From: Pseudarthrobacter defluvii
GTDB lineage: Bacteria > Actinomycetota > Actinomycetes > Actinomycetales > Micrococcaceae
Assembly (NCBI RefSeq): GCF_030323865.1
Contig: NZ_CP066364.1
Location: 1 to 64,000, forward strand
Length of the DNA: 64,000 bases
Reading direction: 5' to 3'
Below are positions 1-64,000 of this stretch, in pieces. The notes under the pieces were generated by a model, which saw only the letters and a list, made by a program, of their open reading frames with translations, made no database searches and was not told the origin of the DNA. The position numbers and the translations under genes are program-made. Position 1 is the stretch's first letter, and every line of letters begins with the position of its first letter.

Positions 1-1
1 G

Positions 2-496
2 AGTTTTGACGAAGCGACGCAGACGGTCCTCATCGACACGGTCGCAGGTCCTTCACCGGACAGCCACCTTTCGGCTGCATACTTCGATCACGGTACAGAA
101 GGAACACAAGAAATCGTTACCTCCCTTAGCACCGCCACTGCGAATCGGGTCGGGTTTGTGGGCATGTGGCACACGCATCCTTACGGAGTCGCCTCCCCCA
201 GCGACAGGGACGAGGAAGGCATGGCCGACATCGTCGCGATGGACGGTGGCAGCCGCCGTGCGCTAATGCTCATCCTCGGGGGTAATGCTCCTATTTGGGA
301 GGGTTGGCTCGATAGCGGGACCCTGCCCAACATTTACGCCCGGGTGATCAATCGGAACCCCGCCAGCCGACAGGAGGGAATGGTCGCGCCGTTCCTCACC
401 TCTTCGGGTGCCTGGTTCCCTGGGGGATATACCTATCCAACAGGGCAATTCCCTACGGGTGCCGGAGAACGCGCAGGGATCGGCAGGGACCAATGA
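2..496 (+). CDS. JAB/MPN (Mov34) metalloprotease, 5'-truncated by window edge
   Basis: The frame is open from the first bases of the window, so only the C-terminal part is visible. A complete JAMM zinc motif, His-x-His-x7-Ser-x2-Asp, is read in HTHPYGVASPSDRD, preceded by a beta-rich segment (TVLIDTVAGPSPDS) typical of prokaryotic JAB peptidases. Such proteins cleave isopeptide or ubiquitin-like conjugates. The stop overlaps the next start by 4 bp (ATGA), so it is translationally coupled to a patatin-like phospholipase. That pairing recalls type II CBASS (Cap3 peptidase with a CapV phospholipase), but no CD-NTase or E1/E2 gene is visible. It could also be the C-terminal domain of a larger E1-E2-JAB fusion. 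Confidence 0.8.
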   Translation, partial: SFDEATQTVLIDTVAGPSPDSHLSAAYFDHGTEGTQEIVTSLSTATANRVGFVGMWHTHPYGVASPSDRDEEGMADIVAMDGGSRRALMLILGGNAPIWEGWLDSGTLPNIYARVINRNPASRQEGMVAPFLTSSGAWFPGGYTYPTGQFPTGAGERAGIGRDQ

Positions 497-1566
497 GCCC
501 GAGGATTGGACTCGCGTTGTCTGGGGGCGGCTTTCGCGCAACAGCGTTCGGCCTCGGCAGCCTACGAGCCCTTCACGATCGCAATCTTCTTCCCCAGGTG
601 ACTGTCGTTTCGGGCATCAGTGGGGGGAGCCTCCTCGCTGCGATGTGGGCTTACGGACCGGAACGATTCGATGAGTTTGACGACTCCGTCACTACGCTCC
701 TGCGTGGGGGACTCCAAACTGAGCTTGCTCGACGTGCCTTCACGCCACGGGCAGCGGGGCGTGCAATCGCCAGCGCTGTCCGGGCACTTGCCTCGAAGGA
801 GGGGCGCTCCTATTCCCGCACTGATGCACTCGTCGATGCCCTGTCGTCGCGTAATTTCGGAGCCAAGCTCATCACTGATGTGACCCATGCAGGCATCGAG
901 ACCGTGATTTCGTCCACAGACATGAGAACCGGTAACGCAGTGCGATTCGGCAGCGCTCTCAGCGCATCTTCGCCGTTCGGGACAATCCTCGATGAGGTAA
1001 CTGTTGCGGAAGCAGTCGCAGCCTCAGCGGCGTTCCCAGTTTTACTTCCCGCTTTGTGCCGAAGTTACGAATTCCTTGGTAGAGACGGTGATCGACGTAG
1101 CGAGCGATTGTCTTTGACCGACGGTGGTGTATACGACAACCTTGGCCTTGCTCCCTTACTCCCTGGCCGCTCAACCAAGTACAGTTCCCACGTATTCGAT
1201 CTCGATTACATTGTCGCCGTCGACGCCGGACGCGGACGTACTGAGCGTTCCGCGGCTCGATTCATGGCCGGCAGGCTCGCCCAAAGTTTTGACATCACAC
1301 ACACAAAATCTCAGGACTCTGCCCGAAGCCGGATTCACTTGGCCCGCGAGCACGCGGAGGTAAAGGGCATTGTTCACGTCTACCTCGGCATGCGAGATGA
1401 GCGGCTGCCAATGCCCTTGGCGGACCTCGTCCCACGCGCAAGAGTCCAAAATTATCCGACGAACTTCGCTCCAATGAGGGATGTTGATTTGGACGCCATT
1501 GCGATCCGCGGGGAACAGCTCACTCGGACGCTGCTCAACAACTACACCCCCGACCTTGGAGGATAG
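493..1566 (+). CDS. Patatin-like phospholipase
   Basis: The 357-residue protein has the patatin oxyanion motif SGGGFR near residue 11, the nucleophile elbow GISGG near residue 42 and a DGG motif (TDGGVYDNLG) around residue 210 that supplies the catalytic Asp. The Ser-Asp dyad therefore looks intact. Patatin-like proteins hydrolyse acyl chains from phospholipids. In CBASS operons such enzymes (CapV) are cyclic-nucleotide-activated membrane-degrading effectors. The start overlaps the stop of the JAB gene by 4 bp, implying one operon. A stand-alone lipase role cannot be excluded because the upstream genes lie outside the window. Confidence 0.8.
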   Translation: MSPRIGLALSGGGFRATAFGLGSLRALHDRNLLPQVTVVSGISGGSLLAAMWAYGPERFDEFDDSVTTLLRGGLQTELARRAFTPRAAGRAIASAVRALASKEGRSYSRTDALVDALSSRNFGAKLITDVTHAGIETVISSTDMRTGNAVRFGSALSASSPFGTILDEVTVAEAVAASAAFPVLLPALCRSYEFLGRDGDRRSERLSLTDGGVYDNLGLAPLLPGRSTKYSSHVFDLDYIVAVDAGRGRTERSAARFMAGRLAQSFDITHTKSQDSARSRIHLAREHAEVKGIVHVYLGMRDERLPMPLADLVPRARVQNYPTNFAPMRDVDLDAIAIRGEQLTRTLLNNYTPDLGG

Positions 1567-2189
1567 TTTGCTACCCCTAGCTGCTTGTTCCCGTTCCTTG
1601 TTCCCGCGGCCGTAGACCTGCCCGGGGCTGCTGGGTGTCGGACCAGCGGAGTTTGTGCCAACAGTTTCTGCACAAAACAGAGAGATCGGGCATCCCTTGG
1701 GCAGGAGGGTTCGCCAGCGTAACCGTCCGGTTGGAATCTAGACCCTTCCGTCGAAGTGTGCCAATTGGCTGGTCGGGGCCCTATTCTGACGCTTTTGTCC
1801 TTGCTGCCTGACGTCAGGTTGGGGTGTAGTTCAGTCTGATCGGAGTTCTGAAGGACCGCGTAGCGCAAGAACTGCAGTAGGAGATGTAACTAGCCGTTGT
1901 TGACAACAGCGTGGCCAAAACAGGCATAATGGATAGGCCCTCTGTTTAAACCGATGAGTCGGAACTGGCCGATAAGAACCATATGTCGTCTAGTACTCTG
2001 CGAATACCACCAGATGAATCAATCTGAAACATGCGGTTTTCCGGTTTGCCACATGAAATGGATCTCTGCCCGCAACCTGAAGTACATGACGGCGATCGTG
2101 CGCGCCTGGGAATCATTGCGACAACGTAGCAAGTGCCACAGCTTGTGGCACATTTGCGGTCGGAGCCACATCCGCACCGTTCTCGACTA
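1567..2189. other. Intergenic region with inverted repeat, no supported gene
   Basis: No convincing coding frame is seen between the patatin gene and the IS5-type element. It holds a perfect 8-bp inverted repeat GTGCCACA-GCT-TGTGGCAC at 2133-2151. The 32 bases at 1993-2024 match 31311-31342, between the two divergent recombinases, at 28 positions. Confidence 0.5.
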
Positions 2190-3131
2190 GGGCGTGTCTC
2201 CTAAATTCAAGTTGGTTTAGCCGGGATGCTTGATGGGTGTCGCGTACTTCTGTTTTGACCGATGGGCAGTGGGCCCGCATCCAGCCGTTGTTGCCGTCCT
2301 CTGATGGTCGTCGGGGTCGTCCTTTCCGGGATGACCGGCGCGTGGTCGAGGGCATCATTTACCGGTATCGGTGCGGGATCGCGTGGCGGGATGTGCCTGC
2401 CGAGTTCGGTCCGTGGCAGACCATTTGGAAGCGTCACCGTCGCTATAGCGGTGACGGAACGTGGGACAGCATCCTGGCTGCATTGCTGACGGTCGCGGAC
2501 TCTCAGGGTGAAGTGGATTGGTCGGTCTCGGTCGATTCGACGGTGAACCGTGCCCACCAGCACGGCACCAACCTGCCGCGCACCACAGGGGGCCGGTTCG
2601 AATTACATGAATCTGTTTGCTGAGCCGGACGATCATGCGGTTGGACGGTCCCGGGGCGGATTGAGCACCAAGATTCACGCCTTGGTTGATGGCAAAGGCA
2701 GGCCCTTGGTTCTGCTAGTCGCTCCGGGCCAGGGCGGGGACGCGCCGATGTTCGCCCACCTCATGAACCAGCTGAAGATCAACCGGGCGGGTCAGGGCAG
2801 ACCCAGAACCCGCCCGGACCGCGTCCGCGGTGACAAGGCCTACTCCTCGAGAGCGATCCGAACCCACCTCCGCGACCGCGGTATTACCGCAGTCATCCCG
2901 CAACCGTCCGACCAGATTGGCCACCGAAAGCGACGAGGTTCCACCGGTGGCAGGCCGCCTGCCTTCGACAAAGAGGACTACAAGGGCCGAAATGTCGTCG
3001 AACGAAACTTCAACATCTTCAAGCAATGGCGGGCCCTGGCGACCCGCTATGACAAGCTCGCCCTGACTTACCGCGGCGGAGCAGTTCTCCGGGCAATCAT
3101 CATCTGGCTGACAGCTTTAGGAGACACGCCC
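2190..3131 (+). mobile_element. IS5-family insertion sequence
   Basis: Perfect 16-bp terminal inverted repeats GGGCGTGTCTCCTAAA (2190-2205) and its complement (3116-3131) flank the transposase frames. The dinucleotide TA stands directly outside both ends and is the probable target duplication, as in the IS427-like group of the IS5 family. The element is complete, 942 bp long. It separates the JAB/patatin operon from the phthalate gene region. Confidence 0.9.
2237..2623 (+). CDS. IS5-family transposase, N-terminal frame
   Basis: The 128-residue frame (GTG start) has the helix-turn-helix-like N-terminus of IS5 transposases (LTDGQWARIQPLLP) and the first catalytic Asp in VDSTVNRAHQH. It overlaps the second frame, which carries the rest of the DDE domain. 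Family logic suggests the active enzyme is a frameshift fusion of both frames. A simple inactivating indel is the alternative. Homologous text runs out of this frame at about GGRFELHE and continues in the other as AEPDDHAVGRSRGG. Confidence 0.8.
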   Translation: MSRTSVLTDGQWARIQPLLPSSDGRRGRPFRDDRRVVEGIIYRYRCGIAWRDVPAEFGPWQTIWKRHRRYSGDGTWDSILAALLTVADSQGEVDWSVSVDSTVNRAHQHGTNLPRTTGGRFELHESVC

Positions 3132-3134
3132 TAG
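2550..3134 (+). CDS. IS5-family transposase, C-terminal frame
   Basis: This frame carries the rest of the DDE transposase: SRGGLSTKIHALVD, the second Asp in GDKAYSS and the Glu in VVERNFNIFKQWRALATRYDK. Only the part after about 2600 looks like transposase, so the formal start is probably not used and expression likely needs frameshifting from the upstream frame. The stop codon TAG is formed by TAG just outside the right inverted repeat, so termination depends on the target sequence. Confidence 0.8.
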   Translation: MPTSTAPTCRAPQGAGSNYMNLFAEPDDHAVGRSRGGLSTKIHALVDGKGRPLVLLVAPGQGGDAPMFAHLMNQLKINRAGQGRPRTRPDRVRGDKAYSSRAIRTHLRDRGITAVIPQPSDQIGHRKRRGSTGGRPPAFDKEDYKGRNVVERNFNIFKQWRALATRYDKLALTYRGGAVLRAIIIWLTALGDTP

Positions 3135-3225
3135 CGAACGAGGAAGAATTCCTGCGCAGCGTTCGATCGTGTGAATCACGGGGCCGGGTAAGGATGAAAG
3201 CGGTGGCGGCGTCCTGGTTGGGCGT

Positions 3226-4740
3226 TCACCGGCCCAGCTCTTGATGTTGCAATAGCTCGAGGGCGCCGCAACTATCCGTCAGGGACAGTTCAAGCCGTTC
3301 CGATTCGGGGTAGCGCACCACAGGGTTCTCGCCGCCCCATATCTGTACCGACTGGTCTGGGCCCCACTGCGGCCATCCCGGGTTTCCGGTTGCGGCGAAG
3401 CGGGTCCATGCGCTGCGCATCCGGATGCCGGATTCGATCACTGAGTCAGTTGGCTCCGGGATCAGCGCTCCCATTCCGGTGTCCAGGGTGTTGAAGGTCA
3501 AGGGCAAGTCAATGGCGTGCGGGGAGCCCATGCCCCCTACCGGGTCGATGCACAGCTCGTAGACGAACACGTGTCCCCCGGCGTCGGCGCCGGCCATGGC
3601 AGCCTGCAGTGTAGGGGCGAGGAACAGGTAGTCGGTATTGACCTTTTCGTAGAGCTCCCCGGGTTCTGCTTGCGGCATAATGGCGCGGTAGCCGTCGGCG
3701 TCTCCGTTGGGTGCGAAGATGTGCAGGGCGGTGTCCGCTTCTTCCGTGGTGATGCTAAACCGCTTTTGTTGGGCGGTGAAAAGACGGTATTCGTCGCGGG
3801 TATGGCCGGTGATTATGGGTATTTCGCGGGCGGCGCCATTTCGAAGCGCCGTCCATGGGTCCTCCGGCATCGTGTCTCCGTCCACGATCGGCCCAAAGAT
3901 CGGCCCAAACGACGAGGAAGTGTAGGCGAGGGTACCCCATTCGTCGGCGCGGTTTCCCATGGTGCTGATGACCAGCCGCGTTGCGTCGGCCAGCGTCTGA
4001 GGAGTCAACGTCGCAAGGGTGCGTGCATCTGCTGTTCCTTCGATGCCGGCTGCGGCGGCGACGGCCTGGGTGACCGAGTGCGCGAGTGGTGGGGAGACGA
4101 ACATCCGAGGAATACTCTGGGCGATGGCCCGATGGAACAGATTGCGGGCGCGTGGCATGGTTAGCAGGGCCAGGACACATCCGGCGCCTGCGGATTCTCC
4201 GAAGATTGTGACCTTTTGCGGGTCACCTCCGAAGCCGGCAATGTTGTCCCGCACCCATTCCAGTGCCGCGATCTGGTCGAGGATCCCGCGGTTGGAAACG
4301 GCGCCGTCGATCTGTCCGAAGCCGTCCACACCCATCCGGTAGTTCACGGTGACAACCAGGACGCCCTCGCGGACCAGTGCGGTCCCGTTGTACGCCCGTT
4401 CTGAACCTGCCCCGGCGAGGTAGGCTCCGCCGTGGAACCACACCATGACCGGCAATGCCTCTGGAGCTGCACTCGGGGCCCAGATGTTGAGGGTCAGACA
4501 GTCAGGTGCCGGATCGGTTGACGGCGGGATCTCCGAGCCAGGCAGTTGCAGGCCCTGGGGCGCCGGGGGCCCGTACGAGGAGGCATCGCGAACAGAGCTC
4601 CATGGAGTAGGGGCCTGGGGCGGTGCGAATCGGTGCCGGCCCCAGGGCGGCGCGGCGTAGGGGATCCCGAGCCAACTGCGCACCCCGTCATCTTCACGGC
4701 CTTGGACTGGACCTGTTTGAGTTAGCACCGGGTTGAGCAT
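3226..4740 (-). CDS. Type-B carboxylesterase, candidate phthalate-ester hydrolase
   Basis: The 504-residue alpha/beta-hydrolase has the type-B signature: nucleophile elbow in FGESAGAG, the HGGAYLAG oxyanion loop, and a distal GSPHAIDLPLTF segment carrying the likely catalytic His. It hydrolyses carboxylic esters. No signal peptide is evident, so it is probably cytoplasmic. It is monocistronic. Its upstream region has a TTGACG box and a palindrome shared with both phtAa promoters, which ties it to phthalate degradation. A role releasing phthalate from phthalate mono- or diesters, as reported for esterases in actinobacterial pht loci, is inferred from that context and not from sequence specificity. 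Confidence 0.85.
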   Translation of the reverse strand: MLNPVLTQTGPVQGREDDGVRSWLGIPYAAPPWGRHRFAPPQAPTPWSSVRDASSYGPPAPQGLQLPGSEIPPSTDPAPDCLTLNIWAPSAAPEALPVMVWFHGGAYLAGAGSERAYNGTALVREGVLVVTVNYRMGVDGFGQIDGAVSNRGILDQIAALEWVRDNIAGFGGDPQKVTIFGESAGAGCVLALLTMPRARNLFHRAIAQSIPRMFVSPPLAHSVTQAVAAAAGIEGTADARTLATLTPQTLADATRLVISTMGNRADEWGTLAYTSSSFGPIFGPIVDGDTMPEDPWTALRNGAAREIPIITGHTRDEYRLFTAQQKRFSITTEEADTALHIFAPNGDADGYRAIMPQAEPGELYEKVNTDYLFLAPTLQAAMAGADAGGHVFVYELCIDPVGGMGSPHAIDLPLTFNTLDTGMGALIPEPTDSVIESGIRMRSAWTRFAATGNPGWPQWGPDQSVQIWGGENPVVRYPESERLELSLTDSCGALELLQHQELGR

Positions 4741-4760
4741 GGAACCGACCTTTCATAATT

Positions 4761-4814
4761 TGCAGAGAATATTTCTGCATTCAAGAGAATGACTGAAAAT
4801 GTGACGTTCGTCAA
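4761..4814 (-). promoter_or_regulatory. Promoter and PhtR-type operator of the carboxylesterase gene
   Basis: Read on the minus strand, a -35-like TTGACG (4814-4809) is followed after 17 bp by CATTCT. The palindrome TGCAGA-N7-TCTGCA then occupies 4779-4761. The distance from TTGACG to CAGA is 37 bases, the same as upstream of phtAa1 and phtAa2, and surrounding bases are also similar. This looks like the binding site of an IclR-type regulator. Confidence 0.65.
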
Positions 4815-4868
4815 CCCCTCTGACATGAAAATTAGGTGAGTGCGGTGGGGTGCGTGGGGTGAGCGGTG

Positions 4869-6113
4869 TTATCCGGTCTGTTGCAGGGGTTCGAGAATAA
4901 CTTGATAGCCGAGGGATTCTAGTTGTCTGACGGCCCGGGCCATGGTTTTAACGGGTGTCTGCCGGGTGAAGTAGTCGGCGCCGGGGTCGTTGTAGAGTTC
5001 GCCGGTGGTGAGCATGTGCCACGCTGCGGTGAGGATGGAGTGTTCGACGGCGACGAGGGCTTTGGCGGGTCCGCGCCGGGAGGCAATGCGCCGGTATCTG
5101 GCACCGAGGTAGGTGTTCTTCGATTTCGCGCAGGACAGAGCAGCGATGCCCAGGGCACCTTTGAGGTACCGGTTGCCGGGCCGTGTTTTGGTGGATTTGA
5201 CCCGTCCGGCGGATTCGTTGGATCCCGGGGAAGTACCGGCCCAGGATGCCAGCTGCCCTGCGGTGGCGAATGCGCTCATGTCGGCGCCGGTTTCGGCGAT
5301 GAAGATTTCCGCGATGGTGGTGCTGAACCCCGGGATGCTCACGAGGAGCTCCCGGGCGAAACGAAAGGGCTCCATCGCCGCCTCGATCCTGGCGCTGAGG
5401 TCGTTGATATCGGCGGTGTGGGCATCAATCCGGTGCAGATAGAGTCCGGTCATGTAGCGGTGGTGTTCGGTGAACCGGCCGTTGAGGGCTTGGGTGAGTT
5501 CAGGGATTTTGGACCGCAGCCGGCGTTGGGCCATCTCTGCCAGGGCCGCGGGGTCGGTCTGCCCGTCGATGAGTGCTTGGAGGATCAGTCGTCCGGAGAC
5601 CCCGGTGATGTTCGAAGCTACCGAGGATAGTTTGATGCAGGCGTCCTCGAGGAGTTTCTCCAGGCGCTGGATTTCCCGGGTCCGTTCCTGAGTGATGATG
5701 GTCCGGGCCCGGGTCAGGTCCCGCAGTTCACGGATCGGAGGCGGGGGCACGAAGGAGGCCCGGACCAGCCCGTGGGCGCCCAGGTCGGCAAGCCAGGCAG
5801 CGTCGGAAACGTCGGTTTTGCGGCCCGGGACGTTCCTGGCGTCATGGGCATTGACCAGGATGATGTTCAGTCCGTCGTCTTCAAGCAGGTAGTAGAAGGG
5901 GCGCCAGTAATCACCGGTGGCCTCCATGACCACCAGATCCACGTGCTCGTCCAGGAGGTGTTCCTTTAGCCCCAGGATCTGCCCCGTCATCGAACCCCAG
6001 GTCGTGATGGTGGATGTGGTGGACCGGCCGCCGCGGCCCTGGATGCGGACACAGACCTTCGCGTCCTTCTTTGAAATATCGACACCCGCGCAGCGCGGGT
6101 GAATGACCTCCAT
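4869..6113 (-). CDS. IS110-family transposase (DEDD recombinase)
   Basis: The 414-residue protein begins with the RuvC-like DEDD domain (CAGVDISKKDAKV; VMEATGDYW; KTDVSDAAWLADLG) and ends with the transposase_20 domain (LVSIPGFSTTIAEIF; SWAGTSPGSNESAGR) containing the conserved serine region. It is full length. IS110 recombinases act as RNA-guided DNA recombinases that use a bridge RNA made from the non-coding end of the element. The element sits between the carboxylesterase promoter and the phtB-like gene and has separated two pht-related units. No terminal repeats could be delimited by eye. Confidence 0.9.
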   Translation of the reverse strand: MEVIHPRCAGVDISKKDAKVCVRIQGRGGRSTTSTITTWGSMTGQILGLKEHLLDEHVDLVVMEATGDYWRPFYYLLEDDGLNIILVNAHDARNVPGRKTDVSDAAWLADLGAHGLVRASFVPPPPIRELRDLTRARTIITQERTREIQRLEKLLEDACIKLSSVASNITGVSGRLILQALIDGQTDPAALAEMAQRRLRSKIPELTQALNGRFTEHHRYMTGLYLHRIDAHTADINDLSARIEAAMEPFRFARELLVSIPGFSTTIAEIFIAETGADMSAFATAGQLASWAGTSPGSNESAGRVKSTKTRPGNRYLKGALGIAALSCAKSKNTYLGARYRRIASRRGPAKALVAVEHSILTAAWHMLTTGELYNDPGADYFTRQTPVKTMARAVRQLESLGYQVILEPLQQTG

Positions 6114-6431
6114 GAGAGCTCACCCTTCCTCGAACAGTCCAACAGATGGCGTCTGTGTCCCGGGGAAGGCGGATAAACAACAAATCTGACATTCGTGCTC
6201 AACGGCAACATTCCACGGTCCCGCGGACAAAAGCTGCGCCCTCCACCACCAAACTCACTTACAGGCTCACCGGCACTAAAGAGAGACCGGGGTCGACCGG
6301 AACACACTCTTCAGTCTGCTCCGGCAGCCCCGACACCGCAAAGGTTCCCCACAGCAGTACATTTTCGGCCCCCACGGCGGAGCGAAAGCGCCCCTGAGAA
6401 ACTCACTTCAGAGAGAGGAGCATAGGCCGAG
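6114..6431 (-). other. IS110 non-coding end, candidate bridge-RNA region
   Basis: This 318-bp stretch without a supported gene lies directly upstream of the IS110 transposase start and ends at the stop of the aldo/keto reductase. In IS110-group elements the 5' non-coding end encodes the bridge RNA, so this is where one would be expected. I did not resolve the guide loops or the exact element end. Confidence 0.4.
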
Positions 6432-7295
6432 TCAATGGCCATTTTCGGGTGAGTCAGAATCACGGGCGGCCTCTTCGCCCCTGTCCAACTTCCGAATCGA
6501 GGCCATCTCTCCCGCGGTGAGCGAGAAGTCGAAAACGGATAAGTTTTCTTTGAGCCACAGAGGGTCGGATGCTTGCGGGATGGGGACGATGTCCTGTTGG
6601 ACATGCCACCGCAGCAGGACTTGGGCTGGAGATTTGTCCAGGCGCTGAGCGATCTCGATGATCAGCGGATTCGCCCGCAGACCGGAGGACCGACCGATAG
6701 GACTCCAGGCTTCGGTGACTATTCCCAATAACCTGTGGACAGCGCGCGGCTCAGTCCGGGCAAGGTCGGGGCTCAGTTGGATCTGGTTTACGTCCGGAAC
6801 TACTCCCGTTGCATCGATAATGTCCTTCAGGTGGGCTGGTTTGAAATTTGAAACTCCAATGGCTTTTACACGGCCCTCCTCCAGCAACTTCACAAGGCCC
6901 TTCCAGGCGTCCACGTACTTGCCCAAGGCCGGAACCGGCCAGTGACACATGAACATGTCCAGATGGTCAAGGCCGAGTTTGCGCAGGCTCTCGTCGTAGG
7001 CGCGCTGCACTCCATCGATGCTGTGGGACTCTTTGTTGAACTTGCTGGAAATAAATAATTCGGATCGGGGGACGCCGGCGGTGCGGATGCCCCGGCCGAC
7101 TGCTTCTTCGTTTCTGTACTGGAACGCGGTGTCGACCAGGCGGTAACCGCTCTGCAGTGCGAAACGCACCGCAGTTTCGCACTCGTCTTCCAGCATCGGC
7201 CAGGTTCCGAGGCCAAGCCGGGGAATGGTGTGTCCGTGCGGCAATTTCAGCCGGGGAATGTCCGAAGCAGTGGTGTCAGTCGTTTCAGTTGTCAT
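6432..7295 (-). CDS. phtB: Aldo/keto reductase, putative phthalate dihydrodiol dehydrogenase
   Basis: The 287-residue (beta/alpha)8 oxidoreductase shows the AKR catalytic tetrad: Asp in RLVDTAFQ, Tyr in QYRNEE, Lys in SSKFNK and His in MCHWPVP. The signature GVSNFKPAHL and the cofactor segment follow. The ATG at 7295 is chosen because it has AAAGG upstream and overlaps the MFS stop by 11 bp. It is a close paralogue of the gene at 47204-48070, which sits directly before phtAa2, so oxidation of the phthalate 3,4-cis-dihydrodiol is the likely role. The C-terminal motif DSDSPENGH recurs as a scrap in front of phtAa1, suggesting this family once stood there too. Confidence 0.8.
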   Translation of the reverse strand: MTTETTDTTASDIPRLKLPHGHTIPRLGLGTWPMLEDECETAVRFALQSGYRLVDTAFQYRNEEAVGRGIRTAGVPRSELFISSKFNKESHSIDGVQRAYDESLRKLGLDHLDMFMCHWPVPALGKYVDAWKGLVKLLEEGRVKAIGVSNFKPAHLKDIIDATGVVPDVNQIQLSPDLARTEPRAVHRLLGIVTEAWSPIGRSSGLRANPLIIEIAQRLDKSPAQVLLRWHVQQDIVPIPQASDPLWLKENLSVFDFSLTAGEMASIRKLDRGEEAARDSDSPENGH

Positions 7296-8541
7296 CGGGC
7301 ACCTTTTTCTCGGGAGCTTCAAGCTGAGTTTGTTGGAGCGGCCTGCCTGGACCTGATTCTGTTGGCGCGATCTGCGCTGGAAGGTCTTTTCTGCGGATAC
7401 TTCCAGCTGCTGGAAGGGTCATGAGGACGCCGGCCGTGACCAGCGCTGCGGCAACAGGGACCACGCTGACCAGCAGTGCCATCACAAACGGTGTTAGGAA
7501 GAGCGCTGAAGCCCGTACCGTGCCAGTCAGGGAGAGAGCATCCCCGCGTTCTTCCGGGTGCACTTCATCTGCAGCTATGGCCGGTCCGACAGTCTGGAGG
7601 ATCCCGGCACCAACGCCGGAAACAGCGAGGGCGGCGGCGGCGGCAACTGCGGCGCCGGCCAGTGGCCCCGCCGCGGCCAAGCCCGTCCCCGTGGCCAGGA
7701 GGCCCGTGAGAAGGGACGTCCTGTTTCCCCGCCTGCGCAGCCAGCTCGCAGATGCACTTCCGGCCAGGACGGCAGCGTTGGGTATGGCTACCAGGATTCC
7801 GATGACGGCGACGGGTTGGCCGGCAAGGGAGAGCACGATGGGAACGTAGGAGTCCAAGAGGCTCTTCCAGGCGCCCGCTCCAGCGTTCATCCAGCAGGCG
7901 GCATCGACGCCAGGGCGCCGCCAGAGGCCTCGCGCCATTATTCCGCCTGTGGCATGCTCCGGAGCGAACACAGGAAGCCTAGTCAGAAGGGCAGCAGGGA
8001 TGACGGCCGCCGATCCTGCCGCTGCCGCCACGATCAGCGGCAGCGGTGTCGAAAGTTCCCAGAGATAACCGGCAAGTGCAGGTCCCAGCAGTGCTCCGAC
8101 CCCTGCGGCGAGATTCACGTCAGTCAGTCCCTTGACAGACGAGGTCGACATGCGGACGGCGTGCGTCTGGCTGCTGGTCCAGAACAAGGCTCGAGCCGAG
8201 CCCTGGACCAGCTGGGATACTACGAAAATTGCCAATGCATCTGAGACTGCGATCAGAGCGCACGAGACGGCAATCATGAGCGCTGCTCCCACGAGGAGGG
8301 CTTTGTCTGGGACCCTGCGCATCAGTGCTCCCAGGAAGATCCGGGTCACTAACTGCGAGACTGCTGCAAGTGCAACCATCATTCCGACTTCGACCGTGCT
8401 GTACCCCACGGCAATGGCCAATATCGGCACCACCACTGCCAGGGTTCCAAGGGCGAACGAGAACAATACCGTCGCGGCAATGCTCAGGATTCTGTCAGCG
8501 CCGGACAGGCCCACGGTCTGGCCTTTGCAGGATGATGGCAC
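7285..8541 (-). CDS. MFS transporter
   Basis: The 418-residue, very hydrophobic protein has about twelve predicted membrane spans and the loop motif GALMRRVPDKALLVGAAL of the major facilitator superfamily. It starts with GTG. It lies in a minus-strand operon after an isochorismatase-family hydrolase and overlaps the aldo/keto reductase gene. The substrate cannot be read from sequence. An aromatic acid or an ester/amide precursor would suit the context, and efflux is equally possible. Confidence 0.8.
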   Translation of the reverse strand: MPSSCKGQTVGLSGADRILSIAATVLFSFALGTLAVVVPILAIAVGYSTVEVGMMVALAAVSQLVTRIFLGALMRRVPDKALLVGAALMIAVSCALIAVSDALAIFVVSQLVQGSARALFWTSSQTHAVRMSTSSVKGLTDVNLAAGVGALLGPALAGYLWELSTPLPLIVAAAAGSAAVIPAALLTRLPVFAPEHATGGIMARGLWRRPGVDAACWMNAGAGAWKSLLDSYVPIVLSLAGQPVAVIGILVAIPNAAVLAGSASASWLRRRGNRTSLLTGLLATGTGLAAAGPLAGAAVAAAAALAVSGVGAGILQTVGPAIAADEVHPEERGDALSLTGTVRASALFLTPFVMALLVSVVPVAAALVTAGVLMTLPAAGSIRRKDLPAQIAPTESGPGRPLQQTQLEAPEKKVPDDN

Positions 8542-8603
8542 GCCGCCCTTGGGTCGGAGTCCGGTTAGAGAGCCGGCACGGCGATTTCTGCGCCGTGCCG
8601 GGC

Positions 8604-9260
8604 TTACCCGCGGACATGTTCGAGATAGGTGTTTGCTTCTTCCAGACCGACAACATCGCCGTATTTGTTGTCAATGTCGAAAAGGCTGGCGAGGTGCGGC
8701 AGTTCGGCCCGGTCTCCGACGCCCTCCTCAACAACGATGGTGTGGAATCCGTAGGAACATGAATCCACGGCGGTAGCCCGGATGCATCCGCTGGTGGTGC
8801 CGCCGATGAGGATCAGCGTATCGATGCCTTTGGACACCAGACGGGCCGCGAGATCGGTGCCGAAAAAGCAGGATGCATACTTTTTCACGAGCAGCATTTC
8901 ATTGTTTTGGCGCTCGAGCCTGTCGTCGAGTTCCACCCATTCGCTTCCCTCAACCAACCAGCTGTTGGACGGGATTTTCCGGATCCATTTACCGGCCTCC
9001 TGCAGGTCGGTGTCGTACGCGACAGTTGAAAAGATGATCGGAACGCCAGCGCCCCGAGCTCTTCCAAGAAGTTCCTGGGCTGCCTTTAGCTGTTCGTCAA
9101 GGTCTCCGGCCAAGGGCGATCTTGAATCCGTGAATCCGCGGATCATGTCAACCACCAGAAGCGCCGGGCGGCTCCCGAAACCGATCCTTCCGCCCAGTCC
9201 CTTTTCCTTGAATTGGGACCTTAACCTCTGGTATTCCTCTCGGGCAGCAGTCGCAGACAT
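8604..9260 (-). CDS. Isochorismatase-family cysteine hydrolase
   Basis: The 218-residue protein has the catalytic triad pattern of the family: Asp in [10 protein letters not shown] near residue 38, Lys in [13 protein letters not shown], and the Cys in [20 protein letters not shown]. The fold and motif resemble N-carbamoylsarcosine amidase-like amidohydrolases more than true isochorismatase. The gene lies between the ABC permease and MFS genes. A truncated paralogue (47009-47143) precedes phtB2, so this enzyme has travelled with pht genes. Hydrolysis of an amide or carbamoyl precursor of phthalate is a guess. Confidence 0.8.
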
Positions 9261-9329
9261 GCTTTCCCCTTTCTTAGAGCGTTTCAGTACTCAGACACGT
9301 AGGCAAGCGGGCGTGCAGGCCCCCTGGGG

Positions 9330-10130
9330 CTAGACCTTGTTGCCCAGCCGCCGTTCGACTGCCCACAGGGCGAGGTTCCCGGCCAGTGCGATCGCAGCGA
9401 GGAGCACGATGATGCCGTACATGGTTGGCAGGTCCAGCATGCCGTAGGCCCGCAGCGCCAAAAGCCCGAGACCGGCACGCGCAGCGAAGAATTCGGCGAT
9501 GATCACGTTGATGAACGCGATGCTGAAACCGATACGGATGCCAACCATGAGCGAGGGTGCCATGGCCGGAATGTATATCTTGGTCACCGTCTGCAGCGGG
9601 GATAGGCTCAGCGAGCGTGCCAGCTTGGGCAGGAGCGGGTTGATGGCGCGGACGCCTGCGGTTGTTGAGACCATGATGGGGAATACCGCTGCCAGCGCGG
9701 CCATCGCCGATTGCGCTCCCACACCCACTCCGAAAATCTGGAGAAGGATGGGAAAAAAGATTACGCGCGGGATGGCGAAGGCGCCTGCGACGATGGGATC
9801 GAAGACGGCACCGAGAAACTTGCTCCGGCCAATGGCATAGCCCAGTGGAAAGCCTATGGCAGCAGCGATGAGGAAACCGATAGCCACCGCCTGCAAGGTC
9901 GCGTTGAGGTGCCGGTAAATGGAGCCATCGGCGAAGCGCTTCGCCAGCGCGTTGAGCGAGTCAGTGGGCGAAGCGACGAGGTCACTTATGGAAGACAGCA
10001 GTGCCCACAGGAGCACCAAGGCCACCAACACGGCAGCACGCCACACGTTGTCCCGGATGACCCTGGATCTGTTCGCACTCTGTTGAGTGGTGACTGTCGG
10101 CAACGAAGGAATCGTTACATCGGTACTCAC
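9330..10130 (-). CDS. ABC transporter permease (SsuC/TauC-like)
   Basis: The 266-residue inner-membrane protein has six or so hydrophobic segments and the BPD_transp_1 EAA-like loop around LPKLARSLSLSPLQTVTKIYIPAMAPSLMVGIRIG. The GTG at 10130 is preferred: it overlaps the preceding permease stop as GTGA, and earlier in-frame codons encode non-hydrophobic filler. It forms a permease pair with the 10127-10927 gene. Nitrate/sulfonate/taurine-type importers carry organic acids, and phthalate uptake is inferred from context. Confidence 0.85.
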   Translation of the reverse strand: MSTDVTIPSLPTVTTQQSANRSRVIRDNVWRAAVLVALVLLWALLSSISDLVASPTDSLNALAKRFADGSIYRHLNATLQAVAIGFLIAAAIGFPLGYAIGRSKFLGAVFDPIVAGAFAIPRVIFFPILLQIFGVGVGAQSAMAALAAVFPIMVSTTAGVRAINPLLPKLARSLSLSPLQTVTKIYIPAMAPSLMVGIRIGFSIAFINVIIAEFFAARAGLGLLALRAYGMLDLPTMYGIIVLLAAIALAGNLALWAVERRLGNKV

Positions 10131-10927
10131 AGCATGTCCCTTCTGATGCGTTTCTCCAGCCAGGTAAGCACGCTGTTGACCAGTACGCTGAGGACGATGA
10201 CAACAGCGATATAGGCCCACATGTCTGCTGTGTTCAGTTCCCGGTAGTAGAAGCCGGCGCGGAAGCCGACTCCTTGGGACGCGAGGATGAACTCCATGGC
10301 AACGGTGCCGATGACGGCGTAGATAAATCCGAGCTTCACGCCCGGGAAAATAAGCGGCGTCGCCGCCGGAAAGAGAACTTTTAAGTAGTACTGCCGCGGG
10401 GAGGCGCTGACCGAATTGGCGAGCTTGTGAAGAATAGGCTTGATGGCGTTCAGGGCAACCATCGTGGTCAGCGCAATTGGAATCAGGGACATCGATGCGG
10501 CTATAACGATGATCGGTCCCGCGTTGAGTCCCATCACGGCCAAAAGAACCGGATAAAACAACAAAGTGGGCATTGCATAGCCGGTGACGATGAAGGGCTC
10601 AAGGATGCGCCCTGCAGCCGGTACCCGCCACAAGAAAACCCCGAGCGGGACTCCCAGCACAAGTCCGATGGTGAACGCCACCAGAATGGTAGTAAGGGTT
10701 CGGGCTGCGTCCTGGCCAAACTGTTCCGTCGGGACGATCGAGGCCAGCCGGGTCAGAATCTCCGATGGTGGCACCATGAGGGACCGGCTGATCATGCCGG
10801 TTCTGGTAGTGAGCTCAAGGACAACGACAAGCGTCACAATGATTGCCCAACGGACCAGCGATGAACGCGGTACCATAGCGGCCTTTTGCTTGGCCGGCAC
10901 GGCCGGGGTCTTCTCCAGAACGCTCAC
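10127..10927 (-). CDS. ABC transporter permease (SsuC/TauC-like)
   Basis: The 266-residue integral membrane protein is a paralogue of its downstream neighbour, with the conserved cytoplasmic loop LHKLANSVSASPRQYYLKVLFPAATPLIFPGVKLG that contacts the ATPase. Its start overlaps the ATPase stop by 4 bp (ATGA). Two different permease genes suggest a heterodimeric channel. Confidence 0.85.
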   Translation of the reverse strand: MSVLEKTPAVPAKQKAAMVPRSSLVRWAIIVTLVVVLELTTRTGMISRSLMVPPSEILTRLASIVPTEQFGQDAARTLTTILVAFTIGLVLGVPLGVFLWRVPAAGRILEPFIVTGYAMPTLLFYPVLLAVMGLNAGPIIVIAASMSLIPIALTTMVALNAIKPILHKLANSVSASPRQYYLKVLFPAATPLIFPGVKLGFIYAVIGTVAMEFILASQGVGFRAGFYYRELNTADMWAYIAVVIVLSVLVNSVLTWLEKRIRRDML

Positions 10928-11751
10928 GCCAGCCGCGCCCCTGGTCCCAACGTTTTCTCCGCCTCAACCTTTACCAGCGCCCAGAGGTGGTCTTCCAACT
11001 CACGGAACCTTGGCAGCGCGTGGGTTCCCTCCGGCCGGGGCCGTGGCAGATCGATGGTTACCACCTCTTTGACAACGGAGGGCCTGGCTGACATGACCCA
11101 AACCTCGTCGGAAAGGTACACGGCTTCCTGGATATCGTGGGTGATGAACAGGACTCTATTGCGTGTCTTTTCCCAGATACGGAGCAGTTCCCGGCCGATG
11201 AACTGCCGGGTCTGCTGGTCCAAGGCGCCAAAAGGCTCATCCATGAGCAGGACGCGCGGCTCCATGGCCAAGGCCCGTGCGATCGCAACACGTTGCTTCA
11301 TTCCTCCGGAAAGCTGGCCGGGGCGGTGGTCCTCGAAACCGGTGAGCCCGACAAGTTCGATCATGCGGCGGGCGCGCTCATGGCGCTCCGCTTTCGGGAC
11401 GCCTTTGACCTCGAGGCCGAAAGCGACATTGTCCAGGACCGTGCGCCAGTGCAGGGTGGAGTCTTCTTGGAACACCATGGCAGTGTCCCGCCGGGGGCCG
11501 GTCACGCTTTCACCGTTTATGCTGACCGAACCCTGCGTGGGCTTCAGCAGGCCGCCGACCATGTCAAGCAAGGTGCTTTTTCCGCAGCCGCTGGGACCGA
11601 TAACGGAAACGAATTTGCCTTCCGGTATGGCGCCCGAAACGTTAGCGACTGCGTGGGTGACTCCTGTCGCGGTGCCGAAAGTCATTCCGATATTGTCGAA
11701 AACGACGTCACTGTCGTGTCCTACTGAATCGATCGGGGATATCTGGCTCAT
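10924..11751 (-). CDS. ABC transporter ATP-binding protein (SsuB/TauB-like)
   Basis: The 275-residue ATPase has Walker A GPSGCGKST, signature LSGGMKQRVAIARAL, Walker B VLLMDEPFGALD and the switch His in FITHDI. It energises the two permeases. The start overlaps the substrate-binding gene stop by 4 bp, so four transporter genes form one tightly coupled operon in the order binding protein, ATPase, permease, permease. Confidence 0.9.
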   Translation of the reverse strand: MSQISPIDSVGHDSDVVFDNIGMTFGTATGVTHAVANVSGAIPEGKFVSVIGPSGCGKSTLLDMVGGLLKPTQGSVSINGESVTGPRRDTAMVFQEDSTLHWRTVLDNVAFGLEVKGVPKAERHERARRMIELVGLTGFEDHRPGQLSGGMKQRVAIARALAMEPRVLLMDEPFGALDQQTRQFIGRELLRIWEKTRNRVLFITHDIQEAVYLSDEVWVMSARPSVVKEVVTIDLPRPRPEGTHALPRFRELEDHLWALVKVEAEKTLGPGARLA

Positions 11752-12752
11752 GAAAGGAAGTTCCTCATAACGATGGCGTTCATGTCCGGTTCTTTGGTGA
11801 TCTGGCCTTGTTCTTTACCGGCGGCGACGACGGCGGCCAGCTGGGCATCGGTGAAGTCCAGGCTGTAGAAGTTCTGCGAGTTCTTCAGCGCCTCAAGAGC
11901 CACCTTGGGCTCGTATTTGATTGCCTTCCCGTAGGCGTCGGCGGCCTTTTCGAGGTCGTTGGTAATCAGGTCCATCGCCTTCTTGAGCGCACGGCCCCAG
12001 CCCTTCAACGCCTCGGTATTTTCGTCGATGAAGGATCCTGTCGCGACGAGGCAGGTGTCCGACCAGTCCGTTACGTAGTCGCGGGAACGCCAGATCACCT
12101 TCGCTCCGCTTTCGGAGGCGATTTTCTCGGAAAGCGGCGAAGCCGTCCACGCTACGTCAACAACTTTCTGGGAGACGGCGGTCCACGAATCGCTCGCTGA
12201 GCCGACGCTGATAAGTTCAACGTCCTTGCCTGGGACTAAGCCAGCGGCCCGCAGCGTGCGGTCTGCGAAATACGAGGAGTTTGATCCTGGCGTGCTGACT
12301 GCCACTTTCTTGCCCCTGACATCCTCAATGGAGGTGACGGGAGAGTCGGGCAGCGCAATGAAGTCGACAGAAGCCGCCGTATAAACATTGCCGAAGATTT
12401 TTACGTCCATGCCCTTCTCGGCCGCGATAAAGACGGGAATAGTGGACGACGTACCGAAACCTATGCCGGATTCGATTCCTCGAACAGTGTCAAGCCCCCC
12501 TGGGAACTGAATATGCTCAAGGGTCAGCCCCTCTTCCTCGTAGTAGCCTTCCGTCTGGGCGATAAAGAAGGGGGCGGAATGAATAAGACTGGCCAGACCA
12601 GTAATAGCAACGTCGCCGGAATATCCCTTCTTACCCCCGCCGCTGCCGCCGCTGTCCTGGCCGCACGCCGTGAGGCCTCCCAGAAATAACGTCCCGCCCG
12701 CTGCCGCTGTGATCTTGATAAATCCGCGGCGTCCCATTGGTTCAAAACTCAT
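11748..12752 (-). CDS. ABC transporter substrate-binding lipoprotein (NMT1/SsuA-like)
   Basis: The 334-residue protein starts at the ATG preceded by GAGGGAG. It has a twin-Arg type lipoprotein signal (MGRRGFIKITAAAGG... GLTACG), with Cys as the likely lipidated residue. The mature part reads as the NMT1/THI5-like fold (VAITGLASLIHSAPFFIAQTEGYYEEEGL). It would capture substrate outside the membrane. It is the first gene of a minus-strand operon that may run through the permeases, hydrolase, MFS and phtB-like genes. The presence of a PhtR-type palindrome 70 bp upstream argues for phthalate or a related aromatic acid as substrate. Confidence 0.85.
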   Translation of the reverse strand: MSFEPMGRRGFIKITAAAGGTLFLGGLTACGQDSGGSGGGKKGYSGDVAITGLASLIHSAPFFIAQTEGYYEEEGLTLEHIQFPGGLDTVRGIESGIGFGTSSTIPVFIAAEKGMDVKIFGNVYTAASVDFIALPDSPVTSIEDVRGKKVAVSTPGSNSSYFADRTLRAAGLVPGKDVELISVGSASDSWTAVSQKVVDVAWTASPLSEKIASESGAKVIWRSRDYVTDWSDTCLVATGSFIDENTEALKGWGRALKKAMDLITNDLEKAADAYGKAIKYEPKVALEALKNSQNFYSLDFTDAQLAAVVAAGKEQGQITKEPDMNAIVMRNFLS

Positions 12753-12820
12753 TCGGCTCTCCCTCATCTTCGTGTCAGATCCGTGGTTGTACAAGTGAAA
12801 CACATCACTTTATTGCTGTC

Positions 12821-12835
12821 CAGATAAAAGTTCTG
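12821..12835 (-). promoter_or_regulatory. PhtR-type palindrome upstream of ABC importer operon
   Basis: CAGA-N7-TCTG occurs once in the leader of the substrate-binding gene. It matches the 15-bp palindrome in front of the esterase and phtAa genes. The neighbouring TTGACG box of those promoters is not found here, so promoter architecture differs. Confidence 0.45.
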
Positions 12836-13294
12836 TACAGCAGAGGCAGTGGTAGGCCTTTGTTCTTGACCACCCTGATGTCGTTCTAATGGCTTCGATG
12901 CCCGCTCTGCCGTTGCAACAACGGGGACGGTGGGTGTTCGAGCGCCGACAATCAAAGGCGGTGATGTGTCTGTAGAGGAATGGTCAGGGTCCAGCAAACG
13001 GTTGTGGTTCGAAAGCCCGCAGGGCTCACCGTCCAGGCCCGATAGTCTCTCGTCCAGGTATCGGAATGGACCGCGGTCGTCCTAGAAGACCGGCTCGCCA
13101 ACGATCGGGGACGCTTCACACGCCTTGGTTGGCCCCTTCCCCAGCGAACGGGTCGGAAAACTTGGACATGACGCGGACATGACGAGACCCTGGATCGGGA
13201 GAGCCGAGGATCCGGTGGTGTGTCGACCGGTCATTGAGATTGTCACTGACTTCCGCCGCCCGTTCGTCCCGAACCAGGCCCCTATGATGGAAGC
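12836..13294. other. Intergenic region, no supported gene
   Basis: This 460-bp stretch separates the minus-strand ABC operon from the plus-strand lipoate-ligase-like gene. I see no frame with recognisable protein features and no clear terminator or repeat. Confidence 0.4.
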
Positions 13295-13939
13295 ATGCGT
13301 CCGTGCTGGGAGCTTCATGTGGAGCCGGAGCCGCGAGCTCCCCTCGATGGCGTCGCCCGTGACCTCGGCCTCGTTTCGGACGTCTCTGCGGGACGACGGG
13401 GGGCGGTGATGCGTCTCTGGCAGCCGGACCGGACCGTCGTGCTGGTCGCGGAGGAAGCGTCTCGCACAGCGCCGCGGGAGGACGTGCCCGTTGTTGCGCG
13501 CCCCACGCCCGGTGGGCAGTGGCTTGCTGCCGGACCTGCGGCCATCCTGTGGTCGACGATCGCCACCAGGGAAACGCTCGGGATCAGCGGAACGGAGGAC
13601 CCGCTCGAAGCCGCGTCTGAATGGGTGCTCGCCTCGTTGCGCCAGCTGGGAATGCAGGTGAGCCTGCAGGCAGGCGGAACGATTTGGACACCGATGGGCG
13701 TGGTCGGCGCTTGCGCGGTCGTCAAGCAGGACGGCGTCATCCTCGCGCAGGGCATCGTTGATTATGCAATGGATGCGGGTGATTGCGTGGGGACGGATCC
13801 GGTGCCGGCGGAGAACGTCCGTAGCCAATCGGGCTTGCCCTTGCCGCTCGTTATCGATCGTTTCGCGCGCATGGCGCGCACGCTCTTCCGGGCAAAGGTC
13901 ATCTCGCCGGCATCCGGGTCGGCCTTACCTCGGTCCTGA
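13295..13939 (+). CDS. Possible lipoate/biotin-ligase-like (LplA-type) protein
   Basis: The 214-residue protein resembles the LplA/BPL fold: an N-terminal GVARDLGL...VMRLWQPDRTVVL block, a RPTPGGQWLAAGPAA segment in the place of the RxGGG(x)V motif, and a later segment (GGTIWTPMGVVGACAVVKQDGVILAQGIVDYAM) that could be the substrate loop. The usual catalytic Lys motif is not obvious, so it may be divergent or inactive. It has no clear link to the pht genes. A GGAAG stretch precedes the ATG. It ends at a strong hairpin shared with the convergent tct operon. Confidence 0.45.
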   Translation: MRPCWELHVEPEPRAPLDGVARDLGLVSDVSAGRRGAVMRLWQPDRTVVLVAEEASRTAPREDVPVVARPTPGGQWLAAGPAAILWSTIATRETLGISGTEDPLEAASEWVLASLRQLGMQVSLQAGGTIWTPMGVVGACAVVKQDGVILAQGIVDYAMDAGDCVGTDPVPAENVRSQSGLPLPLVIDRFARMARTLFRAKVISPASGSALPRS

Positions 13940-13948
13940 GGCAAAGAC

Positions 13949-13983
13949 GGGGTGTGTCCCAGGAGGGTTTCTGGGACACCCCC
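13949..13983. terminator. Bidirectional terminator-like hairpin
   Basis: Arms GGGGTGTGTCCCAG and CTGGGACACCCC can pair around an 8-base loop. The hairpin lies between two convergent genes. T-rich tails are short, so Rho independence is likely but not certain. Confidence 0.65.
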
Positions 13984-13999
13984 TGTTGAACGTCGGTGA

Positions 14000-15025
14000 T
14001 CAGCCCGTGTAGGCCTTCGTGATGAGGTCGACGTACTCCTGTGGTGAGCCCATCACGTCGTTGACGAGCTTCTGCACGTCGTCGCCGCTCGTATAGTGGA
14101 CCGGCCGCTTGGTGTCGGCGGCAGCCTTGATGAAGGCCTTGTCGGTCATGACCTTCTCGAAGGCGTCGCGGATTGTCTGCAGCGTGCCCGGGTCCATTCC
14201 TGGGGGGGCCGCGAGGAGGCGGCCGCTGGAGATGAGCTTCGTGTGCAGCGTTGCGAGTTCCTTCTGGTCGCCCTTCACCACGTCGAGGAGGTTGTCGACG
14301 TCCTTGATCTCCTTCTCACCGGTGTTCTCGCCGATGACGAGGATCGGTTTAAGATCGCCGGCGTTGATACCTGGCTGCTGGCTGCCGAACGAGCGCGAAT
14401 GCAGCTCGACGTTGCCCTGGATAACGTTGAGGCTGGCCTCGTTGCTGGACTTGAAACCGGTCACGACCTGGTTGTCCATGCCAAGGAGCTGGTTCAGAAC
14501 TACGGCGTCGATGTACTCGTTTGAGCCGGGGCCGGTGGCCGCGAAGCGTTTGCCAGCGATGTCGTCCACTGACGCGATGCTGGAGGACTTGCTGGTGGCG
14601 AGCACGTCGGGTTCGGAGCTGATTTGGCCGATGTAACTCATTGTCTTCGCGTCGTACCGGACGCCGTTGGTCTTCGCGATCGCAGCACCGAGGTGGCCGG
14701 GGCCGTTGAGCAGCACGAGGGTTTTCCCGTCCGGCTTGGCGTGCACGGACTCGTTCGTGGCGAGGATGCCGCCCGCGCCGGGCTTGTTCTCGACAATTAC
14801 TGTAGCGCCGAGCTCGTCGGCAAGCTTCGGGGCCAACATGCGGGCGTAGGCGTCGTAGCCCCCGCCCGGGTCGAACGGGACGACCAGCGTGATCGTCTGG
14901 TTTTTCAGTTTGGCCGCTGCGTCCTCCGGGGAGGTTGACGCGCCGGTGGCACCTGCCGACGAGCAGCCTGTGAGTGCGCCGCCGGCGAGGGCGAGGGCGG
15001 CGAGGCCGAGTGCGAGCTTACGCAT
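14000..15025 (-). CDS. tctC: Tripartite tricarboxylate transporter substrate-binding protein (TctC/Bug)
   Basis: The 341-residue lipoprotein has a signal peptide with lipobox ALTGCSS and the Bug-family start ITLVVPFDPGGGYDAYARMLAPKLADELG followed by VIVENKPGAGG. An AAAGGA ribosome site precedes the ATG. It would bind a carboxylate outside the membrane for the TctAB channel. Family members serve citrate as well as terephthalate and phthalate isomers. Its channel partner TctA is truncated, so the system may be dead. Confidence 0.9.
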   Translation of the reverse strand: MRKLALGLAALALAGGALTGCSSAGATGASTSPEDAAAKLKNQTITLVVPFDPGGGYDAYARMLAPKLADELGATVIVENKPGAGGILATNESVHAKPDGKTLVLLNGPGHLGAAIAKTNGVRYDAKTMSYIGQISSEPDVLATSKSSSIASVDDIAGKRFAATGPGSNEYIDAVVLNQLLGMDNQVVTGFKSSNEASLNVIQGNVELHSRSFGSQQPGINAGDLKPILVIGENTGEKEIKDVDNLLDVVKGDQKELATLHTKLISSGRLLAAPPGMDPGTLQTIRDAFEKVMTDKAFIKAAADTKRPVHYTSGDDVQKLVNDVMGSPQEYVDLITKAYTG

Positions 15026-15110
15026 TGGGACGGGTCCTTTCGATTTTGGTGCGCCCGGACCATAGGCGGCCGGGCGGTGACGCGGGAAGGGAGAGCAGGG
15101 AAACGGGCGC

Positions 15111-15662
15111 TCAGGCGAGGCCGAGCAGCCCGCCCGGCAGCGGCAGTTTGAGGGCGATCGCGAAGACCACGTAGATGACGCCGCCGAGCAGGGCCGCGTA
15201 GATGGCGGCGAACCACCACGACTTGGCGGTTTGGAAGCGCAGGTAACCTACGGTGAAGGCGACCATGGCGAGGTAGATACCGAAGACCGACAGTGCGACA
15301 AAGAAGCCGCCGAGCCAGCCGAGCGAGGTGATCCAGTCCCGCGTCGAGAGGTTCTTGAAGAACTCGTACTCCTGCTCGGCCACCGACTTGGCGGCCTCGG
15401 GCACGTTGGTCTTCGGGGCGGCCGGCTTGGGCGGGAAGAACAGCACCCGTACGAGTAAGGAGGCGCTGGCAATCACACCCACGCCGCTGACGCCGAGAGG
15501 GAAGTAGGCGGCGAGGTCCCTCCAGCCCGTGGCCATCAGGAACGCCACGACGAACACGACGAGCAGCACGGATGTGATGATCAGATCGGGCTTGTGCACG
15601 TGGCGCCCCCGCGAGCCGCCCTCGCCGTCGCCTTCGATGGAGTGGATCATTTCGGTGCTCAT
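15111..15662 (-). CDS. tctB: TctB small membrane subunit
   Basis: The 183-residue protein has four hydrophobic spans (about residues 28-45, 55-72, 110-130 and 140-175) and sits between tctA and tctC, which is the usual place of TctB. Its ATG overlaps the tctA stop by 4 bp. The sequence is poorly conserved in this family, so the call rests on size, topology and order. Confidence 0.8.
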   Translation of the reverse strand: MSTEMIHSIEGDGEGGSRGRHVHKPDLIITSVLLVVFVVAFLMATGWRDLAAYFPLGVSGVGVIASASLLVRVLFFPPKPAAPKTNVPEAAKSVAEQEYEFFKNLSTRDWITSLGWLGGFFVALSVFGIYLAMVAFTVGYLRFQTAKSWWFAAIYAALLGGVIYVVFAIALKLPLPGGLLGLA

Positions 15663-16606
15663 ACGAGACCTCCGGTGGCCAGGAGCTCGCGCTTATCGGC
15701 GCGCTTTTTGCGAGCGGTGCGGACCGCGGTGAACATGATCATGCCGGCGATGATGACCTCGATGACGATCACGCCGGGCCGGCTGAGCCAGTTGAACTGG
15801 AACAGCGCGTAGCTGACGGTGAAGTACCGCTCGAGGATCTCGCCGAGCACCAGACCAAGCAGCAGCGGGATGCGGGGCCACTTGAAGCGGCTGCACATCA
15901 CGCCGATGGCGAGGAAGACGAGCATGATCCAGACGTCGTCGAGCGAGCTGGTGTTCGAGAATGCGCCGATGGTGAGCATCGTGATGAGAAACGGTACGAG
16001 CAGCCTTCCGGTCACCGAGGTGAGCTTGGCAAGGGGACGGATCAGCAGGTAGCCGAGGATGACAGCCGCGATCGTGCTCAGCACGATGATCCACACGAGC
16101 GAGAGCGTCACGTTGAGGTGCTCGCCCAGCATCTCGGGGCCAGGATTCAGGCCGAGGATCAGGAACGCGCCGAGTAGCACCGCCATGCTCGCGCCCGACG
16201 GCACGCCGAAGGCGATCGTCGGTACGAGGTGGCCCCCGTCCTTCGCTGTCGTGGTCGCACCTGCGGCGATCACGCCCTCGATCGAACCGTTGCCGAACTC
16301 CTCGGGATGCTTCGAGGTTTGCTTGGCGTGGCCGTAGGCGATGAACTGGGACACCGATCCTCCGAGACCGGGCATCATTCCCAGGACGGCACCGATGGCA
16401 CTGGTGCGCAGCATCAACGACCAGTGGCGAAAGGAATCCTTGACGCCGACGAGGATGCCGCCAAGGTGTGGCGGCACGGCCGTCTTGGTGTCACCGTCTT
16501 TGTCGAGCATGGACTGCAGCACTTCGGCACCGCCGAGGAGACCGACGACGACGGGGACAATGCCGATGCCCTCCCAGAGGTGCAGGCTTCCGAAGGTGTA
16601 CCGGGC
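15659..16606 (-). pseudogene. tctA: tctA, N-terminal third missing
   Basis: The readable protein starts at RYTFGSLHLWEGIGIVPVVVGLLGGAEVL, a block that normally lies near residue 200 of a roughly 500-residue TctA. It continues normally through LGMMPGLGGSVSQFIAYGHAKQTSKHPEEFGNGSIEGVIAAGA to the C-terminus. The first half-domain is absent. Sequence beyond about 16607 is the 3' end of a phtB gene in the opposite orientation. This is a recombination junction that removed both the tctA start and most of phtB. An open frame extends to 16663, but those extra codons are antisense to pht sequence. Confidence 0.8.
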
Positions 16607-16607
16607 C

Positions 16608-16643
16608 GCACGCGACTCTGATCTGCCTGAAAACGGCCATTGA
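16608..16643 (+). pseudogene. 3' scrap of phtB in front of phtAa1
   Basis: Twelve codons read ARDSDLPENGH-stop, matching the C-terminus ARDSDSPENGH of the reductase at 6432-7295 and ARDSDAAENGH of phtB2. The rest of the gene is replaced by tctA. This shows that cluster 1 once had the order phtB-phtAa, as cluster 2 still has. Confidence 0.8.
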
Positions 16644-16677
16644 TTCCGACGATGCTTCTTCACGGAATCGAGAGGGG

Positions 16678-16740
16678 TTGACGAACCTCACATTTTGCGT
16701 CATCCTCTTGATTACAGAAACCTTCTCTGCAACACAGAGA
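16678..16740 (+). promoter_or_regulatory. phtAa1 promoter with PhtR-type operator
   Basis: TTGACG (16678-16683), a 17-bp spacer and CATCCT (16701-16706) are followed by the palindrome CAGA-N7-TCTG (16715-16729). An overlapping inverted repeat TCTCTG-N5-CAGAGA spans 16724-16740. The same arrangement occurs before phtAa2. The operator lies downstream of the -10-like box, suggesting repression by roadblock or exclusion. Confidence 0.7.
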
Positions 16741-16771
16741 AGACATGCGGGCCCAACGAAGGAGACCTCTC

Positions 16772-18235
16772 ATGACAGACCAGACCAGCGTTATCCAGGA
16801 CGTGCAGCGCGGCATGATTCCTGCACACATTTACAACGATAAGGAGATCTTCGAGCTCGAAAAGGAGCGCCTATTCGGACGGAGTTGGCTCTTCGTTGCC
16901 CACGAGTCCGAAGTGCCCGAAGCCGGCGACTACGTAGTGCGCCGTGTACTCGAAGATTCATTCATCATTTCCCGAGACGAAAAGGGCGAGATCCGTGCTC
17001 TCTTTAACATGTGCCTCCACCGGGGAATGCAGGTCTGCCGGGCCGAGATGGGAAACGCCTCGCATTTCCGCTGCCCCTACCACGGCTGGTCCTACCGCAA
17101 CGATGGTCGCATCGTGGGTCTGCCGTTCCACAAAGAGGCCTACGGTGGGGAAGAAGGCTTCAAGAAAAAAGGTCAGACTCTGCTCCCCGCTCCTTCTCTG
17201 GGGGTATACAACGGTCTGATTTTCATCAGCCTTGACCCTGACGCGGAACCCCTTGAGGACTTCCTGGGCGACTTCAAGTTCTACATGGATTACTACACCA
17301 AGCAAAGCGCTGACGGCATCGAACTCCGGGGCCCCCAGCGCTGGCGTGTCAAAGCGAACTGGAAGATCGGCGCCGAAAACTTCGCCGGCGACATGTACCA
17401 CACTCCCCAAACGCACACGTCAGTTGTTGAAATCGGTCTCTTCCGCGAACCCAAGGCTGAGAAGCGCAAGGACGGAACAACCTACTGGGCCGGCAACGGC
17501 GGCGGTACCACCTACAAGCTCCCCGAGGGCACCTTGGAGGAACGGCTTCGCTATGTCGGCTACCCCGACGACATGATCGCGCGGATGAAGGAGCAATGGA
17601 GCCAGGAGCAGCTTGATGTAGTCGGCAAGGACGGATTCATGGTCTCGGCCGCATCGGTCTTCCCAAACATGAGCTTCGTCCACAACTGGCCCCGCGTAGA
17701 AGAGGACTCCGACGAAGTCCTGCCGTTTATCTCCATCCGCCAATGGCAGCCCATCAGCGAGGACGAGACCGAAATCGTTTCGTGGTTTGCCGTGGACAAG
17801 AACGCGTCAGAGGAGTTCAAAGCCCTTTCGTACAAGGCATATCTCATGTGCTTTGGCAGCGGCGGCATGTTTGAACAAGACGACGTTGAAAACTGGGTCT
17901 CGCTGACGAGCACGGCGGGCGGCCCTATGGCCCGCCGCCTCCTGCTCAACAGCCGGATGGGCATGCTGGAAAACGGGCAGAACGTCGTAGAACCCCTGAC
18001 CTCAGATGAGTATTCAGGACCAGGTTCCACACGAATCGGCTACAGCGAATACAACCAGCGTGAACTCCTGCTGCGGTGGGCTGATCACCTCGAACGACCG
18101 ATGGAGAAAGCGGCCCAGCTGCACGTCGGAACCGATCCTATTCAGGCACCCGCGGCCACCGAGGCGGATCCTTCACGGGCCGCCGTCGGGAGCACTGCCA
18201 TCCCAGCCGACCCGATCCTCACAAAGGAGGCCTAG
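16772..18235 (+). CDS. phtAa: Phthalate 3,4-dioxygenase, oxygenase large subunit (copy 1)
   Basis: The 487-residue Rieske oxygenase alpha subunit carries the [2Fe-2S] motif CLHRGMQVC...FRCPYHGWSY at about residues 80-110. Its mononuclear iron site lies in ENFAGDMYHTPQTH near residue 205. It is the terminal component that inserts O2 into the ring. Substrate assignment rests on the gene order Aa-Ab-Ac-Ad-C-R with an adducin-type decarboxylase and IclR regulator, the layout known for actinobacterial phthalate 3,4-dioxygenase loci. The ATG at 16772 has AAGGAG eight bases upstream; a longer in-frame start at 16745 lacks support. Copy 2 at 48228 is nearly the same protein. Confidence 0.85.
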   Translation: MTDQTSVIQDVQRGMIPAHIYNDKEIFELEKERLFGRSWLFVAHESEVPEAGDYVVRRVLEDSFIISRDEKGEIRALFNMCLHRGMQVCRAEMGNASHFRCPYHGWSYRNDGRIVGLPFHKEAYGGEEGFKKKGQTLLPAPSLGVYNGLIFISLDPDAEPLEDFLGDFKFYMDYYTKQSADGIELRGPQRWRVKANWKIGAENFAGDMYHTPQTHTSVVEIGLFREPKAEKRKDGTTYWAGNGGGTTYKLPEGTLEERLRYVGYPDDMIARMKEQWSQEQLDVVGKDGFMVSAASVFPNMSFVHNWPRVEEDSDEVLPFISIRQWQPISEDETEIVSWFAVDKNASEEFKALSYKAYLMCFGSGGMFEQDDVENWVSLTSTAGGPMARRLLLNSRMGMLENGQNVVEPLTSDEYSGPGSTRIGYSEYNQRELLLRWADHLERPMEKAAQLHVGTDPIQAPAATEADPSRAAVGSTAIPADPILTKEA

Positions 18236-18238
18236 GCC

Positions 18239-18838
18239 ATGAGCGTTGAAACCGATCGCAACGGCAAGACCCTTTCGGAGCAGTCTGTTCTCGGTGGCCA
18301 TGCCCCACGCACCCAGAGGATAGGGGAATCCCTCCCGTTCGATGATGCGCTCCACCTTCAGGCGCACCGTTGGCTGGTTGACGAAGCCTACCTCCTGGAC
18401 GCCCAGGACTATGACGCATGGATGGCACGGATTGCTGAGGACGTGCATTATCTGATGCCCGTGCGGGTGACGACCGCCCTGGGTGCCGGCTACAGCACGT
18501 CCCCCGGTATGGCCCATCTTGATGAAAACAGGTACTCGCTCAGCCGACGGGTAGCCCGGTTTGCCACAGAGCATGCCTGGACCGAAGACCCTCCCTCACG
18601 GTTGCGCCACTACATCACGAACGTTCGGACGTTCCGCACAGACAACCCGAACGAAATCATCGTTGATTCGGCGGTGCTGCTCTTCCGCAGCAGGGGCGAT
18701 GTACGGGAGGCCGCTACGGTGTCCGCCGGACGTGAGGACCTTCTGCGCCGCACCGGTACCGGATGGGAACTGGCGCGTCGGACCATCATGGTGGATGAGT
18801 CGGTTATCCGCATGCAGAATCTGGCCATATTCCTATGA
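18239..18838 (+). CDS. phtAb: Phthalate 3,4-dioxygenase, small subunit (copy 1)
   Basis: The 199-residue protein matches the SnoaL-like beta subunit of ring-hydroxylating dioxygenases, with the core DEAYLLDAQDYDAWMARIAEDVHYLMPV and a C-terminal RRTIMVDESVIRMQNLAIFL. It forms the alpha3-beta3 oxygenase with PhtAa. An AAAGGAGG site lies ten bases before the ATG and three bases separate it from the phtAa stop. Its own stop overlaps the next gene as ATGA. Confidence 0.85.
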   Translation: MSVETDRNGKTLSEQSVLGGHAPRTQRIGESLPFDDALHLQAHRWLVDEAYLLDAQDYDAWMARIAEDVHYLMPVRVTTALGAGYSTSPGMAHLDENRYSLSRRVARFATEHAWTEDPPSRLRHYITNVRTFRTDNPNEIIVDSAVLLFRSRGDVREAATVSAGREDLLRRTGTGWELARRTIMVDESVIRMQNLAIFL

Positions 18839-19173
18839 AAATTGGTTGGGAAGGCGAGGAAGAAGACCGCCTTGCCGCCATTCGCGCGGCAGAGGAACGC
18901 GTCCGGCTGGAAGCGCATGCCACTGGCGCTCCGATCGTGATTGCCAATGAGTTTTCCGAGGTGCACATCACAAGGGTGGAGACCCGCAATGGCTCCCGGC
19001 TGATGATCAAATCCCCGCGCTCCGCGCAGTGGGTTTCATTGTGCCCGCTGGAACTCGAGGCGCTGACATGGCAGGCGCCGGCAACGTTTTCGGCCATGAT
19101 CGGAAATCCATTCGGTCCGCTCATCGCCGAGGATGAACGACCGCCCCAATTCAAGAAGAACAGCAACACTTAG
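18835..19173 (+). CDS. Small conserved pht-cluster protein of unknown function (copy 1)
   Basis: The 112-residue acidic soluble protein begins MKIGWEGEEEDRLAAIRAAEERVRLEA and has a conserved middle part (PIVIANEFSEVHITRVETRNGSRLMIKSPRS) and a WVSLCPLELEALTWQAPATFSAMI block. No signal peptide, membrane span or cofactor motif is seen. It is translationally coupled to phtAb by a 4-bp overlap and sits before the ferredoxin gene in both clusters, so it has been kept by selection. It may help assembly or maturation of the oxygenase or fine-tune electron transfer; this is a guess from position. Confidence 0.7.
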   Translation: MKIGWEGEEEDRLAAIRAAEERVRLEAHATGAPIVIANEFSEVHITRVETRNGSRLMIKSPRSAQWVSLCPLELEALTWQAPATFSAMIGNPFGPLIAEDERPPQFKKNSNT

Positions 19174-19189
19174 GCCAAGGAGTTTGAGC

Positions 19190-19384
19190 ATGCCAGTCGT
19201 AAAAGCAGACCTAGCAGCCTGCCAGGGGTACGCCAACTGCGTTGTCGGGGCGACCGATTATTTTGATCTGGATGACGACGGGATCGTAGTCCTCCTCAAG
19301 ACTGAAGTACCCGAGGCTGACCGGGCCCGGGTCGTGGAGGCAGCCCGCAGCTGCCCCGTTTCCGCCCTGATAGTGGAGGACTAA
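19190..19384 (+). CDS. phtAc: [3Fe-4S]-type ferredoxin of phthalate dioxygenase (copy 1)
   Basis: The 64-residue protein has Cys-x5-Cys in ACQGYANC and a distal Cys-Pro in RSCPVSAL, the three-Cys pattern of [3Fe-4S] ferredoxins. It would carry electrons from PhtAd to PhtAaAb. CCAAGGAG precedes the ATG. Copy 2 differs at 8 of 64 residues. Confidence 0.85.
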   Translation: MPVVKADLAACQGYANCVVGATDYFDLDDDGIVVLLKTEVPEADRARVVEAARSCPVSALIVED

Positions 19385-20617
19385 TTGAATACAGTAACTG
19401 TCATCGTGGGCTCCTCCATCGGGGGTGTACGGACCGCACAGTCCCTACGCCTGGAGGGATACGAAGGACGTATCGTTCTCGTCGGTGAAGAAACGGAACT
19501 GCCCTACGACAAGCCGCCGTTGTCCAAAACTGTCCTGGCAGGTACAGCAACTGAAGCCTCCATCTGCCTACTGGACCGCGACCAAGCCCAGGAATTAGGA
19601 ATAGAGCTGCAACTTGGACGTGCAGCAACCGGGATCGACATCGCAGGAAACCTGCTGAATCTGCAAGGTCAGGAAGCTCTGCACTTCGACAACCTGGTCA
19701 TAGCCACAGGCGCCTCCGCCCGCCCATCGCCGTGGGGGCAGCGGCCTGGCATCCATGTTCTTCGCACCCTCGACGACGGCCGCAGCCTCCGTGCGGACCT
19801 CGCGAAGGGTGGACATCTGGCTGTTGTCGGCGCAGGTTTCATCGGCGCCGAAGCCGCGGCGACAGCGCGGGCGCTTGGTCTGGAAGTGACAGTTATCGAC
19901 CCACTCCCGATCCCTATGAGCCGCATCTTCAACGCGGAAGTCGGACAGTGGTTCGGAGACCTTCACAGTAGCAATGGCGTGAAGACAATCTTTGGTACCG
20001 GAGTCGAGTCCATCGACGGCGAACAGGGCTCTTTCGCCCTGCGGCTTACCAACGGTCAGAACCTGGAGGCCGCCACAATTCTGGTCGGCATTGGCGCCGT
20101 TCCCAACGACGCCTGGCTCGCATCTTCCGGTCTGCTCGTGGACAACGGCCTGGTGCTCGACGAATACTGCCGCACCGTGGATGCCCCACACATATATGGC
20201 GTCGGCGACGTTGCACGATGGCGGCACCAAAAACATGGCGAAGATATCCGGATCGAGCACTGGACCAACGCCGTCGAGCAGGCCGCGTGCGTGGCTTACA
20301 ACATCACGCATCCGGAGACTCCCCGCGCCTACACTCCCGTCGAGTACGTCTGGAGCGACCAACACGATTGGAAGATCCAGGTGGTAGGCCGGGTGGGCGG
20401 AAAGGCTGAACACGTCGTTATCGGACATCCGGAAGTTCACGGGCGCTTCGCCGCGCTATATACGGTTGACGGCACCAGCCTGAGTGGTGCCGCCATCGTG
20501 AACTGGCCTAAGGCGCTCCTGGCCTGCCGCCGCGGCATGGGTACGGGAATAACAGTTCAAGAACTGCGGGAGAAACTCGAACCAATGCTAGACCCCCAAC
20601 CCTTGGCGGCATCCTGA
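19385..20617 (+). CDS. phtAd: Ferredoxin reductase of phthalate dioxygenase (copy 1)
   Basis: The 410-residue FAD/NAD(P)H oxidoreductase has an N-terminal FAD-binding fold (VIVGSSIGGVRTAQSLRLEGY), a central NAD-binding fold (AVVGAGFIGAEAAATARALG) and the FAD motif IYGVGDVARW. It belongs to the oxygenase-coupled NADH-ferredoxin reductase group. The start is a TTG directly after the ferredoxin TAA, where copy 2 has an ATG overlapping the ferredoxin stop by one base. Its stop overlaps the phtC ATG by one base. Confidence 0.85.
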   Translation: MNTVTVIVGSSIGGVRTAQSLRLEGYEGRIVLVGEETELPYDKPPLSKTVLAGTATEASICLLDRDQAQELGIELQLGRAATGIDIAGNLLNLQGQEALHFDNLVIATGASARPSPWGQRPGIHVLRTLDDGRSLRADLAKGGHLAVVGAGFIGAEAAATARALGLEVTVIDPLPIPMSRIFNAEVGQWFGDLHSSNGVKTIFGTGVESIDGEQGSFALRLTNGQNLEAATILVGIGAVPNDAWLASSGLLVDNGLVLDEYCRTVDAPHIYGVGDVARWRHQKHGEDIRIEHWTNAVEQAACVAYNITHPETPRAYTPVEYVWSDQHDWKIQVVGRVGGKAEHVVIGHPEVHGRFAALYTVDGTSLSGAAIVNWPKALLACRRGMGTGITVQELREKLEPMLDPQPLAAS

Positions 20618-21363
20618 TGGGACAGACTTGGTCACCCCTGACACATGCAGGGGCGAGGGAAGCGATTGCTTTGGCCTGCCGTGTGCTGGCACACCGTGGC
20701 CTGGCAGACGGCATCCTCGGCCATATCAGCCTTCGAATCGGCGAGAACAGCCTGCTGGTCCGATGTAGGGGTCCCCAGGAGCGCGGGCTGGCATTCACCG
20801 AAGCCAGCGACATCCGTTTGGTCGACCTTGACGGCAACCCCGCTGCTGAAGGCGAGTTGGAGGGGGGATACTCCGCCCCTAACGAACTCCCCCTGCACAC
20901 GGAACTGTTACGCCAACGCCCCGACATCAACGCGGTCGTCCACGCGCACCCGCCTCGGGTCGTCGCAGCTGACCTCGCCGGGCTTGGCATCCGCCCGATC
21001 GTCGGAGCCTTCGATATTCCAGGCACCCGCCTGGCAGCAGGCGGGGTACCCGTGTATCCGCGGGGAGTACTGGTCAGGAACCGCCAGTTGGCTGCGGAAA
21101 TGCTCCACGCCATGGGTGATCGTCCTGTCGTGCTGCTCCGCGGACACGGGCTGACCAGCGCCGCAGGGAGCGTGGAGCAAGCAGTACTCCAGGCAATCAG
21201 CGTAGATACCCTTGCAGGGTTGTCGCTTCAGGTGACTTCAGCTGGGGGAGCGCTCAAAGACCTCCCAGACTCGGACATGGCTGAACTGCCAGACCTCGGT
21301 GGGTCGTTCAACACGCAAACGGCTTGGAGACACGAACTCGCTCGGATTAACGCTGCATGGTGA
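20617..21363 (+). CDS. phtC: 3,4-dihydroxyphthalate decarboxylase, class II aldolase/adducin fold (copy 1)
   Basis: The 248-residue protein has the metal-binding HAHP motif (VVHAHPPRVVAADLAG, near residue 108) and RGHGL near residue 173, as in class II aldolase/adducin proteins. In phthalate pathways such a protein removes the 2-carboxylate from 3,4-dihydroxyphthalate, giving protocatechuate. The final segment DMAELPDLGGSFNTQTAWRHELA is a useful landmark: it recurs in copy 2 and as a fragment at 44934-45035. Confidence 0.85.
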   Translation: MGQTWSPLTHAGAREAIALACRVLAHRGLADGILGHISLRIGENSLLVRCRGPQERGLAFTEASDIRLVDLDGNPAAEGELEGGYSAPNELPLHTELLRQRPDINAVVHAHPPRVVAADLAGLGIRPIVGAFDIPGTRLAAGGVPVYPRGVLVRNRQLAAEMLHAMGDRPVVLLRGHGLTSAAGSVEQAVLQAISVDTLAGLSLQVTSAGGALKDLPDSDMAELPDLGGSFNTQTAWRHELARINAAW

Positions 21364-21419
21364 AGCTAGCCGACAGGAGCGTACAGACTCTCATCCCGGG
21401 GACGGAGGGGACATCTGAC

Positions 21420-22211
21420 ATGTCTTCTGACCCTATGAACGGCACATCCAAACACGGCCCGCCACCGCAGTACCCCATCGAATCTGTTGACAATGCATTG
21501 CGACTGCTCCTGCTATTCGAAACCCAGCCCAGCATCCGGTTAACAGATGCGAGCAACTATCTTGGTGTTGCATCGTCGACAGCGCACAGGCTTATGGGGA
21601 TGTTGCTCTACCGAGGCTTCGTGCGACAAAACCCGGCTACTCGCGCATATGAACCAGGCCAGGCGCTCAGTTCCATCGCCTTCGCCATCAGACGCCAGGT
21701 AGACATCAGGGCCCTCGCTCGTCCCGTACTTGAACAGCTGTTCCAACAAACCGGGGAAACAGTCCACTTCGCCACGCTCGAGAGGACAGACGCCCGATTC
21801 CTTGATGCCATTGAAAGCTCAAGGGCAGTGCGGGTGGGCTCCCGCCAAGGCATCACGCTGCCAGCCAACTGCACTGCGACAGGAAAAGCGATGCTGAGCC
21901 GGCTCACTCAGGAGCAGCTACGGGCCCTGTACCCGAATAAGGAACTCCCCGTGCTGACGGAAAACTCAATCAAGACAAGAACAAACCTCGAAGCCGAGCT
22001 TGATGAGATCCGCCGAGCGGGATACGCCACGAGCAGAGAGGAAAGTGAAGACGGAGTTACGTCGGTCGCCGTGGCTATTACGGGCCCGTCCGGGGCGCTT
22101 TTCGGGATTAACGTTTCGGTGCCGGCTCACCGGATGTCGGACAAGTTGCGCGCGGAACTTGGGGGAATGATCCGCGTCGCCGCTGAAAATTTGCAAGGCC
22201 TGCTGCTTTAG
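21420..22211 (+). CDS. phtR: IclR-family regulator PhtR (copy 1)
   Basis: The 263-residue protein has an N-terminal winged helix (VDNALRLLLLFETQPSIRLTDASNYLGVASSTAHRLMGMLLYRGFVRQ, residues about 20-70) and a C-terminal IclR effector domain (DAIESSRAVRVGSRQG; SEDGVTSVAVAITGPSGALFGINVSVPAHRM). The ATG at 21420 is chosen over 21357 because it has GGAGGGG upstream and matches the length of the other two PhtR proteins. It is the last gene of the cluster and probably controls the CAGA-N7-TCTG sites. Confidence 0.85.
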   Translation: MSSDPMNGTSKHGPPPQYPIESVDNALRLLLLFETQPSIRLTDASNYLGVASSTAHRLMGMLLYRGFVRQNPATRAYEPGQALSSIAFAIRRQVDIRALARPVLEQLFQQTGETVHFATLERTDARFLDAIESSRAVRVGSRQGITLPANCTATGKAMLSRLTQEQLRALYPNKELPVLTENSIKTRTNLEAELDEIRRAGYATSREESEDGVTSVAVAITGPSGALFGINVSVPAHRMSDKLRAELGGMIRVAAENLQGLLL

Positions 22212-22527
22212 CCGGCTGCAACCCACAATGCGGTCGGTCCCGCTTGTTACTCCAGTAGCCCGTTGATCTTTGATCCTCTGCCAAGGTGACCCTGATGCCT
22301 TGCCCTTGAGATGCTACAGATGTCGCAGGGCGGTCGTAGTTGGTTGCTGTAAACGTAAGCCAATCAGCGGCGCACCGCGAAGGGATCCCTTTCTCGTTGT
22401 CGGCCCCCGGCATCAGTGGCCCCAGCCACGGCCGGAGTGAACTGAGCGCGACACTTCACTCCAAAAAAACCAATATCATCACTCGCACTGACATTTCTGA
22501 TTACAGTCAGTCAGCTTGGAGAAACGG
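22212..22527. other. Intergenic region downstream of pht cluster 1
   Basis: No gene, repeat or clear hairpin with a T-run is recognised in this 316-bp stretch. It is a boundary between the pht cluster and unrelated genes. Confidence 0.4.
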
Positions 22528-23064
22528 ATGCAGGAACTGCGGCAGGCTTCAGTCGCTATACCTTTCTACAGGGACGAGAAGGGGAATCTTCGCTTGGTAC
22601 TGATCAAACGATCAAACTATGGACAACATGGAAGCCAGATTTCGCTGCCTGGAGGCAATCGGGAACCACAGGACGAAGGTGCTTGGGACACTGCCCTTCG
22701 TGAAACTATCGAAGAGCTGGGATTGAGCACCAAGCAAATTGTTTTACTCTCTCAACTCGAACCAATTGATACCCACGTAACCCGCTATCGAGTTTCACCT
22801 TTCGTAGTCCAACTGCAGGGGATCACACCAAGCTTTGTATGGAAGCCTCAAATGGCGGAGGTCGAGGAGGTGGTCGATGTACCAGTGAATGTGCTGGCCT
22901 CCGAAACTGCAGCAGGAGAAGAAGAACTATGTTTTCCGGGCTGGAACACTCGGAGGAAAGTCCCCGTGCGGAGGTTTCAGGGGCATACAGTTTGGGGCCT
23001 AACCCTCCGAATCCTCGAGCCCGTATTGCCTCAGGCGCTGGCAGGAAAATGGCCCATATCGTGA
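22528..23064 (+). CDS. NUDIX hydrolase, CoA-pyrophosphatase-like
   Basis: The 178-residue protein has the Nudix box in LPGGNREPQDEGAWDTALRETIEELGL and the preceding HGSQISLPGG block of the CoA-diphosphatase subgroup. These enzymes hydrolyse nucleoside diphosphates linked to another moiety; CoA derivatives are the likely class. The ATG at 22528 has GGAG eight bases before it and is preferred to an in-frame TTG at 22516. The lower-GC, poorly biased codons differ from the pht genes, suggesting separate origin. Confidence 0.75.
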   Translation: MQELRQASVAIPFYRDEKGNLRLVLIKRSNYGQHGSQISLPGGNREPQDEGAWDTALRETIEELGLSTKQIVLLSQLEPIDTHVTRYRVSPFVVQLQGITPSFVWKPQMAEVEEVVDVPVNVLASETAAGEEELCFPGWNTRRKVPVRRFQGHTVWGLTLRILEPVLPQALAGKWPIS

Positions 23065-23186
23065 CGCACATCAGAACCTCTTCGCAAACGATTGCACTCA
23101 CCAACGCAATCCGGACGTGCGGAAACTGTCCTGAATCATGTGAGTTGACCAACGAATACCCCCGAATCTAGAGGGTTGGGTCGACT

Positions 23187-23318
23187 GCAGCGAAACGGAT
23201 TGCGGAGGGAGCCGGTCCCGACGACATGACCAGCCTTGCCGCCTTCCTCCTCTCCGACGAGAGCAGCTACATCACCGGACAAACAATCTCTGTCAATGGA
23301 GGGCTGCTTCACAGATAG
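23187..23318 (+). pseudogene. 3' fragment of a short-chain dehydrogenase gene
   Basis: The frame reads DDMTSLAAFLLSDESSYITGQTISVNGGLLHR-stop, the C-terminal signature of classical SDR enzymes (YITGQ-x-(I/L)-x-V-(D/N)-GG). Nothing upstream in frame resembles the Rossmann fold or active site. Only the last forty or so codons survive, so this is a relic left by rearrangement. Confidence 0.75.
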
Positions 23319-23658
23319 GAAGTCCTGCTGACAACCCAAAAAAAATCCGCCGCGGTTTCCATGGCCGCTCAGATCCATCGTCAACCGTGGCGCCAGACTG
23401 GAAGGCCGGGCGCCAAGGCTGTCTAACAGGACCTGACAAAGTCCCGGCTCGCTCCGTTGCCGCCCGAGCCTGGTTGATCTTCTTTTGGTATGGGATACAC
23501 CCCCTTCCTCGGGCACTCCCCCGCTCATTTTCGACTGGTAGCGGGACGTGTTGAAGTGGGACGAGTAGAAGTTCTTTTTGACCGGGGCATGTCTGGAGCG
23601 GATGTTCAAAATGCGAGTCATTTTTAAAGCCCTGAATGGACCCGGCTTATCGGCCGCA
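23319..23658. other. Intergenic region, no supported gene
   Basis: This 340-bp stretch between the SDR relic and the next minus-strand gene has only unconvincing short frames. Confidence 0.4.
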
Positions 23659-24135
23659 TCAGTCGCCTTGAAGTGGCTCTCGGCCCACCAGGTCCGCCGC
23701 GCGGTCGTAGTTCATCACAAGTGTCGGGGTGCCGAGAGTTAATCGTCTTTGAGCAACATGGATAACTGAGACACTCGTGTGCCTGTATATGGTGACCTCC
23801 GGGAAGCTTTCGTTGATGACTTTCCAGTGCGCACCAGGGATGGTGTGGGTCAATACATCGCCCAGGAACATTCCTATGGGCCTGACCAGCGCTTCCAGGG
23901 ATGCCTTGTCTTCTGCGCTCCCTATCAAAGAATCGACTGCTACCAGTCCTTGTCGTGAGCGGGGAATCGACATACCCTTCTTCCGGCATAACTCGAGTAA
24001 TTCGTCGTAGCCTCCAACATTGGTCGGGGGAGGCTTAATTTCTCCGGGAATAGCAGGTCTGTACTCGGCATATTTCCTGGCCATCCCAGGGGGCAGCGAC
24101 TGCAGAGGCTCGTCGATTCCGTCCGGGTGACACAT
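23659..24135 (-). CDS. Uncharacterised protein, possible recombinase-module cargo
   Basis: The 158-residue soluble protein contains GGYDELLELCRKKGMSIPRSRQGLVAVDSLI and LEALVRPIGMFLGDVLTHTIPGAHWKVINESFPEV. This pattern resembles a family of unknown function in actinobacteria (I think of DUF6278, from memory only). It starts nine bases after the zinc-ribbon integrase-like gene ends and has the same direction, so it may be co-transcribed. No function can be given. Confidence 0.55.
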   Translation of the reverse strand: MCHPDGIDEPLQSLPPGMARKYAEYRPAIPGEIKPPPTNVGGYDELLELCRKKGMSIPRSRQGLVAVDSLIGSAEDKASLEALVRPIGMFLGDVLTHTIPGAHWKVINESFPEVTIYRHTSVSVIHVAQRRLTLGTPTLVMNYDRAADLVGREPLQGD

Positions 24136-24144
24136 GCGGCCATG

Positions 24145-25632
24145 CTACTTCACCGTCCGAAGCGGTTCCTCGAGTCCGCCTCTTGTGTGGAAAGTGGACA
24201 TGTATTCCATGTAGTTTGCCGACGACGCCAGGGCATGGCGATCGATCGTGGCCGGGGAGTAGCCAAGGGCTTCAGCGATGATGGCCACGGGTGCGAGTTT
24301 GGTGAGTTCGTGAAGTGTTCCGAGCCTGGCCGCCCGACTGCTGAAAGCCGTGCTTAGCCGCTGGGTGAGGGTTGAGGCCTGGAGGTGCCGGCCTGGCGAG
24401 CCGCCTCTGAATACCCAGTTGCTGTTGGGGTGCGCGGCCGTTTGATGGTGGGTTGGCGTGACTGCTAGTTCTCGCCAGGGCTCATCGAGCGGAGGTGTGA
24501 GAGCGATTTCGACGGTTCCGAGGGTGATGGTGACGATTTCCTCGGTCACGGTGACGTTGTCCCAAGTGAGTTTGACGATGCCGGAGACTTGCTGGCCGAA
24601 GACCAGGACGAGGATAGCCGCTGCCCGGTCTCTGGGGTTCATGTCGGTCGTGTGGCTCAGGTTCTGGACGAGGCCGTTCTGGGCGGCTGCGTCGAGTCGT
24701 GGGCTGGTGCCGCGGCGGTGGGGCTGCAGTTGCAGGGAAGGGTCGATGAGGTTGGTTTTGGTTGCCCAGTCGAGGAAACGTGAGGCGATGCCTCGTGTCG
24801 TCGGGCCTTCCGCCTGCCATCGGTCCAGGTGCGCTTGATTCACTTCGGCGAGTTCGGCACCTTGATCGCTGAGCCAGTTCAGAAGTTCTACGGCGACGGT
24901 GACTGCCTGTTTGGCCCGCAGGAACGTTCCTCGGGTGACTTCGTCCATCTGGTTCATGCGGCGCTGGTGGTGCCAGCGGATGTAGAGGCGCATGATGTCG
25001 CGGTGGCTCGGGCTGGTGATCCTGTCGAGGGCTTGCTCGGCCCAGTCGCTGAACCTAATGCTAAGTTCATCGCGACGGGGCAGCGCATGGTGTTCGACGA
25101 GTAGGCCGCGGACGTATTCGCGGGTCCGGGACGCCGGTAGTTCGTCGAGGCGGGCGTGGGTGATCACAGGCTCGGCTGCCAGTTGTTGAAGGAATGCCGT
25201 GACGTGCGACTGCTGGATCCACGTGAGTCCGCTATTGGCGCGTTTCATGGACTTCAGAGCGGTGCCAATTACCTGAAGAGCGGCGGAGGGCGGCTCGTTG
25301 TCTGGGCTGAGGAGTCGGTCAATGGTCAGTGTAAGGATGCATGACCAGCAGCGGTTGCCGGAGTGGAGTTCGCCTTCCGTCCCGCATCCGATGCAGTCAA
25401 CGTTGAGCTGAACTCCGGAGCATTTCCGGCAGGCCGGCAGGGTGTCGACGCGTCCGGGCAGCACGCCGTTGTGGCCGCAGGCGCAGGTGCCTCGGGTTCT
25501 TTTGGCCTGCTGGTAGCAGTAGCCGCAGATTCCGGCGTCGGGCCACCGGACGGCGATTTTGTGGTGTTCGCCGCATCGCCCGCAGGCTTCCGGCCATTTG
25601 GTAGGGTCGCCGGCTTTGCGTGGCCTAGTCAT
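24145..25632 (-). CDS. Zinc-ribbon protein with degenerate tyrosine-recombinase domain (left module)
   Basis: The 495-residue protein has several N-terminal Cys pairs (CGRCGEH, CGYC, CACGHNG, CRKC, CIGCG, CWSC; residues about 15-110), then a helical region and a C-terminal domain with integrase-like layout. Where active recombinases have the first catalytic Arg (GxRxxE) it reads GQQVSGIVKLTWDNV, and no H-x-x-R motif is present; a GYSPATIDRHALASSANYMEYM tail remains. It therefore looks like a catalytically dead recombinase paralogue. The ATG at 25632 overlaps the Xre gene by 8 bp. Its homologue at 36999-38516 has the same neighbours. A DNA-binding accessory role in transposition is plausible. 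Confidence 0.65.
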   Translation of the reverse strand: MTRPRKAGDPTKWPEACGRCGEHHKIAVRWPDAGICGYCYQQAKRTRGTCACGHNGVLPGRVDTLPACRKCSGVQLNVDCIGCGTEGELHSGNRCWSCILTLTIDRLLSPDNEPPSAALQVIGTALKSMKRANSGLTWIQQSHVTAFLQQLAAEPVITHARLDELPASRTREYVRGLLVEHHALPRRDELSIRFSDWAEQALDRITSPSHRDIMRLYIRWHHQRRMNQMDEVTRGTFLRAKQAVTVAVELLNWLSDQGAELAEVNQAHLDRWQAEGPTTRGIASRFLDWATKTNLIDPSLQLQPHRRGTSPRLDAAAQNGLVQNLSHTTDMNPRDRAAAILVLVFGQQVSGIVKLTWDNVTVTEEIVTITLGTVEIALTPPLDEPWRELAVTPTHHQTAAHPNSNWVFRGGSPGRHLQASTLTQRLSTAFSSRAARLGTLHELTKLAPVAIIAEALGYSPATIDRHALASSANYMEYMSTFHTRGGLEEPLRTVK

Positions 25633-25978
25633 CTTCTTCCGGAGGCAGGACGCGGATCCGGCGGGCGATCGGCGCTCCAGGTGTGATGCCCAGGTCTTCT
25701 GGCCGCTTGGGTGCGTTGGCGGTTTTGGCGGCGCGCATCTGGACGTAGGGTTCGAACAGGTCGTTGGGCGTGCATTCGAGGATGTCACAGAGGGCCGCGA
25801 AGGTCTGGGCAGGAATGCGTTCGGGTGTACCGGTGACCAGTCGGTGGACCTGCGCGTTGGAGAGGTTGATGCCCCGGGCTTTGAGTAGGGGGAGCAGTTC
25901 GGTGGTCTTCCAGAGGTTCCGTCGAGCCATCAGTTGCCGGAGGTTCCAGCGGTAGCCGATCCGTCGCTGTTCAGCCAT
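25625..25978 (-). CDS. Xre/Cro-type HTH regulator (left module)
   Basis: The 117-residue protein contains a Cro/C1-type HTH (LMARRNLWKTTELLPLLKARGINLSNAQVHRLVTGTPERIPAQTFAALCDILECTPNDLFEP). It overlaps both the upstream recombinase remnant (8 bp) and the zinc-ribbon gene (8 bp), giving a three-gene unit: recombinase, Xre, zinc-ribbon protein. It may regulate the module or act as a directionality factor. Confidence 0.8.
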   Translation of the reverse strand: MAEQRRIGYRWNLRQLMARRNLWKTTELLPLLKARGINLSNAQVHRLVTGTPERIPAQTFAALCDILECTPNDLFEPYVQMRAAKTANAPKRPEDLGITPGAPIARRIRVLPPEEDD

Positions 25979-26112
25979 GATCGTTCCCCTCGCCGTCGCC
26001 GCTGCGTAGCCGCTGGGCGATCATTTTCTGGATGGTCTTCTGTTTGAAGTCCGCCGACACGGAAGTATAGAGGGCTGTGGTCGAGGAGTAGCTGTGCCCG
26101 ACCTGTTTCTGC
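25971..26112 (-). pseudogene. 3' end of tyrosine recombinase gene split by Tn554-like element (left)
   Basis: After the transposon end the frame reads QKQVGHSYSSTTALYTSVSADFKQKTIQKMIAQRL, containing the final His (VGHS) and the nucleophile Tyr (ALYTSV) of a tyrosine recombinase. The matching 5' part, which has the Arg and HTLRHSY motifs but no Tyr, lies on the far side of the transposon at 30105-31115 (or, if inversion has occurred, at 31575-32540). Joining at the Q codon gives a normal recombinase sequence. Confidence 0.85.
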
Positions 26113-26226
26113 ATTATCTTGAGCCCGTCGGGCTGGTGTGCCTCTGGCCTGCGGTTTTGTGTTGGTGGGTGTGTCCGGGACGTGCATGACGGTGGCATTG
26201 GCTGTCCTTCCATTCTCGTGGATCCG

Positions 26227-26640
26227 TTATGGATTCGGGATGGTCGCGGGGTCTGGTGATGGACTTTGGCGGCGTTGTCCGAGGGCGTGTGCGAGTTGCT
26301 GTCGCAGTCGTTGGTTCTCGTCGTTGAGTCGTCTGATTCTGTCGTTGGCCGCTTCTAGTCGTTGCCGTAGCGAGGCCTCGCTTGCCCGCTGTGGCCGGGA
26401 TTCCGGTGTGGGCTCCGGGGCGGCTTGGTTTTGGCGGAGGCGTTCGATTGCGGCGCGGAGGTCGGGCTGGGTGTAAAGCCAGGACCGGGAGACCCGGGCG
26501 TATCTGGCGACGGCGTCGAAAGTGACCGGGCGGCCTTCCGCATGAAGGGTGCGCAGCGCTTGGACGGCTTTGGACCTGGTGAGCGCCGCGCGCTGCTGTG
26601 CAGCTTTGACCAGGTGCCGGCTGTTGTCGGAGCGGTTCAT
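26227..26640 (-). CDS. tnpC: TnpC-like transposition protein (left copy)
   Basis: The 137-residue basic protein has an N-terminal HTH-like part (GRPVTFDAVARYARVSRSWLYTQPDLRAAIERLR) and a C-terminal coiled coil (LRQRLEAANDRIRRLNDENQRLRQQLAHAL). It resembles Tn554 TnpC, an accessory protein that influences frequency and orientation of transposition. Its start overlaps the tnpB stop by 4 bp. It is identical to the protein at 36005-36418. Confidence 0.75.
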   Translation of the reverse strand: MNRSDNSRHLVKAAQQRAALTRSKAVQALRTLHAEGRPVTFDAVARYARVSRSWLYTQPDLRAAIERLRQNQAAPEPTPESRPQRASEASLRQRLEAANDRIRRLNDENQRLRQQLAHALGQRRQSPSPDPATIPNP

Positions 26641-28880
26641 CCGGCGGCCTCGTCGGGTGCGGTGTCGTCGAGGGAGTCAATGATGCGGTCCAGGTTGTGC
26701 AGTACTGCCTGGTTCATCTCGATGAGCCGGGTCTGTCCGCGGGCTTCGGCGGCGGACAGGATCTGGACGGTCTGGCGGCGCTGCTCTTGGTGCTGGGGGA
26801 GGAACTCGGCGGTGGTGACAAACATGGGACAGGTCAGGCAGGCGTTGGCGTGCGGGCAGGACTTCTGAACCGGCAGCCCGCAGAATCCGTTCGGCAGGCT
26901 CTGTGTTGCGCGACCGAGGCGTTGTTTGGCCCAGCTGGCTTCGGCGAGTGGTCCTTGCGGGTCAATGGTGATGGTGTCGCCGTTGATGTTGACCTTACGG
27001 GCTTCCTCCCAGTGGCGGCGCACGGTTGTGTCGTGCAGCCGGGCGTAGTGGGCGGTCATCTCCGCCGAGGTGTGGTCGAGGAGGACCCGGACAACTTCCT
27101 GGGGAACGTCGCGGTTGATCAGTGTTGTCCCGAAGGTGTGGCGCCACTGATGTGGGGTCAGGCGCACCTCTTGTCCGTGTTCGTCGCGGATGTCGCAGCG
27201 TTCCAGCCAGTCTTCAAGCTGTCCGCGGTAGGAGTGCGTGGTGAGCGGTTTTGCTCCGTCGGGGTTCATCTTCGGGGCCGGGAACAACCAGTTGCTGCCG
27301 TCGGGGAATCGTTCGCGGACGCGTCGCTGCTGATCGAGGATGGCGGCGTGGACTTCCTCATCGAGGGGTACGAGGGCTTCGCGTTTCATCTTCCGGTTCA
27401 TATAGCGCAGGTAGGGGGCGCCGTCACCGTCACGGACCACGCAGTCGGTAGCGAGGTTGCAGGCGTCCCCGACGCGCAGTCCGCAGCGCATTAGGATCAG
27501 GGTGAGTAGCCGGCTGTCGGGGCTGGTCCATTTGCCGAGGTTTTCGGGTTGGTCCAGTTGCGCCATGATGTGATCGGCCAGGGCCCTGGGCAGTCGTTTG
27601 GCTGGTCGTGGGAAGTCTTCAGGGTAGAAGTTCGCCGATGCCGGCAGGTCTTTGGCCCAGTCGTGGCGGCGGATCGCGGCGAAGAAGGCGTTCAGGGAGC
27701 TGACGTCGCGGCCACGGGAAATTACTGCCCGTTTGTCCCGGGCGAGCTCGGCGAGGAAGCGTTCCAGGATGCCGCGGTCGATGCAGTCCGGGCCGTCGGA
27801 GTGGGGGATGGTGCGGGCGAGGAACGCGGCGAATCGGTTCAGGGCGAGGATGTCGACGCGCCCTTGGATGATTTCCCTGCCGCTGGTCAGCCGCCATCGG
27901 ATGAAGCGTTTTGCCAGGGGGCGCAGCCACGGTTGCGGGATCTTGTCGAAGCGGAGGGTGCCGCGGGTGTCGGTGTAGCCGAGGCGGTGCAGGGCCCAGG
28001 CGTCGCGGGAATACTCTGACTCCCAGCCGGTGCCGGCGACGAGGTCTTCGAGCCGGGTGTAGGCAAAGCGCAGGAACGCAAGTTGCCCGTTGTGGCGGTG
28101 ACTGCGGCCCACCCGGCCGGCGATATAGAACGCTGCCCACTGGTCAAGATTCCAGTCCAGCAGCGAGGTGACGCCGCTGTCGGAGACGAGCCGGATCACG
28201 GGCGTCACAACGGAGGAGCGGGTACTGGCCCGGCGTTCATCGTGGCGGCATTGCATGGCGTGCTGGAGCTCAAGCCGCAGCTGGGGACGATCTGCCAGGC
28301 ATCGGAAATCGAACCGGTCCAGGCCCACGCTTTCGCACCGGGCGACGAACTCGTCGATATCCGGTGCGCCAATGGCGTGCCAGCGGGACTTGTGGTTCAG
28401 ACACAACGGCGAGTTGCCTTGGGCCCAGAGGTCGCAGAACGCGAGCCTGCATTCGGGCCGCTCGATGACCGGCTCGGGTGAGAGGGTAGCGAGCCACTTA
28501 ATCACGTCGGTCTCGCTGGAACGACTGAAGAACCCGTGATGGCTGACGCAGAGGCCGCGTCTGGCCGAACCGAAGCGGCACCAGGTGACGGTGCATGCCG
28601 CCAAGGGGCCGTCGCCTACGGGTAATGGGCCGGGGCTGGCGAGGAATGACTCCCATTCGGGGCGTCCTTGGTCCAGCCAGCGCTTGTAGTGGCTTTTGCA
28701 GAACCCTTTCACCGTACGTTGCCGTTCACACTCGTCGATCCGGCAGGGCTCGGTGTTGAAGACGAGGGAGCCTGGGGCCGGGATCACGATTTCGGGTCTG
28801 AATTCGGGCCGGACGGTGGCCATGAGTTTAGCCAACAGACCGCAACCGTCCTCGTTTTCATTCAGTGCGAGGGAGCTCAC
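26637..28880 (-). CDS. tnpB: TnpB-like large tyrosine recombinase (left copy)
   Basis: The 747-residue protein has an N-terminal Cys/His-rich region (CRIDECERQRTVKGFCKSHYKRW and similar), a C-terminal recombinase domain with Arg in MRCGLRVGDACNL, H-x-x-R in TPHQWRHTFGTT, His in LLDHTS and Tyr in TAHYARLHD, and a final Cys cluster (CPHANACLTCPMF). Size and order match TnpB of Tn554 elements. All catalytic residues are present. It begins with GTG overlapping the tnpA stop (GTGA). Confidence 0.85.
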   Translation of the reverse strand: MSSLALNENEDGCGLLAKLMATVRPEFRPEIVIPAPGSLVFNTEPCRIDECERQRTVKGFCKSHYKRWLDQGRPEWESFLASPGPLPVGDGPLAACTVTWCRFGSARRGLCVSHHGFFSRSSETDVIKWLATLSPEPVIERPECRLAFCDLWAQGNSPLCLNHKSRWHAIGAPDIDEFVARCESVGLDRFDFRCLADRPQLRLELQHAMQCRHDERRASTRSSVVTPVIRLVSDSGVTSLLDWNLDQWAAFYIAGRVGRSHRHNGQLAFLRFAYTRLEDLVAGTGWESEYSRDAWALHRLGYTDTRGTLRFDKIPQPWLRPLAKRFIRWRLTSGREIIQGRVDILALNRFAAFLARTIPHSDGPDCIDRGILERFLAELARDKRAVISRGRDVSSLNAFFAAIRRHDWAKDLPASANFYPEDFPRPAKRLPRALADHIMAQLDQPENLGKWTSPDSRLLTLILMRCGLRVGDACNLATDCVVRDGDGAPYLRYMNRKMKREALVPLDEEVHAAILDQQRRVRERFPDGSNWLFPAPKMNPDGAKPLTTHSYRGQLEDWLERCDIRDEHGQEVRLTPHQWRHTFGTTLINRDVPQEVVRVLLDHTSAEMTAHYARLHDTTVRRHWEEARKVNINGDTITIDPQGPLAEASWAKQRLGRATQSLPNGFCGLPVQKSCPHANACLTCPMFVTTAEFLPQHQEQRRQTVQILSAAEARGQTRLIEMNQAVLHNLDRIIDSLDDTAPDEAAG

Positions 28881-29983
28881 CAGGTGACCTCTTTTCCGGT
28901 CAGCAGCCCTGCCTTTTCGAGGGCGCGGCGGGCGTCCTCAACGGTGAGGTGGCCGTAGACGTCGATGGTGGTTGCGACCGATGCGTGGCCAAGCAGGCTG
29001 CTGATCACTTCGATGGGTGTCCCGGCTCGTAGCAAGCGGGTGGCATAGGTGTGGCGGAACCAGTGCGGGTCAAAATCCACTCCAGTGTCCCGGCGCAGCC
29101 GCTTCACCAGGTCATAGACTGCCGCGTAGCCCATCGGGCGGCCGCGGGGGCCCGCCCACAGATTCACGAACACGTAGTCGCTGTCCAGATCTCCGTATTC
29201 CTCGTGAAGGTAGTCGCCGTAGAGCCGCACGACGTCCGCGCCGATCGGTATCGTGCGCGGCGAAACGGACTTCGCCCGGGCACGGTTGGCGTTCACCCGA
29301 CGGCGGATCGTCAGCTCGCCCTCGGCGACTGCAATGTCCTCATGCCTTAGTCCGAGTGCTTCGCCGATACGGATTCCCGACTCCCAGAGCAGGACGAACA
29401 GGAACCGGTCCCTCAGCCGCGTGCACGCATCCAGCACTGCTTGAGCCGTCGCCGCAGGCAGGACCGTGGGCAACCTCTTCGGCTCACGCAGCTTCACGAT
29501 CCTGCGCCGCTGCGGCCTGTCCCCGGCAAGGTGAGCAAGGAACGGTCTCCATCCCGTTCTTCGGTACCGGACCGTTTCGAACTCGGTGACAAGGTCGCCC
29601 AGCGGGACCCCGTGACGGGAGTGGAACACGTAAAAGCCGCTCACGGCCGCGAGCTTGCGGTTCAACGTGCCCGGCCCGCAGTGATGGGAAGCCGATGGCA
29701 GCAGCGTCACGTCAGCGGCGCGCCCGGCAGGCGGAAGCCGCAGCCAAGCGACGAACTCGCCGACGTTCTCCAGCCTCACCTGGCGCCAATCAATGCCGCG
29801 GTGGCGAAGAAAGACGAACCAATCCTTGAGATCATGCGCATACGCCTTGAGCGTGTTCGGCGACCTCTCGACGTCGGTCAGGTAAGCCAAAAACCGCTCC
29901 ACCGGCTCAACGACACCATGATCATCAAGCACAGTCCACGACTCAAGCGGCGAACCGGACACCAAAACTCGTTGAACCTGCAT
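28877..29983 (-). CDS. tnpA: TnpA-like tyrosine recombinase (left copy)
   Basis: The 368-residue recombinase has an N-terminal SAM-like DNA-binding domain (FLAYLTDVERSPNTLKAYAHDLKDWFVFL) and catalytic residues Arg (ESGIRIGEALGLR), H-x-x-R (HWFRHTYAT), His (LLGHAS) and Tyr (TIDVYGHL). It is full length and fits Tn554 TnpA. The first gene of the transposon, it begins about 120 bp inside the end. The copy at 32662-33768 encodes the same protein. Confidence 0.88.
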   Translation of the reverse strand: MQVQRVLVSGSPLESWTVLDDHGVVEPVERFLAYLTDVERSPNTLKAYAHDLKDWFVFLRHRGIDWRQVRLENVGEFVAWLRLPPAGRAADVTLLPSASHHCGPGTLNRKLAAVSGFYVFHSRHGVPLGDLVTEFETVRYRRTGWRPFLAHLAGDRPQRRRIVKLREPKRLPTVLPAATAQAVLDACTRLRDRFLFVLLWESGIRIGEALGLRHEDIAVAEGELTIRRRVNANRARAKSVSPRTIPIGADVVRLYGDYLHEEYGDLDSDYVFVNLWAGPRGRPMGYAAVYDLVKRLRRDTGVDFDPHWFRHTYATRLLRAGTPIEVISSLLGHASVATTIDVYGHLTVEDARRALEKAGLLTGKEVTW

Positions 29984-30104
29984 GAACCCTCCCGCGATCC
30001 CGTGTGATGGACAGCTTCAGATAAGCACCTCCATCACGCGGAACTGCACGGTTACGGGCCCCGTGCTGCACGTCAAAGACACCCCGGTTCCTGCCCCAGA
30101 TAAG

Positions 30105-31115
30105 CTGGATGAACAGCGGGTCGTAGCCGGCCTCGATCAGATGAGTGACGTACGAGTGCCTCAGGGTGTGCAGGGTCAGTTCCTCCGGCAGGCCGGCGAT
30201 CGTCCGCACCCGCTGAAAAGACCGGTCGAAGTTGCGGAAAACAGTGGAACCAGAGCGCTCCGAAGGCCACAGGCTAGCGGACCGGTCAGCGGTCGGGAAA
30301 CGTTTCCGGCCGTCAGAGGAGAGCCAGTGCTCAAGGAGCCCAACCACCCAATCGAACTCGGGAACCGTCAGAACGGTGCGCCGTCGGGGTCCGGAACCCT
30401 TGGTTCCCTTGGCCCACCGCACCTGGAGTGCCCCGAAGCGGCCGAACTGCTCGACGTGCGGATTGGGACCAAAATCGACGTACTCGAGCATCACCAGTTC
30501 GCGCCGCCGCAGCCCGTATGCATAGCCCACCTTGAACGCCGTCGAGTCCCTGAATGCTGGCAGCCAGCGTTTGGAACCCTTGGCGAACTCTGTGTCGACC
30601 AGGTCGTCGGCAGCGTCGAAGAACGTCTGCAGTTCTGTCCGGGTGAACGCCCGGCGGCGTGCCGGCAGGGCATCGTCCGTCGTGTGTCGTGGCGAGTTCC
30701 ACTCGAACACGACCTGCACCGGAATGTCCGCGAAGACCCGCTCACAGAACGTGGCCCAACCGTAACGCCCGTCCGTTAGATAGGAACAGAAAGCCCTGAT
30801 GGCCCCGGAGTTTGTCCTCAGGGTTGATAACGCCAACCCTTTCTCTGAGCTGCGGCGGTCTGCCAGAAATTCATCCACGTGATGCGCCGACCACGTCCAC
30901 GGATACTCGTTCGCGTGCTCCTGGAACTTCTGGATCGTCCCGCATGAGCTCTTGATGTACGACGTCGACAGACCGCGAGCCAGCATCTGTGCACGCCAGC
31001 CATCCACCATCGCCTCGAAGACTCGATCCTCGGCACGCAGCAGCCCGACATTCGCGTTGGTCAGAAAGGCCGGAATCCGCCCAGATTCGATACTCACTGA
31101 GCTAACTGTACGCAA
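30105..31115 (-). pseudogene. 5' part of tyrosine recombinase gene split by Tn554-like element (left)
   Basis: About 337 codons remain, from a SAM-like N-terminal domain (LSTSYIKSSCGTIQKFQEHANEYPWTW) through the catalytic Arg (YGLRRRELVML) and H-x-x-R (TLRHSYVTH), ending at DPLFIQ. The open frame then runs into the transposon until 29943 and lacks the final His and Tyr. An inverted repeat overlaps its start region, perhaps for autoregulation. It is about 40-50 percent similar by eye to the divergent gene at 31575. Confidence 0.85.
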
Positions 31116-31118
31116 AAA

Positions 31119-31137
31119 TCTCTCATCTAATGAGAGA
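31119..31137. promoter_or_regulatory. Inverted repeat at the start of the left recombinase gene
   Basis: TCTCTCAT-CTA-ATGAGAGA is a perfect 8-bp palindrome four bases upstream of the probable start codon. It may be an operator for the module's Xre protein. Confidence 0.4.
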
Positions 31138-31574
31138 CTACGTCACTGTGCCGCGGCGTCCCGCGCAAACGCTGACTTCCAGCAATCGACGTCAATTGGT
31201 CATTGCACCGCACTGACCTGCGCAAACATCAAAAAACAGGATGAGACGAGTTCTCTAATCTACTTCTACTCGTCCTACTCAAACGCCGATAATGGAGATT
31301 ATGTAAAGCTGTACTCTGCGTATTGCATCAGATGAATCAATCCACCCCGATCCCCTATGGTTGCTTGGCTCGGCTCCTGAGCCTCGAATTCCGCGGATTT
31401 GTAGGCGGTGCTCGGCTGATGCGCAGTCACGCAAGCCGCTCCAAGCGGACCAAAGCGTCGGCGCTTGAGCGTCCCTGAAGGGCGTTTGACCTGCGGTTTT
31501 GCGCTGATGATGCATTTAATGAATCATTGATTCAGTTATTGAATGTGGTTTGAGGGCGACTTTGGGAGCGAACT
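31138..31574. other. Divergent intergenic region between the two recombinase modules
   Basis: No gene is seen. It includes the 32-base motif at 31311-31342 that recurs at 1993-2024, and a palindrome TGAATCA-T-TGATTCA at 31520-31534 near the right recombinase start. It is locally AT-richer than its surroundings and probably holds the promoters of both modules and the meeting point of two element ends. Confidence 0.45.
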
Positions 31575-32540
31575 GTGGCGGTTGACGGGTCCGGGCGCGT
31601 GCTGCAGTTGAATGCCGTTTCGTTGCTGCATCCCGAGGAGCAGACGCTCGAGGACATGTTCACCGGCTGGCGCAACCAGCAGCTCTCCCGGAATCTGCAG
31701 TTCGACACGATCGACAAGGGAATCGCCAGTGTCCGCAGGTTCGTGAACCATGTGAACGAGTTTCCGTGGAACTGGGCGCCGGAGCATGTAGAGGAGTACT
31801 TCGGTGATCTCCGCTCGATCCGTCAGCTGAAGCACTCCACCGTCCGCGGCTACCAGTCAATGCTCCGCCGTTTCTCGTCCTACGTCTCGAACCCCGATTA
31901 CGGCTGGGACAGGGTCTGTGAGCAGCGTTTCGGCACGCACCCGTCCCAGGTCTTCTTCGACTGGAACACGGCAACCCACACCCAGGAGTACGAAGGACAG
32001 CCGTCGAAGAGGCCCTTTACCAAGGCCGAGTTGCAGATGCTGTTCGATCATGCGGACGACCAGGTCGAGCTCATTGCGGCGTCAGGCAAGAAGGGCTGGA
32101 AGGCAGCCTATCGGGACGCCGTCATGCTGAAAATCACCTACTCGTACGGGCTGAGGTTCAACGAGCTGCGTCACCTGCAAACCGTCGATTTCGCAACCAA
32201 CCCTCAGGCGCGCAGGTTCGGAAAAGCAGGTGTTTGCAAGGTCCGGTTCGGCAAGTCACGCAAGGGTTCCCCCTACAAACCTCGCAGCGTCCTGACCGTC
32301 TTCGACTGGAGCGCTGGCATCATCGAGGACTGGCTCGCCAACGGCCGGGGAACTCTCGACACCCTGGATCTTTTCCCCAGCGAACGCGGCGGCCTGATCT
32401 GTGAATCAACCCTGCTGCGTCGGCTCCGGCGCTACCTGAACGAGCTGGACCTGCCGCTGGAGGGTCTCGATCTGCACTCCCTGCGCCGCAGCTATGCGAC
32501 GCACCTGTTGGAGGACGGATGGGATCCTAGATTCGTGCAA
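31575..32540 (+). pseudogene. 5' part of tyrosine recombinase gene split by Tn554-like element (right)
   Basis: This 322-codon part starts with GTG. It has the N-terminal DNA-binding domain (NLQFDTIDKGIASVRRFVNHVNEFPWNW), Arg in YGLRFNELRHL and H-x-x-R in SLRRSYATHLLEDGWDPRFVQ, and then enters the transposon at the same codon as its left paralogue. The open frame ends within the transposon at 32702. The Tyr-bearing end lies at 36533-36677. Confidence 0.85.
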
Positions 32541-32661
32541 CTTATCTGGGGCAGGAACCGGGGTGTCTTTGACGTGCAGCACGGGGCCCGTAACCGTGCA
32601 GTTCCGCGTGATGGAGGTGCTTATCTGAAGCTGTCCATCACACGGGATCGCGGGAGGGTTC

Positions 32662-33768
32662 ATGCAGGTTCAACGAGTTTTGGTGTCCGGTTCGCCGCTT
32701 GAGTCGTGGACTGTGCTTGATGATCATGGTGTCGTTGAGCCGGTGGAGCGGTTTTTGGCTTACCTGACCGACGTCGAGAGGTCGCCGAACACGCTCAAGG
32801 CGTATGCGCATGATCTCAAGGATTGGTTCGTCTTTCTTCGCCACCGCGGCATTGATTGGCGCCAGGTGAGGCTGGAGAACGTCGGCGAGTTCGTCGCTTG
32901 GCTGCGGCTTCCGCCTGCCGGGCGCGCCGCTGACGTGACGCTGCTGCCATCGGCTTCCCATCACTGCGGGCCGGGCACGTTGAACCGCAAGCTCGCGGCC
33001 GTGAGCGGCTTTTACGTGTTCCACTCCCGTCACGGGGTCCCGCTGGGCGACCTTGTCACCGAGTTCGAAACGGTCCGGTACCGAAGAACGGGATGGAGAC
33101 CGTTCCTTGCTCACCTTGCCGGGGACAGGCCGCAGCGGCGCAGGATCGTGAAGCTGCGTGAGCCGAAGAGGTTGCCCACGGTCCTGCCTGCGGCGACGGC
33201 TCAAGCAGTGCTGGATGCGTGCACGCGGCTGAGGGACCGGTTCCTGTTCGTCCTGCTCTGGGAGTCGGGAATCCGTATCGGCGAAGCACTCGGACTAAGG
33301 CATGAGGACATTGCAGTCGCCGAGGGCGAGCTGACGATCCGCCGTCGGGTGAACGCCAACCGTGCCCGGGCGAAGTCCGTTTCGCCGCGCACGATACCGA
33401 TCGGCGCGGACGTCGTGCGGCTCTACGGCGACTACCTTCACGAGGAATACGGAGATCTGGACAGCGACTACGTGTTCGTGAATCTGTGGGCGGGCCCCCG
33501 CGGCCGCCCGATGGGCTACGCGGCAGTCTATGACCTGGTGAAGCGGCTGCGCCGGGACACTGGAGTGGATTTTGACCCGCACTGGTTCCGCCACACCTAT
33601 GCCACCCGCTTGCTACGAGCCGGGACACCCATCGAAGTGATCAGCAGCCTGCTTGGCCACGCATCGGTCGCAACCACCATCGACGTCTACGGCCACCTCA
33701 CCGTTGAGGACGCCCGCCGCGCCCTCGAAAAGGCAGGGCTGCTGACCGGAAAAGAGGTCACCTGGTGA
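32662..33768 (+). CDS. tnpA: TnpA-like tyrosine recombinase (right copy)
   Basis: The 368-residue product is identical to that of 28877-29983, with all catalytic residues (Arg, H-x-x-R, His, Tyr) intact. It overlaps tnpB by 4 bp (GTGA). Confidence 0.88.
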   Translation: MQVQRVLVSGSPLESWTVLDDHGVVEPVERFLAYLTDVERSPNTLKAYAHDLKDWFVFLRHRGIDWRQVRLENVGEFVAWLRLPPAGRAADVTLLPSASHHCGPGTLNRKLAAVSGFYVFHSRHGVPLGDLVTEFETVRYRRTGWRPFLAHLAGDRPQRRRIVKLREPKRLPTVLPAATAQAVLDACTRLRDRFLFVLLWESGIRIGEALGLRHEDIAVAEGELTIRRRVNANRARAKSVSPRTIPIGADVVRLYGDYLHEEYGDLDSDYVFVNLWAGPRGRPMGYAAVYDLVKRLRRDTGVDFDPHWFRHTYATRLLRAGTPIEVISSLLGHASVATTIDVYGHLTVEDARRALEKAGLLTGKEVTW

Positions 33769-36008
33769 GCTCCCTCGCACTGAATGAAAACGAGGACGGT
33801 TGCGGTCTGTTGGCTAAACTCATGGCCACCGTCCGGCCCGAATTCAGACCCGAAATCGTGATCCCGGCCCCAGGCTCCCTCGTCTTCAACACCGAGCCCT
33901 GCCGGATCGACGAGTGTGAACGGCAACGTACGGTGAAAGGGTTCTGCAAAAGCCACTACAAGCGCTGGCTGGACCAAGGACGCCCCGAATGGGAGTCATT
34001 CCTCGCCAGCCCCGGCCCATTACCCGTAGGCGACGGCCCCTTGGCGGCATGCACCGTCACCTGGTGCCGCTTCGGTTCGGCCAGACGCGGCCTCTGCGTC
34101 AGCCATCACGGGTTCTTCAGTCGTTCCAGCGAGACCGACGTGATTAAGTGGCTCGCTACCCTCTCACCCGAGCCGGTCATCGAGCGGCCCGAATGCAGGC
34201 TCGCGTTCTGCGACCTCTGGGCCCAAGGCAACTCGCCGTTGTGTCTGAACCACAAGTCCCGCTGGCACGCCATTGGCGCACCGGATATCGACGAGTTCGT
34301 CGCCCGGTGCGAAAGCGTGGGCCTGGACCGGTTCGATTTCCGATGCCTGGCAGATCGTCCCCAGCTGCGGCTTGAGCTCCAGCACGCCATGCAATGCCGC
34401 CACGATGAACGCCGGGCCAGTACCCGCTCCTCCGTTGTGACGCCCGTGATCCGGCTCGTCTCCGACAGCGGCGTCACCTCGCTGCTGGACTGGAATCTTG
34501 ACCAGTGGGCAGCGTTCTATATCGCCGGCCGGGTGGGCCGCAGTCACCGCCACAACGGGCAACTTGCGTTCCTGCGCTTTGCCTACACCCGGCTCGAAGA
34601 CCTCGTCGCCGGCACCGGCTGGGAGTCAGAGTATTCCCGCGACGCCTGGGCCCTGCACCGCCTCGGCTACACCGACACCCGCGGCACCCTCCGCTTCGAC
34701 AAGATCCCGCAACCGTGGCTGCGCCCCCTGGCAAAACGCTTCATCCGATGGCGGCTGACCAGCGGCAGGGAAATCATCCAAGGGCGCGTCGACATCCTCG
34801 CCCTGAACCGATTCGCCGCGTTCCTCGCCCGCACCATCCCCCACTCCGACGGCCCGGACTGCATCGACCGCGGCATCCTGGAACGCTTCCTCGCCGAGCT
34901 CGCCCGGGACAAACGGGCAGTAATTTCCCGTGGCCGCGACGTCAGCTCCCTGAACGCCTTCTTCGCCGCGATCCGCCGCCACGACTGGGCCAAAGACCTG
35001 CCGGCATCGGCGAACTTCTACCCTGAAGACTTCCCACGACCAGCCAAACGACTGCCCAGGGCCCTGGCCGATCACATCATGGCGCAACTGGACCAACCCG
35101 AAAACCTCGGCAAATGGACCAGCCCCGACAGCCGGCTACTCACCCTGATCCTAATGCGCTGCGGACTGCGCGTCGGGGACGCCTGCAACCTCGCTACCGA
35201 CTGCGTGGTCCGTGACGGTGACGGCGCCCCCTACCTGCGCTATATGAACCGGAAGATGAAACGCGAAGCCCTCGTACCCCTCGATGAGGAAGTCCACGCC
35301 GCCATCCTCGATCAGCAGCGACGCGTCCGCGAACGATTCCCCGACGGCAGCAACTGGTTGTTCCCGGCCCCGAAGATGAACCCCGACGGAGCAAAACCGC
35401 TCACCACGCACTCCTACCGCGGACAGCTTGAAGACTGGCTGGAACGCTGCGACATCCGCGACGAACACGGACAAGAGGTGCGCCTGACCCCACATCAGTG
35501 GCGCCACACCTTCGGGACAACACTGATCAACCGCGACGTTCCCCAGGAAGTTGTCCGGGTCCTCCTCGACCACACCTCGGCGGAGATGACCGCCCACTAC
35601 GCCCGGCTGCACGACACAACCGTGCGCCGCCACTGGGAGGAAGCCCGTAAGGTCAACATCAACGGCGACACCATCACCATTGACCCGCAAGGACCACTCG
35701 CCGAAGCCAGCTGGGCCAAACAACGCCTCGGTCGCGCAACACAGAGCCTGCCGAACGGATTCTGCGGGCTGCCGGTTCAGAAGTCCTGCCCGCACGCCAA
35801 CGCCTGCCTGACCTGTCCCATGTTTGTCACCACCGCCGAGTTCCTCCCCCAGCACCAAGAGCAGCGCCGCCAGACCGTCCAGATCCTGTCCGCCGCCGAA
35901 GCCCGCGGACAGACCCGGCTCATCGAGATGAACCAGGCAGTACTGCACAACCTGGACCGCATCATTGACTCCCTCGACGACACCGCACCCGACGAGGCCG
36001 CCGGATGA
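33765..36008 (+). CDS. tnpB: TnpB-like large tyrosine recombinase (right copy)
   Basis: The 747-residue product is identical to that of 26637-28880: Cys/His-rich N-terminal region, intact recombinase domain and C-terminal Cys cluster. It overlaps tnpC by 4 bp (ATGA). Confidence 0.85.
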   Translation: MSSLALNENEDGCGLLAKLMATVRPEFRPEIVIPAPGSLVFNTEPCRIDECERQRTVKGFCKSHYKRWLDQGRPEWESFLASPGPLPVGDGPLAACTVTWCRFGSARRGLCVSHHGFFSRSSETDVIKWLATLSPEPVIERPECRLAFCDLWAQGNSPLCLNHKSRWHAIGAPDIDEFVARCESVGLDRFDFRCLADRPQLRLELQHAMQCRHDERRASTRSSVVTPVIRLVSDSGVTSLLDWNLDQWAAFYIAGRVGRSHRHNGQLAFLRFAYTRLEDLVAGTGWESEYSRDAWALHRLGYTDTRGTLRFDKIPQPWLRPLAKRFIRWRLTSGREIIQGRVDILALNRFAAFLARTIPHSDGPDCIDRGILERFLAELARDKRAVISRGRDVSSLNAFFAAIRRHDWAKDLPASANFYPEDFPRPAKRLPRALADHIMAQLDQPENLGKWTSPDSRLLTLILMRCGLRVGDACNLATDCVVRDGDGAPYLRYMNRKMKREALVPLDEEVHAAILDQQRRVRERFPDGSNWLFPAPKMNPDGAKPLTTHSYRGQLEDWLERCDIRDEHGQEVRLTPHQWRHTFGTTLINRDVPQEVVRVLLDHTSAEMTAHYARLHDTTVRRHWEEARKVNINGDTITIDPQGPLAEASWAKQRLGRATQSLPNGFCGLPVQKSCPHANACLTCPMFVTTAEFLPQHQEQRRQTVQILSAAEARGQTRLIEMNQAVLHNLDRIIDSLDDTAPDEAAG

Positions 36009-36418
36009 ACCGCTCCGACAACAGCCGGCACCTGGTCAAAGCTGCACAGCAGCGCGCGGCGCTCACCAGGTCCAAAGCCGTCCAAGCGCTGCGCACCCTT
36101 CATGCGGAAGGCCGCCCGGTCACTTTCGACGCCGTCGCCAGATACGCCCGGGTCTCCCGGTCCTGGCTTTACACCCAGCCCGACCTCCGCGCCGCAATCG
36201 AACGCCTCCGCCAAAACCAAGCCGCCCCGGAGCCCACACCGGAATCCCGGCCACAGCGGGCAAGCGAGGCCTCGCTACGGCAACGACTAGAAGCGGCCAA
36301 CGACAGAATCAGACGACTCAACGACGAGAACCAACGACTGCGACAGCAACTCGCACACGCCCTCGGACAACGCCGCCAAAGTCCATCACCAGACCCCGCG
36401 ACCATCCCGAATCCATAA
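36005..36418 (+). CDS. tnpC: TnpC-like transposition protein (right copy)
   Basis: The 137-residue product is identical to that of 26227-26640, with an HTH-like N-terminal part and a C-terminal coiled coil. About 110 bp of non-coding DNA separate it from the transposon end. Confidence 0.75.
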   Translation: MNRSDNSRHLVKAAQQRAALTRSKAVQALRTLHAEGRPVTFDAVARYARVSRSWLYTQPDLRAAIERLRQNQAAPEPTPESRPQRASEASLRQRLEAANDRIRRLNDENQRLRQQLAHALGQRRQSPSPDPATIPNP

Positions 36419-36532
36419 CGGATCCACGAGAATGGAAGGACAGCCAATGCCACCGTCATGCACGTCCCGGACACACCCACCAACACAAAACCGCAGGCCA
36501 GAGGCACACCAGCCCGACGGGCTCAAGATAAT

Positions 36533-36677
36533 CCAGCATCAGATGGGCCACGAACATGCCTCCACCACGGGGATCTACCAGTTTGTCAGCGATGACTTTC
36601 GCAACGCCACGCTCCGCGCGGCCCTGGACCGCACCATGGACGAAGTCCTGGGCGTGCAGCTGCGGGGGCAATGGTGA
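36533..36677 (+). pseudogene. 3' end of tyrosine recombinase gene split by Tn554-like element (right)
   Basis: The frame reads QHQMGHEHASTTGIYQFVSDDFRNATLRAALDRTMDEVLGVQLRGQW-stop, with the final His (MGHE) and Tyr (GIYQFV) of a tyrosine recombinase. Joined to ...GWDPRFVQ at 32540 it restores a canonical recombinase C-terminus. The stop overlaps the Xre gene start by 7 bp. Confidence 0.85.
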
Positions 36678-37009
36678 GGCGCGAAGTCGAATACAAATGG
36701 CGGCTTTCGGAGCTCATGGCAGCCCGGGGACTTCACAACACCACCGACCTCATCCCTCTTCTGGCTGAGCGCGGCATCACCCTCTCACGGCCACAGGTCT
36801 ACCGGCTCGTCAACCAGAAACCGGAACGCGTCGCATTGCAGGTCATCGCCGCGATCTGCGACATCTTTTCCTGCGGCCCCGAGGACCTCATCACCGTCAC
36901 AGCCGCCGACGCTCGAGCCCGGAAAACCGGCACCAGCGCCCCCAACGTCGTCGACTTGAACCGCACCGTCAGACCACGACGGGCACGCATCATCGACGAT
37001 GACCACTGA
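36671..37009 (+). CDS. Xre/Cro-type HTH regulator (right module)
   Basis: The 112-residue protein is a paralogue of the left-module regulator (KWRLSELMAARGLHNTTDLIPLLAERGITLSRPQVYRLVNQKPERVALQVIAAICDIFSCGPEDLI), with the same overlaps to recombinase end and zinc-ribbon gene. The parallel order in both modules marks a conserved three-gene unit. Confidence 0.8.
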   Translation: MVRREVEYKWRLSELMAARGLHNTTDLIPLLAERGITLSRPQVYRLVNQKPERVALQVIAAICDIFSCGPEDLITVTAADARARKTGTSAPNVVDLNRTVRPRRARIIDDDH

Positions 37010-38516
37010 GCAACCCCAAGGCCTGACTCCGCGGAACACCAGCCGCGGCCGGCCCCGCACCACCGGGACCGCGACGTGCGCACGCTGCGGCCGGGCCGCC
37101 GGCAAGACACGAGCCACCTGGCCTGAAGGAAAAATCTGCGGACCCTGTTTCACTACAGCCACCCGCACTCACGGGACCTGCCCCGACTGCGGCCAGCACC
37201 GGTTGCTGCCCGGACCGCCCTCGGCCGCCGGGGGTCCCCGCTGCGCACCCTGCGCCGACATCCTCCATGACTTCCACTGCAGCCGCTGCAACACGGAAGG
37301 CGAGTTCTACCGGCGTGGCATCTGCGCCCGCTGCGCCCTCCGGGACGACCTCAATGAACTGCTGCTCACACACGGGGCCGCCCAAGAGACAGTGAGCAAG
37401 ATCGTTGATGTCCTCTGCAAGGCGGACCGGCCTGAGAGCATCATCACTTGGAAACGCTCCCCCAAGGTCCAAGCCCTTCTTGTTTCTCTGTCATGCGGAA
37501 AGACTCCCTTGACGCACGAAGGCTTCGACGCGGCAGCTGAGTCGGCGGAACGACCAGCCAATCACCTGCGGGCCCTGTTCATCCATCACGGGCTCCTCCC
37601 CTACCAGGACCCGCATCTGGCCCGGTTCGAGACCTGGATTAACGACAAACTCCGCGACCTGGCTGAAGAAATTGCTAAGCCCGTCCTGCAGTTCGCCACC
37701 TGGCATCACCTCCGTCGCATCCGGTCCATGACAACACCGGAGAAGAGCGCCCAAGCCCCGGTGCACTCCGCCAAACAAGAGATCACCGAAACTATCAAAT
37801 TCCTGGCCTGGCTCCGGGATACCCACCAGCGGACTGCCGCGAACTGCAACCAGCAAGACGTCGAAACCTGGCTCGCCACCGGACCGACAACCAGGAAAGC
37901 CATCCGCACGTTCATTGTCTTCATCAAGAACACCGGCACAAACCACCGGGTGGAGATGGGCCACTACACCGCGAAATCACGGCCAACGATCACCCAGGAC
38001 CAGCGCTTGGCATGGCTGCGGGAACTACTCACAGGCACCAGCGAGTCCCTGCCCTACCGAATCGCCGGCGCGCTACTGCTTCTCTATGCCCAACCACTGG
38101 TCAGGGTTGCCAAACTCCGTGTCGACGCCATAGAGACCAACGAAACCACCGGGGCTATGCGGGTCACCTTAGGTCTCCACCCAGTGCCCACCCCCGAGCC
38201 TGTCACGGAACTCATTCGAGAGCACCTGGCAAACCGGCCAAACCTCAGAACCGGTTCAGATACCCAAAGCCCTTGGCTCTTTCCCGGAACACGAGCCGGC
38301 CAGCCTCTTCACCCGAACACCATCATGGACAGGCTCCGCAGCCTCGGTATCGACCTGCGCGGCGCACGAAACACCGCCCTCGACGAACATCTCCTAGCCT
38401 CACCGCCACCACTGGTCGCCGACGCCCTCGGATACGGCCACCAAATCGCCTTCCTCCACGCCGACGCAGCAGGCGACGCCTGGTCACGCTACGTCAACCT
38501 GCGAAGTAGACCTTGA
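36999..38516 (+). CDS. Zinc-ribbon protein with degenerate tyrosine-recombinase domain (right module)
   Basis: The 505-residue paralogue of the 24145-25632 product has the same N-terminal Cys pairs (CARCGRAAG, CGPC, CPDCGQH, CAPC, CSRCNTEGE, CARC) and the same C-terminal layout. The catalytic Arg site reads YAQPLVRVAKLRVDAIE and no H-x-x-R is found, so it is also likely inactive as recombinase. It overlaps the Xre gene by 11 bp. The Zn-ribbon part may bind DNA ends or another module protein. Confidence 0.65.
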   Translation: MTTEQPQGLTPRNTSRGRPRTTGTATCARCGRAAGKTRATWPEGKICGPCFTTATRTHGTCPDCGQHRLLPGPPSAAGGPRCAPCADILHDFHCSRCNTEGEFYRRGICARCALRDDLNELLLTHGAAQETVSKIVDVLCKADRPESIITWKRSPKVQALLVSLSCGKTPLTHEGFDAAAESAERPANHLRALFIHHGLLPYQDPHLARFETWINDKLRDLAEEIAKPVLQFATWHHLRRIRSMTTPEKSAQAPVHSAKQEITETIKFLAWLRDTHQRTAANCNQQDVETWLATGPTTRKAIRTFIVFIKNTGTNHRVEMGHYTAKSRPTITQDQRLAWLRELLTGTSESLPYRIAGALLLLYAQPLVRVAKLRVDAIETNETTGAMRVTLGLHPVPTPEPVTELIREHLANRPNLRTGSDTQSPWLFPGTRAGQPLHPNTIMDRLRSLGIDLRGARNTALDEHLLASPPPLVADALGYGHQIAFLHADAAGDAWSRYVNLRSRP

Positions 38517-38609
38517 GCTTTCTCGAACCTGTGACCTTCAGGCTGCGCTAGGCTCACCCCATGACGGCGCGTGGTCAAGCTCGAGAACCGGAGTTTGGAG
38601 GGATTGCTC

Positions 38610-38819
38610 TTGAAAAAGGTCTTCTTGTTCGGGTGGGTGCTAGTTGCTGCCATTGGTGTTTACGTTGGCGCAATCGCCCAAGATGAGGGCTCTCGCATTG
38701 CAGCTTTCGCAGCTGCTGCCTGTGCTGCTGCTGTCGCAGTGTTTGAGCTCGTAGGGCTACTACGCCATGGACACGGGAGGTCAAGAACGAGTGTCGAACG
38801 CAAGCACCCTGAGAACTGA
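38610..38819 (+). CDS. Small putative membrane protein
   Basis: From a TTG with GGAGGG upstream, a 69-residue protein with two hydrophobic segments (VFLFGWVLVAAIGVYVGAI and IAAFAAAACAAAVAVFELVGLL) and a basic tail can be read. A longer GTG start at 38571 is possible. No family is recognised and the gene is only tentatively real. Confidence 0.35.
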   Translation: MKKVFLFGWVLVAAIGVYVGAIAQDEGSRIAAFAAAACAAAVAVFELVGLLRHGHGRSRTSVERKHPEN

Positions 38820-39096
38820 GCGCGGGTGTCTCCCTGCATGTCCCAACCACGGGCCCTATGGGAGGAATACGCCCACGTCCAATCCGCAGGGATGCCAGTA
38901 GTTTGCTTTAAGCTTCAAGTGAACTGCTATTTTCAGAATACACCTACCACTCCTGCTGCCCAATCAGAACGGGGCTAACACCGGACACTGAGGAGTACCG
39001 ACCCGTCTCCTCTCCAGCTTTGGCCAGCCCACAGTTCCGCTTGTTTAGCGTTGCATTTTCGTTGCTTTCCTTTTGCAAGCCTGCGATGATGGAGAG

Positions 39097-39477
39097 ATGG
39101 AAGCAACGACCCGGCATGACATTCACCTGGGGACCACCCGGATGAATATCCACGACCTTGTGCGCGAACTCAATGAGAATCTGGGTACGACCGTTGTCCA
39201 GACCATGGCCGGAGTGAAGGACCGCACGTCTCCGTTTCGCTGGGCGAAGCCTGACGGCCCGGAGCCCCGCCCGGAGGTCGAGTCACGCCTGCGCCTGGGT
39301 CATCGTGTCTGGAAGACACTTGAGCTCGCTGAAGGAAAGCATGTTGCGTTGGCCTGGTTGATGGGCGCCAACCCGCGCCTGGACGAGGAACTTCCTGTCC
39401 TTTACATTCAGCAGCTGCGTTCCCGGGAGGTTTTGGGGGCAGCCGAATCGTTCGTGAATGACACTTACGCCGCATGA
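39097..39477 (+). CDS. Antitoxin of RES-Xre (MbcTA-like) pair
   Basis: The 126-residue protein has an N-terminal region likely to bind DNA and a C-terminal part (RLRLGHRVWKTLELAEGKHVALAWLMGANPRLDEELPVLYIQQLRSREVLGAAESFV) that resembles the toxin-binding domain of Xre/MbcA/ParS antitoxins. The ATG at 39097 has GGAGAG upstream. Its stop overlaps the RES gene start by 4 bp. In this family the antitoxin blocks the toxin active site and represses its own promoter. Confidence 0.7.
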   Translation: MEATTRHDIHLGTTRMNIHDLVRELNENLGTTVVQTMAGVKDRTSPFRWAKPDGPEPRPEVESRLRLGHRVWKTLELAEGKHVALAWLMGANPRLDEELPVLYIQQLRSREVLGAAESFVNDTYAA

Positions 39478-40283
39478 TCACGGCCGACAAGGTTCGCCGG
39501 TGCGACTTGACGGGGCTGACTCTTGTTGGGGCTGCCGGCGAGATTTCGTTCAGGGTGGCGAAGGACCGTTACGGTGCGTTGTCGGTCAGGAAGAATTCCA
39601 TCGTTGGCCCGATGCCTATCGGAACGGCCGCAGGCAGCGATTCCCGGGGACGGTACGACAGCATAGGCTCGACGATCTATCTCGCCGACTCCCGCCAGTG
39701 CGCCTACGCCGAGGTATTGCTTGGCTTCCGGCAGCAGCGCGCGTCCGTTGCCAAGGCCGCGGAATCCATCGGATGGACGGTCGAGGACTACATCGCCAGT
39801 GTCCGGGCCCAGGCCGAGGAGAACGGGATTGACGTCCCATGGGCCATATCCGTGGACTGGCAAATGGACCGTTCGATTTACGAAATTCGCCTCCCTGGTC
39901 AGGGGTGGTGGGTTCAGATAGACGACGCGGCCACCCTCCGCGCCCTTGAAGCCCTCACACCAACCACGGCGGGGCTGACCGAACGCTTGCAGCTCCTCAC
40001 GGCCGGCTCCCTCACCGGTGACGACCGTGATCTGACAACCCTGCTCGCGCACGTTATCCGCGGAACGGTGTTAGACGATGGCTCAGAACCACTGGGTATC
40101 AGCTACCCGTCAAAAACACTGACTGGAAGGTGCTGGGCCTACTGGGACCGACGGGCTGACGAAGGCCTCTCCCCCAGCCGCAACGGCCTCCTGCAGCTGA
40201 CCTCCGAAAATGTCGGACCGGACCCTGAATTCCACCGTGTAGCCGAACTGTACGGTCTACCGGTCCTCGGAGCTCGCCCGTGA
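39474..40283 (+). CDS. RES-domain toxin
   Basis: The 269-residue protein has RES-type motifs: Arg in ISFRVAKDRYG, GRYDSIGSTIYLADSRQCAYAEVLLGFR with conserved Tyr and Glu, and a later GISYPSKTLTGRCWAYWDRR segment containing the Ser region. RES toxins degrade NAD+ (phosphorolysis or hydrolysis), causing stasis. It is longer than typical RES toxins (about 150-230), with an insertion in the middle. With the upstream antitoxin it likely stabilises the plasmid. Confidence 0.7.
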   Translation: MITADKVRRCDLTGLTLVGAAGEISFRVAKDRYGALSVRKNSIVGPMPIGTAAGSDSRGRYDSIGSTIYLADSRQCAYAEVLLGFRQQRASVAKAAESIGWTVEDYIASVRAQAEENGIDVPWAISVDWQMDRSIYEIRLPGQGWWVQIDDAATLRALEALTPTTAGLTERLQLLTAGSLTGDDRDLTTLLAHVIRGTVLDDGSEPLGISYPSKTLTGRCWAYWDRRADEGLSPSRNGLLQLTSENVGPDPEFHRVAELYGLPVLGARP

Positions 40284-40377
40284 AATCAAGGAAATCTTCC
40301 GAGCGCCGCTCCGATAGGCCGCCAACCGCTGGCGGCTGCAGGACTTGCCGGCCGTTGGCAGAGGGGTCCCGGCTAGA

Positions 40378-40974
40378 TCAGGCATCAGGTTCTTCGCCAC
40401 TCTGAGGCTGCTCGGGGGTAATGCGCTGCAGCAGCGCGTCATGGGCTTCCTGGAGCGCGTCCGCGCGGGCCTGCGCGGCGGCCGCCCGGGTTGCTGCTGC
40501 CGCAGCTTCGGCCGCTGCTTCCTGGCCGGCTGAGCGGGCCTGCTCTAACTGCTCGGCATTGGTGGTTAGCTGGCGTTCCAGCTCCTCTATTTTGGCCACC
40601 AGCTCGGAGACAGCGGACTCCTTTTCGGCCGTCACTTTGTCGAGGTCGGCAACAAGCTCGGCGACCTCTTCATTCAGCTCCTTTTTCTCCCGGGCCCAGA
40701 GCTCGCCGGTGGCGGCGTGGCGCTCGTTCGCAATGGTGGACGCTTCCGCCCAGACAGCCCCGGCCAGACGCGCCGCCTGCTCGAGGATGGCCGGCGGGGT
40801 CGCCGCGACCTGACCTCCTGCGGACTGCTTCTCCTCGGCCCATTCCTTCAGATAGCGGGTGGCGTCGGCGTTACTAACGCCCGCAGCAGATCGAACAGTG
40901 GACACGGTCGGGCGCCGCTCGGCGCTGATCTGCTCCGCGGCAGCAAAAACCCGGTCTTTAGCACTCGAACTCAT
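40378..40974 (-). CDS. kfrA: KfrA-like DNA-binding coiled-coil protein
   Basis: The 198-residue protein has an N-terminal KfrA-type domain (RVFAAAEQISAERRPTVSTVRSAAGVSNADATRYLKEW) and a long Ala/Glu-rich coiled coil (residues about 75-185). KfrA proteins are autoregulators that help plasmid segregation. The ATG at 40974 is preferred to an in-frame start within the upstream palindrome. The 18-bp inverted repeat immediately upstream is its probable operator. Confidence 0.75.
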   Translation of the reverse strand: MSSSAKDRVFAAAEQISAERRPTVSTVRSAAGVSNADATRYLKEWAEEKQSAGGQVAATPPAILEQAARLAGAVWAEASTIANERHAATGELWAREKKELNEEVAELVADLDKVTAEKESAVSELVAKIEELERQLTTNAEQLEQARSAGQEAAAEAAAAATRAAAAQARADALQEAHDALLQRITPEQPQSGEEPDA

Positions 40975-40986
40975 TCGAAAACCCTC

Positions 40987-41028
40987 AGTAGTAGTAGGAG
41001 TAGTACCAAAACTACTCCTACTACTACT
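40987..41028. promoter_or_regulatory. Perfect 18-bp inverted repeat upstream of kfrA
   Basis: AGTAGTAGTAGGAGTAGT and its exact complement are separated by 6 bp. It begins 12 bp from the kfrA start. KfrA proteins bind palindromes overlapping their promoter, so this is the likely autoregulatory site. Confidence 0.7.
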
Positions 41029-41400
41029 AATCGGCAATACCGCGCTGTCCCGGGGCCCGCGGTTCCCCGTCCATGTGGGTGGGGTAGGGCCTCAGGCCAG
41101 AGGGTCTGGGTAGCGGGGATTCCTCGTGGGTCGCCCCCCAGGCGCAGAGCGGTTTGCGCCGCCCAAGAGCCTTGCCTTGGGGACGATACGCGTCCACGAA
41201 AAGAGTAGGAGTAGTAGTAGATGCCTCCTACTACTACTGGGCGTCTCTTGGTAAAAGATCGGCAGGGCCTTCGGGATCAGCCGGCAGGGTGCCGAGAAAC
41301 GCTGGGAGGGCCGTATCCGCGGATGAGCGCACGCCAGCGTAGGACGCTTGGAGACGCCGGACCGCCCGGGAGCACAGGGGTTTCCGCCCCTCCAGCGCCC
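41029..41400. other. Intergenic region with second KfrA-type palindrome
   Basis: No gene is supported. At 41210-41238 AGTAGTAGTAG and its complement are separated by 7 bp, built from the same trinucleotide units as the kfrA palindrome. It may be a second binding site or a partition-related site. Confidence 0.5.
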
Positions 41401-41649
41401 CTATTCCCCTTCCGGCACGTTGTCCGCCAGTTCGCCCGCGGCGATCCGCTCAGCGGTGCGCCGGTAAGCATCTGCGATATAGTCCTCGAGATCCTGGCGC
41501 CCAACGCGCCAGAGCCCCCGGCCCCCAACCTGAAAAGCGCGAAGCTCTCCAGTATGAATGAGGTTCCGGATGAGGCTGCTTTTGCACTTCAATTCTTCGG
41601 CGACCTGCTCGATGGTCAGAAAGCGGCGCTTGCCGGGTTCAGCGGTCAC
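41401..41649 (-). CDS. Excisionase-like (MerR-type HTH) DNA-binding protein
   Basis: The 82-residue protein has the compact winged HTH of Xis/HTH_17 proteins (FLTIEQVAEELKCKSSLIRNLIHTGELRAFQVGGRGLWRVGRQDLEDYIADAY). It could regulate mobilization or replication genes nearby. No integrase gene adjoins it, so true excisionase function is unlikely. Confidence 0.7.
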   Translation of the reverse strand: MTAEPGKRRFLTIEQVAEELKCKSSLIRNLIHTGELRAFQVGGRGLWRVGRQDLEDYIADAYRRTAERIAAGELADNVPEGE

Positions 41650-41743
41650 CCGGACATCCTAATGTGAGCAGCACCCAGCCGGGGCCAATTTGCGGGCCCC
41701 GGGCCATCCGGTGAGATTTCCTGGGCTGGACGGCCTGCAGGGC

Positions 41744-42685
41744 TTACCGGCTCATGCCCTTTTGAAGGAGCTTTGTCGGGCCGTTGGCTCCGCGCGTCTT
41801 GCGGGCCTTTGCAGGCCTCGATCCCTTGCCTACGGCTGCGCTGGGCGGAGTGCCCTGATCCTGGTCCGCAACGAGCCGTGCATCTACAGCCTCGCGGTCA
41901 GCAACCCCTTCGAGGCTGGCCGCCAGTTCCTGTCGGCGCTCGGCTGAGTCGTATGTGGCTCCTGCTTCGCCACGCAACTGCTCGGGGCGGTGATCGGCAC
42001 GGGCGGCTGTCCAGTCTTCAATCAGCCGCCTTTCCATGTCGTCCTCGACGGCTACGCCGTCTGCAAATTTGTGCCGCTGTTCCCAGTTGTGTGCCTCGAT
42101 GGGTTTGGTCTCCCGGAGCCAGGCCAGCGCTTCGTCCAAGTCCTCCCTTGAGGGCTGATCAACGGCCTCGGCGCGCTTCCTGTCTTCCCGATCGGCCTCG
42201 GCCAGCAGTTGCACAGCCTGGGCGTTCTCGTCACGGCCGGAACGGCGTTCCTGTTCTGCCTGTTCGCGGTCCCGCTCGGCTTTAGCCAGGGCCTCCGCCA
42301 CCGTTGCTTCATTGGCACCGAGGTTGTCCACGTCCAAGCCGTAGCGGCGCTGCACCTGGTCACGGATCACCTCGGCCGCGTCGCGCGCCGCCGGATCGTG
42401 GTCTTTCCACGCGGTGGCCGCCTCATGTGCCCTTTCGATGTCGCGGCCGGTGGCCGTGTCCCACCACCGGTTGTCCATGACGGGGGCGAGCTGTGCACGG
42501 GCAGCTGCCCGCTCGGCATCGAACCGTGCCTGCAGTTCGCGGGCCTGTTGTTCCTCGGCCGCTTGGGCGCGGCGCAGCTCTTGCTCGCGGGCTCTGGCCA
42601 GCTGCTCACCGAGCCGGCCGGCGACGGTCAGCGCAACGCGCGACATTCCCTCAAGAGCCTCATCAATGCCGTCAGATTCGCTCAT
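41744..42685 (-). CDS. Mobilization-region protein of unknown function
   Basis: The 313-residue, highly charged and largely helical protein follows the relaxase gene by 17 bp in the same direction. It has a coiled-coil N-terminal part (EQLARAREQELRRAQAAEEQQARELQARFDAERAAARAQL) and a basic C-terminus (KGSRPAKARKTRGANGPTKLLQKG). No catalytic motif is seen. Position and charge suggest an accessory role at the relaxosome or coupling step. AAGGAGGGG precedes the ATG. Confidence 0.55.
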   Translation of the reverse strand: MSESDGIDEALEGMSRVALTVAGRLGEQLARAREQELRRAQAAEEQQARELQARFDAERAAARAQLAPVMDNRWWDTATGRDIERAHEAATAWKDHDPAARDAAEVIRDQVQRRYGLDVDNLGANEATVAEALAKAERDREQAEQERRSGRDENAQAVQLLAEADREDRKRAEAVDQPSREDLDEALAWLRETKPIEAHNWEQRHKFADGVAVEDDMERRLIEDWTAARADHRPEQLRGEAGATYDSAERRQELAASLEGVADREAVDARLVADQDQGTPPSAAVGKGSRPAKARKTRGANGPTKLLQKGMSR

Positions 42686-42702
42686 GGTTCCCCTCCTTGG
42701 TG

Positions 42703-44262
42703 TTATCTCTCAATGTCTGGGCGGGTATTCCCGCTTCGGGTGCCCGCGTGGGTGCGTGCCTGCACATATTCCGGCAGCAGCACGGACCCCGCGGGCCGAC
42801 CGGCAACCTGGCCGGCTGTGCTCGCGCGTACCGCGGCGGCAGCTTCGCTATCCGCTGTGGGCGTTGACGCTGGGACGGCGGGCAGTGCGGCCGCGACCTG
42901 GCTCAGTTGGTGCTTCACCATGTGGCTGATCTGGCGTGCTCGGCGCAGATCATTTGAGGCCTTGTGCATGTCGTGGACGGCCTTTGCGACGTTGAGCAGC
43001 TGGCGCAGCATGATTGCCTGCGCGGCTGTTCCGGTGCCGCCCATCGAAGCTGCCATGAGCATGAGCGAGGCTCCGCGGGCAGATGGTCCTGCGCTGCGGA
43101 TGGGGCGGACTGGGTAACGCCGCAGTTGTGCTGTCTTGGACAGCTCGTCGGCCGCTGCTGCGAGTGGTCCGGGCGTCGCCTCGGTTGCCGTGGACCAGGC
43201 GGCGAAGGCGCCGGATGTCTCGCGTGCAACCTGCGCCCAGGTCGCGTGATCGTCCAGCGGGACGGAGCGCAGCGTTTCGCGGAGCCGGGCAACTTCGTCG
43301 CTGTACTGCTCCCACATTTGCGGGTCCGGTTCGTGGGCTTCGCGGCCGATCGTGACCGGGCGGCGTCCACGTGCAGCTGCCTGCCATTCGGCGACCGCCT
43401 CGGCGGCACCTTGTGGGCTGTCAGGCCACTCGGCGCGGAGCTTGGGCAGAGCAAGGTCTTTGGCGAGGTGACCGCCGCCGAACCACACAGGCCGGCCACC
43501 TTTGGGAGGACGTTCTGCCACGCTGTAGCCGACCACGACGTCGTCACGTCCGGACGCGTACCGCGGCCTGACCAGGGCACCGGCACGGCGAAGGCGTCGA
43601 ATGAATTCGGCCTCATCCTGGGCGGACGTCGCGCAGGCACGGACCTTGCGTTCCAGGGACCGGCGTTCCGGTTCCGGGGCTCCCCGCCGCTCGGACGCTT
43701 CACGTTCACCGGGCCGGAGGCCACGGGTGGAATGCGTGGGCGAAAGTTCTTCCAGGCCGTACTTTTTCTCAAGCTCCCGGGCGGCCTGTTGCGCGCGGGG
43801 GAAGTCCCGCCAGCTGCTCCACTTCGTGCCGTCCTCGCGGACCATGGAGGCAGCGATGTGGATGTGGTCGTTTCCGGCTTTGCTGTGGCCGTGACGGACC
43901 GCCACCCACTGGGCCGGCGCCCGTCCGCTGGCTTCGGTGAAGCCCATCTCGTCCATGAAGTCCTGCGCAATCTCAGCCCACTTCTGGTCGGTAAGGTCGC
44001 CTTCCTCGGCGCGCAGCGAAAGCGAGCAGTGCCAGACATGGCCGCCGGGAATCTCGACGCCCAGGACGCTTCTTGCCCGGTCCAATTCCTTGGCAATGGC
44101 CTGCGCCGCGTCGGCGTTCAGTTCGTCATCGTTGTGCCAGGCCATGATCGACGGTGAGCCCGCGACCAGGTGTGGGTCGGTGTGTTCGTTCGCCCGGCCC
44201 GGACCGGCAAGGTAGGCGATGAGCCCGTGCATACGGGTGCCCTTGGTGATGTTGGGAATCAT
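42703..44262 (-). CDS. mobA: Relaxase / mobilization nuclease
   Basis: The 519-residue protein has the N-terminal relaxase domain with the three-His metal motif VRHGHSKAGNDHIHIA near residue 130. An upstream VPG-like block (LGVEIPGGHVWHCSLSLRAEEG) and the C-terminal half likely used for accessory binding are also present. It would nick oriT and lead the strand into a recipient. The candidate nucleophile Tyr is in LIAYLAG near residue 17. Its start overlaps the mobC stop by one base. No VirB/VirD4 genes are seen, so the plasmid is mobilizable and not shown to be self-transmissible. Confidence 0.8.
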   Translation of the reverse strand: MIPNITKGTRMHGLIAYLAGPGRANEHTDPHLVAGSPSIMAWHNDDELNADAAQAIAKELDRARSVLGVEIPGGHVWHCSLSLRAEEGDLTDQKWAEIAQDFMDEMGFTEASGRAPAQWVAVRHGHSKAGNDHIHIAASMVREDGTKWSSWRDFPRAQQAARELEKKYGLEELSPTHSTRGLRPGEREASERRGAPEPERRSLERKVRACATSAQDEAEFIRRLRRAGALVRPRYASGRDDVVVGYSVAERPPKGGRPVWFGGGHLAKDLALPKLRAEWPDSPQGAAEAVAEWQAAARGRRPVTIGREAHEPDPQMWEQYSDEVARLRETLRSVPLDDHATWAQVARETSGAFAAWSTATEATPGPLAAAADELSKTAQLRRYPVRPIRSAGPSARGASLMLMAASMGGTGTAAQAIMLRQLLNVAKAVHDMHKASNDLRRARQISHMVKHQLSQVAAALPAVPASTPTADSEAAAAVRASTAGQVAGRPAGSVLLPEYVQARTHAGTRSGNTRPDIER

Positions 44263-44654
44263 CAGCGAACCATCGAATCAAGCATCGTGTTGATCCGGTC
44301 CGCGACCGCACGCACCCGGGTCAACACCGTGCGGGCTGCTTCCGGGAATTCGTCCGTGGCGTTCGCGTGCCGGGCGAGCTGGTTGACGTTGTTCGACAGG
44401 GCAGCAAGGTAGCGGCGGGCCGCAATGAATTCAACGGCCATCGCCCGCCGCTCATCCAGCGACTCGGAGTTCTCCGCGTACAGGGCAGCGCTGACCAGAA
44501 TCTCCGAGGGGCTGCGCCCGGTCCGTTCCTCCAGCACCTTCAACTGAGCACGTTCGAACTCCGACATCGACACCCGCACGTACTGGGTGTCGCCGTCAAT
44601 GTTGGCGCGGCGGCGGCGGGAGATCCGGCGTGGCGACTTCGGCTCTTCAGTCAT
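44262..44654 (-). CDS. mobC: MobC-like relaxosome accessory protein
   Basis: The 130-residue protein has a ribbon-helix-helix-like N-terminal part (TQYVRVSMSEFERAQLKVLEERTGRSPSEILVSAAL) and the MobC signature YLAALSNNVNQLARHANATDEFP. It would bind near oriT and help strand separation. The ATG at 44654 has GGGGAGGGG upstream; the longer frame to 44774 would run through the oriT-like repeats and is disfavoured. Confidence 0.8.
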   Translation of the reverse strand: MTEEPKSPRRISRRRRANIDGDTQYVRVSMSEFERAQLKVLEERTGRSPSEILVSAALYAENSESLDERRAMAVEFIAARRYLAALSNNVNQLARHANATDEFPEAARTVLTRVRAVADRINTMLDSMVR

Positions 44655-44699
44655 CCCGGTCCCCTCCCCCAATGCCCAGCGCAGCGCCCCGGAATCTCC

Positions 44700-44775
44700 G
44701 GGCCACACTGACGAGTGTGCCGCATCCAGGGCCGCAGGCCGTGGATCAACACGCGGGTTATGGCACATAACCATC
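44700..44775. other. Candidate origin of transfer (oriT)
   Basis: Directly upstream of mobC-mobA lie two inverted repeats: CACACT-GACG-AGTGTG (44704-44719) and GGTTATG-GCA-CATAACC (44756-44772). MOB operons usually carry oriT at this place. The pht remnant begins about 15 bp beyond, so the repeat also marks the backbone-accessory border. Confidence 0.45.
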
Positions 44776-44790
44776 TAGCTTGCTCCGGTC

Positions 44791-45035
44791 GCTCCGACCG
44801 AGGTCCTGCTCCGCTGGCACGTCCAATAGGGCCTCGTACCCATCGTCCAGACGTCAGTACCCATCTGGCTCAGCGAAAACATCTCCGTCTTCGACTTCGC
44901 ACTCTCCACTGCCTGCGACTCCGATGCACCGGAAACCTTCCCGGTCCCGACATGGCGGAGCTGCCGGACCTCGGAGGGCCGTTCAACATAGCGACCGCCT
45001 GGAGGCACGGAATCGCCAGGCTGGGCGTCAGCCCG
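44791..45035 (+). pseudogene. Fused remnants of phtB and phtC (third pht cluster)
   Basis: The first part reads EVLLRWHVQ-stop-GLVPIVQTSVPIWLSENISVFDFALS, matching the C-terminal region of the phtB products, followed by DSDAPE from the phtB end. It then passes directly into PGPDMAELPDLGGPFNIATAWRH from the phtC end, in a different frame. The genes normally between them (Aa, Ab, orf, Ac, Ad and most of C) are gone. A stop within the phtB scrap shows decay. An intact phtR follows. Confidence 0.85.
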
Positions 45036-45086
45036 TCAAGCCTGGCGATTCCGACAGCCCCGCCGACGCTGGGTATGATTAGTAAA

Positions 45087-45878
45087 ATGCGATCAACAGA
45101 TGCGGACGACAGGGCAAAATACGGCCCTCCTCCGCAGTACCCCATAGAATCTGTTGACAACGCCCTCCGCCTCCTCCTGCTTTTCGAGACCCAGCCCAGC
45201 ATCAGGCTGACGGACGCAAGCAAGTATCTGGGTGTAGCTTCCTCGACTGCCCACCGGCTCATGGGCATGTTGCTCTACCGTGGATTCGTGCGCCGGAATC
45301 CGGCCACCCGGGCCTATGAACCTGGCCAGGCACTGGGCTCCATCGCTTTCGCCATCCGACGCCAGAGCGACGTCCGGACCGTCGCCCGCCCGTTCCTGGA
45401 ACGGCTCTTCGACGAAACCGGGGAGACCGTCCACTTCGCTAGGCTTGAGGGAACAGACACGCATTTCCTCGATGCCATCGAAAGCTCCCGCGCGGTGCGC
45501 GTTGGCTCCCGTCAGGGCCGGATGATTCCCGCCAACTGCGCCGCCACGGGAAAAGCCATGTTGAGCCGGCTCAGCGATGACCAGCTACGGAACCTTTACC
45601 CCCAGCAAGAGCTCCCCGGCCTGACCAAGGCCTCCATCACGTCCCGGGCGGACCTGGAATCGGCTCTGGACAAGATCAGGCAGACCGGTTTTGCAAGCAG
45701 TGACGAAGAAAGCGAGGACGGCGTGACGTCCGTCGCCGTCGCCCTCACCGATCCAAGCGGCACCCCCTACGCCCTCAACGTCTCGGTGCCGGCCCACCGC
45801 ATGTCGGACCAACTCCGCGTCGAACTCGGTGCCAAGCTTCAGGCGGCCGCTGAAGAATTGCAGGGCCTGCTGGTCTAG
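45087..45878 (+). CDS. phtR: IclR-family regulator PhtR (copy 3, from collapsed cluster)
   Basis: The 263-residue protein is the third PhtR paralogue (YGPPPQYPIESVDNALRLLLLFETQPSIRLTDASKYLGVASSTAHRL; ESEDGVTSVAVALTDPSGTPYALNVSVPAHRM). It is intact although all structural genes before it are lost, so regulation may have been worth keeping. Its start is ATG at 45087. The usual promoter of the cluster is absent, so expression would need a new promoter or read-through. Confidence 0.85.
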   Translation: MRSTDADDRAKYGPPPQYPIESVDNALRLLLLFETQPSIRLTDASKYLGVASSTAHRLMGMLLYRGFVRRNPATRAYEPGQALGSIAFAIRRQSDVRTVARPFLERLFDETGETVHFARLEGTDTHFLDAIESSRAVRVGSRQGRMIPANCAATGKAMLSRLSDDQLRNLYPQQELPGLTKASITSRADLESALDKIRQTGFASSDEESEDGVTSVAVALTDPSGTPYALNVSVPAHRMSDQLRVELGAKLQAAAEELQGLLV

Positions 45879-45958
45879 GCCCACGCGCCGATCCCCGCCT
45901 CCGGCCGTTCCTGACGGAGCCGGCCAGCGGTGGCGGAGGGACGTCGGACAGCGAGCTG

Positions 45959-46808
45959 TTACCGGCCGCAGGCGCTCAGCTGCACGCCCAGTCGCGGTAG
46001 ACTCGCGCACATTGGAATCGAAAACCCGGTTGGAACAGGCATCGCCGGCGGCGAGCTCGGCTGCGATGCCTGCCGGGCCCCCAGCAGGCGGGGCAGGACG
46101 GTGGTGCGCAGGGCATCGGCGCTGACGCGGGTGGCGTGCGCGGAGACGTTTACGGCCGCGATGATGCCGGTCCCGGCATCCCGCACGGGGACGGCAATGG
46201 ACCGCAGGCCCTCGGTCAGCTCCTGGTCGGCCAGCGACCAGCCTTGCTCCCGGGCCGCGGTTATCCTCTTCCGGATTTCCTCGCGGTCGATCGCGGTGTT
46301 GCCGGTCAGGCTTTCCGGCACCAGGGCTTCCAGATATTCATCAAGCTCCCCCTCGGTGAGCCCGGAGAGAAGGACGCGCCCGGTCGCCGTCGCGTACGCC
46401 GGCAGGCTGGTGCCGATGATGATGTTGACGGTCAGGACGCGGTCGGCGTGGACCCGGTCCACGTAGACCACGCTGCCCCGGTGCAGCACCGTCAGCGATG
46501 CTGTCTCGCCAGCCTCCTGCACCAGCGACGCAAGGTGCGGATGGGCCACCGCCAGCAGCTTATGGCTCAGCAGATAGGCATCCCCGATCTCCAGCACTGC
46601 TAGCCGCAAGGAATAGCCACTGGCGTCGTAGGACAGATAACCCAGGTATTCCAGGGTGAGGATGAATCGCCCCGCCGCGGTCCTGGCGATCCCGACGAAC
46701 TCGGCAACATCCGAGACCGACAATGGCCTGTCCTGGCTGCTGATAGGCCTTCAGCACGGACAAAGCCCGGGCCAACGCCTCGACATGGCCCGGGTCGCTC
46801 TTCTTCAA
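45959..46808 (-). pseudogene. Frameshifted IclR-family (PcaR-like) regulator
   Basis: The N-terminal part (KKSDPGHVEALARALSVLKAYQQ) is in one frame and the rest (LSVSDVAEFVGIARTAAGRFILTLEYLGYLSYD... DQELTEGLRSIAVPVRDAGTGIIAAVNVSAHA) in another, with the break near 46735-46745. Combined they give a protein of the PcaR/PcaU type, which normally controls protocatechuate or beta-ketoadipate genes. The loss by frameshift seems recent because the remainder is well preserved. Initiation at an internal codon could still give a protein without a full HTH. Confidence 0.75.
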
Positions 46809-47008
46809 AAGGGAGGCGGTCTCCGGGAGGCTTGGCCCTATCCGAAGCTATCTCATGGCGATGCGTTTAATGGCCCCCACTGGCGAGGATTACAGGCCAG
46901 ACGGCGCTGGGCGGGCGGCTACCACTGCCACACCGGCAGATCTCGCCAGTTCTCTGCTGAACGGAATTAACATCTGGACAGCAGTTATGCGTTGTGCTTC
47001 ACTTGCTG

Positions 47009-47143
47009 GATTACGGCGACCGTGCCGAGCTGCCGCATCTGGCCAGTCTGTTCGACATCGACAACAAGTGTGGCGGCGGCGTTGGCTTGCAGGAGGCAAA
47101 CGCCTACCTTGAGCTGACCGCACCCGTGATGGCCCAAACATAA
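47009..47143 (+). pseudogene. 3' remnant of isochorismatase-family hydrolase gene
   Basis: The frame reads [34 protein letters not shown], matching [33 protein letters not shown] at the end of the 8604-9260 product. Only about 45 codons remain. It lies 60 bp before phtB2, as a shortened copy of the hydrolase-MFS-phtB block at 6.4-9.3 kb with the MFS gene deleted. Confidence 0.85.
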
Positions 47144-47203
47144 AGAGCTGAGGCTTCAGCCGTTTAGCAAACTATCGACAGATCCGAAAGACGAGGCCCT
47201 CCG

Positions 47204-48070
47204 ATGATAAATGAAACGAGTACGGCTCCGAGACCAGGTGCGACCTCAAGGCTGCCCTTGCTGAACGGACACAGTATGCCGCGGATCGGCCTCGGAACAT
47301 GGCCGATGCTGGACGCCGAATGCGAGCAAGCCGTCCGCTGTGCCGTGCAGACCGGCTACAGGCTGGTCGACACGGCCGTTCAATACCGCAACGAAGAAGC
47401 CGTGGGCCGCGGCATCAGAACCGCCGGCGTCCCGCGGGCGGAACTCTTTATTTCCAGCAAGTTCAACAAGGAGTCCCACAGCGTCGACGGCGTCCGTCGG
47501 GCGTACGACGAAAGCCTGCGGAAGCTTAGGGTCGACTATCTGGACATGTTCATGTGCCATTGGCCGGTGCCGGCGCTTGGCGCGTATGCGGAGGCATGGA
47601 AAGGCCTTGTAACCCTGTTAGAGGAAGGCGCCGTCAAGGCCATCGGCGTCTCCAACTTCAAGCCGGCCCACCTGAGGAAAATCATCGAAGCGACCGGAGT
47701 CGTTCCGGACGTCAACCAGATTCAGCTAAGTCCCGCTCTGGCGCGCACACAACCGCGTGCGGTCCACCGGGAGCTGGGAATCCTCACCCAATCCTGGAGC
47801 CCGATCGGCCGTGAATCCGGACTGCGTGCGAACCCCCTTGTGGTGGCCATCGCCGACCGTCTGAACAGGTCACCTGCCCAGGTCCTGCTGCGATGGCACA
47901 TTCAGCAGGACCTGGTGCCCATCCCGCAGGCTTCGGACCCCGTCTGGTTGAGAGAGAACATCTCTGCGTTCGATTTCACCCTGACCGCCGACGACATGAA
48001 CGATCTGGCCCGCCTGGATATGGGCGAAACTGCTGCGCGGGACTCAGATGCTGCGGAAAACGGTCACTGA
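47204..48070 (+). CDS. phtB: Aldo/keto reductase, phthalate dihydrodiol dehydrogenase (copy 2)
   Basis: The 288-residue aldo/keto reductase has Asp in RLVDTAVQ, Tyr in QYRNEE, Lys in SSKFNK and His in MCHWPVP, and ends ARDSDAAENGH. It precedes phtAa2 by 157 bp, the place of phtB in known phthalate loci. It would oxidise cis-3,4-dihydro-3,4-dihydroxyphthalate with NAD+. The separate promoter before phtAa2 suggests independent transcription. Confidence 0.82.
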   Translation: MINETSTAPRPGATSRLPLLNGHSMPRIGLGTWPMLDAECEQAVRCAVQTGYRLVDTAVQYRNEEAVGRGIRTAGVPRAELFISSKFNKESHSVDGVRRAYDESLRKLRVDYLDMFMCHWPVPALGAYAEAWKGLVTLLEEGAVKAIGVSNFKPAHLRKIIEATGVVPDVNQIQLSPALARTQPRAVHRELGILTQSWSPIGRESGLRANPLVVAIADRLNRSPAQVLLRWHIQQDLVPIPQASDPVWLRENISAFDFTLTADDMNDLARLDMGETAARDSDAAENGH

Positions 48071-48125
48071 ATCCCGGCCAACGGACGCGGTCCGGCGGGG
48101 CCTCGGCCACTCGGCCGACTGGGGC

Positions 48126-48188
48126 TTGACGAACGCCACACTTTAGGTCATTCTCTTTCTAAAAGAAACTATCTCTGATTACCAGAGA
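48126..48188 (+). promoter_or_regulatory. phtAa2 promoter with PhtR-type operator
   Basis: TTGACG (48126-48131), a 17-bp spacer and CATTCT (48149-48154) precede AAGA-N7-TCTG (48163-48177, one base off the CAGA consensus). TCTCTG-N5-CAGAGA then spans 48172-48188. Spacing from TTGACG to the palindrome is 37 bases, as in cluster 1. Confidence 0.7.
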
Positions 48189-48227
48189 TGACTGGCGTCT
48201 TGCCGGCCCGGACAAGGAGATCCATCA

Positions 48228-49691
48228 ATGACTGACCACAGCGGCGTGATTCAGGATGTACGGCAGGGCATGATCCCTGCACACATTTACAACGACAAAG
48301 AGATCTTCGAGCTTGAAAAGGAGCGGGTCTTTGGTCGCAGCTGGCTTTTCGTCGCCCACGAATCCGAGGTGCCCGAAGCTGGCGACTACGTGGTGCGCCG
48401 CGTCCTGGAAGACTCATTCATCATTTCCCGTGATGAACATGGAGAAATCCGGGCACTGTTCAACATGTGCCTTCACCGCGGCATGCAGGTCTGCCGCACG
48501 GAGATGGGAAACGCTTCCCACTTCCGTTGCCCGTACCACGGGTGGTCCTACCGTAACGACGGCCGCATAGTCGGACTGCCCTTCCACAAAGAGGCATACG
48601 GCGGCGAAGAGGGCTTCAAGAAGCAGGGGCAGACGTTGCTGCCTGCTCCTTCCCTGGGCATCTACAACGGCCTTATCTTCGTCAGCCTGGATCCTGACGC
48701 AGAGCCGTTGGAGGACTTCCTGGGTGACTTCAAGTTCTACATGGACTACTACACGAAGCAAAGCTCCGGCGGGATTGAACTGCGCGGGCCGCAGCGGTGG
48801 CGGGTCAAGGCCAACTGGAAAATCGGAGCCGAAAACTTCGCCGGCGACATGTATCACACCCCCCAGACCCACACCTCCGTCGTCGAAATTGGTTTGTTCC
48901 GCGAACCAAAGGCGGAAAAGCGCAAGGACGGGACAACCTATTGGGCCGGCAACGGCGGCGGAACTACCTACAAGCTTCCCGAAGGAAGCCTGGAAGACCG
49001 CCTCCGCTACGTGGGCTACCCGGACGAGATGATCGCCCGCATGAAAGAGCAGTGGAGCCAGGAGCAGCTCGACGTCGTGGGCAAGGACGGGTTCATGGTG
49101 TCGGCGGCGTCGGTGTTCCCGAACATGAGCTTCGTGCACAACTGGCCACGGGTCGAAGAAGACTCCGATGAAGTGCTCCCGTTCATCTCCATCCGGCAGT
49201 GGCAGCCAATCAGTGAAGACGAGACCGAGATCGTATCGTGGTTCGCCGTCGACAAGAACGCGCCCGAAGAGTTTAAGGCACGTTCCTACAAGGCCTATCT
49301 CATGTGCTTTGGCAGCGGCGGCATGTTCGAGCAGGACGACGTGGAAAACTGGGTTTCCTTGACCAGCACCGCCGGCGGCCCGATGGCACGGCGCCTGCTG
49401 CTGAACAGCCGCATGGGCATGCTGGAAAACGGACAGAACGTCGTCGAACCCCTGACCCCCGAGCAGTACTCCGGCCCCGGCTCGACCCGCGTCGGATACA
49501 GCGAATACAACCAGCGTGAACTGCTCCTGCGATGGGCCAACCATCTTGAACGACCGATGGAAAAAGCGGCCCAGGTGCACGTCGGCAGCAATCCGGTGCA
49601 GGACTGTCCGTCTGACACCCCGGATTCTTTCCCGGCTCCCGCTGAGCACAACGGGCACGCCCCGGCAATGACCGTTTCGAAGGAGGGCTAG
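48228..49691 (+). CDS. phtAa: Phthalate 3,4-dioxygenase, oxygenase large subunit (copy 2)
   Basis: The 487-residue Rieske oxygenase has the same motifs as copy 1: CLHRGMQVC...FRCPYHGWSY and ENFAGDMYHTPQTH. Most differences from copy 1 lie in the last 35 residues after the catalytic domain. AAGGAGA precedes the ATG. Codon choice differs throughout from copy 1, so the two clusters diverged for a long time and are not a recent tandem duplication. Confidence 0.85.
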   Translation: MTDHSGVIQDVRQGMIPAHIYNDKEIFELEKERVFGRSWLFVAHESEVPEAGDYVVRRVLEDSFIISRDEHGEIRALFNMCLHRGMQVCRTEMGNASHFRCPYHGWSYRNDGRIVGLPFHKEAYGGEEGFKKQGQTLLPAPSLGIYNGLIFVSLDPDAEPLEDFLGDFKFYMDYYTKQSSGGIELRGPQRWRVKANWKIGAENFAGDMYHTPQTHTSVVEIGLFREPKAEKRKDGTTYWAGNGGGTTYKLPEGSLEDRLRYVGYPDEMIARMKEQWSQEQLDVVGKDGFMVSAASVFPNMSFVHNWPRVEEDSDEVLPFISIRQWQPISEDETEIVSWFAVDKNAPEEFKARSYKAYLMCFGSGGMFEQDDVENWVSLTSTAGGPMARRLLLNSRMGMLENGQNVVEPLTPEQYSGPGSTRVGYSEYNQRELLLRWANHLERPMEKAAQVHVGSNPVQDCPSDTPDSFPAPAEHNGHAPAMTVSKEG

Positions 49692-49693
49692 CC

Positions 49694-50299
49694 GTGGGTA
49701 TTGAAGCCGTAACCGAACGCAGCAACAAATCTCTCTCGGAGCAGTCGGTGCTGGGAGGGCACGCCCCCCGTACTCAGAGGACGGGTGACTCCCTGCCGTT
49801 CAATGATGAACTTCATCTGCAAGCCCACAAGTGGCTTGTCGATGAATCCTATTTGCTCGACGCACAGGAGTACGACGAGTGGCTGAGCCGCCTCACGGAC
49901 GACGTGCACTATCTCATGCCGGTGAGGGTGACCACTGCCCTCGGGGCCGGTTACAGCACGTCTCCCGGGATGGCGCACATGGATGAAAACAAGTACTCGC
50001 TGAGCCGCAGGGCGGCGCGCTTCGCCACGGAACACGCCTGGACCGAAGACCCTCCGTCGCGGCTGCGCCACTACGTCACCAACGTCCGGACGTTCCGTAC
50101 CGGTAACCCGGATGAGATCATCGTGGATTCGGCGGTCCTGCTGTTCCGCAGCCGGGGCGACGTCCGCGAGGCCGCGACCGTGTCGGCAGGCAGGGAGGAT
50201 CTGCTGCGCCGCACCGGCTCCGGCTGGCAGCTCGCCCGCCGCACCATCATGGTCGACGAGGCGGTCATCCGGATGCAGAATCTGGCCATATTCCTATGA
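49694..50299 (+). CDS. phtAb: Phthalate 3,4-dioxygenase, small subunit (copy 2)
   Basis: The 201-residue beta subunit (ESYLLDAQEYDEWLSRLTDDVHYLMPVRVTTALGAGYSTSPGMAH) starts at GTG two bases after the phtAa2 stop. It ends RRTIMVDEAVIRMQNLAIFL and overlaps the next gene by ATGA, exactly as in copy 1. Confidence 0.85.
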   Translation: MGIEAVTERSNKSLSEQSVLGGHAPRTQRTGDSLPFNDELHLQAHKWLVDESYLLDAQEYDEWLSRLTDDVHYLMPVRVTTALGAGYSTSPGMAHMDENKYSLSRRAARFATEHAWTEDPPSRLRHYVTNVRTFRTGNPDEIIVDSAVLLFRSRGDVREAATVSAGREDLLRRTGSGWQLARRTIMVDEAVIRMQNLAIFL

Positions 50300-50628
50300 A
50301 ACTCGAATGGGAAGGCGAAGAGGAGGACCGCCTTGCCGCCATTCGAGCGGCGGAGGAGCGCGACCGGCTGGAAGCACGGGTCAACGGCGCTCCGATCGTG
50401 ATCGCCAACGAATTCTCCGAAGTCCAGGTAAGCCGCGTCGAGACGCGGAACGGCTCGCGGCTGATGATCAAGTCCCCGCGCTCCGGCCAGTGGGTGTCCC
50501 TGTGCCCCCTGGAGCTGGAAGCCCTCACCTGGCAGGCGCCGGCAACCTTCTCGGCCATGATCGGGCATCCGTTCGGGCCGCTTGTCACCGAGGACGAGCA
50601 GCCGCCCCAGAACAAAAACAACATCTAG
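50296..50628 (+). CDS. Small conserved pht-cluster protein of unknown function (copy 2)
   Basis: The 110-residue homologue of the 18835-19173 product keeps the blocks WEGEEEDRLAAIRAAEER, APIVIANEFSEVQVSRVETRNGSRLMIKSPRS and QWVSLCPLELEALTWQAPATFSAMIG. Both start and position between phtAb and phtAc are preserved. No known motif is visible. Confidence 0.7.
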   Translation: MKLEWEGEEEDRLAAIRAAEERDRLEARVNGAPIVIANEFSEVQVSRVETRNGSRLMIKSPRSGQWVSLCPLELEALTWQAPATFSAMIGHPFGPLVTEDEQPPQNKNNI

Positions 50629-50646
50629 AGGCCAAGGAGATTGACA

Positions 50647-50841
50647 ATGCCTACCGTAAAAGCAGATCTGCAAGCCTGCCAGGGCTACGCCAACTGCGTC
50701 GTTGGGGCAACCGACTACTTTGATCTGGATGACGACGGAATCGTTGTTCTCCTCAGGACCAAAGTTCCCGAGGCCGAGCGTTCCCGTGTCACCGAGGCTG
50801 CCCGCAGCTGCCCGGTGTCCGCCCTAGTAGTGGAGGACTGA
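50647..50841 (+). CDS. phtAc: [3Fe-4S]-type ferredoxin of phthalate dioxygenase (copy 2)
   Basis: The 64-residue ferredoxin has the same three-Cys pattern (CQGYANC and SCPVSAL) as copy 1 and differs from it at eight residues. CAAGGAG lies upstream of the ATG. Its TGA overlaps the next ATG by one base. Confidence 0.85.
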   Translation: MPTVKADLQACQGYANCVVGATDYFDLDDDGIVVLLRTKVPEAERSRVTEAARSCPVSALVVED

Positions 50842-52073
50842 TGAACACGACCACAGTTATCGTCGGCTCCTCAATCGGCGGCGTGCGTGCTGCCCAGTCC
50901 CTGCGCCTGGAGGGGTATGAAGGCGACATCGTCCTCGTCGGTGCTGAGACGGAACTCCCGTACGACAAGCCGCCGTTGTCCAAATCCGTCCTCTCCGGCA
51001 AAGCAGAGGAGTCGTCCATCCGCCTCCTTACCCGCGAGCAGGCGGAGGAAGCCAGCATCCGGCTGCTGCTCGGGCACGCCGCCACAGGCATCGATGTCGC
51101 CGGAAACCTGTTGTACCTCCAGGACCACGAACCCCTACACTTCGACAACCTTGTGATCGCCACGGGCGCATCTGCCCGACCCTCACCCTGGGGCCAACGG
51201 CCCGGGATCCACGTGCTCCGTTCCCTGGACGATGCCCGGAAACTGCGCGCCGACCTCCTCAAAGGCGGGGAACTGGCAGTGATCGGCGCCGGTTTCATCG
51301 GTGCCGAAGCAGCCGCGACGGCACGTACGCTCGGTCTGGAAGTGACAGTCATCGACCCGATGCCCATACCAATGAGCCGCATCTTCAACGCCGAAATCGG
51401 ACAGCTGTTTGGAGAACTCCACCGCAACAACGGCGTCACCACGATCTTTGGCACCGGAGTCGAGGCCATTGAGGGCGAGCACGGGTCCTTCAGCGTCAGG
51501 CTTACCAACGGCCAGACAGTACAAGCCGCCACCGTTCTCATCGGGATCGGCGCGGTTCCCAACGACGCCTGGCTGGCCTCCTCGGGACTGCTGGTGGACA
51601 ACGGCGTCGTGCTGGACGAGTTCTGCAGGGCTGTGGACGCCCCGAACGTGTATGGCGTCGGCGACGTGGCGCGCTGGCGGCATCAGAAGCACGGTGCGGA
51701 CATCCGGATCGAGCACTGGACAAACGCGGTTGAGCAAGCCTCATGCGTCGCCCACAACATCACCCATCCGGACAGTCCCCGCGAGTACACACCGGTTGAA
51801 TACGTCTGGAGCGACCAGCACGACTGGAAAATCCAGGTCGTCGGTCGCGTGGGAGGCAACGCCGACCATGTCCTCATCGGAGACCCTGAGCTGCACGGTC
51901 GGTTCGCAGCGCTCTACACCACCGACGGAGTGGAACTGTACGGTGCCGCGATCGTGAACTGGCCGAAGGCCCTGCTTGCCTGCCGCCGCGGCATGGGATC
52001 AGGGATCGGCGTGCAGGAACTGCGCGACAAACTCGAGCTCCTGCTCGAGCCCCGGCCGACGGCGGCACTCTGA
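50841..52073 (+). CDS. phtAd: Ferredoxin reductase of phthalate dioxygenase (copy 2)
   Basis: The 410-residue FAD/NAD oxidoreductase has VIVGSSIGGVRAAQSLRLEGY, AVIGAGFIGAEAAATARTLG and VYGVGDVARW. It would pass electrons from NADH to PhtAc. Same length as copy 1, but ATG start. The phtC ATG overlaps its stop by one base. Confidence 0.85.
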   Translation: MNTTTVIVGSSIGGVRAAQSLRLEGYEGDIVLVGAETELPYDKPPLSKSVLSGKAEESSIRLLTREQAEEASIRLLLGHAATGIDVAGNLLYLQDHEPLHFDNLVIATGASARPSPWGQRPGIHVLRSLDDARKLRADLLKGGELAVIGAGFIGAEAAATARTLGLEVTVIDPMPIPMSRIFNAEIGQLFGELHRNNGVTTIFGTGVEAIEGEHGSFSVRLTNGQTVQAATVLIGIGAVPNDAWLASSGLLVDNGVVLDEFCRAVDAPNVYGVGDVARWRHQKHGADIRIEHWTNAVEQASCVAHNITHPDSPREYTPVEYVWSDQHDWKIQVVGRVGGNADHVLIGDPELHGRFAALYTTDGVELYGAAIVNWPKALLACRRGMGSGIGVQELRDKLELLLEPRPTAAL

Positions 52074-52819
52074 TGCGGGGAAGTCAGCCGCCGGTGGTCC
52101 ACGAAGAGCAACGGCAGGCCATCGCAATGGCCTGCCGGGTCCTGGCCGGCCGCGGCCTCGCCGACGGAATCCTCGGCCACATCAGTGCGCGAACGGGGGA
52201 GAACGAGCTCTTGGTCCGTTGCAGGGGTCCCAAGGAGCGTGGCCTCGCGCACACCGAAGCCAACGACATCCGGCTGGTCGACCTCGACGGCAATCCCGCC
52301 GCCGAAGGCGAGCTCGACAGCGGCTACACGGTCCCCAACGAGCTGCCTCTGCACACCGAGCTGCTGCGGCGGCGCCCGGATATCAACTCCGTTGTGCATG
52401 CCCACCCCCCGCAGGTCGTGGCCGCCGACTTGGCAGGGCTCGCCATCCGGCCGATCGTCGGGGCGTTCGACATCCCGGGCACCCGCCTGGCGGCAGACGG
52501 AATACCCGTCTACCCCAGAGGAGTGCTCGTGCGAAACCGCGAGCTCGCAGCGGAAATGCTCGACGCCATGGGCGATCGGCCCGTGGTGCTGCTGCGCGGA
52601 CACGGCCTCACCAGCGCGGCGCCGACGATGGAGCAGGCGGTCCTCCAAGCCATCAGCGTAAACACCTTGGCAGGCCTGTCGCTTCAGATCACAGCAGCCG
52701 GAGGGCAGCTGCACGACCTTCCCGGTCCCGACATGGCGGAGCTGCCAGATCTCGGAGGGCCGTTCAACATCGCGACCGCCTGGCGACACGAGCTCGCCCG
52801 GCTGAGCGTCAGCCCATGA
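52073..52819 (+). CDS. phtC: 3,4-dihydroxyphthalate decarboxylase, class II aldolase/adducin fold (copy 2)
   Basis: The 248-residue protein has HAHPPQVVAADLAG and RGHGLTSAA metal/active-site segments and ends MAELPDLGGPFNIATAWRHELARLSVSP. It gives protocatechuate from 3,4-dihydroxyphthalate. Protocatechuate ring-cleavage genes are not in the window, so they must lie elsewhere. Confidence 0.85.
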   Translation: MRGSQPPVVHEEQRQAIAMACRVLAGRGLADGILGHISARTGENELLVRCRGPKERGLAHTEANDIRLVDLDGNPAAEGELDSGYTVPNELPLHTELLRRRPDINSVVHAHPPQVVAADLAGLAIRPIVGAFDIPGTRLAADGIPVYPRGVLVRNRELAAEMLDAMGDRPVVLLRGHGLTSAAPTMEQAVLQAISVNTLAGLSLQITAAGGQLHDLPGPDMAELPDLGGPFNIATAWRHELARLSVSP

Positions 52820-52875
52820 AGCCGGCCAGCGCGGCAGTGCCGACAGTCCCGCCGACGCTGGGTACGATACAAGGC

Positions 52876-53667
52876 ATGCGATCGACAGAGACAGAAGACG
52901 GATCCAAATACGGTCCGCCGCCGCAATACCCCATCGAGTCTGTTGATAACGCCCTGCGGCTGCTCCTGCTGTTCGAAACCCAGCCCAGCATCAGGCTGAC
53001 CGATGCCAGCACTTACTTGGGCGTGGCGTCGTCGACGGCGCACCGGCTTATGGGCATGCTTCTCTACCGTGGCTTCGTTCGGCAGAACCCGGCGACCCGG
53101 GCCTACGAACCTGGGCAGGCGCTGAGCTCGATTGCCTTTGCGATCAGACGGCAGGTGGACATCCGGACACTGGCCCGGCCGGTCCTCGAGCGGATCTTCG
53201 AACAAACGGGAGAAACCGTCCACTTCGCCAGGCTTGAGAGGACTGACGTCCAATTCATCGACGCCATCGAAAGCAGGCGAGCGGTCCGCGTCGGTTCCCG
53301 CCAGGGCCTCACCTTGCCAGCAAACTGCACTGCGACTGGTAAAGCGATGCTGAGCCTCCTCGGTGAGAAGCAGCTGCGGAATCTGTACCCAGGGCAGGAA
53401 CTCCCCAAGCTGACTACCAACTCAATTACCTCCAGGTCGGACCTTGAAAGGGAGCTCGACGAAATCCGGCACAGGGGTTACGCAAATAGCCGCGAAGAGA
53501 GCGAAGACGGGGTGACATCGGTCGCCGCCGCGGTTGCCGGCCCAAGCGGCACTGTCTACGGAATCAACGTATCTGTGCCGGCCCACCGCATGTCGGAGGA
53601 GCTTCGCAGCGACCTCGGGGGCATGCTCCGGGCAGCCGCAGAAGAACTCCAGGGGCGCCTGGTCTAG
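52876..53667 (+). CDS. phtR: IclR-family regulator PhtR (copy 2)
   Basis: The 263-residue protein has the same winged-helix and effector domains as the other two PhtR proteins. The ATG at 52876 is used by analogy; the frame is open far upstream but those codons are antisense-like reading through phtC. The stop lies 22 bp from the decayed ISL3 transposase end. Confidence 0.85.
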   Translation: MRSTETEDGSKYGPPPQYPIESVDNALRLLLLFETQPSIRLTDASTYLGVASSTAHRLMGMLLYRGFVRQNPATRAYEPGQALSSIAFAIRRQVDIRTLARPVLERIFEQTGETVHFARLERTDVQFIDAIESRRAVRVGSRQGLTLPANCTATGKAMLSLLGEKQLRNLYPGQELPKLTTNSITSRSDLERELDEIRHRGYANSREESEDGVTSVAAAVAGPSGTVYGINVSVPAHRMSEELRSDLGGMLRAAAEELQGRLV

Positions 53668-53689
53668 AAGACTTAAAGCGGCTTCGCGT

Positions 53690-55007
53690 TTAGGCATGGT
53701 TGGTCTGTTTGTTCCGGTAGGGGCGGTGGCCGCCGGCGGCCAGTAGGCATCTGAGTCTGTAGTTGGTGAAGTTGCGGAAGCCGCGGGCGATTCGGCGGGT
53801 GGTTTCGATGACGCCATTGATCGCTTTGGTGGGTCCGTTGGAAGCGCCGTGGGTGTCGAAGTAGGCTAGGATCGCTGTCTTCCATTGAGTGTCCGCCCGA
53901 GTCGGGCGACTTCCGGGATGGGGAGGTCGGGAATGATGTGATTACTTCGTTGGCGAGTTCCCGGCCCCGCTCCGGGCGGGCGTGGTAGATGTTGCGGAGC
54001 TTCTGGTAGCACTGCCAGGCCAGGGTGACTTCGTGGCCGTGATCCCCGGCGCTGAGCTTAGCATCGAGCCGGGCGGCTTGTTTGTCGGTGAGGTGTTCGG
54101 CGCCGATCTGCAGGGTTCGACGGATTCCGTAGAGCGGGTCGCCCTTGCGGCCGCGGTGTCCCAGGGTGTCCTGCTGGACCCGGCGGCGGACCTCGTCGAT
54201 CATGGCCGAGCCGAGCTTCACGACATGGAACGCGTTCAGAACGGCGATGGCTTTGGGCAGCTCGTCACGGATCGCGTTCGCGTAGCCGCGGAACGGATCC
54301 AGCGCGGCGGTCTTGATCCCGGCAGTGAACCCTGCGCCGCGTTCTTTGAGCCAGTCCGCATAGGCCTTCCCCGACCGGCCCGGAACCAGGTCAAGCAACC
54401 TGGCGTGCACCACCCCCGCGGGGTCGCGGGTGTGGTCCACGATCCCGGTGACCATGCCGGTTCCGGGCGGGCCGGTGTGGGACCAGACATGCTCATCGAC
54501 CCCGAGCGCATCTACCCCGGTCAGCCGGCCGGTCGATGCGATCCGCCGGGTGGCTTCGATCCTGACCGCGTCCCAGACGGTGTGCCAGGAGACGCCGAGC
54601 TGATGGGCCAAGGCGGAGACCGAGGTGTCGAAATGCTGGAGCGCATCGGTCGCCCACCCGGCGGCCCTGGCGGTGAGCTTCGCCCGTGGTCCTGCCAGCG
54701 GGTGCTCCTCTGTGAACGTCGTTCTCGGGCAGTCCGGGTCCGGGCACCGCCAGACACGTTTGGCCCACAGCAGCCGCACCGGGCGGCCGAAACAGGGAAT
54801 GTCATGGAGACGGACCTGGCGGCGTCCATGCCCGACCGCGATGACGCCGCAGTCGGCGCAGCCGGTGACGTTCTCCCCGGTTTCGACGCCCAGAAGCAGG
54901 CCGGTACCGGTTGCCGTGACGGAGCTGACGCGGACGCCCTCGACACCGAGCAGCGCATCCGCGCGCGTGCACCAGCGGCCACCGGAACACGACATAGAGT
55001 TATTCAT
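53690..55007 (-). pseudogene. Decayed ISL3-family transposase
   Basis: The N-terminal 380 codons are typical ISL3: zinc finger CADCGV...CPDPDCPRTTFTEEHPLAG, HTH, and the DDE domain (LTGVDALGVDEHVWSHTG; GYANAIRDELPKAIAVLNAFHVVKL). After ITSFPTSP the frame is broken by a one-base deletion (IPEVARLGRTL continues in another frame). A second deletion near TLxxWKTAILAYFDT follows. The rest (GASNGPTKAINGVIETTRRIARGFRNFTNYRLRCLLAAGG) is readable to a stop at 53690. Two indels make it inactive. Terminal inverted repeats were not found. Confidence 0.8.
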
Positions 55008-55121
55008 GTCAGGGTCTCTTTTGGGTATTGGTTGCTTGGTCGCGACCAATTCAAAGAGGCCCTGACCTCTTTCCTGCCGCACCACGCCGCAGCTGCATGC
55101 GGCCACGCCCTGCCCCCGGCG

Positions 55122-55562
55122 TCAGACGGCCCTCACCCTGCTCATCGTCGAAGGCCCAAGGCGACCGGCTTCCCGGCGAACGCGGCCGCAGGCGCCGGAC
55201 TCCTCCGGCCGCCAGATTGTGTGCACGCCAACGTCGAGCAACTTCCGCTCACCGACGTCCGTGATGACCCAGACAAATCCGTGTTCCGGAAACGTCATGT
55301 CAACCCGCCCGTACCACAATGCCCCGGTTTCATGATCCCTCACAGCGATGCGGTGCCCGCGGGCCAGGGACAGGAAGACTTCGATTTCGCATTCTGTCAG
55401 CGACTCTTTCAACCCATTCCTCCCCGGCGCTGCGCCGAGAGCCGCCGTACGCAGGGAACAGCCGGCCTGGCGGGCGGCGGGGCAGACCATGCTAAAAACG
55501 CTGCCAGCCGGCGCGCCGGAGAGATCGCTCTGCTGTCCGTTCATCGCAGCCCGCTCCCCCAC
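55122..55562 (-). CDS. Hypothetical protein
   Basis: The 146-residue protein has a conserved-looking core (LTECEIEVFLSLARGHRIAVRDHETGALWYGRVDMTFPEHGFVWVITDVGERKLLDVGVHTIWRPEE) and low-complexity ends. The true start may be internal. It follows the 55541 gene with a short overlap. No family with known function is recognised. Confidence 0.5.
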   Translation of the reverse strand: MGERAAMNGQQSDLSGAPAGSVFSMVCPAARQAGCSLRTAALGAAPGRNGLKESLTECEIEVFLSLARGHRIAVRDHETGALWYGRVDMTFPEHGFVWVITDVGERKLLDVGVHTIWRPEESGACGRVRREAGRLGPSTMSRVRAV

Positions 55563-55759
55563 CTTTCGAGTGTCACACCGCGTGGAACGTCGCTGTCCAG
55601 GCGCGCTTCATAGCGGCCCGGGGCGAGGCGGGCCACCGAGATGCCGACGTGTTCAGCCATCGCCGCCGGCTTCAGCAGATCCACCGCTTCATCCAGGGCG
55701 GCGTCCAGTTCTTTTCGGGTGTGAACGGCGACGACGAGACAACCGGGTGCTGCGTGCAT
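55541..55759 (-). CDS. Small hypothetical protein
   Basis: The 72-residue protein (MHAAPGCLVVAVHTRKELDAALDEAVDLLKPAAMAEHVGISVARLAPGRYEARL) starts at an ATG with AGGA upstream. It is likely soluble. It appears to be co-transcribed with its two neighbours. Function unknown. Confidence 0.55.
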   Translation of the reverse strand: MHAAPGCLVVAVHTRKELDAALDEAVDLLKPAAMAEHVGISVARLAPGRYEARLDSDVPRGVTLERWGSGLR

Positions 55760-55853
55760 GGTCAAATCCTTAATCTGAGGGCGGTGATCAGTACTTTGGG
55801 ACACGCCAAATGTCCCTGGGACGGAACGGAGGAGCGGCAGCCCGCCGGCATGA

Positions 55854-56231
55854 TCAAGCCAGGGCCCAAATCCCGGCGGCCCCGGCGGAACCTAGGGGAC
55901 CAAGGCTTCCGGCAGAAGAAGGGGCAGGACCGTGGAACGCTGCAGAACGGCGGCGGTTTACCTCCGACAGTCCCATGATGGTGGCTTCAACATCTTCCAG
56001 GGATTGCTGAATCCAGGCGAGGGCGGCCAGGTCATCGGAACTGTGGGCCGCGTCGATTGATGACGCCTCTAGGAGCGCAGCCCGGCGGCTGATCCTGCCG
56101 GAAAGTTCGAGGATCAACGGCGGAATCATGGCCAGGGATTCACCCCGCGTTAGGTGCGCGAAGGCTTCTTTTCCAGCGCCACGGTGGGTGACGGCGACCG
56201 TGAGGGCCAGATCTGAGGAGTTTGTGGTCAT
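55854..56231 (-). CDS. Small hypothetical protein
   Basis: The 125-residue protein starts MTTNSSDLALTVAVTHRGAGKEAFAHLTRGESLAMIPPLILELSGRISRRAALLEASSIDA. It is helical, with no membrane span or recognisable motif. Upstream codons to 56375 are unlikely to be translated. Function unknown. Confidence 0.5.
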   Translation of the reverse strand: MTTNSSDLALTVAVTHRGAGKEAFAHLTRGESLAMIPPLILELSGRISRRAALLEASSIDAAHSSDDLAALAWIQQSLEDVEATIMGLSEVNRRRSAAFHGPAPSSAGSLGPLGSAGAAGIWALA

Positions 56232-56812
56232 GGGTCTGTCCTTCAGGTTGTTCAAAGTCCTGGTCTTTTCGGAGTGCTTCCGGTACGACGGAAGGGGAGT
56301 CTCGGGTGGTTCGTCCCGCCGCAGATCGTCCGCGCCGCAGGCACACCGTCCGCCACCGGAATGGGCCTGCGGCACGGACGGTCTGCGGCTCTACAAGCCC
56401 GGGCGCACCTCCCGATCGACGCAGCCAAATACGACACGGCAGCTTTCAAGGCCGCGTTCTCCACGGCCCGGTCTTTGGTTTCAACAACACCGACCGTCAG
56501 TGCCCCTGCCCGGCCGAGACATCAACCATGCTTAACTGCGAAGGGCCCTTAAAGCGACCCCGTACTGCTCCGGCAGTACTTTCCAAAGGGCACGGACCTG
56601 AACGTGTGGAGTTAGACCAGCTCGATGACGTCTGCGACGGACTCAACGACAGGCCCCGAGCATGTCTCAACGACCGCTCGCCACGGGCAGCCATGCAACG
56701 ATTAGGACACCGGATGCAAACACATCTAATTCGCAACGTTCACTAGAAACCGCCCCGTATATCGGGGGCTGATCCTCGGCGCCAACGCAGCACGGGACCT
56801 TCGCAGCAGGGC
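56232..56812. other. Intergenic region, no supported gene
   Basis: Short frames occur on both strands, but none has recognisable protein features. The stretch adjoins transposase debris and is probably rearranged DNA. Confidence 0.4.
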
Positions 56813-57148
56813 CTATCGGCACCCCTCCCGGTCCCGCGGAACGTCGATCTGCACCGGGCCTGTCGTCTCCGTCAGCACGGTCTGGGACCGCGTTCCGTTG
56901 CGCGAGTTGGCAGTATCCTTCGCCGCCGTGTCGTGCCGTTCATAACCGAGGTGCTCGGTCAGTTCCTCGTCCAGGGCGGTTTCGATGACGGTCTTGGTCA
57001 GCTGCTTGAGCAGTCCGTCAGGACCGGCCAGGGACAGCCCCTGCTCCCTCGCCATCCTGACCAGCTCGCGGGCAGCCTCGGCCTCGGATTTCTCTGTCAG
57101 TTCGTCAACGGCTTTCGTACTCGGCACAGCCTCAAGTGTTGCGGCCAT
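56813..57148 (-). pseudogene. IS256-family transposase, N-terminal fragment
   Basis: The 111 codons include the mutator-family start (GLSLAGPDGLLKQLTKTVIETALDEELTEHLGYERHDTAAKDTANSRNGTRSQTVLTETTGPVQIDVPRDREG). The protein is cut at about one quarter of its usual length (about 400). The catalytic DDE domain is missing. Confidence 0.85.
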
Positions 57149-57237
57149 ATCGGGCTCCTTCCCGCCAGGCTTGCCGCCCCGGCGTGTCGAGCCGAATACA
57201 CCGTTAATTCCCCAGTCCCTGCCCGGGCAGCACGCCG

Positions 57238-57378
57238 CTGAAGAAGGCGAGGTTCCTGAAGGTCACCGGCGCCGAGAAGATGTCCGCAGCAGCGGTGATC
57301 GGCGCGTATCACGACCTGTGGCAGGTTGAGGCGTCCTTCCGCATGACCAAGTCCGATCTGAAGGCCCGGCCAGTGTGA
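57238..57378 (+). pseudogene. IS1634/IS4-type transposase, C-terminal fragment
   Basis: The frame reads LKKARFLKVTGAEKMSAAAVIGAYHDLWQVEASFRMTKSDLKARPV-stop, matching the Y-(2)-W-x-(V/I)-E-x-S-F-(R/K)-x-x-K-x-D-L-x-x-RP region around the catalytic Glu of these transposases. The rest is absent. Confidence 0.7.
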
Positions 57379-57961
57379 GCCCCGCCCGGCACCGATCTCA
57401 GACCCAGAACCGGCCGCAGCCGAGGGCTTCCACGATGGGGACCGCTTCTTCCTCCGCCCCCTCTGGCGGGGCCAGCCAGTGGCCCGTGGAAGGGGGAGCG
57501 GAATCAAGGGTAGAATCCACCCCGCGGGAGGACCGCCATGCCCCAATGCGGGCCGCCCTGCGGCTGTCGCCCGCCGAAGGATCCCGCGCTTGTGCGTCAT
57601 CCGGCGCCTGCGCCGGGCCGGCCCGGCGCGCTGAGCGCAACCGGCACACCAGCCCGGGCAACAATTCCCTCAACCGGGTTCGTCCGGGGAGGACGGAGCC
57701 ACGGGCGCCGCGATCTCTTTCACGGGCACATCACGCCCAGCCGAAAACCGCCGCTGTCTTCGGCCCCTCTCCCAGAGCCCACCGTGGTCGCCGGAAACCG
57801 GACACGAACAGGGGGGCCACTTCAAGAGATACAGGCCAGTTTGTCCGCGATCGCGGTGTTCGACTCGCACGCCGAAGCCAGCAGCACGATCTGGGCGCGC
57901 TGCGCCAATCCGGCACGGACTCGAAGACCCCGTCAAGCGGGATAGTTCCCCAGGATCACCA
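57379..57961. other. Intergenic region, no supported gene
   Basis: Several Pro/Arg-rich frames on both strands look like GC-driven artefacts. No repeat or RNA gene is recognised. Confidence 0.35.
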
Positions 57962-58873
57962 TCAACGACGCGTCGCATAGCTGGCGCTGCGACGGCCTGC
58001 GTAGTCCGCCAGGATTCGAACGAAGTCCTCGGTTCGCTCCGCGAAGACGTAGTGGCCCGCGGTTCCCAGGATGTGCAGGCTCGTGGTCTCCGAGACGAGG
58101 GCGAGCTTCTGGTAGAAGGCGATGCCCAGGTCAACCGGCGCCGAGCGATCGTCGCGGCCCCAGACGACTTCGACGGGAATATTGACCTCGCCGGCGAAGA
58201 GGCGAGCGCAGATGTCGTCCTTCGCCGCCTGAAGACTCGGCTCCCAGTATTTCTTCTCAACCATCGGGTAGGTCTTGAGGGCGTTCTGGTGGTTCTCCTT
58301 GACGTACTTAGCGGCGGCCGCATTGATTTGTTCCTGCGGCACCGGGGTCACGTACTGCGCACGGAAGAAGGCTCCGCAGATCTCCTCCGGAGACGCGTCC
58401 GCCGGAAGCGAACGCGTGATCGCGTCGTAGAACTCAACGTCGCGGAACTTAGGGTCGGTGCCAGCGAGCGTCGCGCTCGACACGATGAAGAGACCTTTGG
58501 TCGACTCCGGCATGTCAAGAGCGAGCTTGCTCGCCAGCAGGCCACCGCGCGAGTGCCCGACCAGAATCATGTCCTCGAGTCCCAGAGCGTCGATGAAGCC
58601 CCTGGCGTGCTTGACCACCGCATCGAACGTCCACTCGGCATGCGTCGGCGCGAGGTCAGTCTCTCCCTGCCCCAGCTTGTCGAAGGTCACGACGCGGAAG
58701 CCCTTGTCGACCAGAGGAGCGATGACGGGAGCCCAACCATCCCCGCCGCCCGGCATGCTCATACCCGAGTGGCCACCGTGGATCAGGAGGATGACCGGAC
58801 CCTCGCCCTGATCGATATAGCGCGTCCTGATTCCGCCGACGGATATGTAGTTCACGGACAGGTCTGTGTTCAA
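57962..58873 (-). CDS. Alpha/beta hydrolase (MhpC-like)
   Basis: The 303-residue hydrolase has the oxyanion HGG in [16 protein letters not shown], nucleophile Ser in VGHSRGGLL, acid Asp in [12 protein letters not shown] and His in GTAGHYVF. The TTG at 58873 is chosen because AGGAGG lies 6 bases upstream and an N-terminus [20 protein letters not shown] fits the family; the ATG at 58927 abuts the operator and has no ribosome site. Ester or C-C bond hydrolysis of an aromatic-pathway intermediate is likely. The PhtR-type palindrome upstream links it to the pht regulon, perhaps as a second ester hydrolase. Confidence 0.8.
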
Positions 58874-58928
58874 CTCAAGCCTCCTGATCAAAGCAACTGG
58901 CTCGCCTATGGGGCGAGTATCTGCCATT

Positions 58929-58952
58929 TCTGTCACACAGAGAAGCCTTCTG
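58929..58952 (-). promoter_or_regulatory. PhtR-type operator of alpha/beta hydrolase gene
   Basis: Read on the minus strand: CAGA-N7-TCTG (58952-58938), then five bases and CAGA (58932-58929). A TTGACA ends inside the first CAGA and may be the -35 box. The arrangement is the same as in the phtAa1 operator. Confidence 0.65.
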
Positions 58953-59277
58953 TCAAGAGGGATCCGTGATTCAACGCCGGTGACAAGTTGAACGCCCGCG
59001 ATCGCCGTCGACATCCCGGTCGTCGGTTGACGCTCGTTGTGCGCCAGCTGCTGATGGGGCCCGCCGAGCCCATCCCGATTGGTACGCCTTGGTTGACGTG
59101 AATACACGCCGATACAACAGCAACCACAACCGGCTGGCTGCCAGGCGCCATACCAACATCCGTGCGCCTACTCGACATTGGCTCTCCACGGCTCCACTGG
59201 GCCGCCTGGCCAGCGTCAACGCGATCGGGTAGGCGGGCGACCGCCACGAGCTGCGAAGCCCGGATTGAGCGGAACCA

Positions 59278-59334
59278 TTGACGAACGACGAGCGAGTGGA
59301 TAGCGTACATCAGAATCGCTCTCTACCTACCAGA
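59278..59334 (+). promoter_or_regulatory. Orphan pht-type promoter/operator
   Basis: TTGACG (59278-59283), a 17-bp spacer, TAGCGT (59301-59306), then CAGA-N7-TCTA (59311-59325) and CAGA after five more bases. It points right, toward the IS3 element starting 38 bp later, so the gene it served is missing or displaced. Confidence 0.5.
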
Positions 59335-59442
59335 GGGTAGTGGCCCACAGGCCATCATGCTCCAACTGGAAGGGACTGCTGAAGGTTTGATTGACACTTT
59401 GCCTGTGAGGATTTGATCCTTGCGGGTGGAAGGATGTTCCTC

Positions 59443-59730
59443 ATGCCCAAAGCCTTTCCCGAAGAGTTCCGCCGCGATGTCGTGGCGGTTGCCCGCAAGG
59501 GCGAAGCGCCCATCACCCAGATCGCCAAGGATTTCGGGGTCTCACCTGCTGCCCTGCACCGCTGGATGAAGATTGCCGACAGAGAAGATGGCGTGCAGTC
59601 CGGGGCCGTGTCTGATGACGCCGCGAAGTTGCGGGAGGCCAATAAACGCATCCGGCTCCTGGAGCAGGAAGCTGAAGTCATGCGCCGTGCCGTGGCCTAT
59701 CTGTCCCGGGACATCAATCCAAAAAAATGA
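59443..59730 (+). CDS. IS3-family OrfA
   Basis: The 95-residue protein has the IS3 OrfA HTH (MPKAFPEEFRRDVVAVARKGEAPITQIAKDFGVSPAALHRWMKIADRED) and a leucine-zipper tail (LREANKRIRLLEQEAEVMRRAVAYL). A run of seven A just before its end and an ATGA overlap with OrfB provide the usual -1 frameshift site for the OrfAB transposase. Confidence 0.88.
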   Translation: MPKAFPEEFRRDVVAVARKGEAPITQIAKDFGVSPAALHRWMKIADREDGVQSGAVSDDAAKLREANKRIRLLEQEAEVMRRAVAYLSRDINPKK

Positions 59731-60605
59731 TGTACCCGCTGGTCCGCGAGCTGGCTGCCAGGGACGCCCCGATCAGGGTTCCCGTGGCAGTGTCCTGCCG
59801 GGTACTGAATTTCTCCAGACAGGCCTACTACCAGTGGGCCGCCAACCCCGTGCCCGCCCGGGACTGGGAAGAAGCCCACCTGATCAACGCCGCCATCGAC
59901 CACCACCGCGACGATCCTGCCTTCGGCTACCGGTTCATCGCCGATGAGATCAACGCCGGACCCGGCCCTGTGGCCAGTGAACGCCGGATCTGGCGGCTGT
60001 GCTCCCAGAACGGCATCCTCTCGGTGATCCACCGCCGGCGCCGCTCAGCGCTCAAGGCCGGCCCTCCGGTCCACGATGACCTCATCGAACGGGACTTCAG
60101 CGCCACGGCACCGAACCGGAAATGGCTGACGGACATCACCGAGCACCACACCGGGGAAGGCAAGCTGTACCTGTGCGCGATCAAGGACCTGCATTCGAAC
60201 CGGATCGTCGGGTACTCCATGGACGGGCGGATGAAAGCGTCTCTGGCCGTTGCCGCGCTGGACCACGCCGTGGCTCTCAGGAAACCGGCCGGCACAGTGG
60301 TCCACTCGGACAGAGGGTCCCAGTTCAGATCCAGAAAGTTCGTCCTGGCCCTGAACACCTACGGGCTGAGCGGATCAATGGGACGGGTAGGAGCATGCGG
60401 TGACAATGCCGCGATGGAATCGTTCTTCTCCCTGCTGCAAAAGAACGTCCTGAACCGGAAACGATGGGAAACCCGGGCCGAACTCCGGCTCGCCATCACA
60501 ACCTGGATCGAACGCAGCTACCACCGCAAACGCCGTCAACGCGCCCTCGGCCGGCTGACACCCATCGAGTTTGAGACAATAAAAAACGCGGCCTCAGCCG
60601 CGTAA
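59727..60605 (+). CDS. IS3-family OrfB transposase
   Basis: The 292-residue integrase-core protein has the HTH_21 part (RDDPAFGYRFIADEIN), DDE residues in WLTDITEH, VVHSDRGSQFRS and NAAMESFFSLLQ (Glu), and the family tail RRQRALGRLTPIEFE. It is complete and probably active as an OrfAB fusion. Confidence 0.9.
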   Translation: MMYPLVRELAARDAPIRVPVAVSCRVLNFSRQAYYQWAANPVPARDWEEAHLINAAIDHHRDDPAFGYRFIADEINAGPGPVASERRIWRLCSQNGILSVIHRRRRSALKAGPPVHDDLIERDFSATAPNRKWLTDITEHHTGEGKLYLCAIKDLHSNRIVGYSMDGRMKASLAVAALDHAVALRKPAGTVVHSDRGSQFRSRKFVLALNTYGLSGSMGRVGACGDNAAMESFFSLLQKNVLNRKRWETRAELRLAITTWIERSYHRKRRQRALGRLTPIEFETIKNAASAA

Positions 60606-60657
60606 GAAATTATCAACCCCAGCTGTCAACTAAACCTTCAGCAGTCCCCTGTGACTG

Positions 60658-60694
60658 CTATGAAGTTGCTATCAACTTGATAGCAACTTCATAG
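60658..60694. repeat. Perfect 18-bp inverted repeat downstream of parB
   Basis: CTATGAAGTTGCTATCAA and its complement are separated by one base. The half-site contains TTGATAGC, the same core as the iterons at 61.7-62.1 kb. It could be a partition-protein or Rep binding site or a terminator; the low GC of the stem favours a binding site. Confidence 0.6.
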
Positions 60695-60709
60695 ATCCAG
60701 GTGGCTTAC

Positions 60710-61030
60710 TTACTCGTAACTGTCGCGGACCTGCTCGAGACCGATCCTAAGAGCGCGCAATGCCATCGGATGCTTCTTTCGGCCTTCGAGCTTCGCCACG
60801 TCCGCAAGTAAGTCCATGAGTTCACGGTCCTCGTCAAAACGAAGCAACATCGTTCTGGCAGTCCCCTTGTCCCTCGAATCACTAAGTGTGGGCGTGACAC
60901 TGGGCCTGGCTGGAATTCCGCGCTCAGCGCTGACAGCCGGCGAGGTCAGTAGTGGTTCAGCGGCATTGCCAAACGCCTCGATAGCCTCGTCCCTAGCTTT
61001 CTCGGACGCGGACCGCTTCTTGATTGCCAC
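60710..61030 (-). CDS. Small ParB-type partition partner
   Basis: The 106-residue basic protein starts with GTG, sharing one base with the parA stop (TAGTG). Its C-terminal half (GTARTMLLRFDEDRELMDLLADVAKLEGRKKHPMALRALRIGLEQVRD) looks like a ribbon-helix-helix DNA-binding domain and the N-terminal half is flexible. This is the type Ib pattern: a ParA and a small non-canonical ParB. It likely binds the TTGATAGC repeats. Confidence 0.65.
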   Translation of the reverse strand: MAIKKRSASEKARDEAIEAFGNAAEPLLTSPAVSAERGIPARPSVTPTLSDSRDKGTARTMLLRFDEDRELMDLLADVAKLEGRKKHPMALRALRIGLEQVRDSYE

Positions 61031-61662
61031 TACCCCATCAACTCCTCTACCAGCCCACGGATTTCCCTCGCCGCCTTAGGGTTCTTCCACTCAACAACTC
61101 CGAGCCCCTCCCCCACCACGTCTCGATAAGCCTTGCGCTCATACAGAACGGTTCGCAGTGGTTCGATACTCGGATAGTCGGAAAGGTAATCCCTGGCGTC
61201 GCCACTTTCAGATTCGAACGCGTTGGTTGATACCCGTGTAAGAGCCCCTCTGACTCGAAGGGAGGGATTGAAGTCACGGGCAGTTTCAATCAACCTATCG
61301 ACAGTCGCGAGTGTATCGAGATCAAATTGACTCGATTGCGTCAGGATCAACAACTGGTGGGCCGCAGTCATGGCTGTGCGCATCTCCTTGCTGTCCTTCC
61401 CTGCCACATCGACAAGGACAACGTCATAGCTCGTATCCAGTTCACGCAGCGTCTCGTGCAGGCTCCCAAGTTTCTCCACTACAAAGATGCGAGGTTCATG
61501 CCCGGCCTCTTCGCGGTCTACTGCCCAACGAGCAGTGGACCGCTGCCGGTCGCCGTCCACGACCGCTATGCGCATCCCCCGCTTCGCCAGCTCAACAGCA
61601 AGGTTGGTTACAACCGTGGACTTGCCGACGCCGCCCTTTTCGCTACCCACAACAATGATCAT
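61030..61662 (-). CDS. parA: ParA-type partition ATPase
   Basis: The 210-residue ATPase has the deviant Walker A KGGVGKST at residue 9 and conserved VVDGDRQRSTARWA and DVVLVDVAGKD. Short length with no N-terminal HTH places it in the small (Ib) ParA class. It would separate plasmid copies with the downstream DNA-binding partner. Confidence 0.88.
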   Translation of the reverse strand: MIIVVGSEKGGVGKSTVVTNLAVELAKRGMRIAVVDGDRQRSTARWAVDREEAGHEPRIFVVEKLGSLHETLRELDTSYDVVLVDVAGKDSKEMRTAMTAAHQLLILTQSSQFDLDTLATVDRLIETARDFNPSLRVRGALTRVSTNAFESESGDARDYLSDYPSIEPLRTVLYERKAYRDVVGEGLGVVEWKNPKAAREIRGLVEELMG

Positions 61663-62293
61663 GCCTCCAACCTAATGCCGAGGTTGATAGCAAAAGGCTA
61701 GCGACACGCTACCTGTTTGATAGCACTATGAAAGCAGTAGCAAATGGGCCGGATCGAGAGAAGATCCTCGGATAGGGTGATAGCAGTTTCAACTGCTATC
61801 ACATCACTATCCGATTGATAGCGATGGGCGCTGAGGGACCAGGCCGCCAGCAAGCCCAAGTACTCACCTCCCTGACTGGAGTCATGCGCGTCATATGGAA
61901 TACTGCTCGCTACTAAATTGCTATTGAATCACTATTGATTTGATAGTGATTGTGAAACTGAGGGGCAGCTGATGACTGCCAAAGGAGCAAGTTTGCTAGC
62001 GAAACACTACTTATTCGATAGCACTATGAAAGTAGTATCAGTACGTGGGCGGCGTACCAATGCACAGCCCAAATTATCGGAGCAGTTTCAAAGTGCTATC
62101 GAACTACTACACGACCGTGGCTGAGGATCAACCTCAAACTGCTGGACGCGAGCATAAGCTCCACGCAATCGTCACCCACGCTCAGCAGGGATGTGGGACC
62201 AACTCGAAACGCTGTGCTAGCGAAACACTACTAAGGCACTACCGATTCACTAGCATTTTGGTAGCTGCCAGCGAAATCAACTGCACCAGAGAC
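61663..62293. repeat. Iteron-rich region, candidate oriV and/or centromere
   Basis: This gene-free, AT-richer stretch holds TTnGATAGCACTATGAAAG at 61716 and 62014, an inverted relative at 62086-62103, and a perfect palindrome GTGATAGCAGTT-TC-AACTGCTATCAC (61777-61802). AATCACTAT-N7-ATAGTGATT lies at 61927-61951. The direct repeat GCTAGCGAAACACTACT occurs at 61995-62011 and 62216-62232. Placement between rep and parA suits a replication origin with partition sites. Confidence 0.7.
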
Positions 62294-64000
62294 CTATGCG
62301 GGCTGATCTATTCGCCACACTGCCGCATCATCCGGGGGTAGCCAATACTCATCCCTTTCAGAATCAAACAAATCGACCTCATCGATCGCAAGCTGGAGTG
62401 TCTTGAACCTATCGAGGTAGGCATGCCAGATCGCGCGTTCGTGACGATTCCGCCGGATGTGGTCAAGGTAGTCGTCGAGCACTCCGAGCCTGGCGGCGAG
62501 CATGCGGAGGTTCACTGAAGTGGTTTTCCACGTTCTACCGTGGCGCTGGATCATGCCGAGTGTCTCCATCTCAGCCAATGCGGCCGAGCAGGCGTTGCGG
62601 CTGACACCACTGTTGCGGGCCACTTCCGCGGTGGTGGGGGAGTGGCGCCCACGTTCAATTGCCTCATAGGCAAGGGCAGCCACGTCTCCCAGGGCCCGAA
62701 ACACGGGGCGGACGGCATGAATTTTTCCTTTCCGCCACGTTAGTTCCCGTGCAAGTTGTTGGTAGTGCTCAGGGAGTTGAATGAGGTAAACATCGGCCGC
62801 CTTCTGACGTGCGTCGGCGATCTTAGTGAGGATCCCATCAGAAGCTTGAACCAAGACGGGCAGCAGCCTGGCGATGGTGACGTGGTGTTTCCCCATCGCG
62901 ACAGCAAGAGTGCGGCAACCGACATCCAGGATGTCTGTTTCTCTAGCCCGCATGTATCCCAACAATCCGCGGATCAGTAGACGGAGGCTGAGGCCTTCTC
63001 GACCGCGTTTTTGGAGTCTGTGGTCAAGGACTGCGTACAGAACATTTTCCAAGTCGTTCACGAGTTGGTGTACGGCAGCACTGCTGGGTTTGCTTGCCCC
63101 CCCGGTGGTTAAAGTGGCGCTTGTGTTGTTAATAAGTGCACTCCTTTCCCCGCGATTACGGGGGAGCGGTTTTCGGGCGCTCGAAGCTGCACCGGTGAAG
63201 GCCTGGGCTTTGGCCCACTCGTACGGAAGGAGCCTTGCCTGGCGTTCTGCAGATCCGTAGAGGGCAGCTAGGCCCGGGAACTGGCCGACGAGTTCGTTTT
63301 CTACGTGCTGCAGGGACCAGCCACAGGCACTGAAGTGGTTCAGCACGGCCATTCGGGCCTCGGACGGGCCCTTGTACTTAGCCGTGTCGTACAAACCGGT
63401 TCGTGCGACCCGTCGCAGCGGGGTCTCACTACTGGATCTCAGTGAGAGCGCCGGCAGCCCGCCGGTCCGTTGAGCGGCTACGGTCTTCGCTTCGCGGGCC
63501 TTGAGTGCGCGTTTGCGGGCCAGTTCCGGCGCCAACGCCGTACGCAGCTGCACTAAGCCCCGTGCTGGGTTGCGGCGGCGCAGGATGTCGTACGCCTGGG
63601 ACAGGGGAGTGATGAGGGTTTGGTGGCCACCGGACTTGTGGATCGTTCCTGGGACACGGATGCACCCGTCTGTGATGTTCTGGTGGGGGCTCGGGTCAAG
63701 ACTGGTGGCCATAAGGGCTAGCGCTTCGACCAGCTCCCGGGCCTCGGCTGCGTCCATCCGGTCGTGCAGCGGCACGTACAGGTGTCGTCCACCGCTGGGG
63801 GAGAAATCCTCCACGAACCTCATGCCGCACGCCGACAACAATTGGCCCACCCGGACCGCGTCCGAGTCCACCACGCCCTTCAGCGCCTTCGAGGTATCAA
63901 AGTCCAAGCACAGCGTGGAGACTCGGCCATCCGTGCCGTGCACCATTACAGCAGCAGGATGTCCCGGCAAAGACGGAGTGATCTTCGGCGCATTTTTCGG
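62294..64000 (-). CDS. Primase-polymerase-type plasmid replication initiator, 5' end beyond window
   Basis: The frame is open to the right edge, so the N-terminus is missing. Visible motifs are LCLDFDTSK (metal-binding Asp-x-Asp of archaeo-eukaryotic primases), GGRHLYVPLHDR and GCIRVPGTIHKSGGHQTL, followed by a long helical middle and a C-terminal winged-helix region (HSPTTAEVARNSGVSRNACSAALAEMETLGMIQRHGR). This fits Rep proteins of actinobacterial plasmids that combine prim-pol and HTH domains. The iterons just after its stop would be its targets. Confidence 0.75.
   Translation of the reverse strand, partial: PKNAPKITPSLPGHPAAVMVHGTDGRVSTLCLDFDTSKALKGVVDSDAVRVGQLLSACGMRFVEDFSPSGGRHLYVPLHDRMDAAEARELVEALALMATSLDPSPHQNITDGCIRVPGTIHKSGGHQTLITPLSQAYDILRRRNPARGLVQLRTALAPELARKRALKAREAKTVAAQRTGGLPALSLRSSSETPLRRVARTGLYDTAKYKGPSEARMAVLNHFSACGWSLQHVENELVGQFPGLAALYGSAERQARLLPYEWAKAQAFTGAASSARKPLPRNRGERSALINNTSATLTTGGASKPSSAAVHQLVNDLENVLYAVLDHRLQKRGREGLSLRLLIRGLLGYMRARETDILDVGCRTLAVAMGKHHVTIARLLPVLVQASDGILTKIADARQKAADVYLIQLPEHYQQLARELTWRKGKIHAVRPVFRALGDVAALAYEAIERGRHSPTTAEVARNSGVSRNACSAALAEMETLGMIQRHGRTWKTTSVNLRMLAARLGVLDDYLDHIRRNRHERAIWHAYLDRFKTLQLAIDEVDLFDSERDEYWLPPDDAAVWRIDQPA

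Follow-up and report, generated by a model that had tools for sequence, protein, structure and literature searches.

Within the window, by which we mean the whole 64,000-nucleotide stretch of Pseudarthrobacter defluvii DNA that was analyzed, there are two copies of one element, facing each other (Table 1). Positions 26113-30104 on the reverse strand and 32541-36532 on the forward strand show complete identity across 3,992 bp, which ends exactly at those bounds. The terminal base at each end is common to otherwise differing flanking cores, and the element proper is therefore 3,990 bp, with no mismatch between left and right copies. It starts with TTATCTGGGGC and finishes with GCTCAAGATAA, the ends forming a short imperfect inverted repeat. 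A second TTATCT motif is found at 32621-32634, 80 bp inward of the left end, and relatives show similar internal motifs. The three genes of the element have overlapping reading frames. Judged from its sequence, the unit is a cargo-free, site-specific transposon of the Tn554 type, with the tyrosine recombinases TnpA and TnpB plus TnpC. A search of the genome, assembled in four contigs with 100% completeness, found these two copies alone, both on the 80,076-bp contig C3. This contig has DNA in common with Arthrobacter plasmids, for example pJ337-114 (typed as conjugative), and is taken to be a plasmid.

Table 1. Coordinates, in the window, of the two element copies, their cores and the interrupted genes
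Feature	Position	Strand	Remarks
Left element copy	26114..30103	-	3,990 bp; matches right copy exactly; termini TTATCT/AGATAA
Right element copy	32542..36531	+	3,990 bp; matches left copy exactly; termini TTATCT/AGATAA
tnpA, left copy	28877..29983	-	from the list of open reading frames
tnpB, left copy	26637..28880	-	from the list of open reading frames
tnpC, left copy	26227..26640	-	from the list of open reading frames
tnpA, right copy	32662..33768	+	368 aa, tyrosine recombinase; PF00589 and PF02899
tnpB, right copy	33765..36008	+	747 aa, long tyrosine recombinase; PF00589
tnpC, right copy	36005..36418	+	137 aa; DUF6262
Left core of left copy	30104..30109	-	TCCAGC; equals empty site of left gene in 4/4 plasmids examined
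Right core of left copy	26108..26113	-	TGCAGA; foreign; equals left core in pAO1/NtRoot
Left core of right copy	32536..32541	+	TGCAAC; equals empty site of right gene in 3/4 plasmids examined
Right core of right copy	36532..36537	+	TCCAGC; foreign; equals left core of left copy
Left recombinase gene, N-part	30105..31115	-	PF00589 up to profile position 151
Left recombinase gene, C-part	25971..26111	-	continuous with N-part in L011-L013
Right recombinase gene, N-part	31575..32540	+	PF00589 up to profile position 151 of 172; 91% identity to residues 2-327 of intact FB24 gene
Right recombinase gene, C-part	36534..36677	+	90% identity to residues 319-368 of intact FB24 gene
Left host unit, HTH protein and 547-aa protein	24145..25978	-	open reading frames
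Right host unit, HTH protein and 505-aa protein	36671..38516	+	HTH_26

Each copy lies after the Gln codon of the motif DP(L/R)F(I/V)Q in a tyrosine recombinase gene, in the sense orientation relative to that gene and within the stretch that we take to be box II. The description in the first-pass annotation, of two identical Tn554-like copies at the same codon of two paralogous recombinase genes, thus stands. The N-part of each interrupted gene encodes the first Arg and the HxxR motif, and the C-part encodes the final His and the Tyr, so that neither gene as arranged can yield a whole enzyme. A Pfam search with the short C-parts gave nothing useful. The N-part of the right gene continues in frame into the element (31575-32702), with a stop 41 nt beyond the start of tnpA, and its C-part is in frame with an open reading frame beginning within the element (36432-36677). 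It is possible that tnpA is coupled to translation of the host gene.

The two interrupted genes are divergent, and each heads a unit comprising a recombinase, an HTH protein and a protein of 505 or 547 aa. Pfam gave no match above cut-off for the 505-aa protein of the right unit, and a weak match to PF00589, below cut-off, for the 547-aa protein of the left. In pJ337-114 (L012) the left host unit is bordered by DNA matching window positions 39026-41000 and, on the opposite side, 22829-23064; these flanks make the right host unit look like an additional insertion next to the left one. Two exact copies of the sequence GGACGAGTAGAAGT, in inverted orientation to each other, bracket the left host unit at 23559-23572 and 31262-31275, and the sequence is also found upstream of the left recombinase gene in L012-L014 and, with one mismatch, in L011. 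The unit of recombinase, HTH and large protein may itself be a mobile element.

Empty sites in related recombinase genes, which the first-pass annotation had suggested looking for, were found for both interrupted genes as intact genes on four plasmids each (eight places inspected, from 50 and 58 records having the N-parts of the two genes). The empty site of the right gene reads ...TTCG[TGCAAC]ATCA... in L006 (FW306-07-I), L007 (Sphe3) and L008 (FB24), with TGCAAT as the core in L009 (Hiyo8), and that of the left gene ...TT(C/T)A[TCCAGC]AGCAGG... in L011-L014. The N- and C-halves flanking each element are the halves of one intact gene in the empty plasmids. In both insertions the element has the native 6-bp core of the target to its left, and the core to its right is foreign. 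The flanking hexamers had been read correctly in the earlier annotation, but the crossover core is offset from them by one base, giving TCCAGC/TGCAGA for the left copy and TGCAAC/TCCAGC for the right. A core set one base leftward was rejected because all right cores of the clade described below would open with the A of AGATAA, while the left cores vary at that base.

The same arrangement is found in other genomes. The loci compared were the best 80 of 118 in a scan, and in a TnpA tree the window falls within an 18-row clade (support 100/100) made up of the window, pAO1 and 16 loci. Twelve of the 16 have both flanks in box II and two have a readable left flank there, so that box II is the site in 14 of the 15 clade loci with readable flanks; L054 and L120 among the clade look like a single insertion. 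The exception, L057, is not within a recognizable recombinase gene, and L052 has no flank. Insertion in this box II clade is in the sense orientation. PF00589 matches were obtained for 14 of the 17 left pieces (from 14 clade loci, both window copies and pAO1), and the HTH gene of the host unit was found on 12 of 13 right flanks tested (12 loci and pAO1), the remaining one being that of L051, which is only 126 bp long. With this HTH gene on the right flanks, the observed target narrows to box II within a single recombinase family, rather than the box II of tyrosine recombinases in general that had first been proposed. The hosts are Arthrobacter, Streptomyces, Mycobacterium, Nocardia and Streptosporangiaceae MAGs. 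In L045 (Arthrobacter sp. M2012083) 148 bp of the element are inverted (9228-9375) and tnpA is open for just 257 codons, and the elements of L048, L049 and L051 (Streptomyces, Streptosporangiaceae MAG) are 4.8-5.4 kb long, 0.8-1.4 kb beyond that of the window.

Across the wider family a flank could be read at 66 of the 80 loci (14 had none), and in 47 of these the target is a gene of a mobile element, 46 assigned by junction rules and one, L061, placed via NCBIfam at a different Tn3 site. The targets are tyrosine recombinase (14), IS5 (11), IS256 (9, L062 weakly), Tn3 (6), IS1380 (4) and TniB (3), and insertions in IS256, IS1380 and IS5 occur in both orientations. Target classes track TnpA clades loosely, and a single target for the whole family was discarded: one 13-row TnpA clade has ten loci in IS5, L099 in TniB and two without flank, and Tn3 targets are found in more than one clade. 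Since other clades occupy other transposase genes, the idea of a safe harbor in integrases put forward in the first-pass annotation extends further than was proposed there. The notion that all insertions lie in mobile genes was also dropped, 19 of the 66 readable loci not being assigned to one. Seven of these are of Arthrobacter type (L095, L104-L108, L122), with ends ATATCT/AGATAT and mostly palindrome-like sites (AAACG..CG / CG..CGTTT) in no one recognizable gene. Another seven are of Brevibacterium/Nesterenkonia type (L066, L068, L070, L071, L074, L077, L078), with the left end not at its usual position; in L070, L071 and L078 candidate left ends lie about 2.0 kb further upstream. The others are L057, L060, L110, L111 and L115.

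Both flanks fall in the same target class at 30 loci. In a control of 20,000 random position pairs in the same loci no pair did so (single-side rates 68 and 107), although, as the junction rules were derived from the same data, this shows no more than that the rules are not loose. In library searches with 26 non-clade loci the class was confirmed in 21, and the other five gave no match (L060, L083, L086, L110, L115); for L083 and L086, and for the class loci outside this set, the motif is thus the sole basis of assignment. Junctions recur at the same profile positions. The Mutator pieces of L064, L072, L073, L076 and L118 share an end at position 338. Matches to DUF4158 begin at position 47 in both L075 and L080, and matches to DDE_Tnp_1 at position 35 in both L091 and L103. 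Position 352 is the end of the IS1380 pieces of L101 and L131 and the beginning of that of L098, and the TniB pieces of L084 and L099 end at position 149. The searches gave no match for pieces of L083, L060, L115, L110 and L132 or the left piece of L099; Pfam gave none for L061, L101, L086 and the right piece of L072, and NCBIfam none for the right piece of L099. A hold-out set of 394 genomes contained eight loci besides the window's own, and one of them, L133, seems a repeat of L101, having the same left flank and an equally long contig. The left end was located in four of the seven others: one is an IS1380 piece ending at position 352, one an IS5 piece, one an IS3-family match stopping short of the junction and one has no match. 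Nine contigs consist of the element alone (L052, L059, L063, L081, L085, L092, L093, L102, L124), with at most 15 bp beyond the ends, as expected from assembly collapse of copies with different flanks, or from circles.

The cores suggest how the copies are related. Six near-identical plasmid records were found, and in the three fetched for comparison, pNtRootA2, pNtRootA4 and pAO1, the element differs from that of the window at 0, 0 and 2 of its 3,990 positions. The left core of all three is TGCAGA, the right core of the left copy in the window. The pAO1 element likewise occupies the box II site, in a recombinase remnant with a shortened N-part. Our best reading, and the simplest order, would be two copy events in the manner of Tn554, from a pAO1-type element to the left copy and from there to the right copy. 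Natural empty sites, together with insertions found in other genomes, support the left-to-right core transfer put forward in the first-pass annotation. The step from the left to the right copy is likely rather than proven, since TCCAGC is frequent as a left core, being present in five further clade-mates (L045, L046, L048, L050, L051). Left and right cores are equal in six of the 15 clade cases with both ends (L047, L048, L051, L055, L056, pAO1), and these are therefore uninformative about the donor. There is a second pair of donor and daughter type: the right core of L053, TGCAAG, is the left core of L054/L120, and TnpA is identical.

We propose that this lineage recognizes the box II stretch in a single family of tyrosine recombinase genes of actinobacteria, and that crossover would occur within a 6-bp core, T-x-C-A-R-n, containing the Gln codon. 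On insertion the target core would stay on the left, and the left core of the donor would be delivered at the right end. The left copy would derive from a pAO1/NtRoot-type copy, and the right copy, in the neighboring paralogue, from the left copy, which would have remained in position. Movement would be copying in effect, which fits the presumed donor still being present in the plasmid. The ends, the cores, the empty sites, the identity of the copies and the recurrent insertion at one codon are direct observations, to which we add by inference the order of events, a circular intermediate, replication during transfer and the roles of the three Tnp proteins. According to the accessible text of PMC10214605 and PMC12486829, a 6-bp donor-core footprint is left by SEs and by elements related to Tn554, and Tn552-II has a circular intermediate. 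For this explanation as a whole we estimate a probability of about 0.8.

Other histories could leave a similar pattern. Identical inverted arms of 4 kb are able to recombine, and the first-pass annotation had offered, as an alternative, an inversion of the central 2.4 kb between two older copies. This was rejected for the present arrangement, and is very improbable, because the original halves are still paired: the halves facing each other across each element are pairs in the intact genes of the empty plasmids, and the left cores are the empty sites of those same genes. It is somewhat easier to imagine that both copies came from independent outside donors, as several other insertions have TCCAGC as their left core and another such donor might exist. 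This too is unlikely, however, for copies that are identical over 3,990 bp and just 2.4 kb apart, when L046, the one insertion fetched that lies in an almost identical left gene, with left core TCCAGC, carries an element only 96% identical to that of the window.

The exact identity might instead point to an assembly artefact duplicating one copy, to which we give very little credence; there are four distinct junctions, each matching the empty relatives of its own gene, in an assembly of few contigs and full completeness. The least credible proposal is that insertions in recombinases and transposases are mere survivors of random insertion into dispensable genes. The target genes are dispensable, and the non-assigned loci of the wider family could be cited in its favor, but the same codon has been struck across genera, at Mutator position 338 in five loci, at IS1380 position 352 and at box II in 14 loci.

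The element has the traits of the Tn554 family: tnpA and tnpB, both encoding tyrosine recombinases, and tnpC all run in one direction, and both copies are site-specific, with no target duplication, the target core on the left and the donor core on the right. Its proteins are related to those of a Lysinibacillus element, presumably of the Tn558 type, with identities of 37% (TnpA), 31% (TnpB) and 34% (TnpC, over a 74-residue stretch). Gene order, Pfam domains, this kinship and the core pattern bear out the Tn554-like identity given in the earlier annotation. The Lysinibacillus element adjoins a JAB-domain gene, just upstream, and the resistance gene fexA, whereas the element in the window is without cargo. 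The order tnpABC is common to it and the Tn554/Tn558-type elements of Firmicutes, but the target genes differ; Tn554 itself inserts in radC, and the element in the window in box II of a tyrosine recombinase gene. It is filed as a Tn554 family member with a new target rule. Published members of the family also use further targets, and for Tn552-II the donor core is brought to the right end, according to the accessible part of PMC12486829.

Actinobacterial Tn554-related transposons were defined in 2012 by Van Houdt et al. (PMC3414803). Like the element here, those in the accessible text combine a short and a long tyrosine recombinase gene with a TnpC-like one; they occur in Actinobacteria on plasmids as well as chromosomes, and some genomes have several identical copies; that text names no target, suggesting merely that several similar attB sites may exist. 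Strand-biased circularizing integrative elements (SEs; Idola et al. 2023, PMC10214605) also leave a 6-bp footprint, with the left core of the donor forming the new right end as here; in the portion of that paper available, copy-out copy-in is proposed and one SE is inserted in insJ of IS3. The four core genes of an SE (intA, tfp, intB, srap) are not the gene set here, however, there being three genes, no tfp counterpart and none between tnpA and tnpB. A RIT element has three adjacent tyrosine recombinases, whereas the third gene here encodes DUF6262. In the accessible text of PMC10494377 and PMC4342571 the Tn554-like genes of pAO1 are part of a putative 49-kb catabolic (nicotine) transposon, but we observe them as a distinct 3,990-bp unit, bounded by ends of its own, within a recombinase remnant, and a role as mobilizer of the 49-kb cluster therefore fits poorly. 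Our searches of the open literature, with most subscription papers outside their scope, found no report of elements of this kind targeting box II or transposase genes.

An aim can now be given to a lineage of the actinobacterial Tn554-related transposons, which the accessible text of the 2012 description (PMC3414803) left open. With donor and daughter comparable in a single case alongside empty sites of both kinds, the route of Tn554 transposition becomes testable, and doubt is cast on the Tn554 genes of pAO1 mobilizing the nicotine cluster. We think it rather probable that the actinobacterial Tn554-related transposons are largely 'transposase hunters', lineages each targeting one conserved codon of the recombination genes of other mobile elements. 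If so, insertion would silence a competitor at no cost to the cell, new sites would be found wherever mobile DNA travels, and the descent of daughter copies from their donors could be read from the 6-bp cores. This points to mobile elements whose niche would be the enzymes of other mobile elements.
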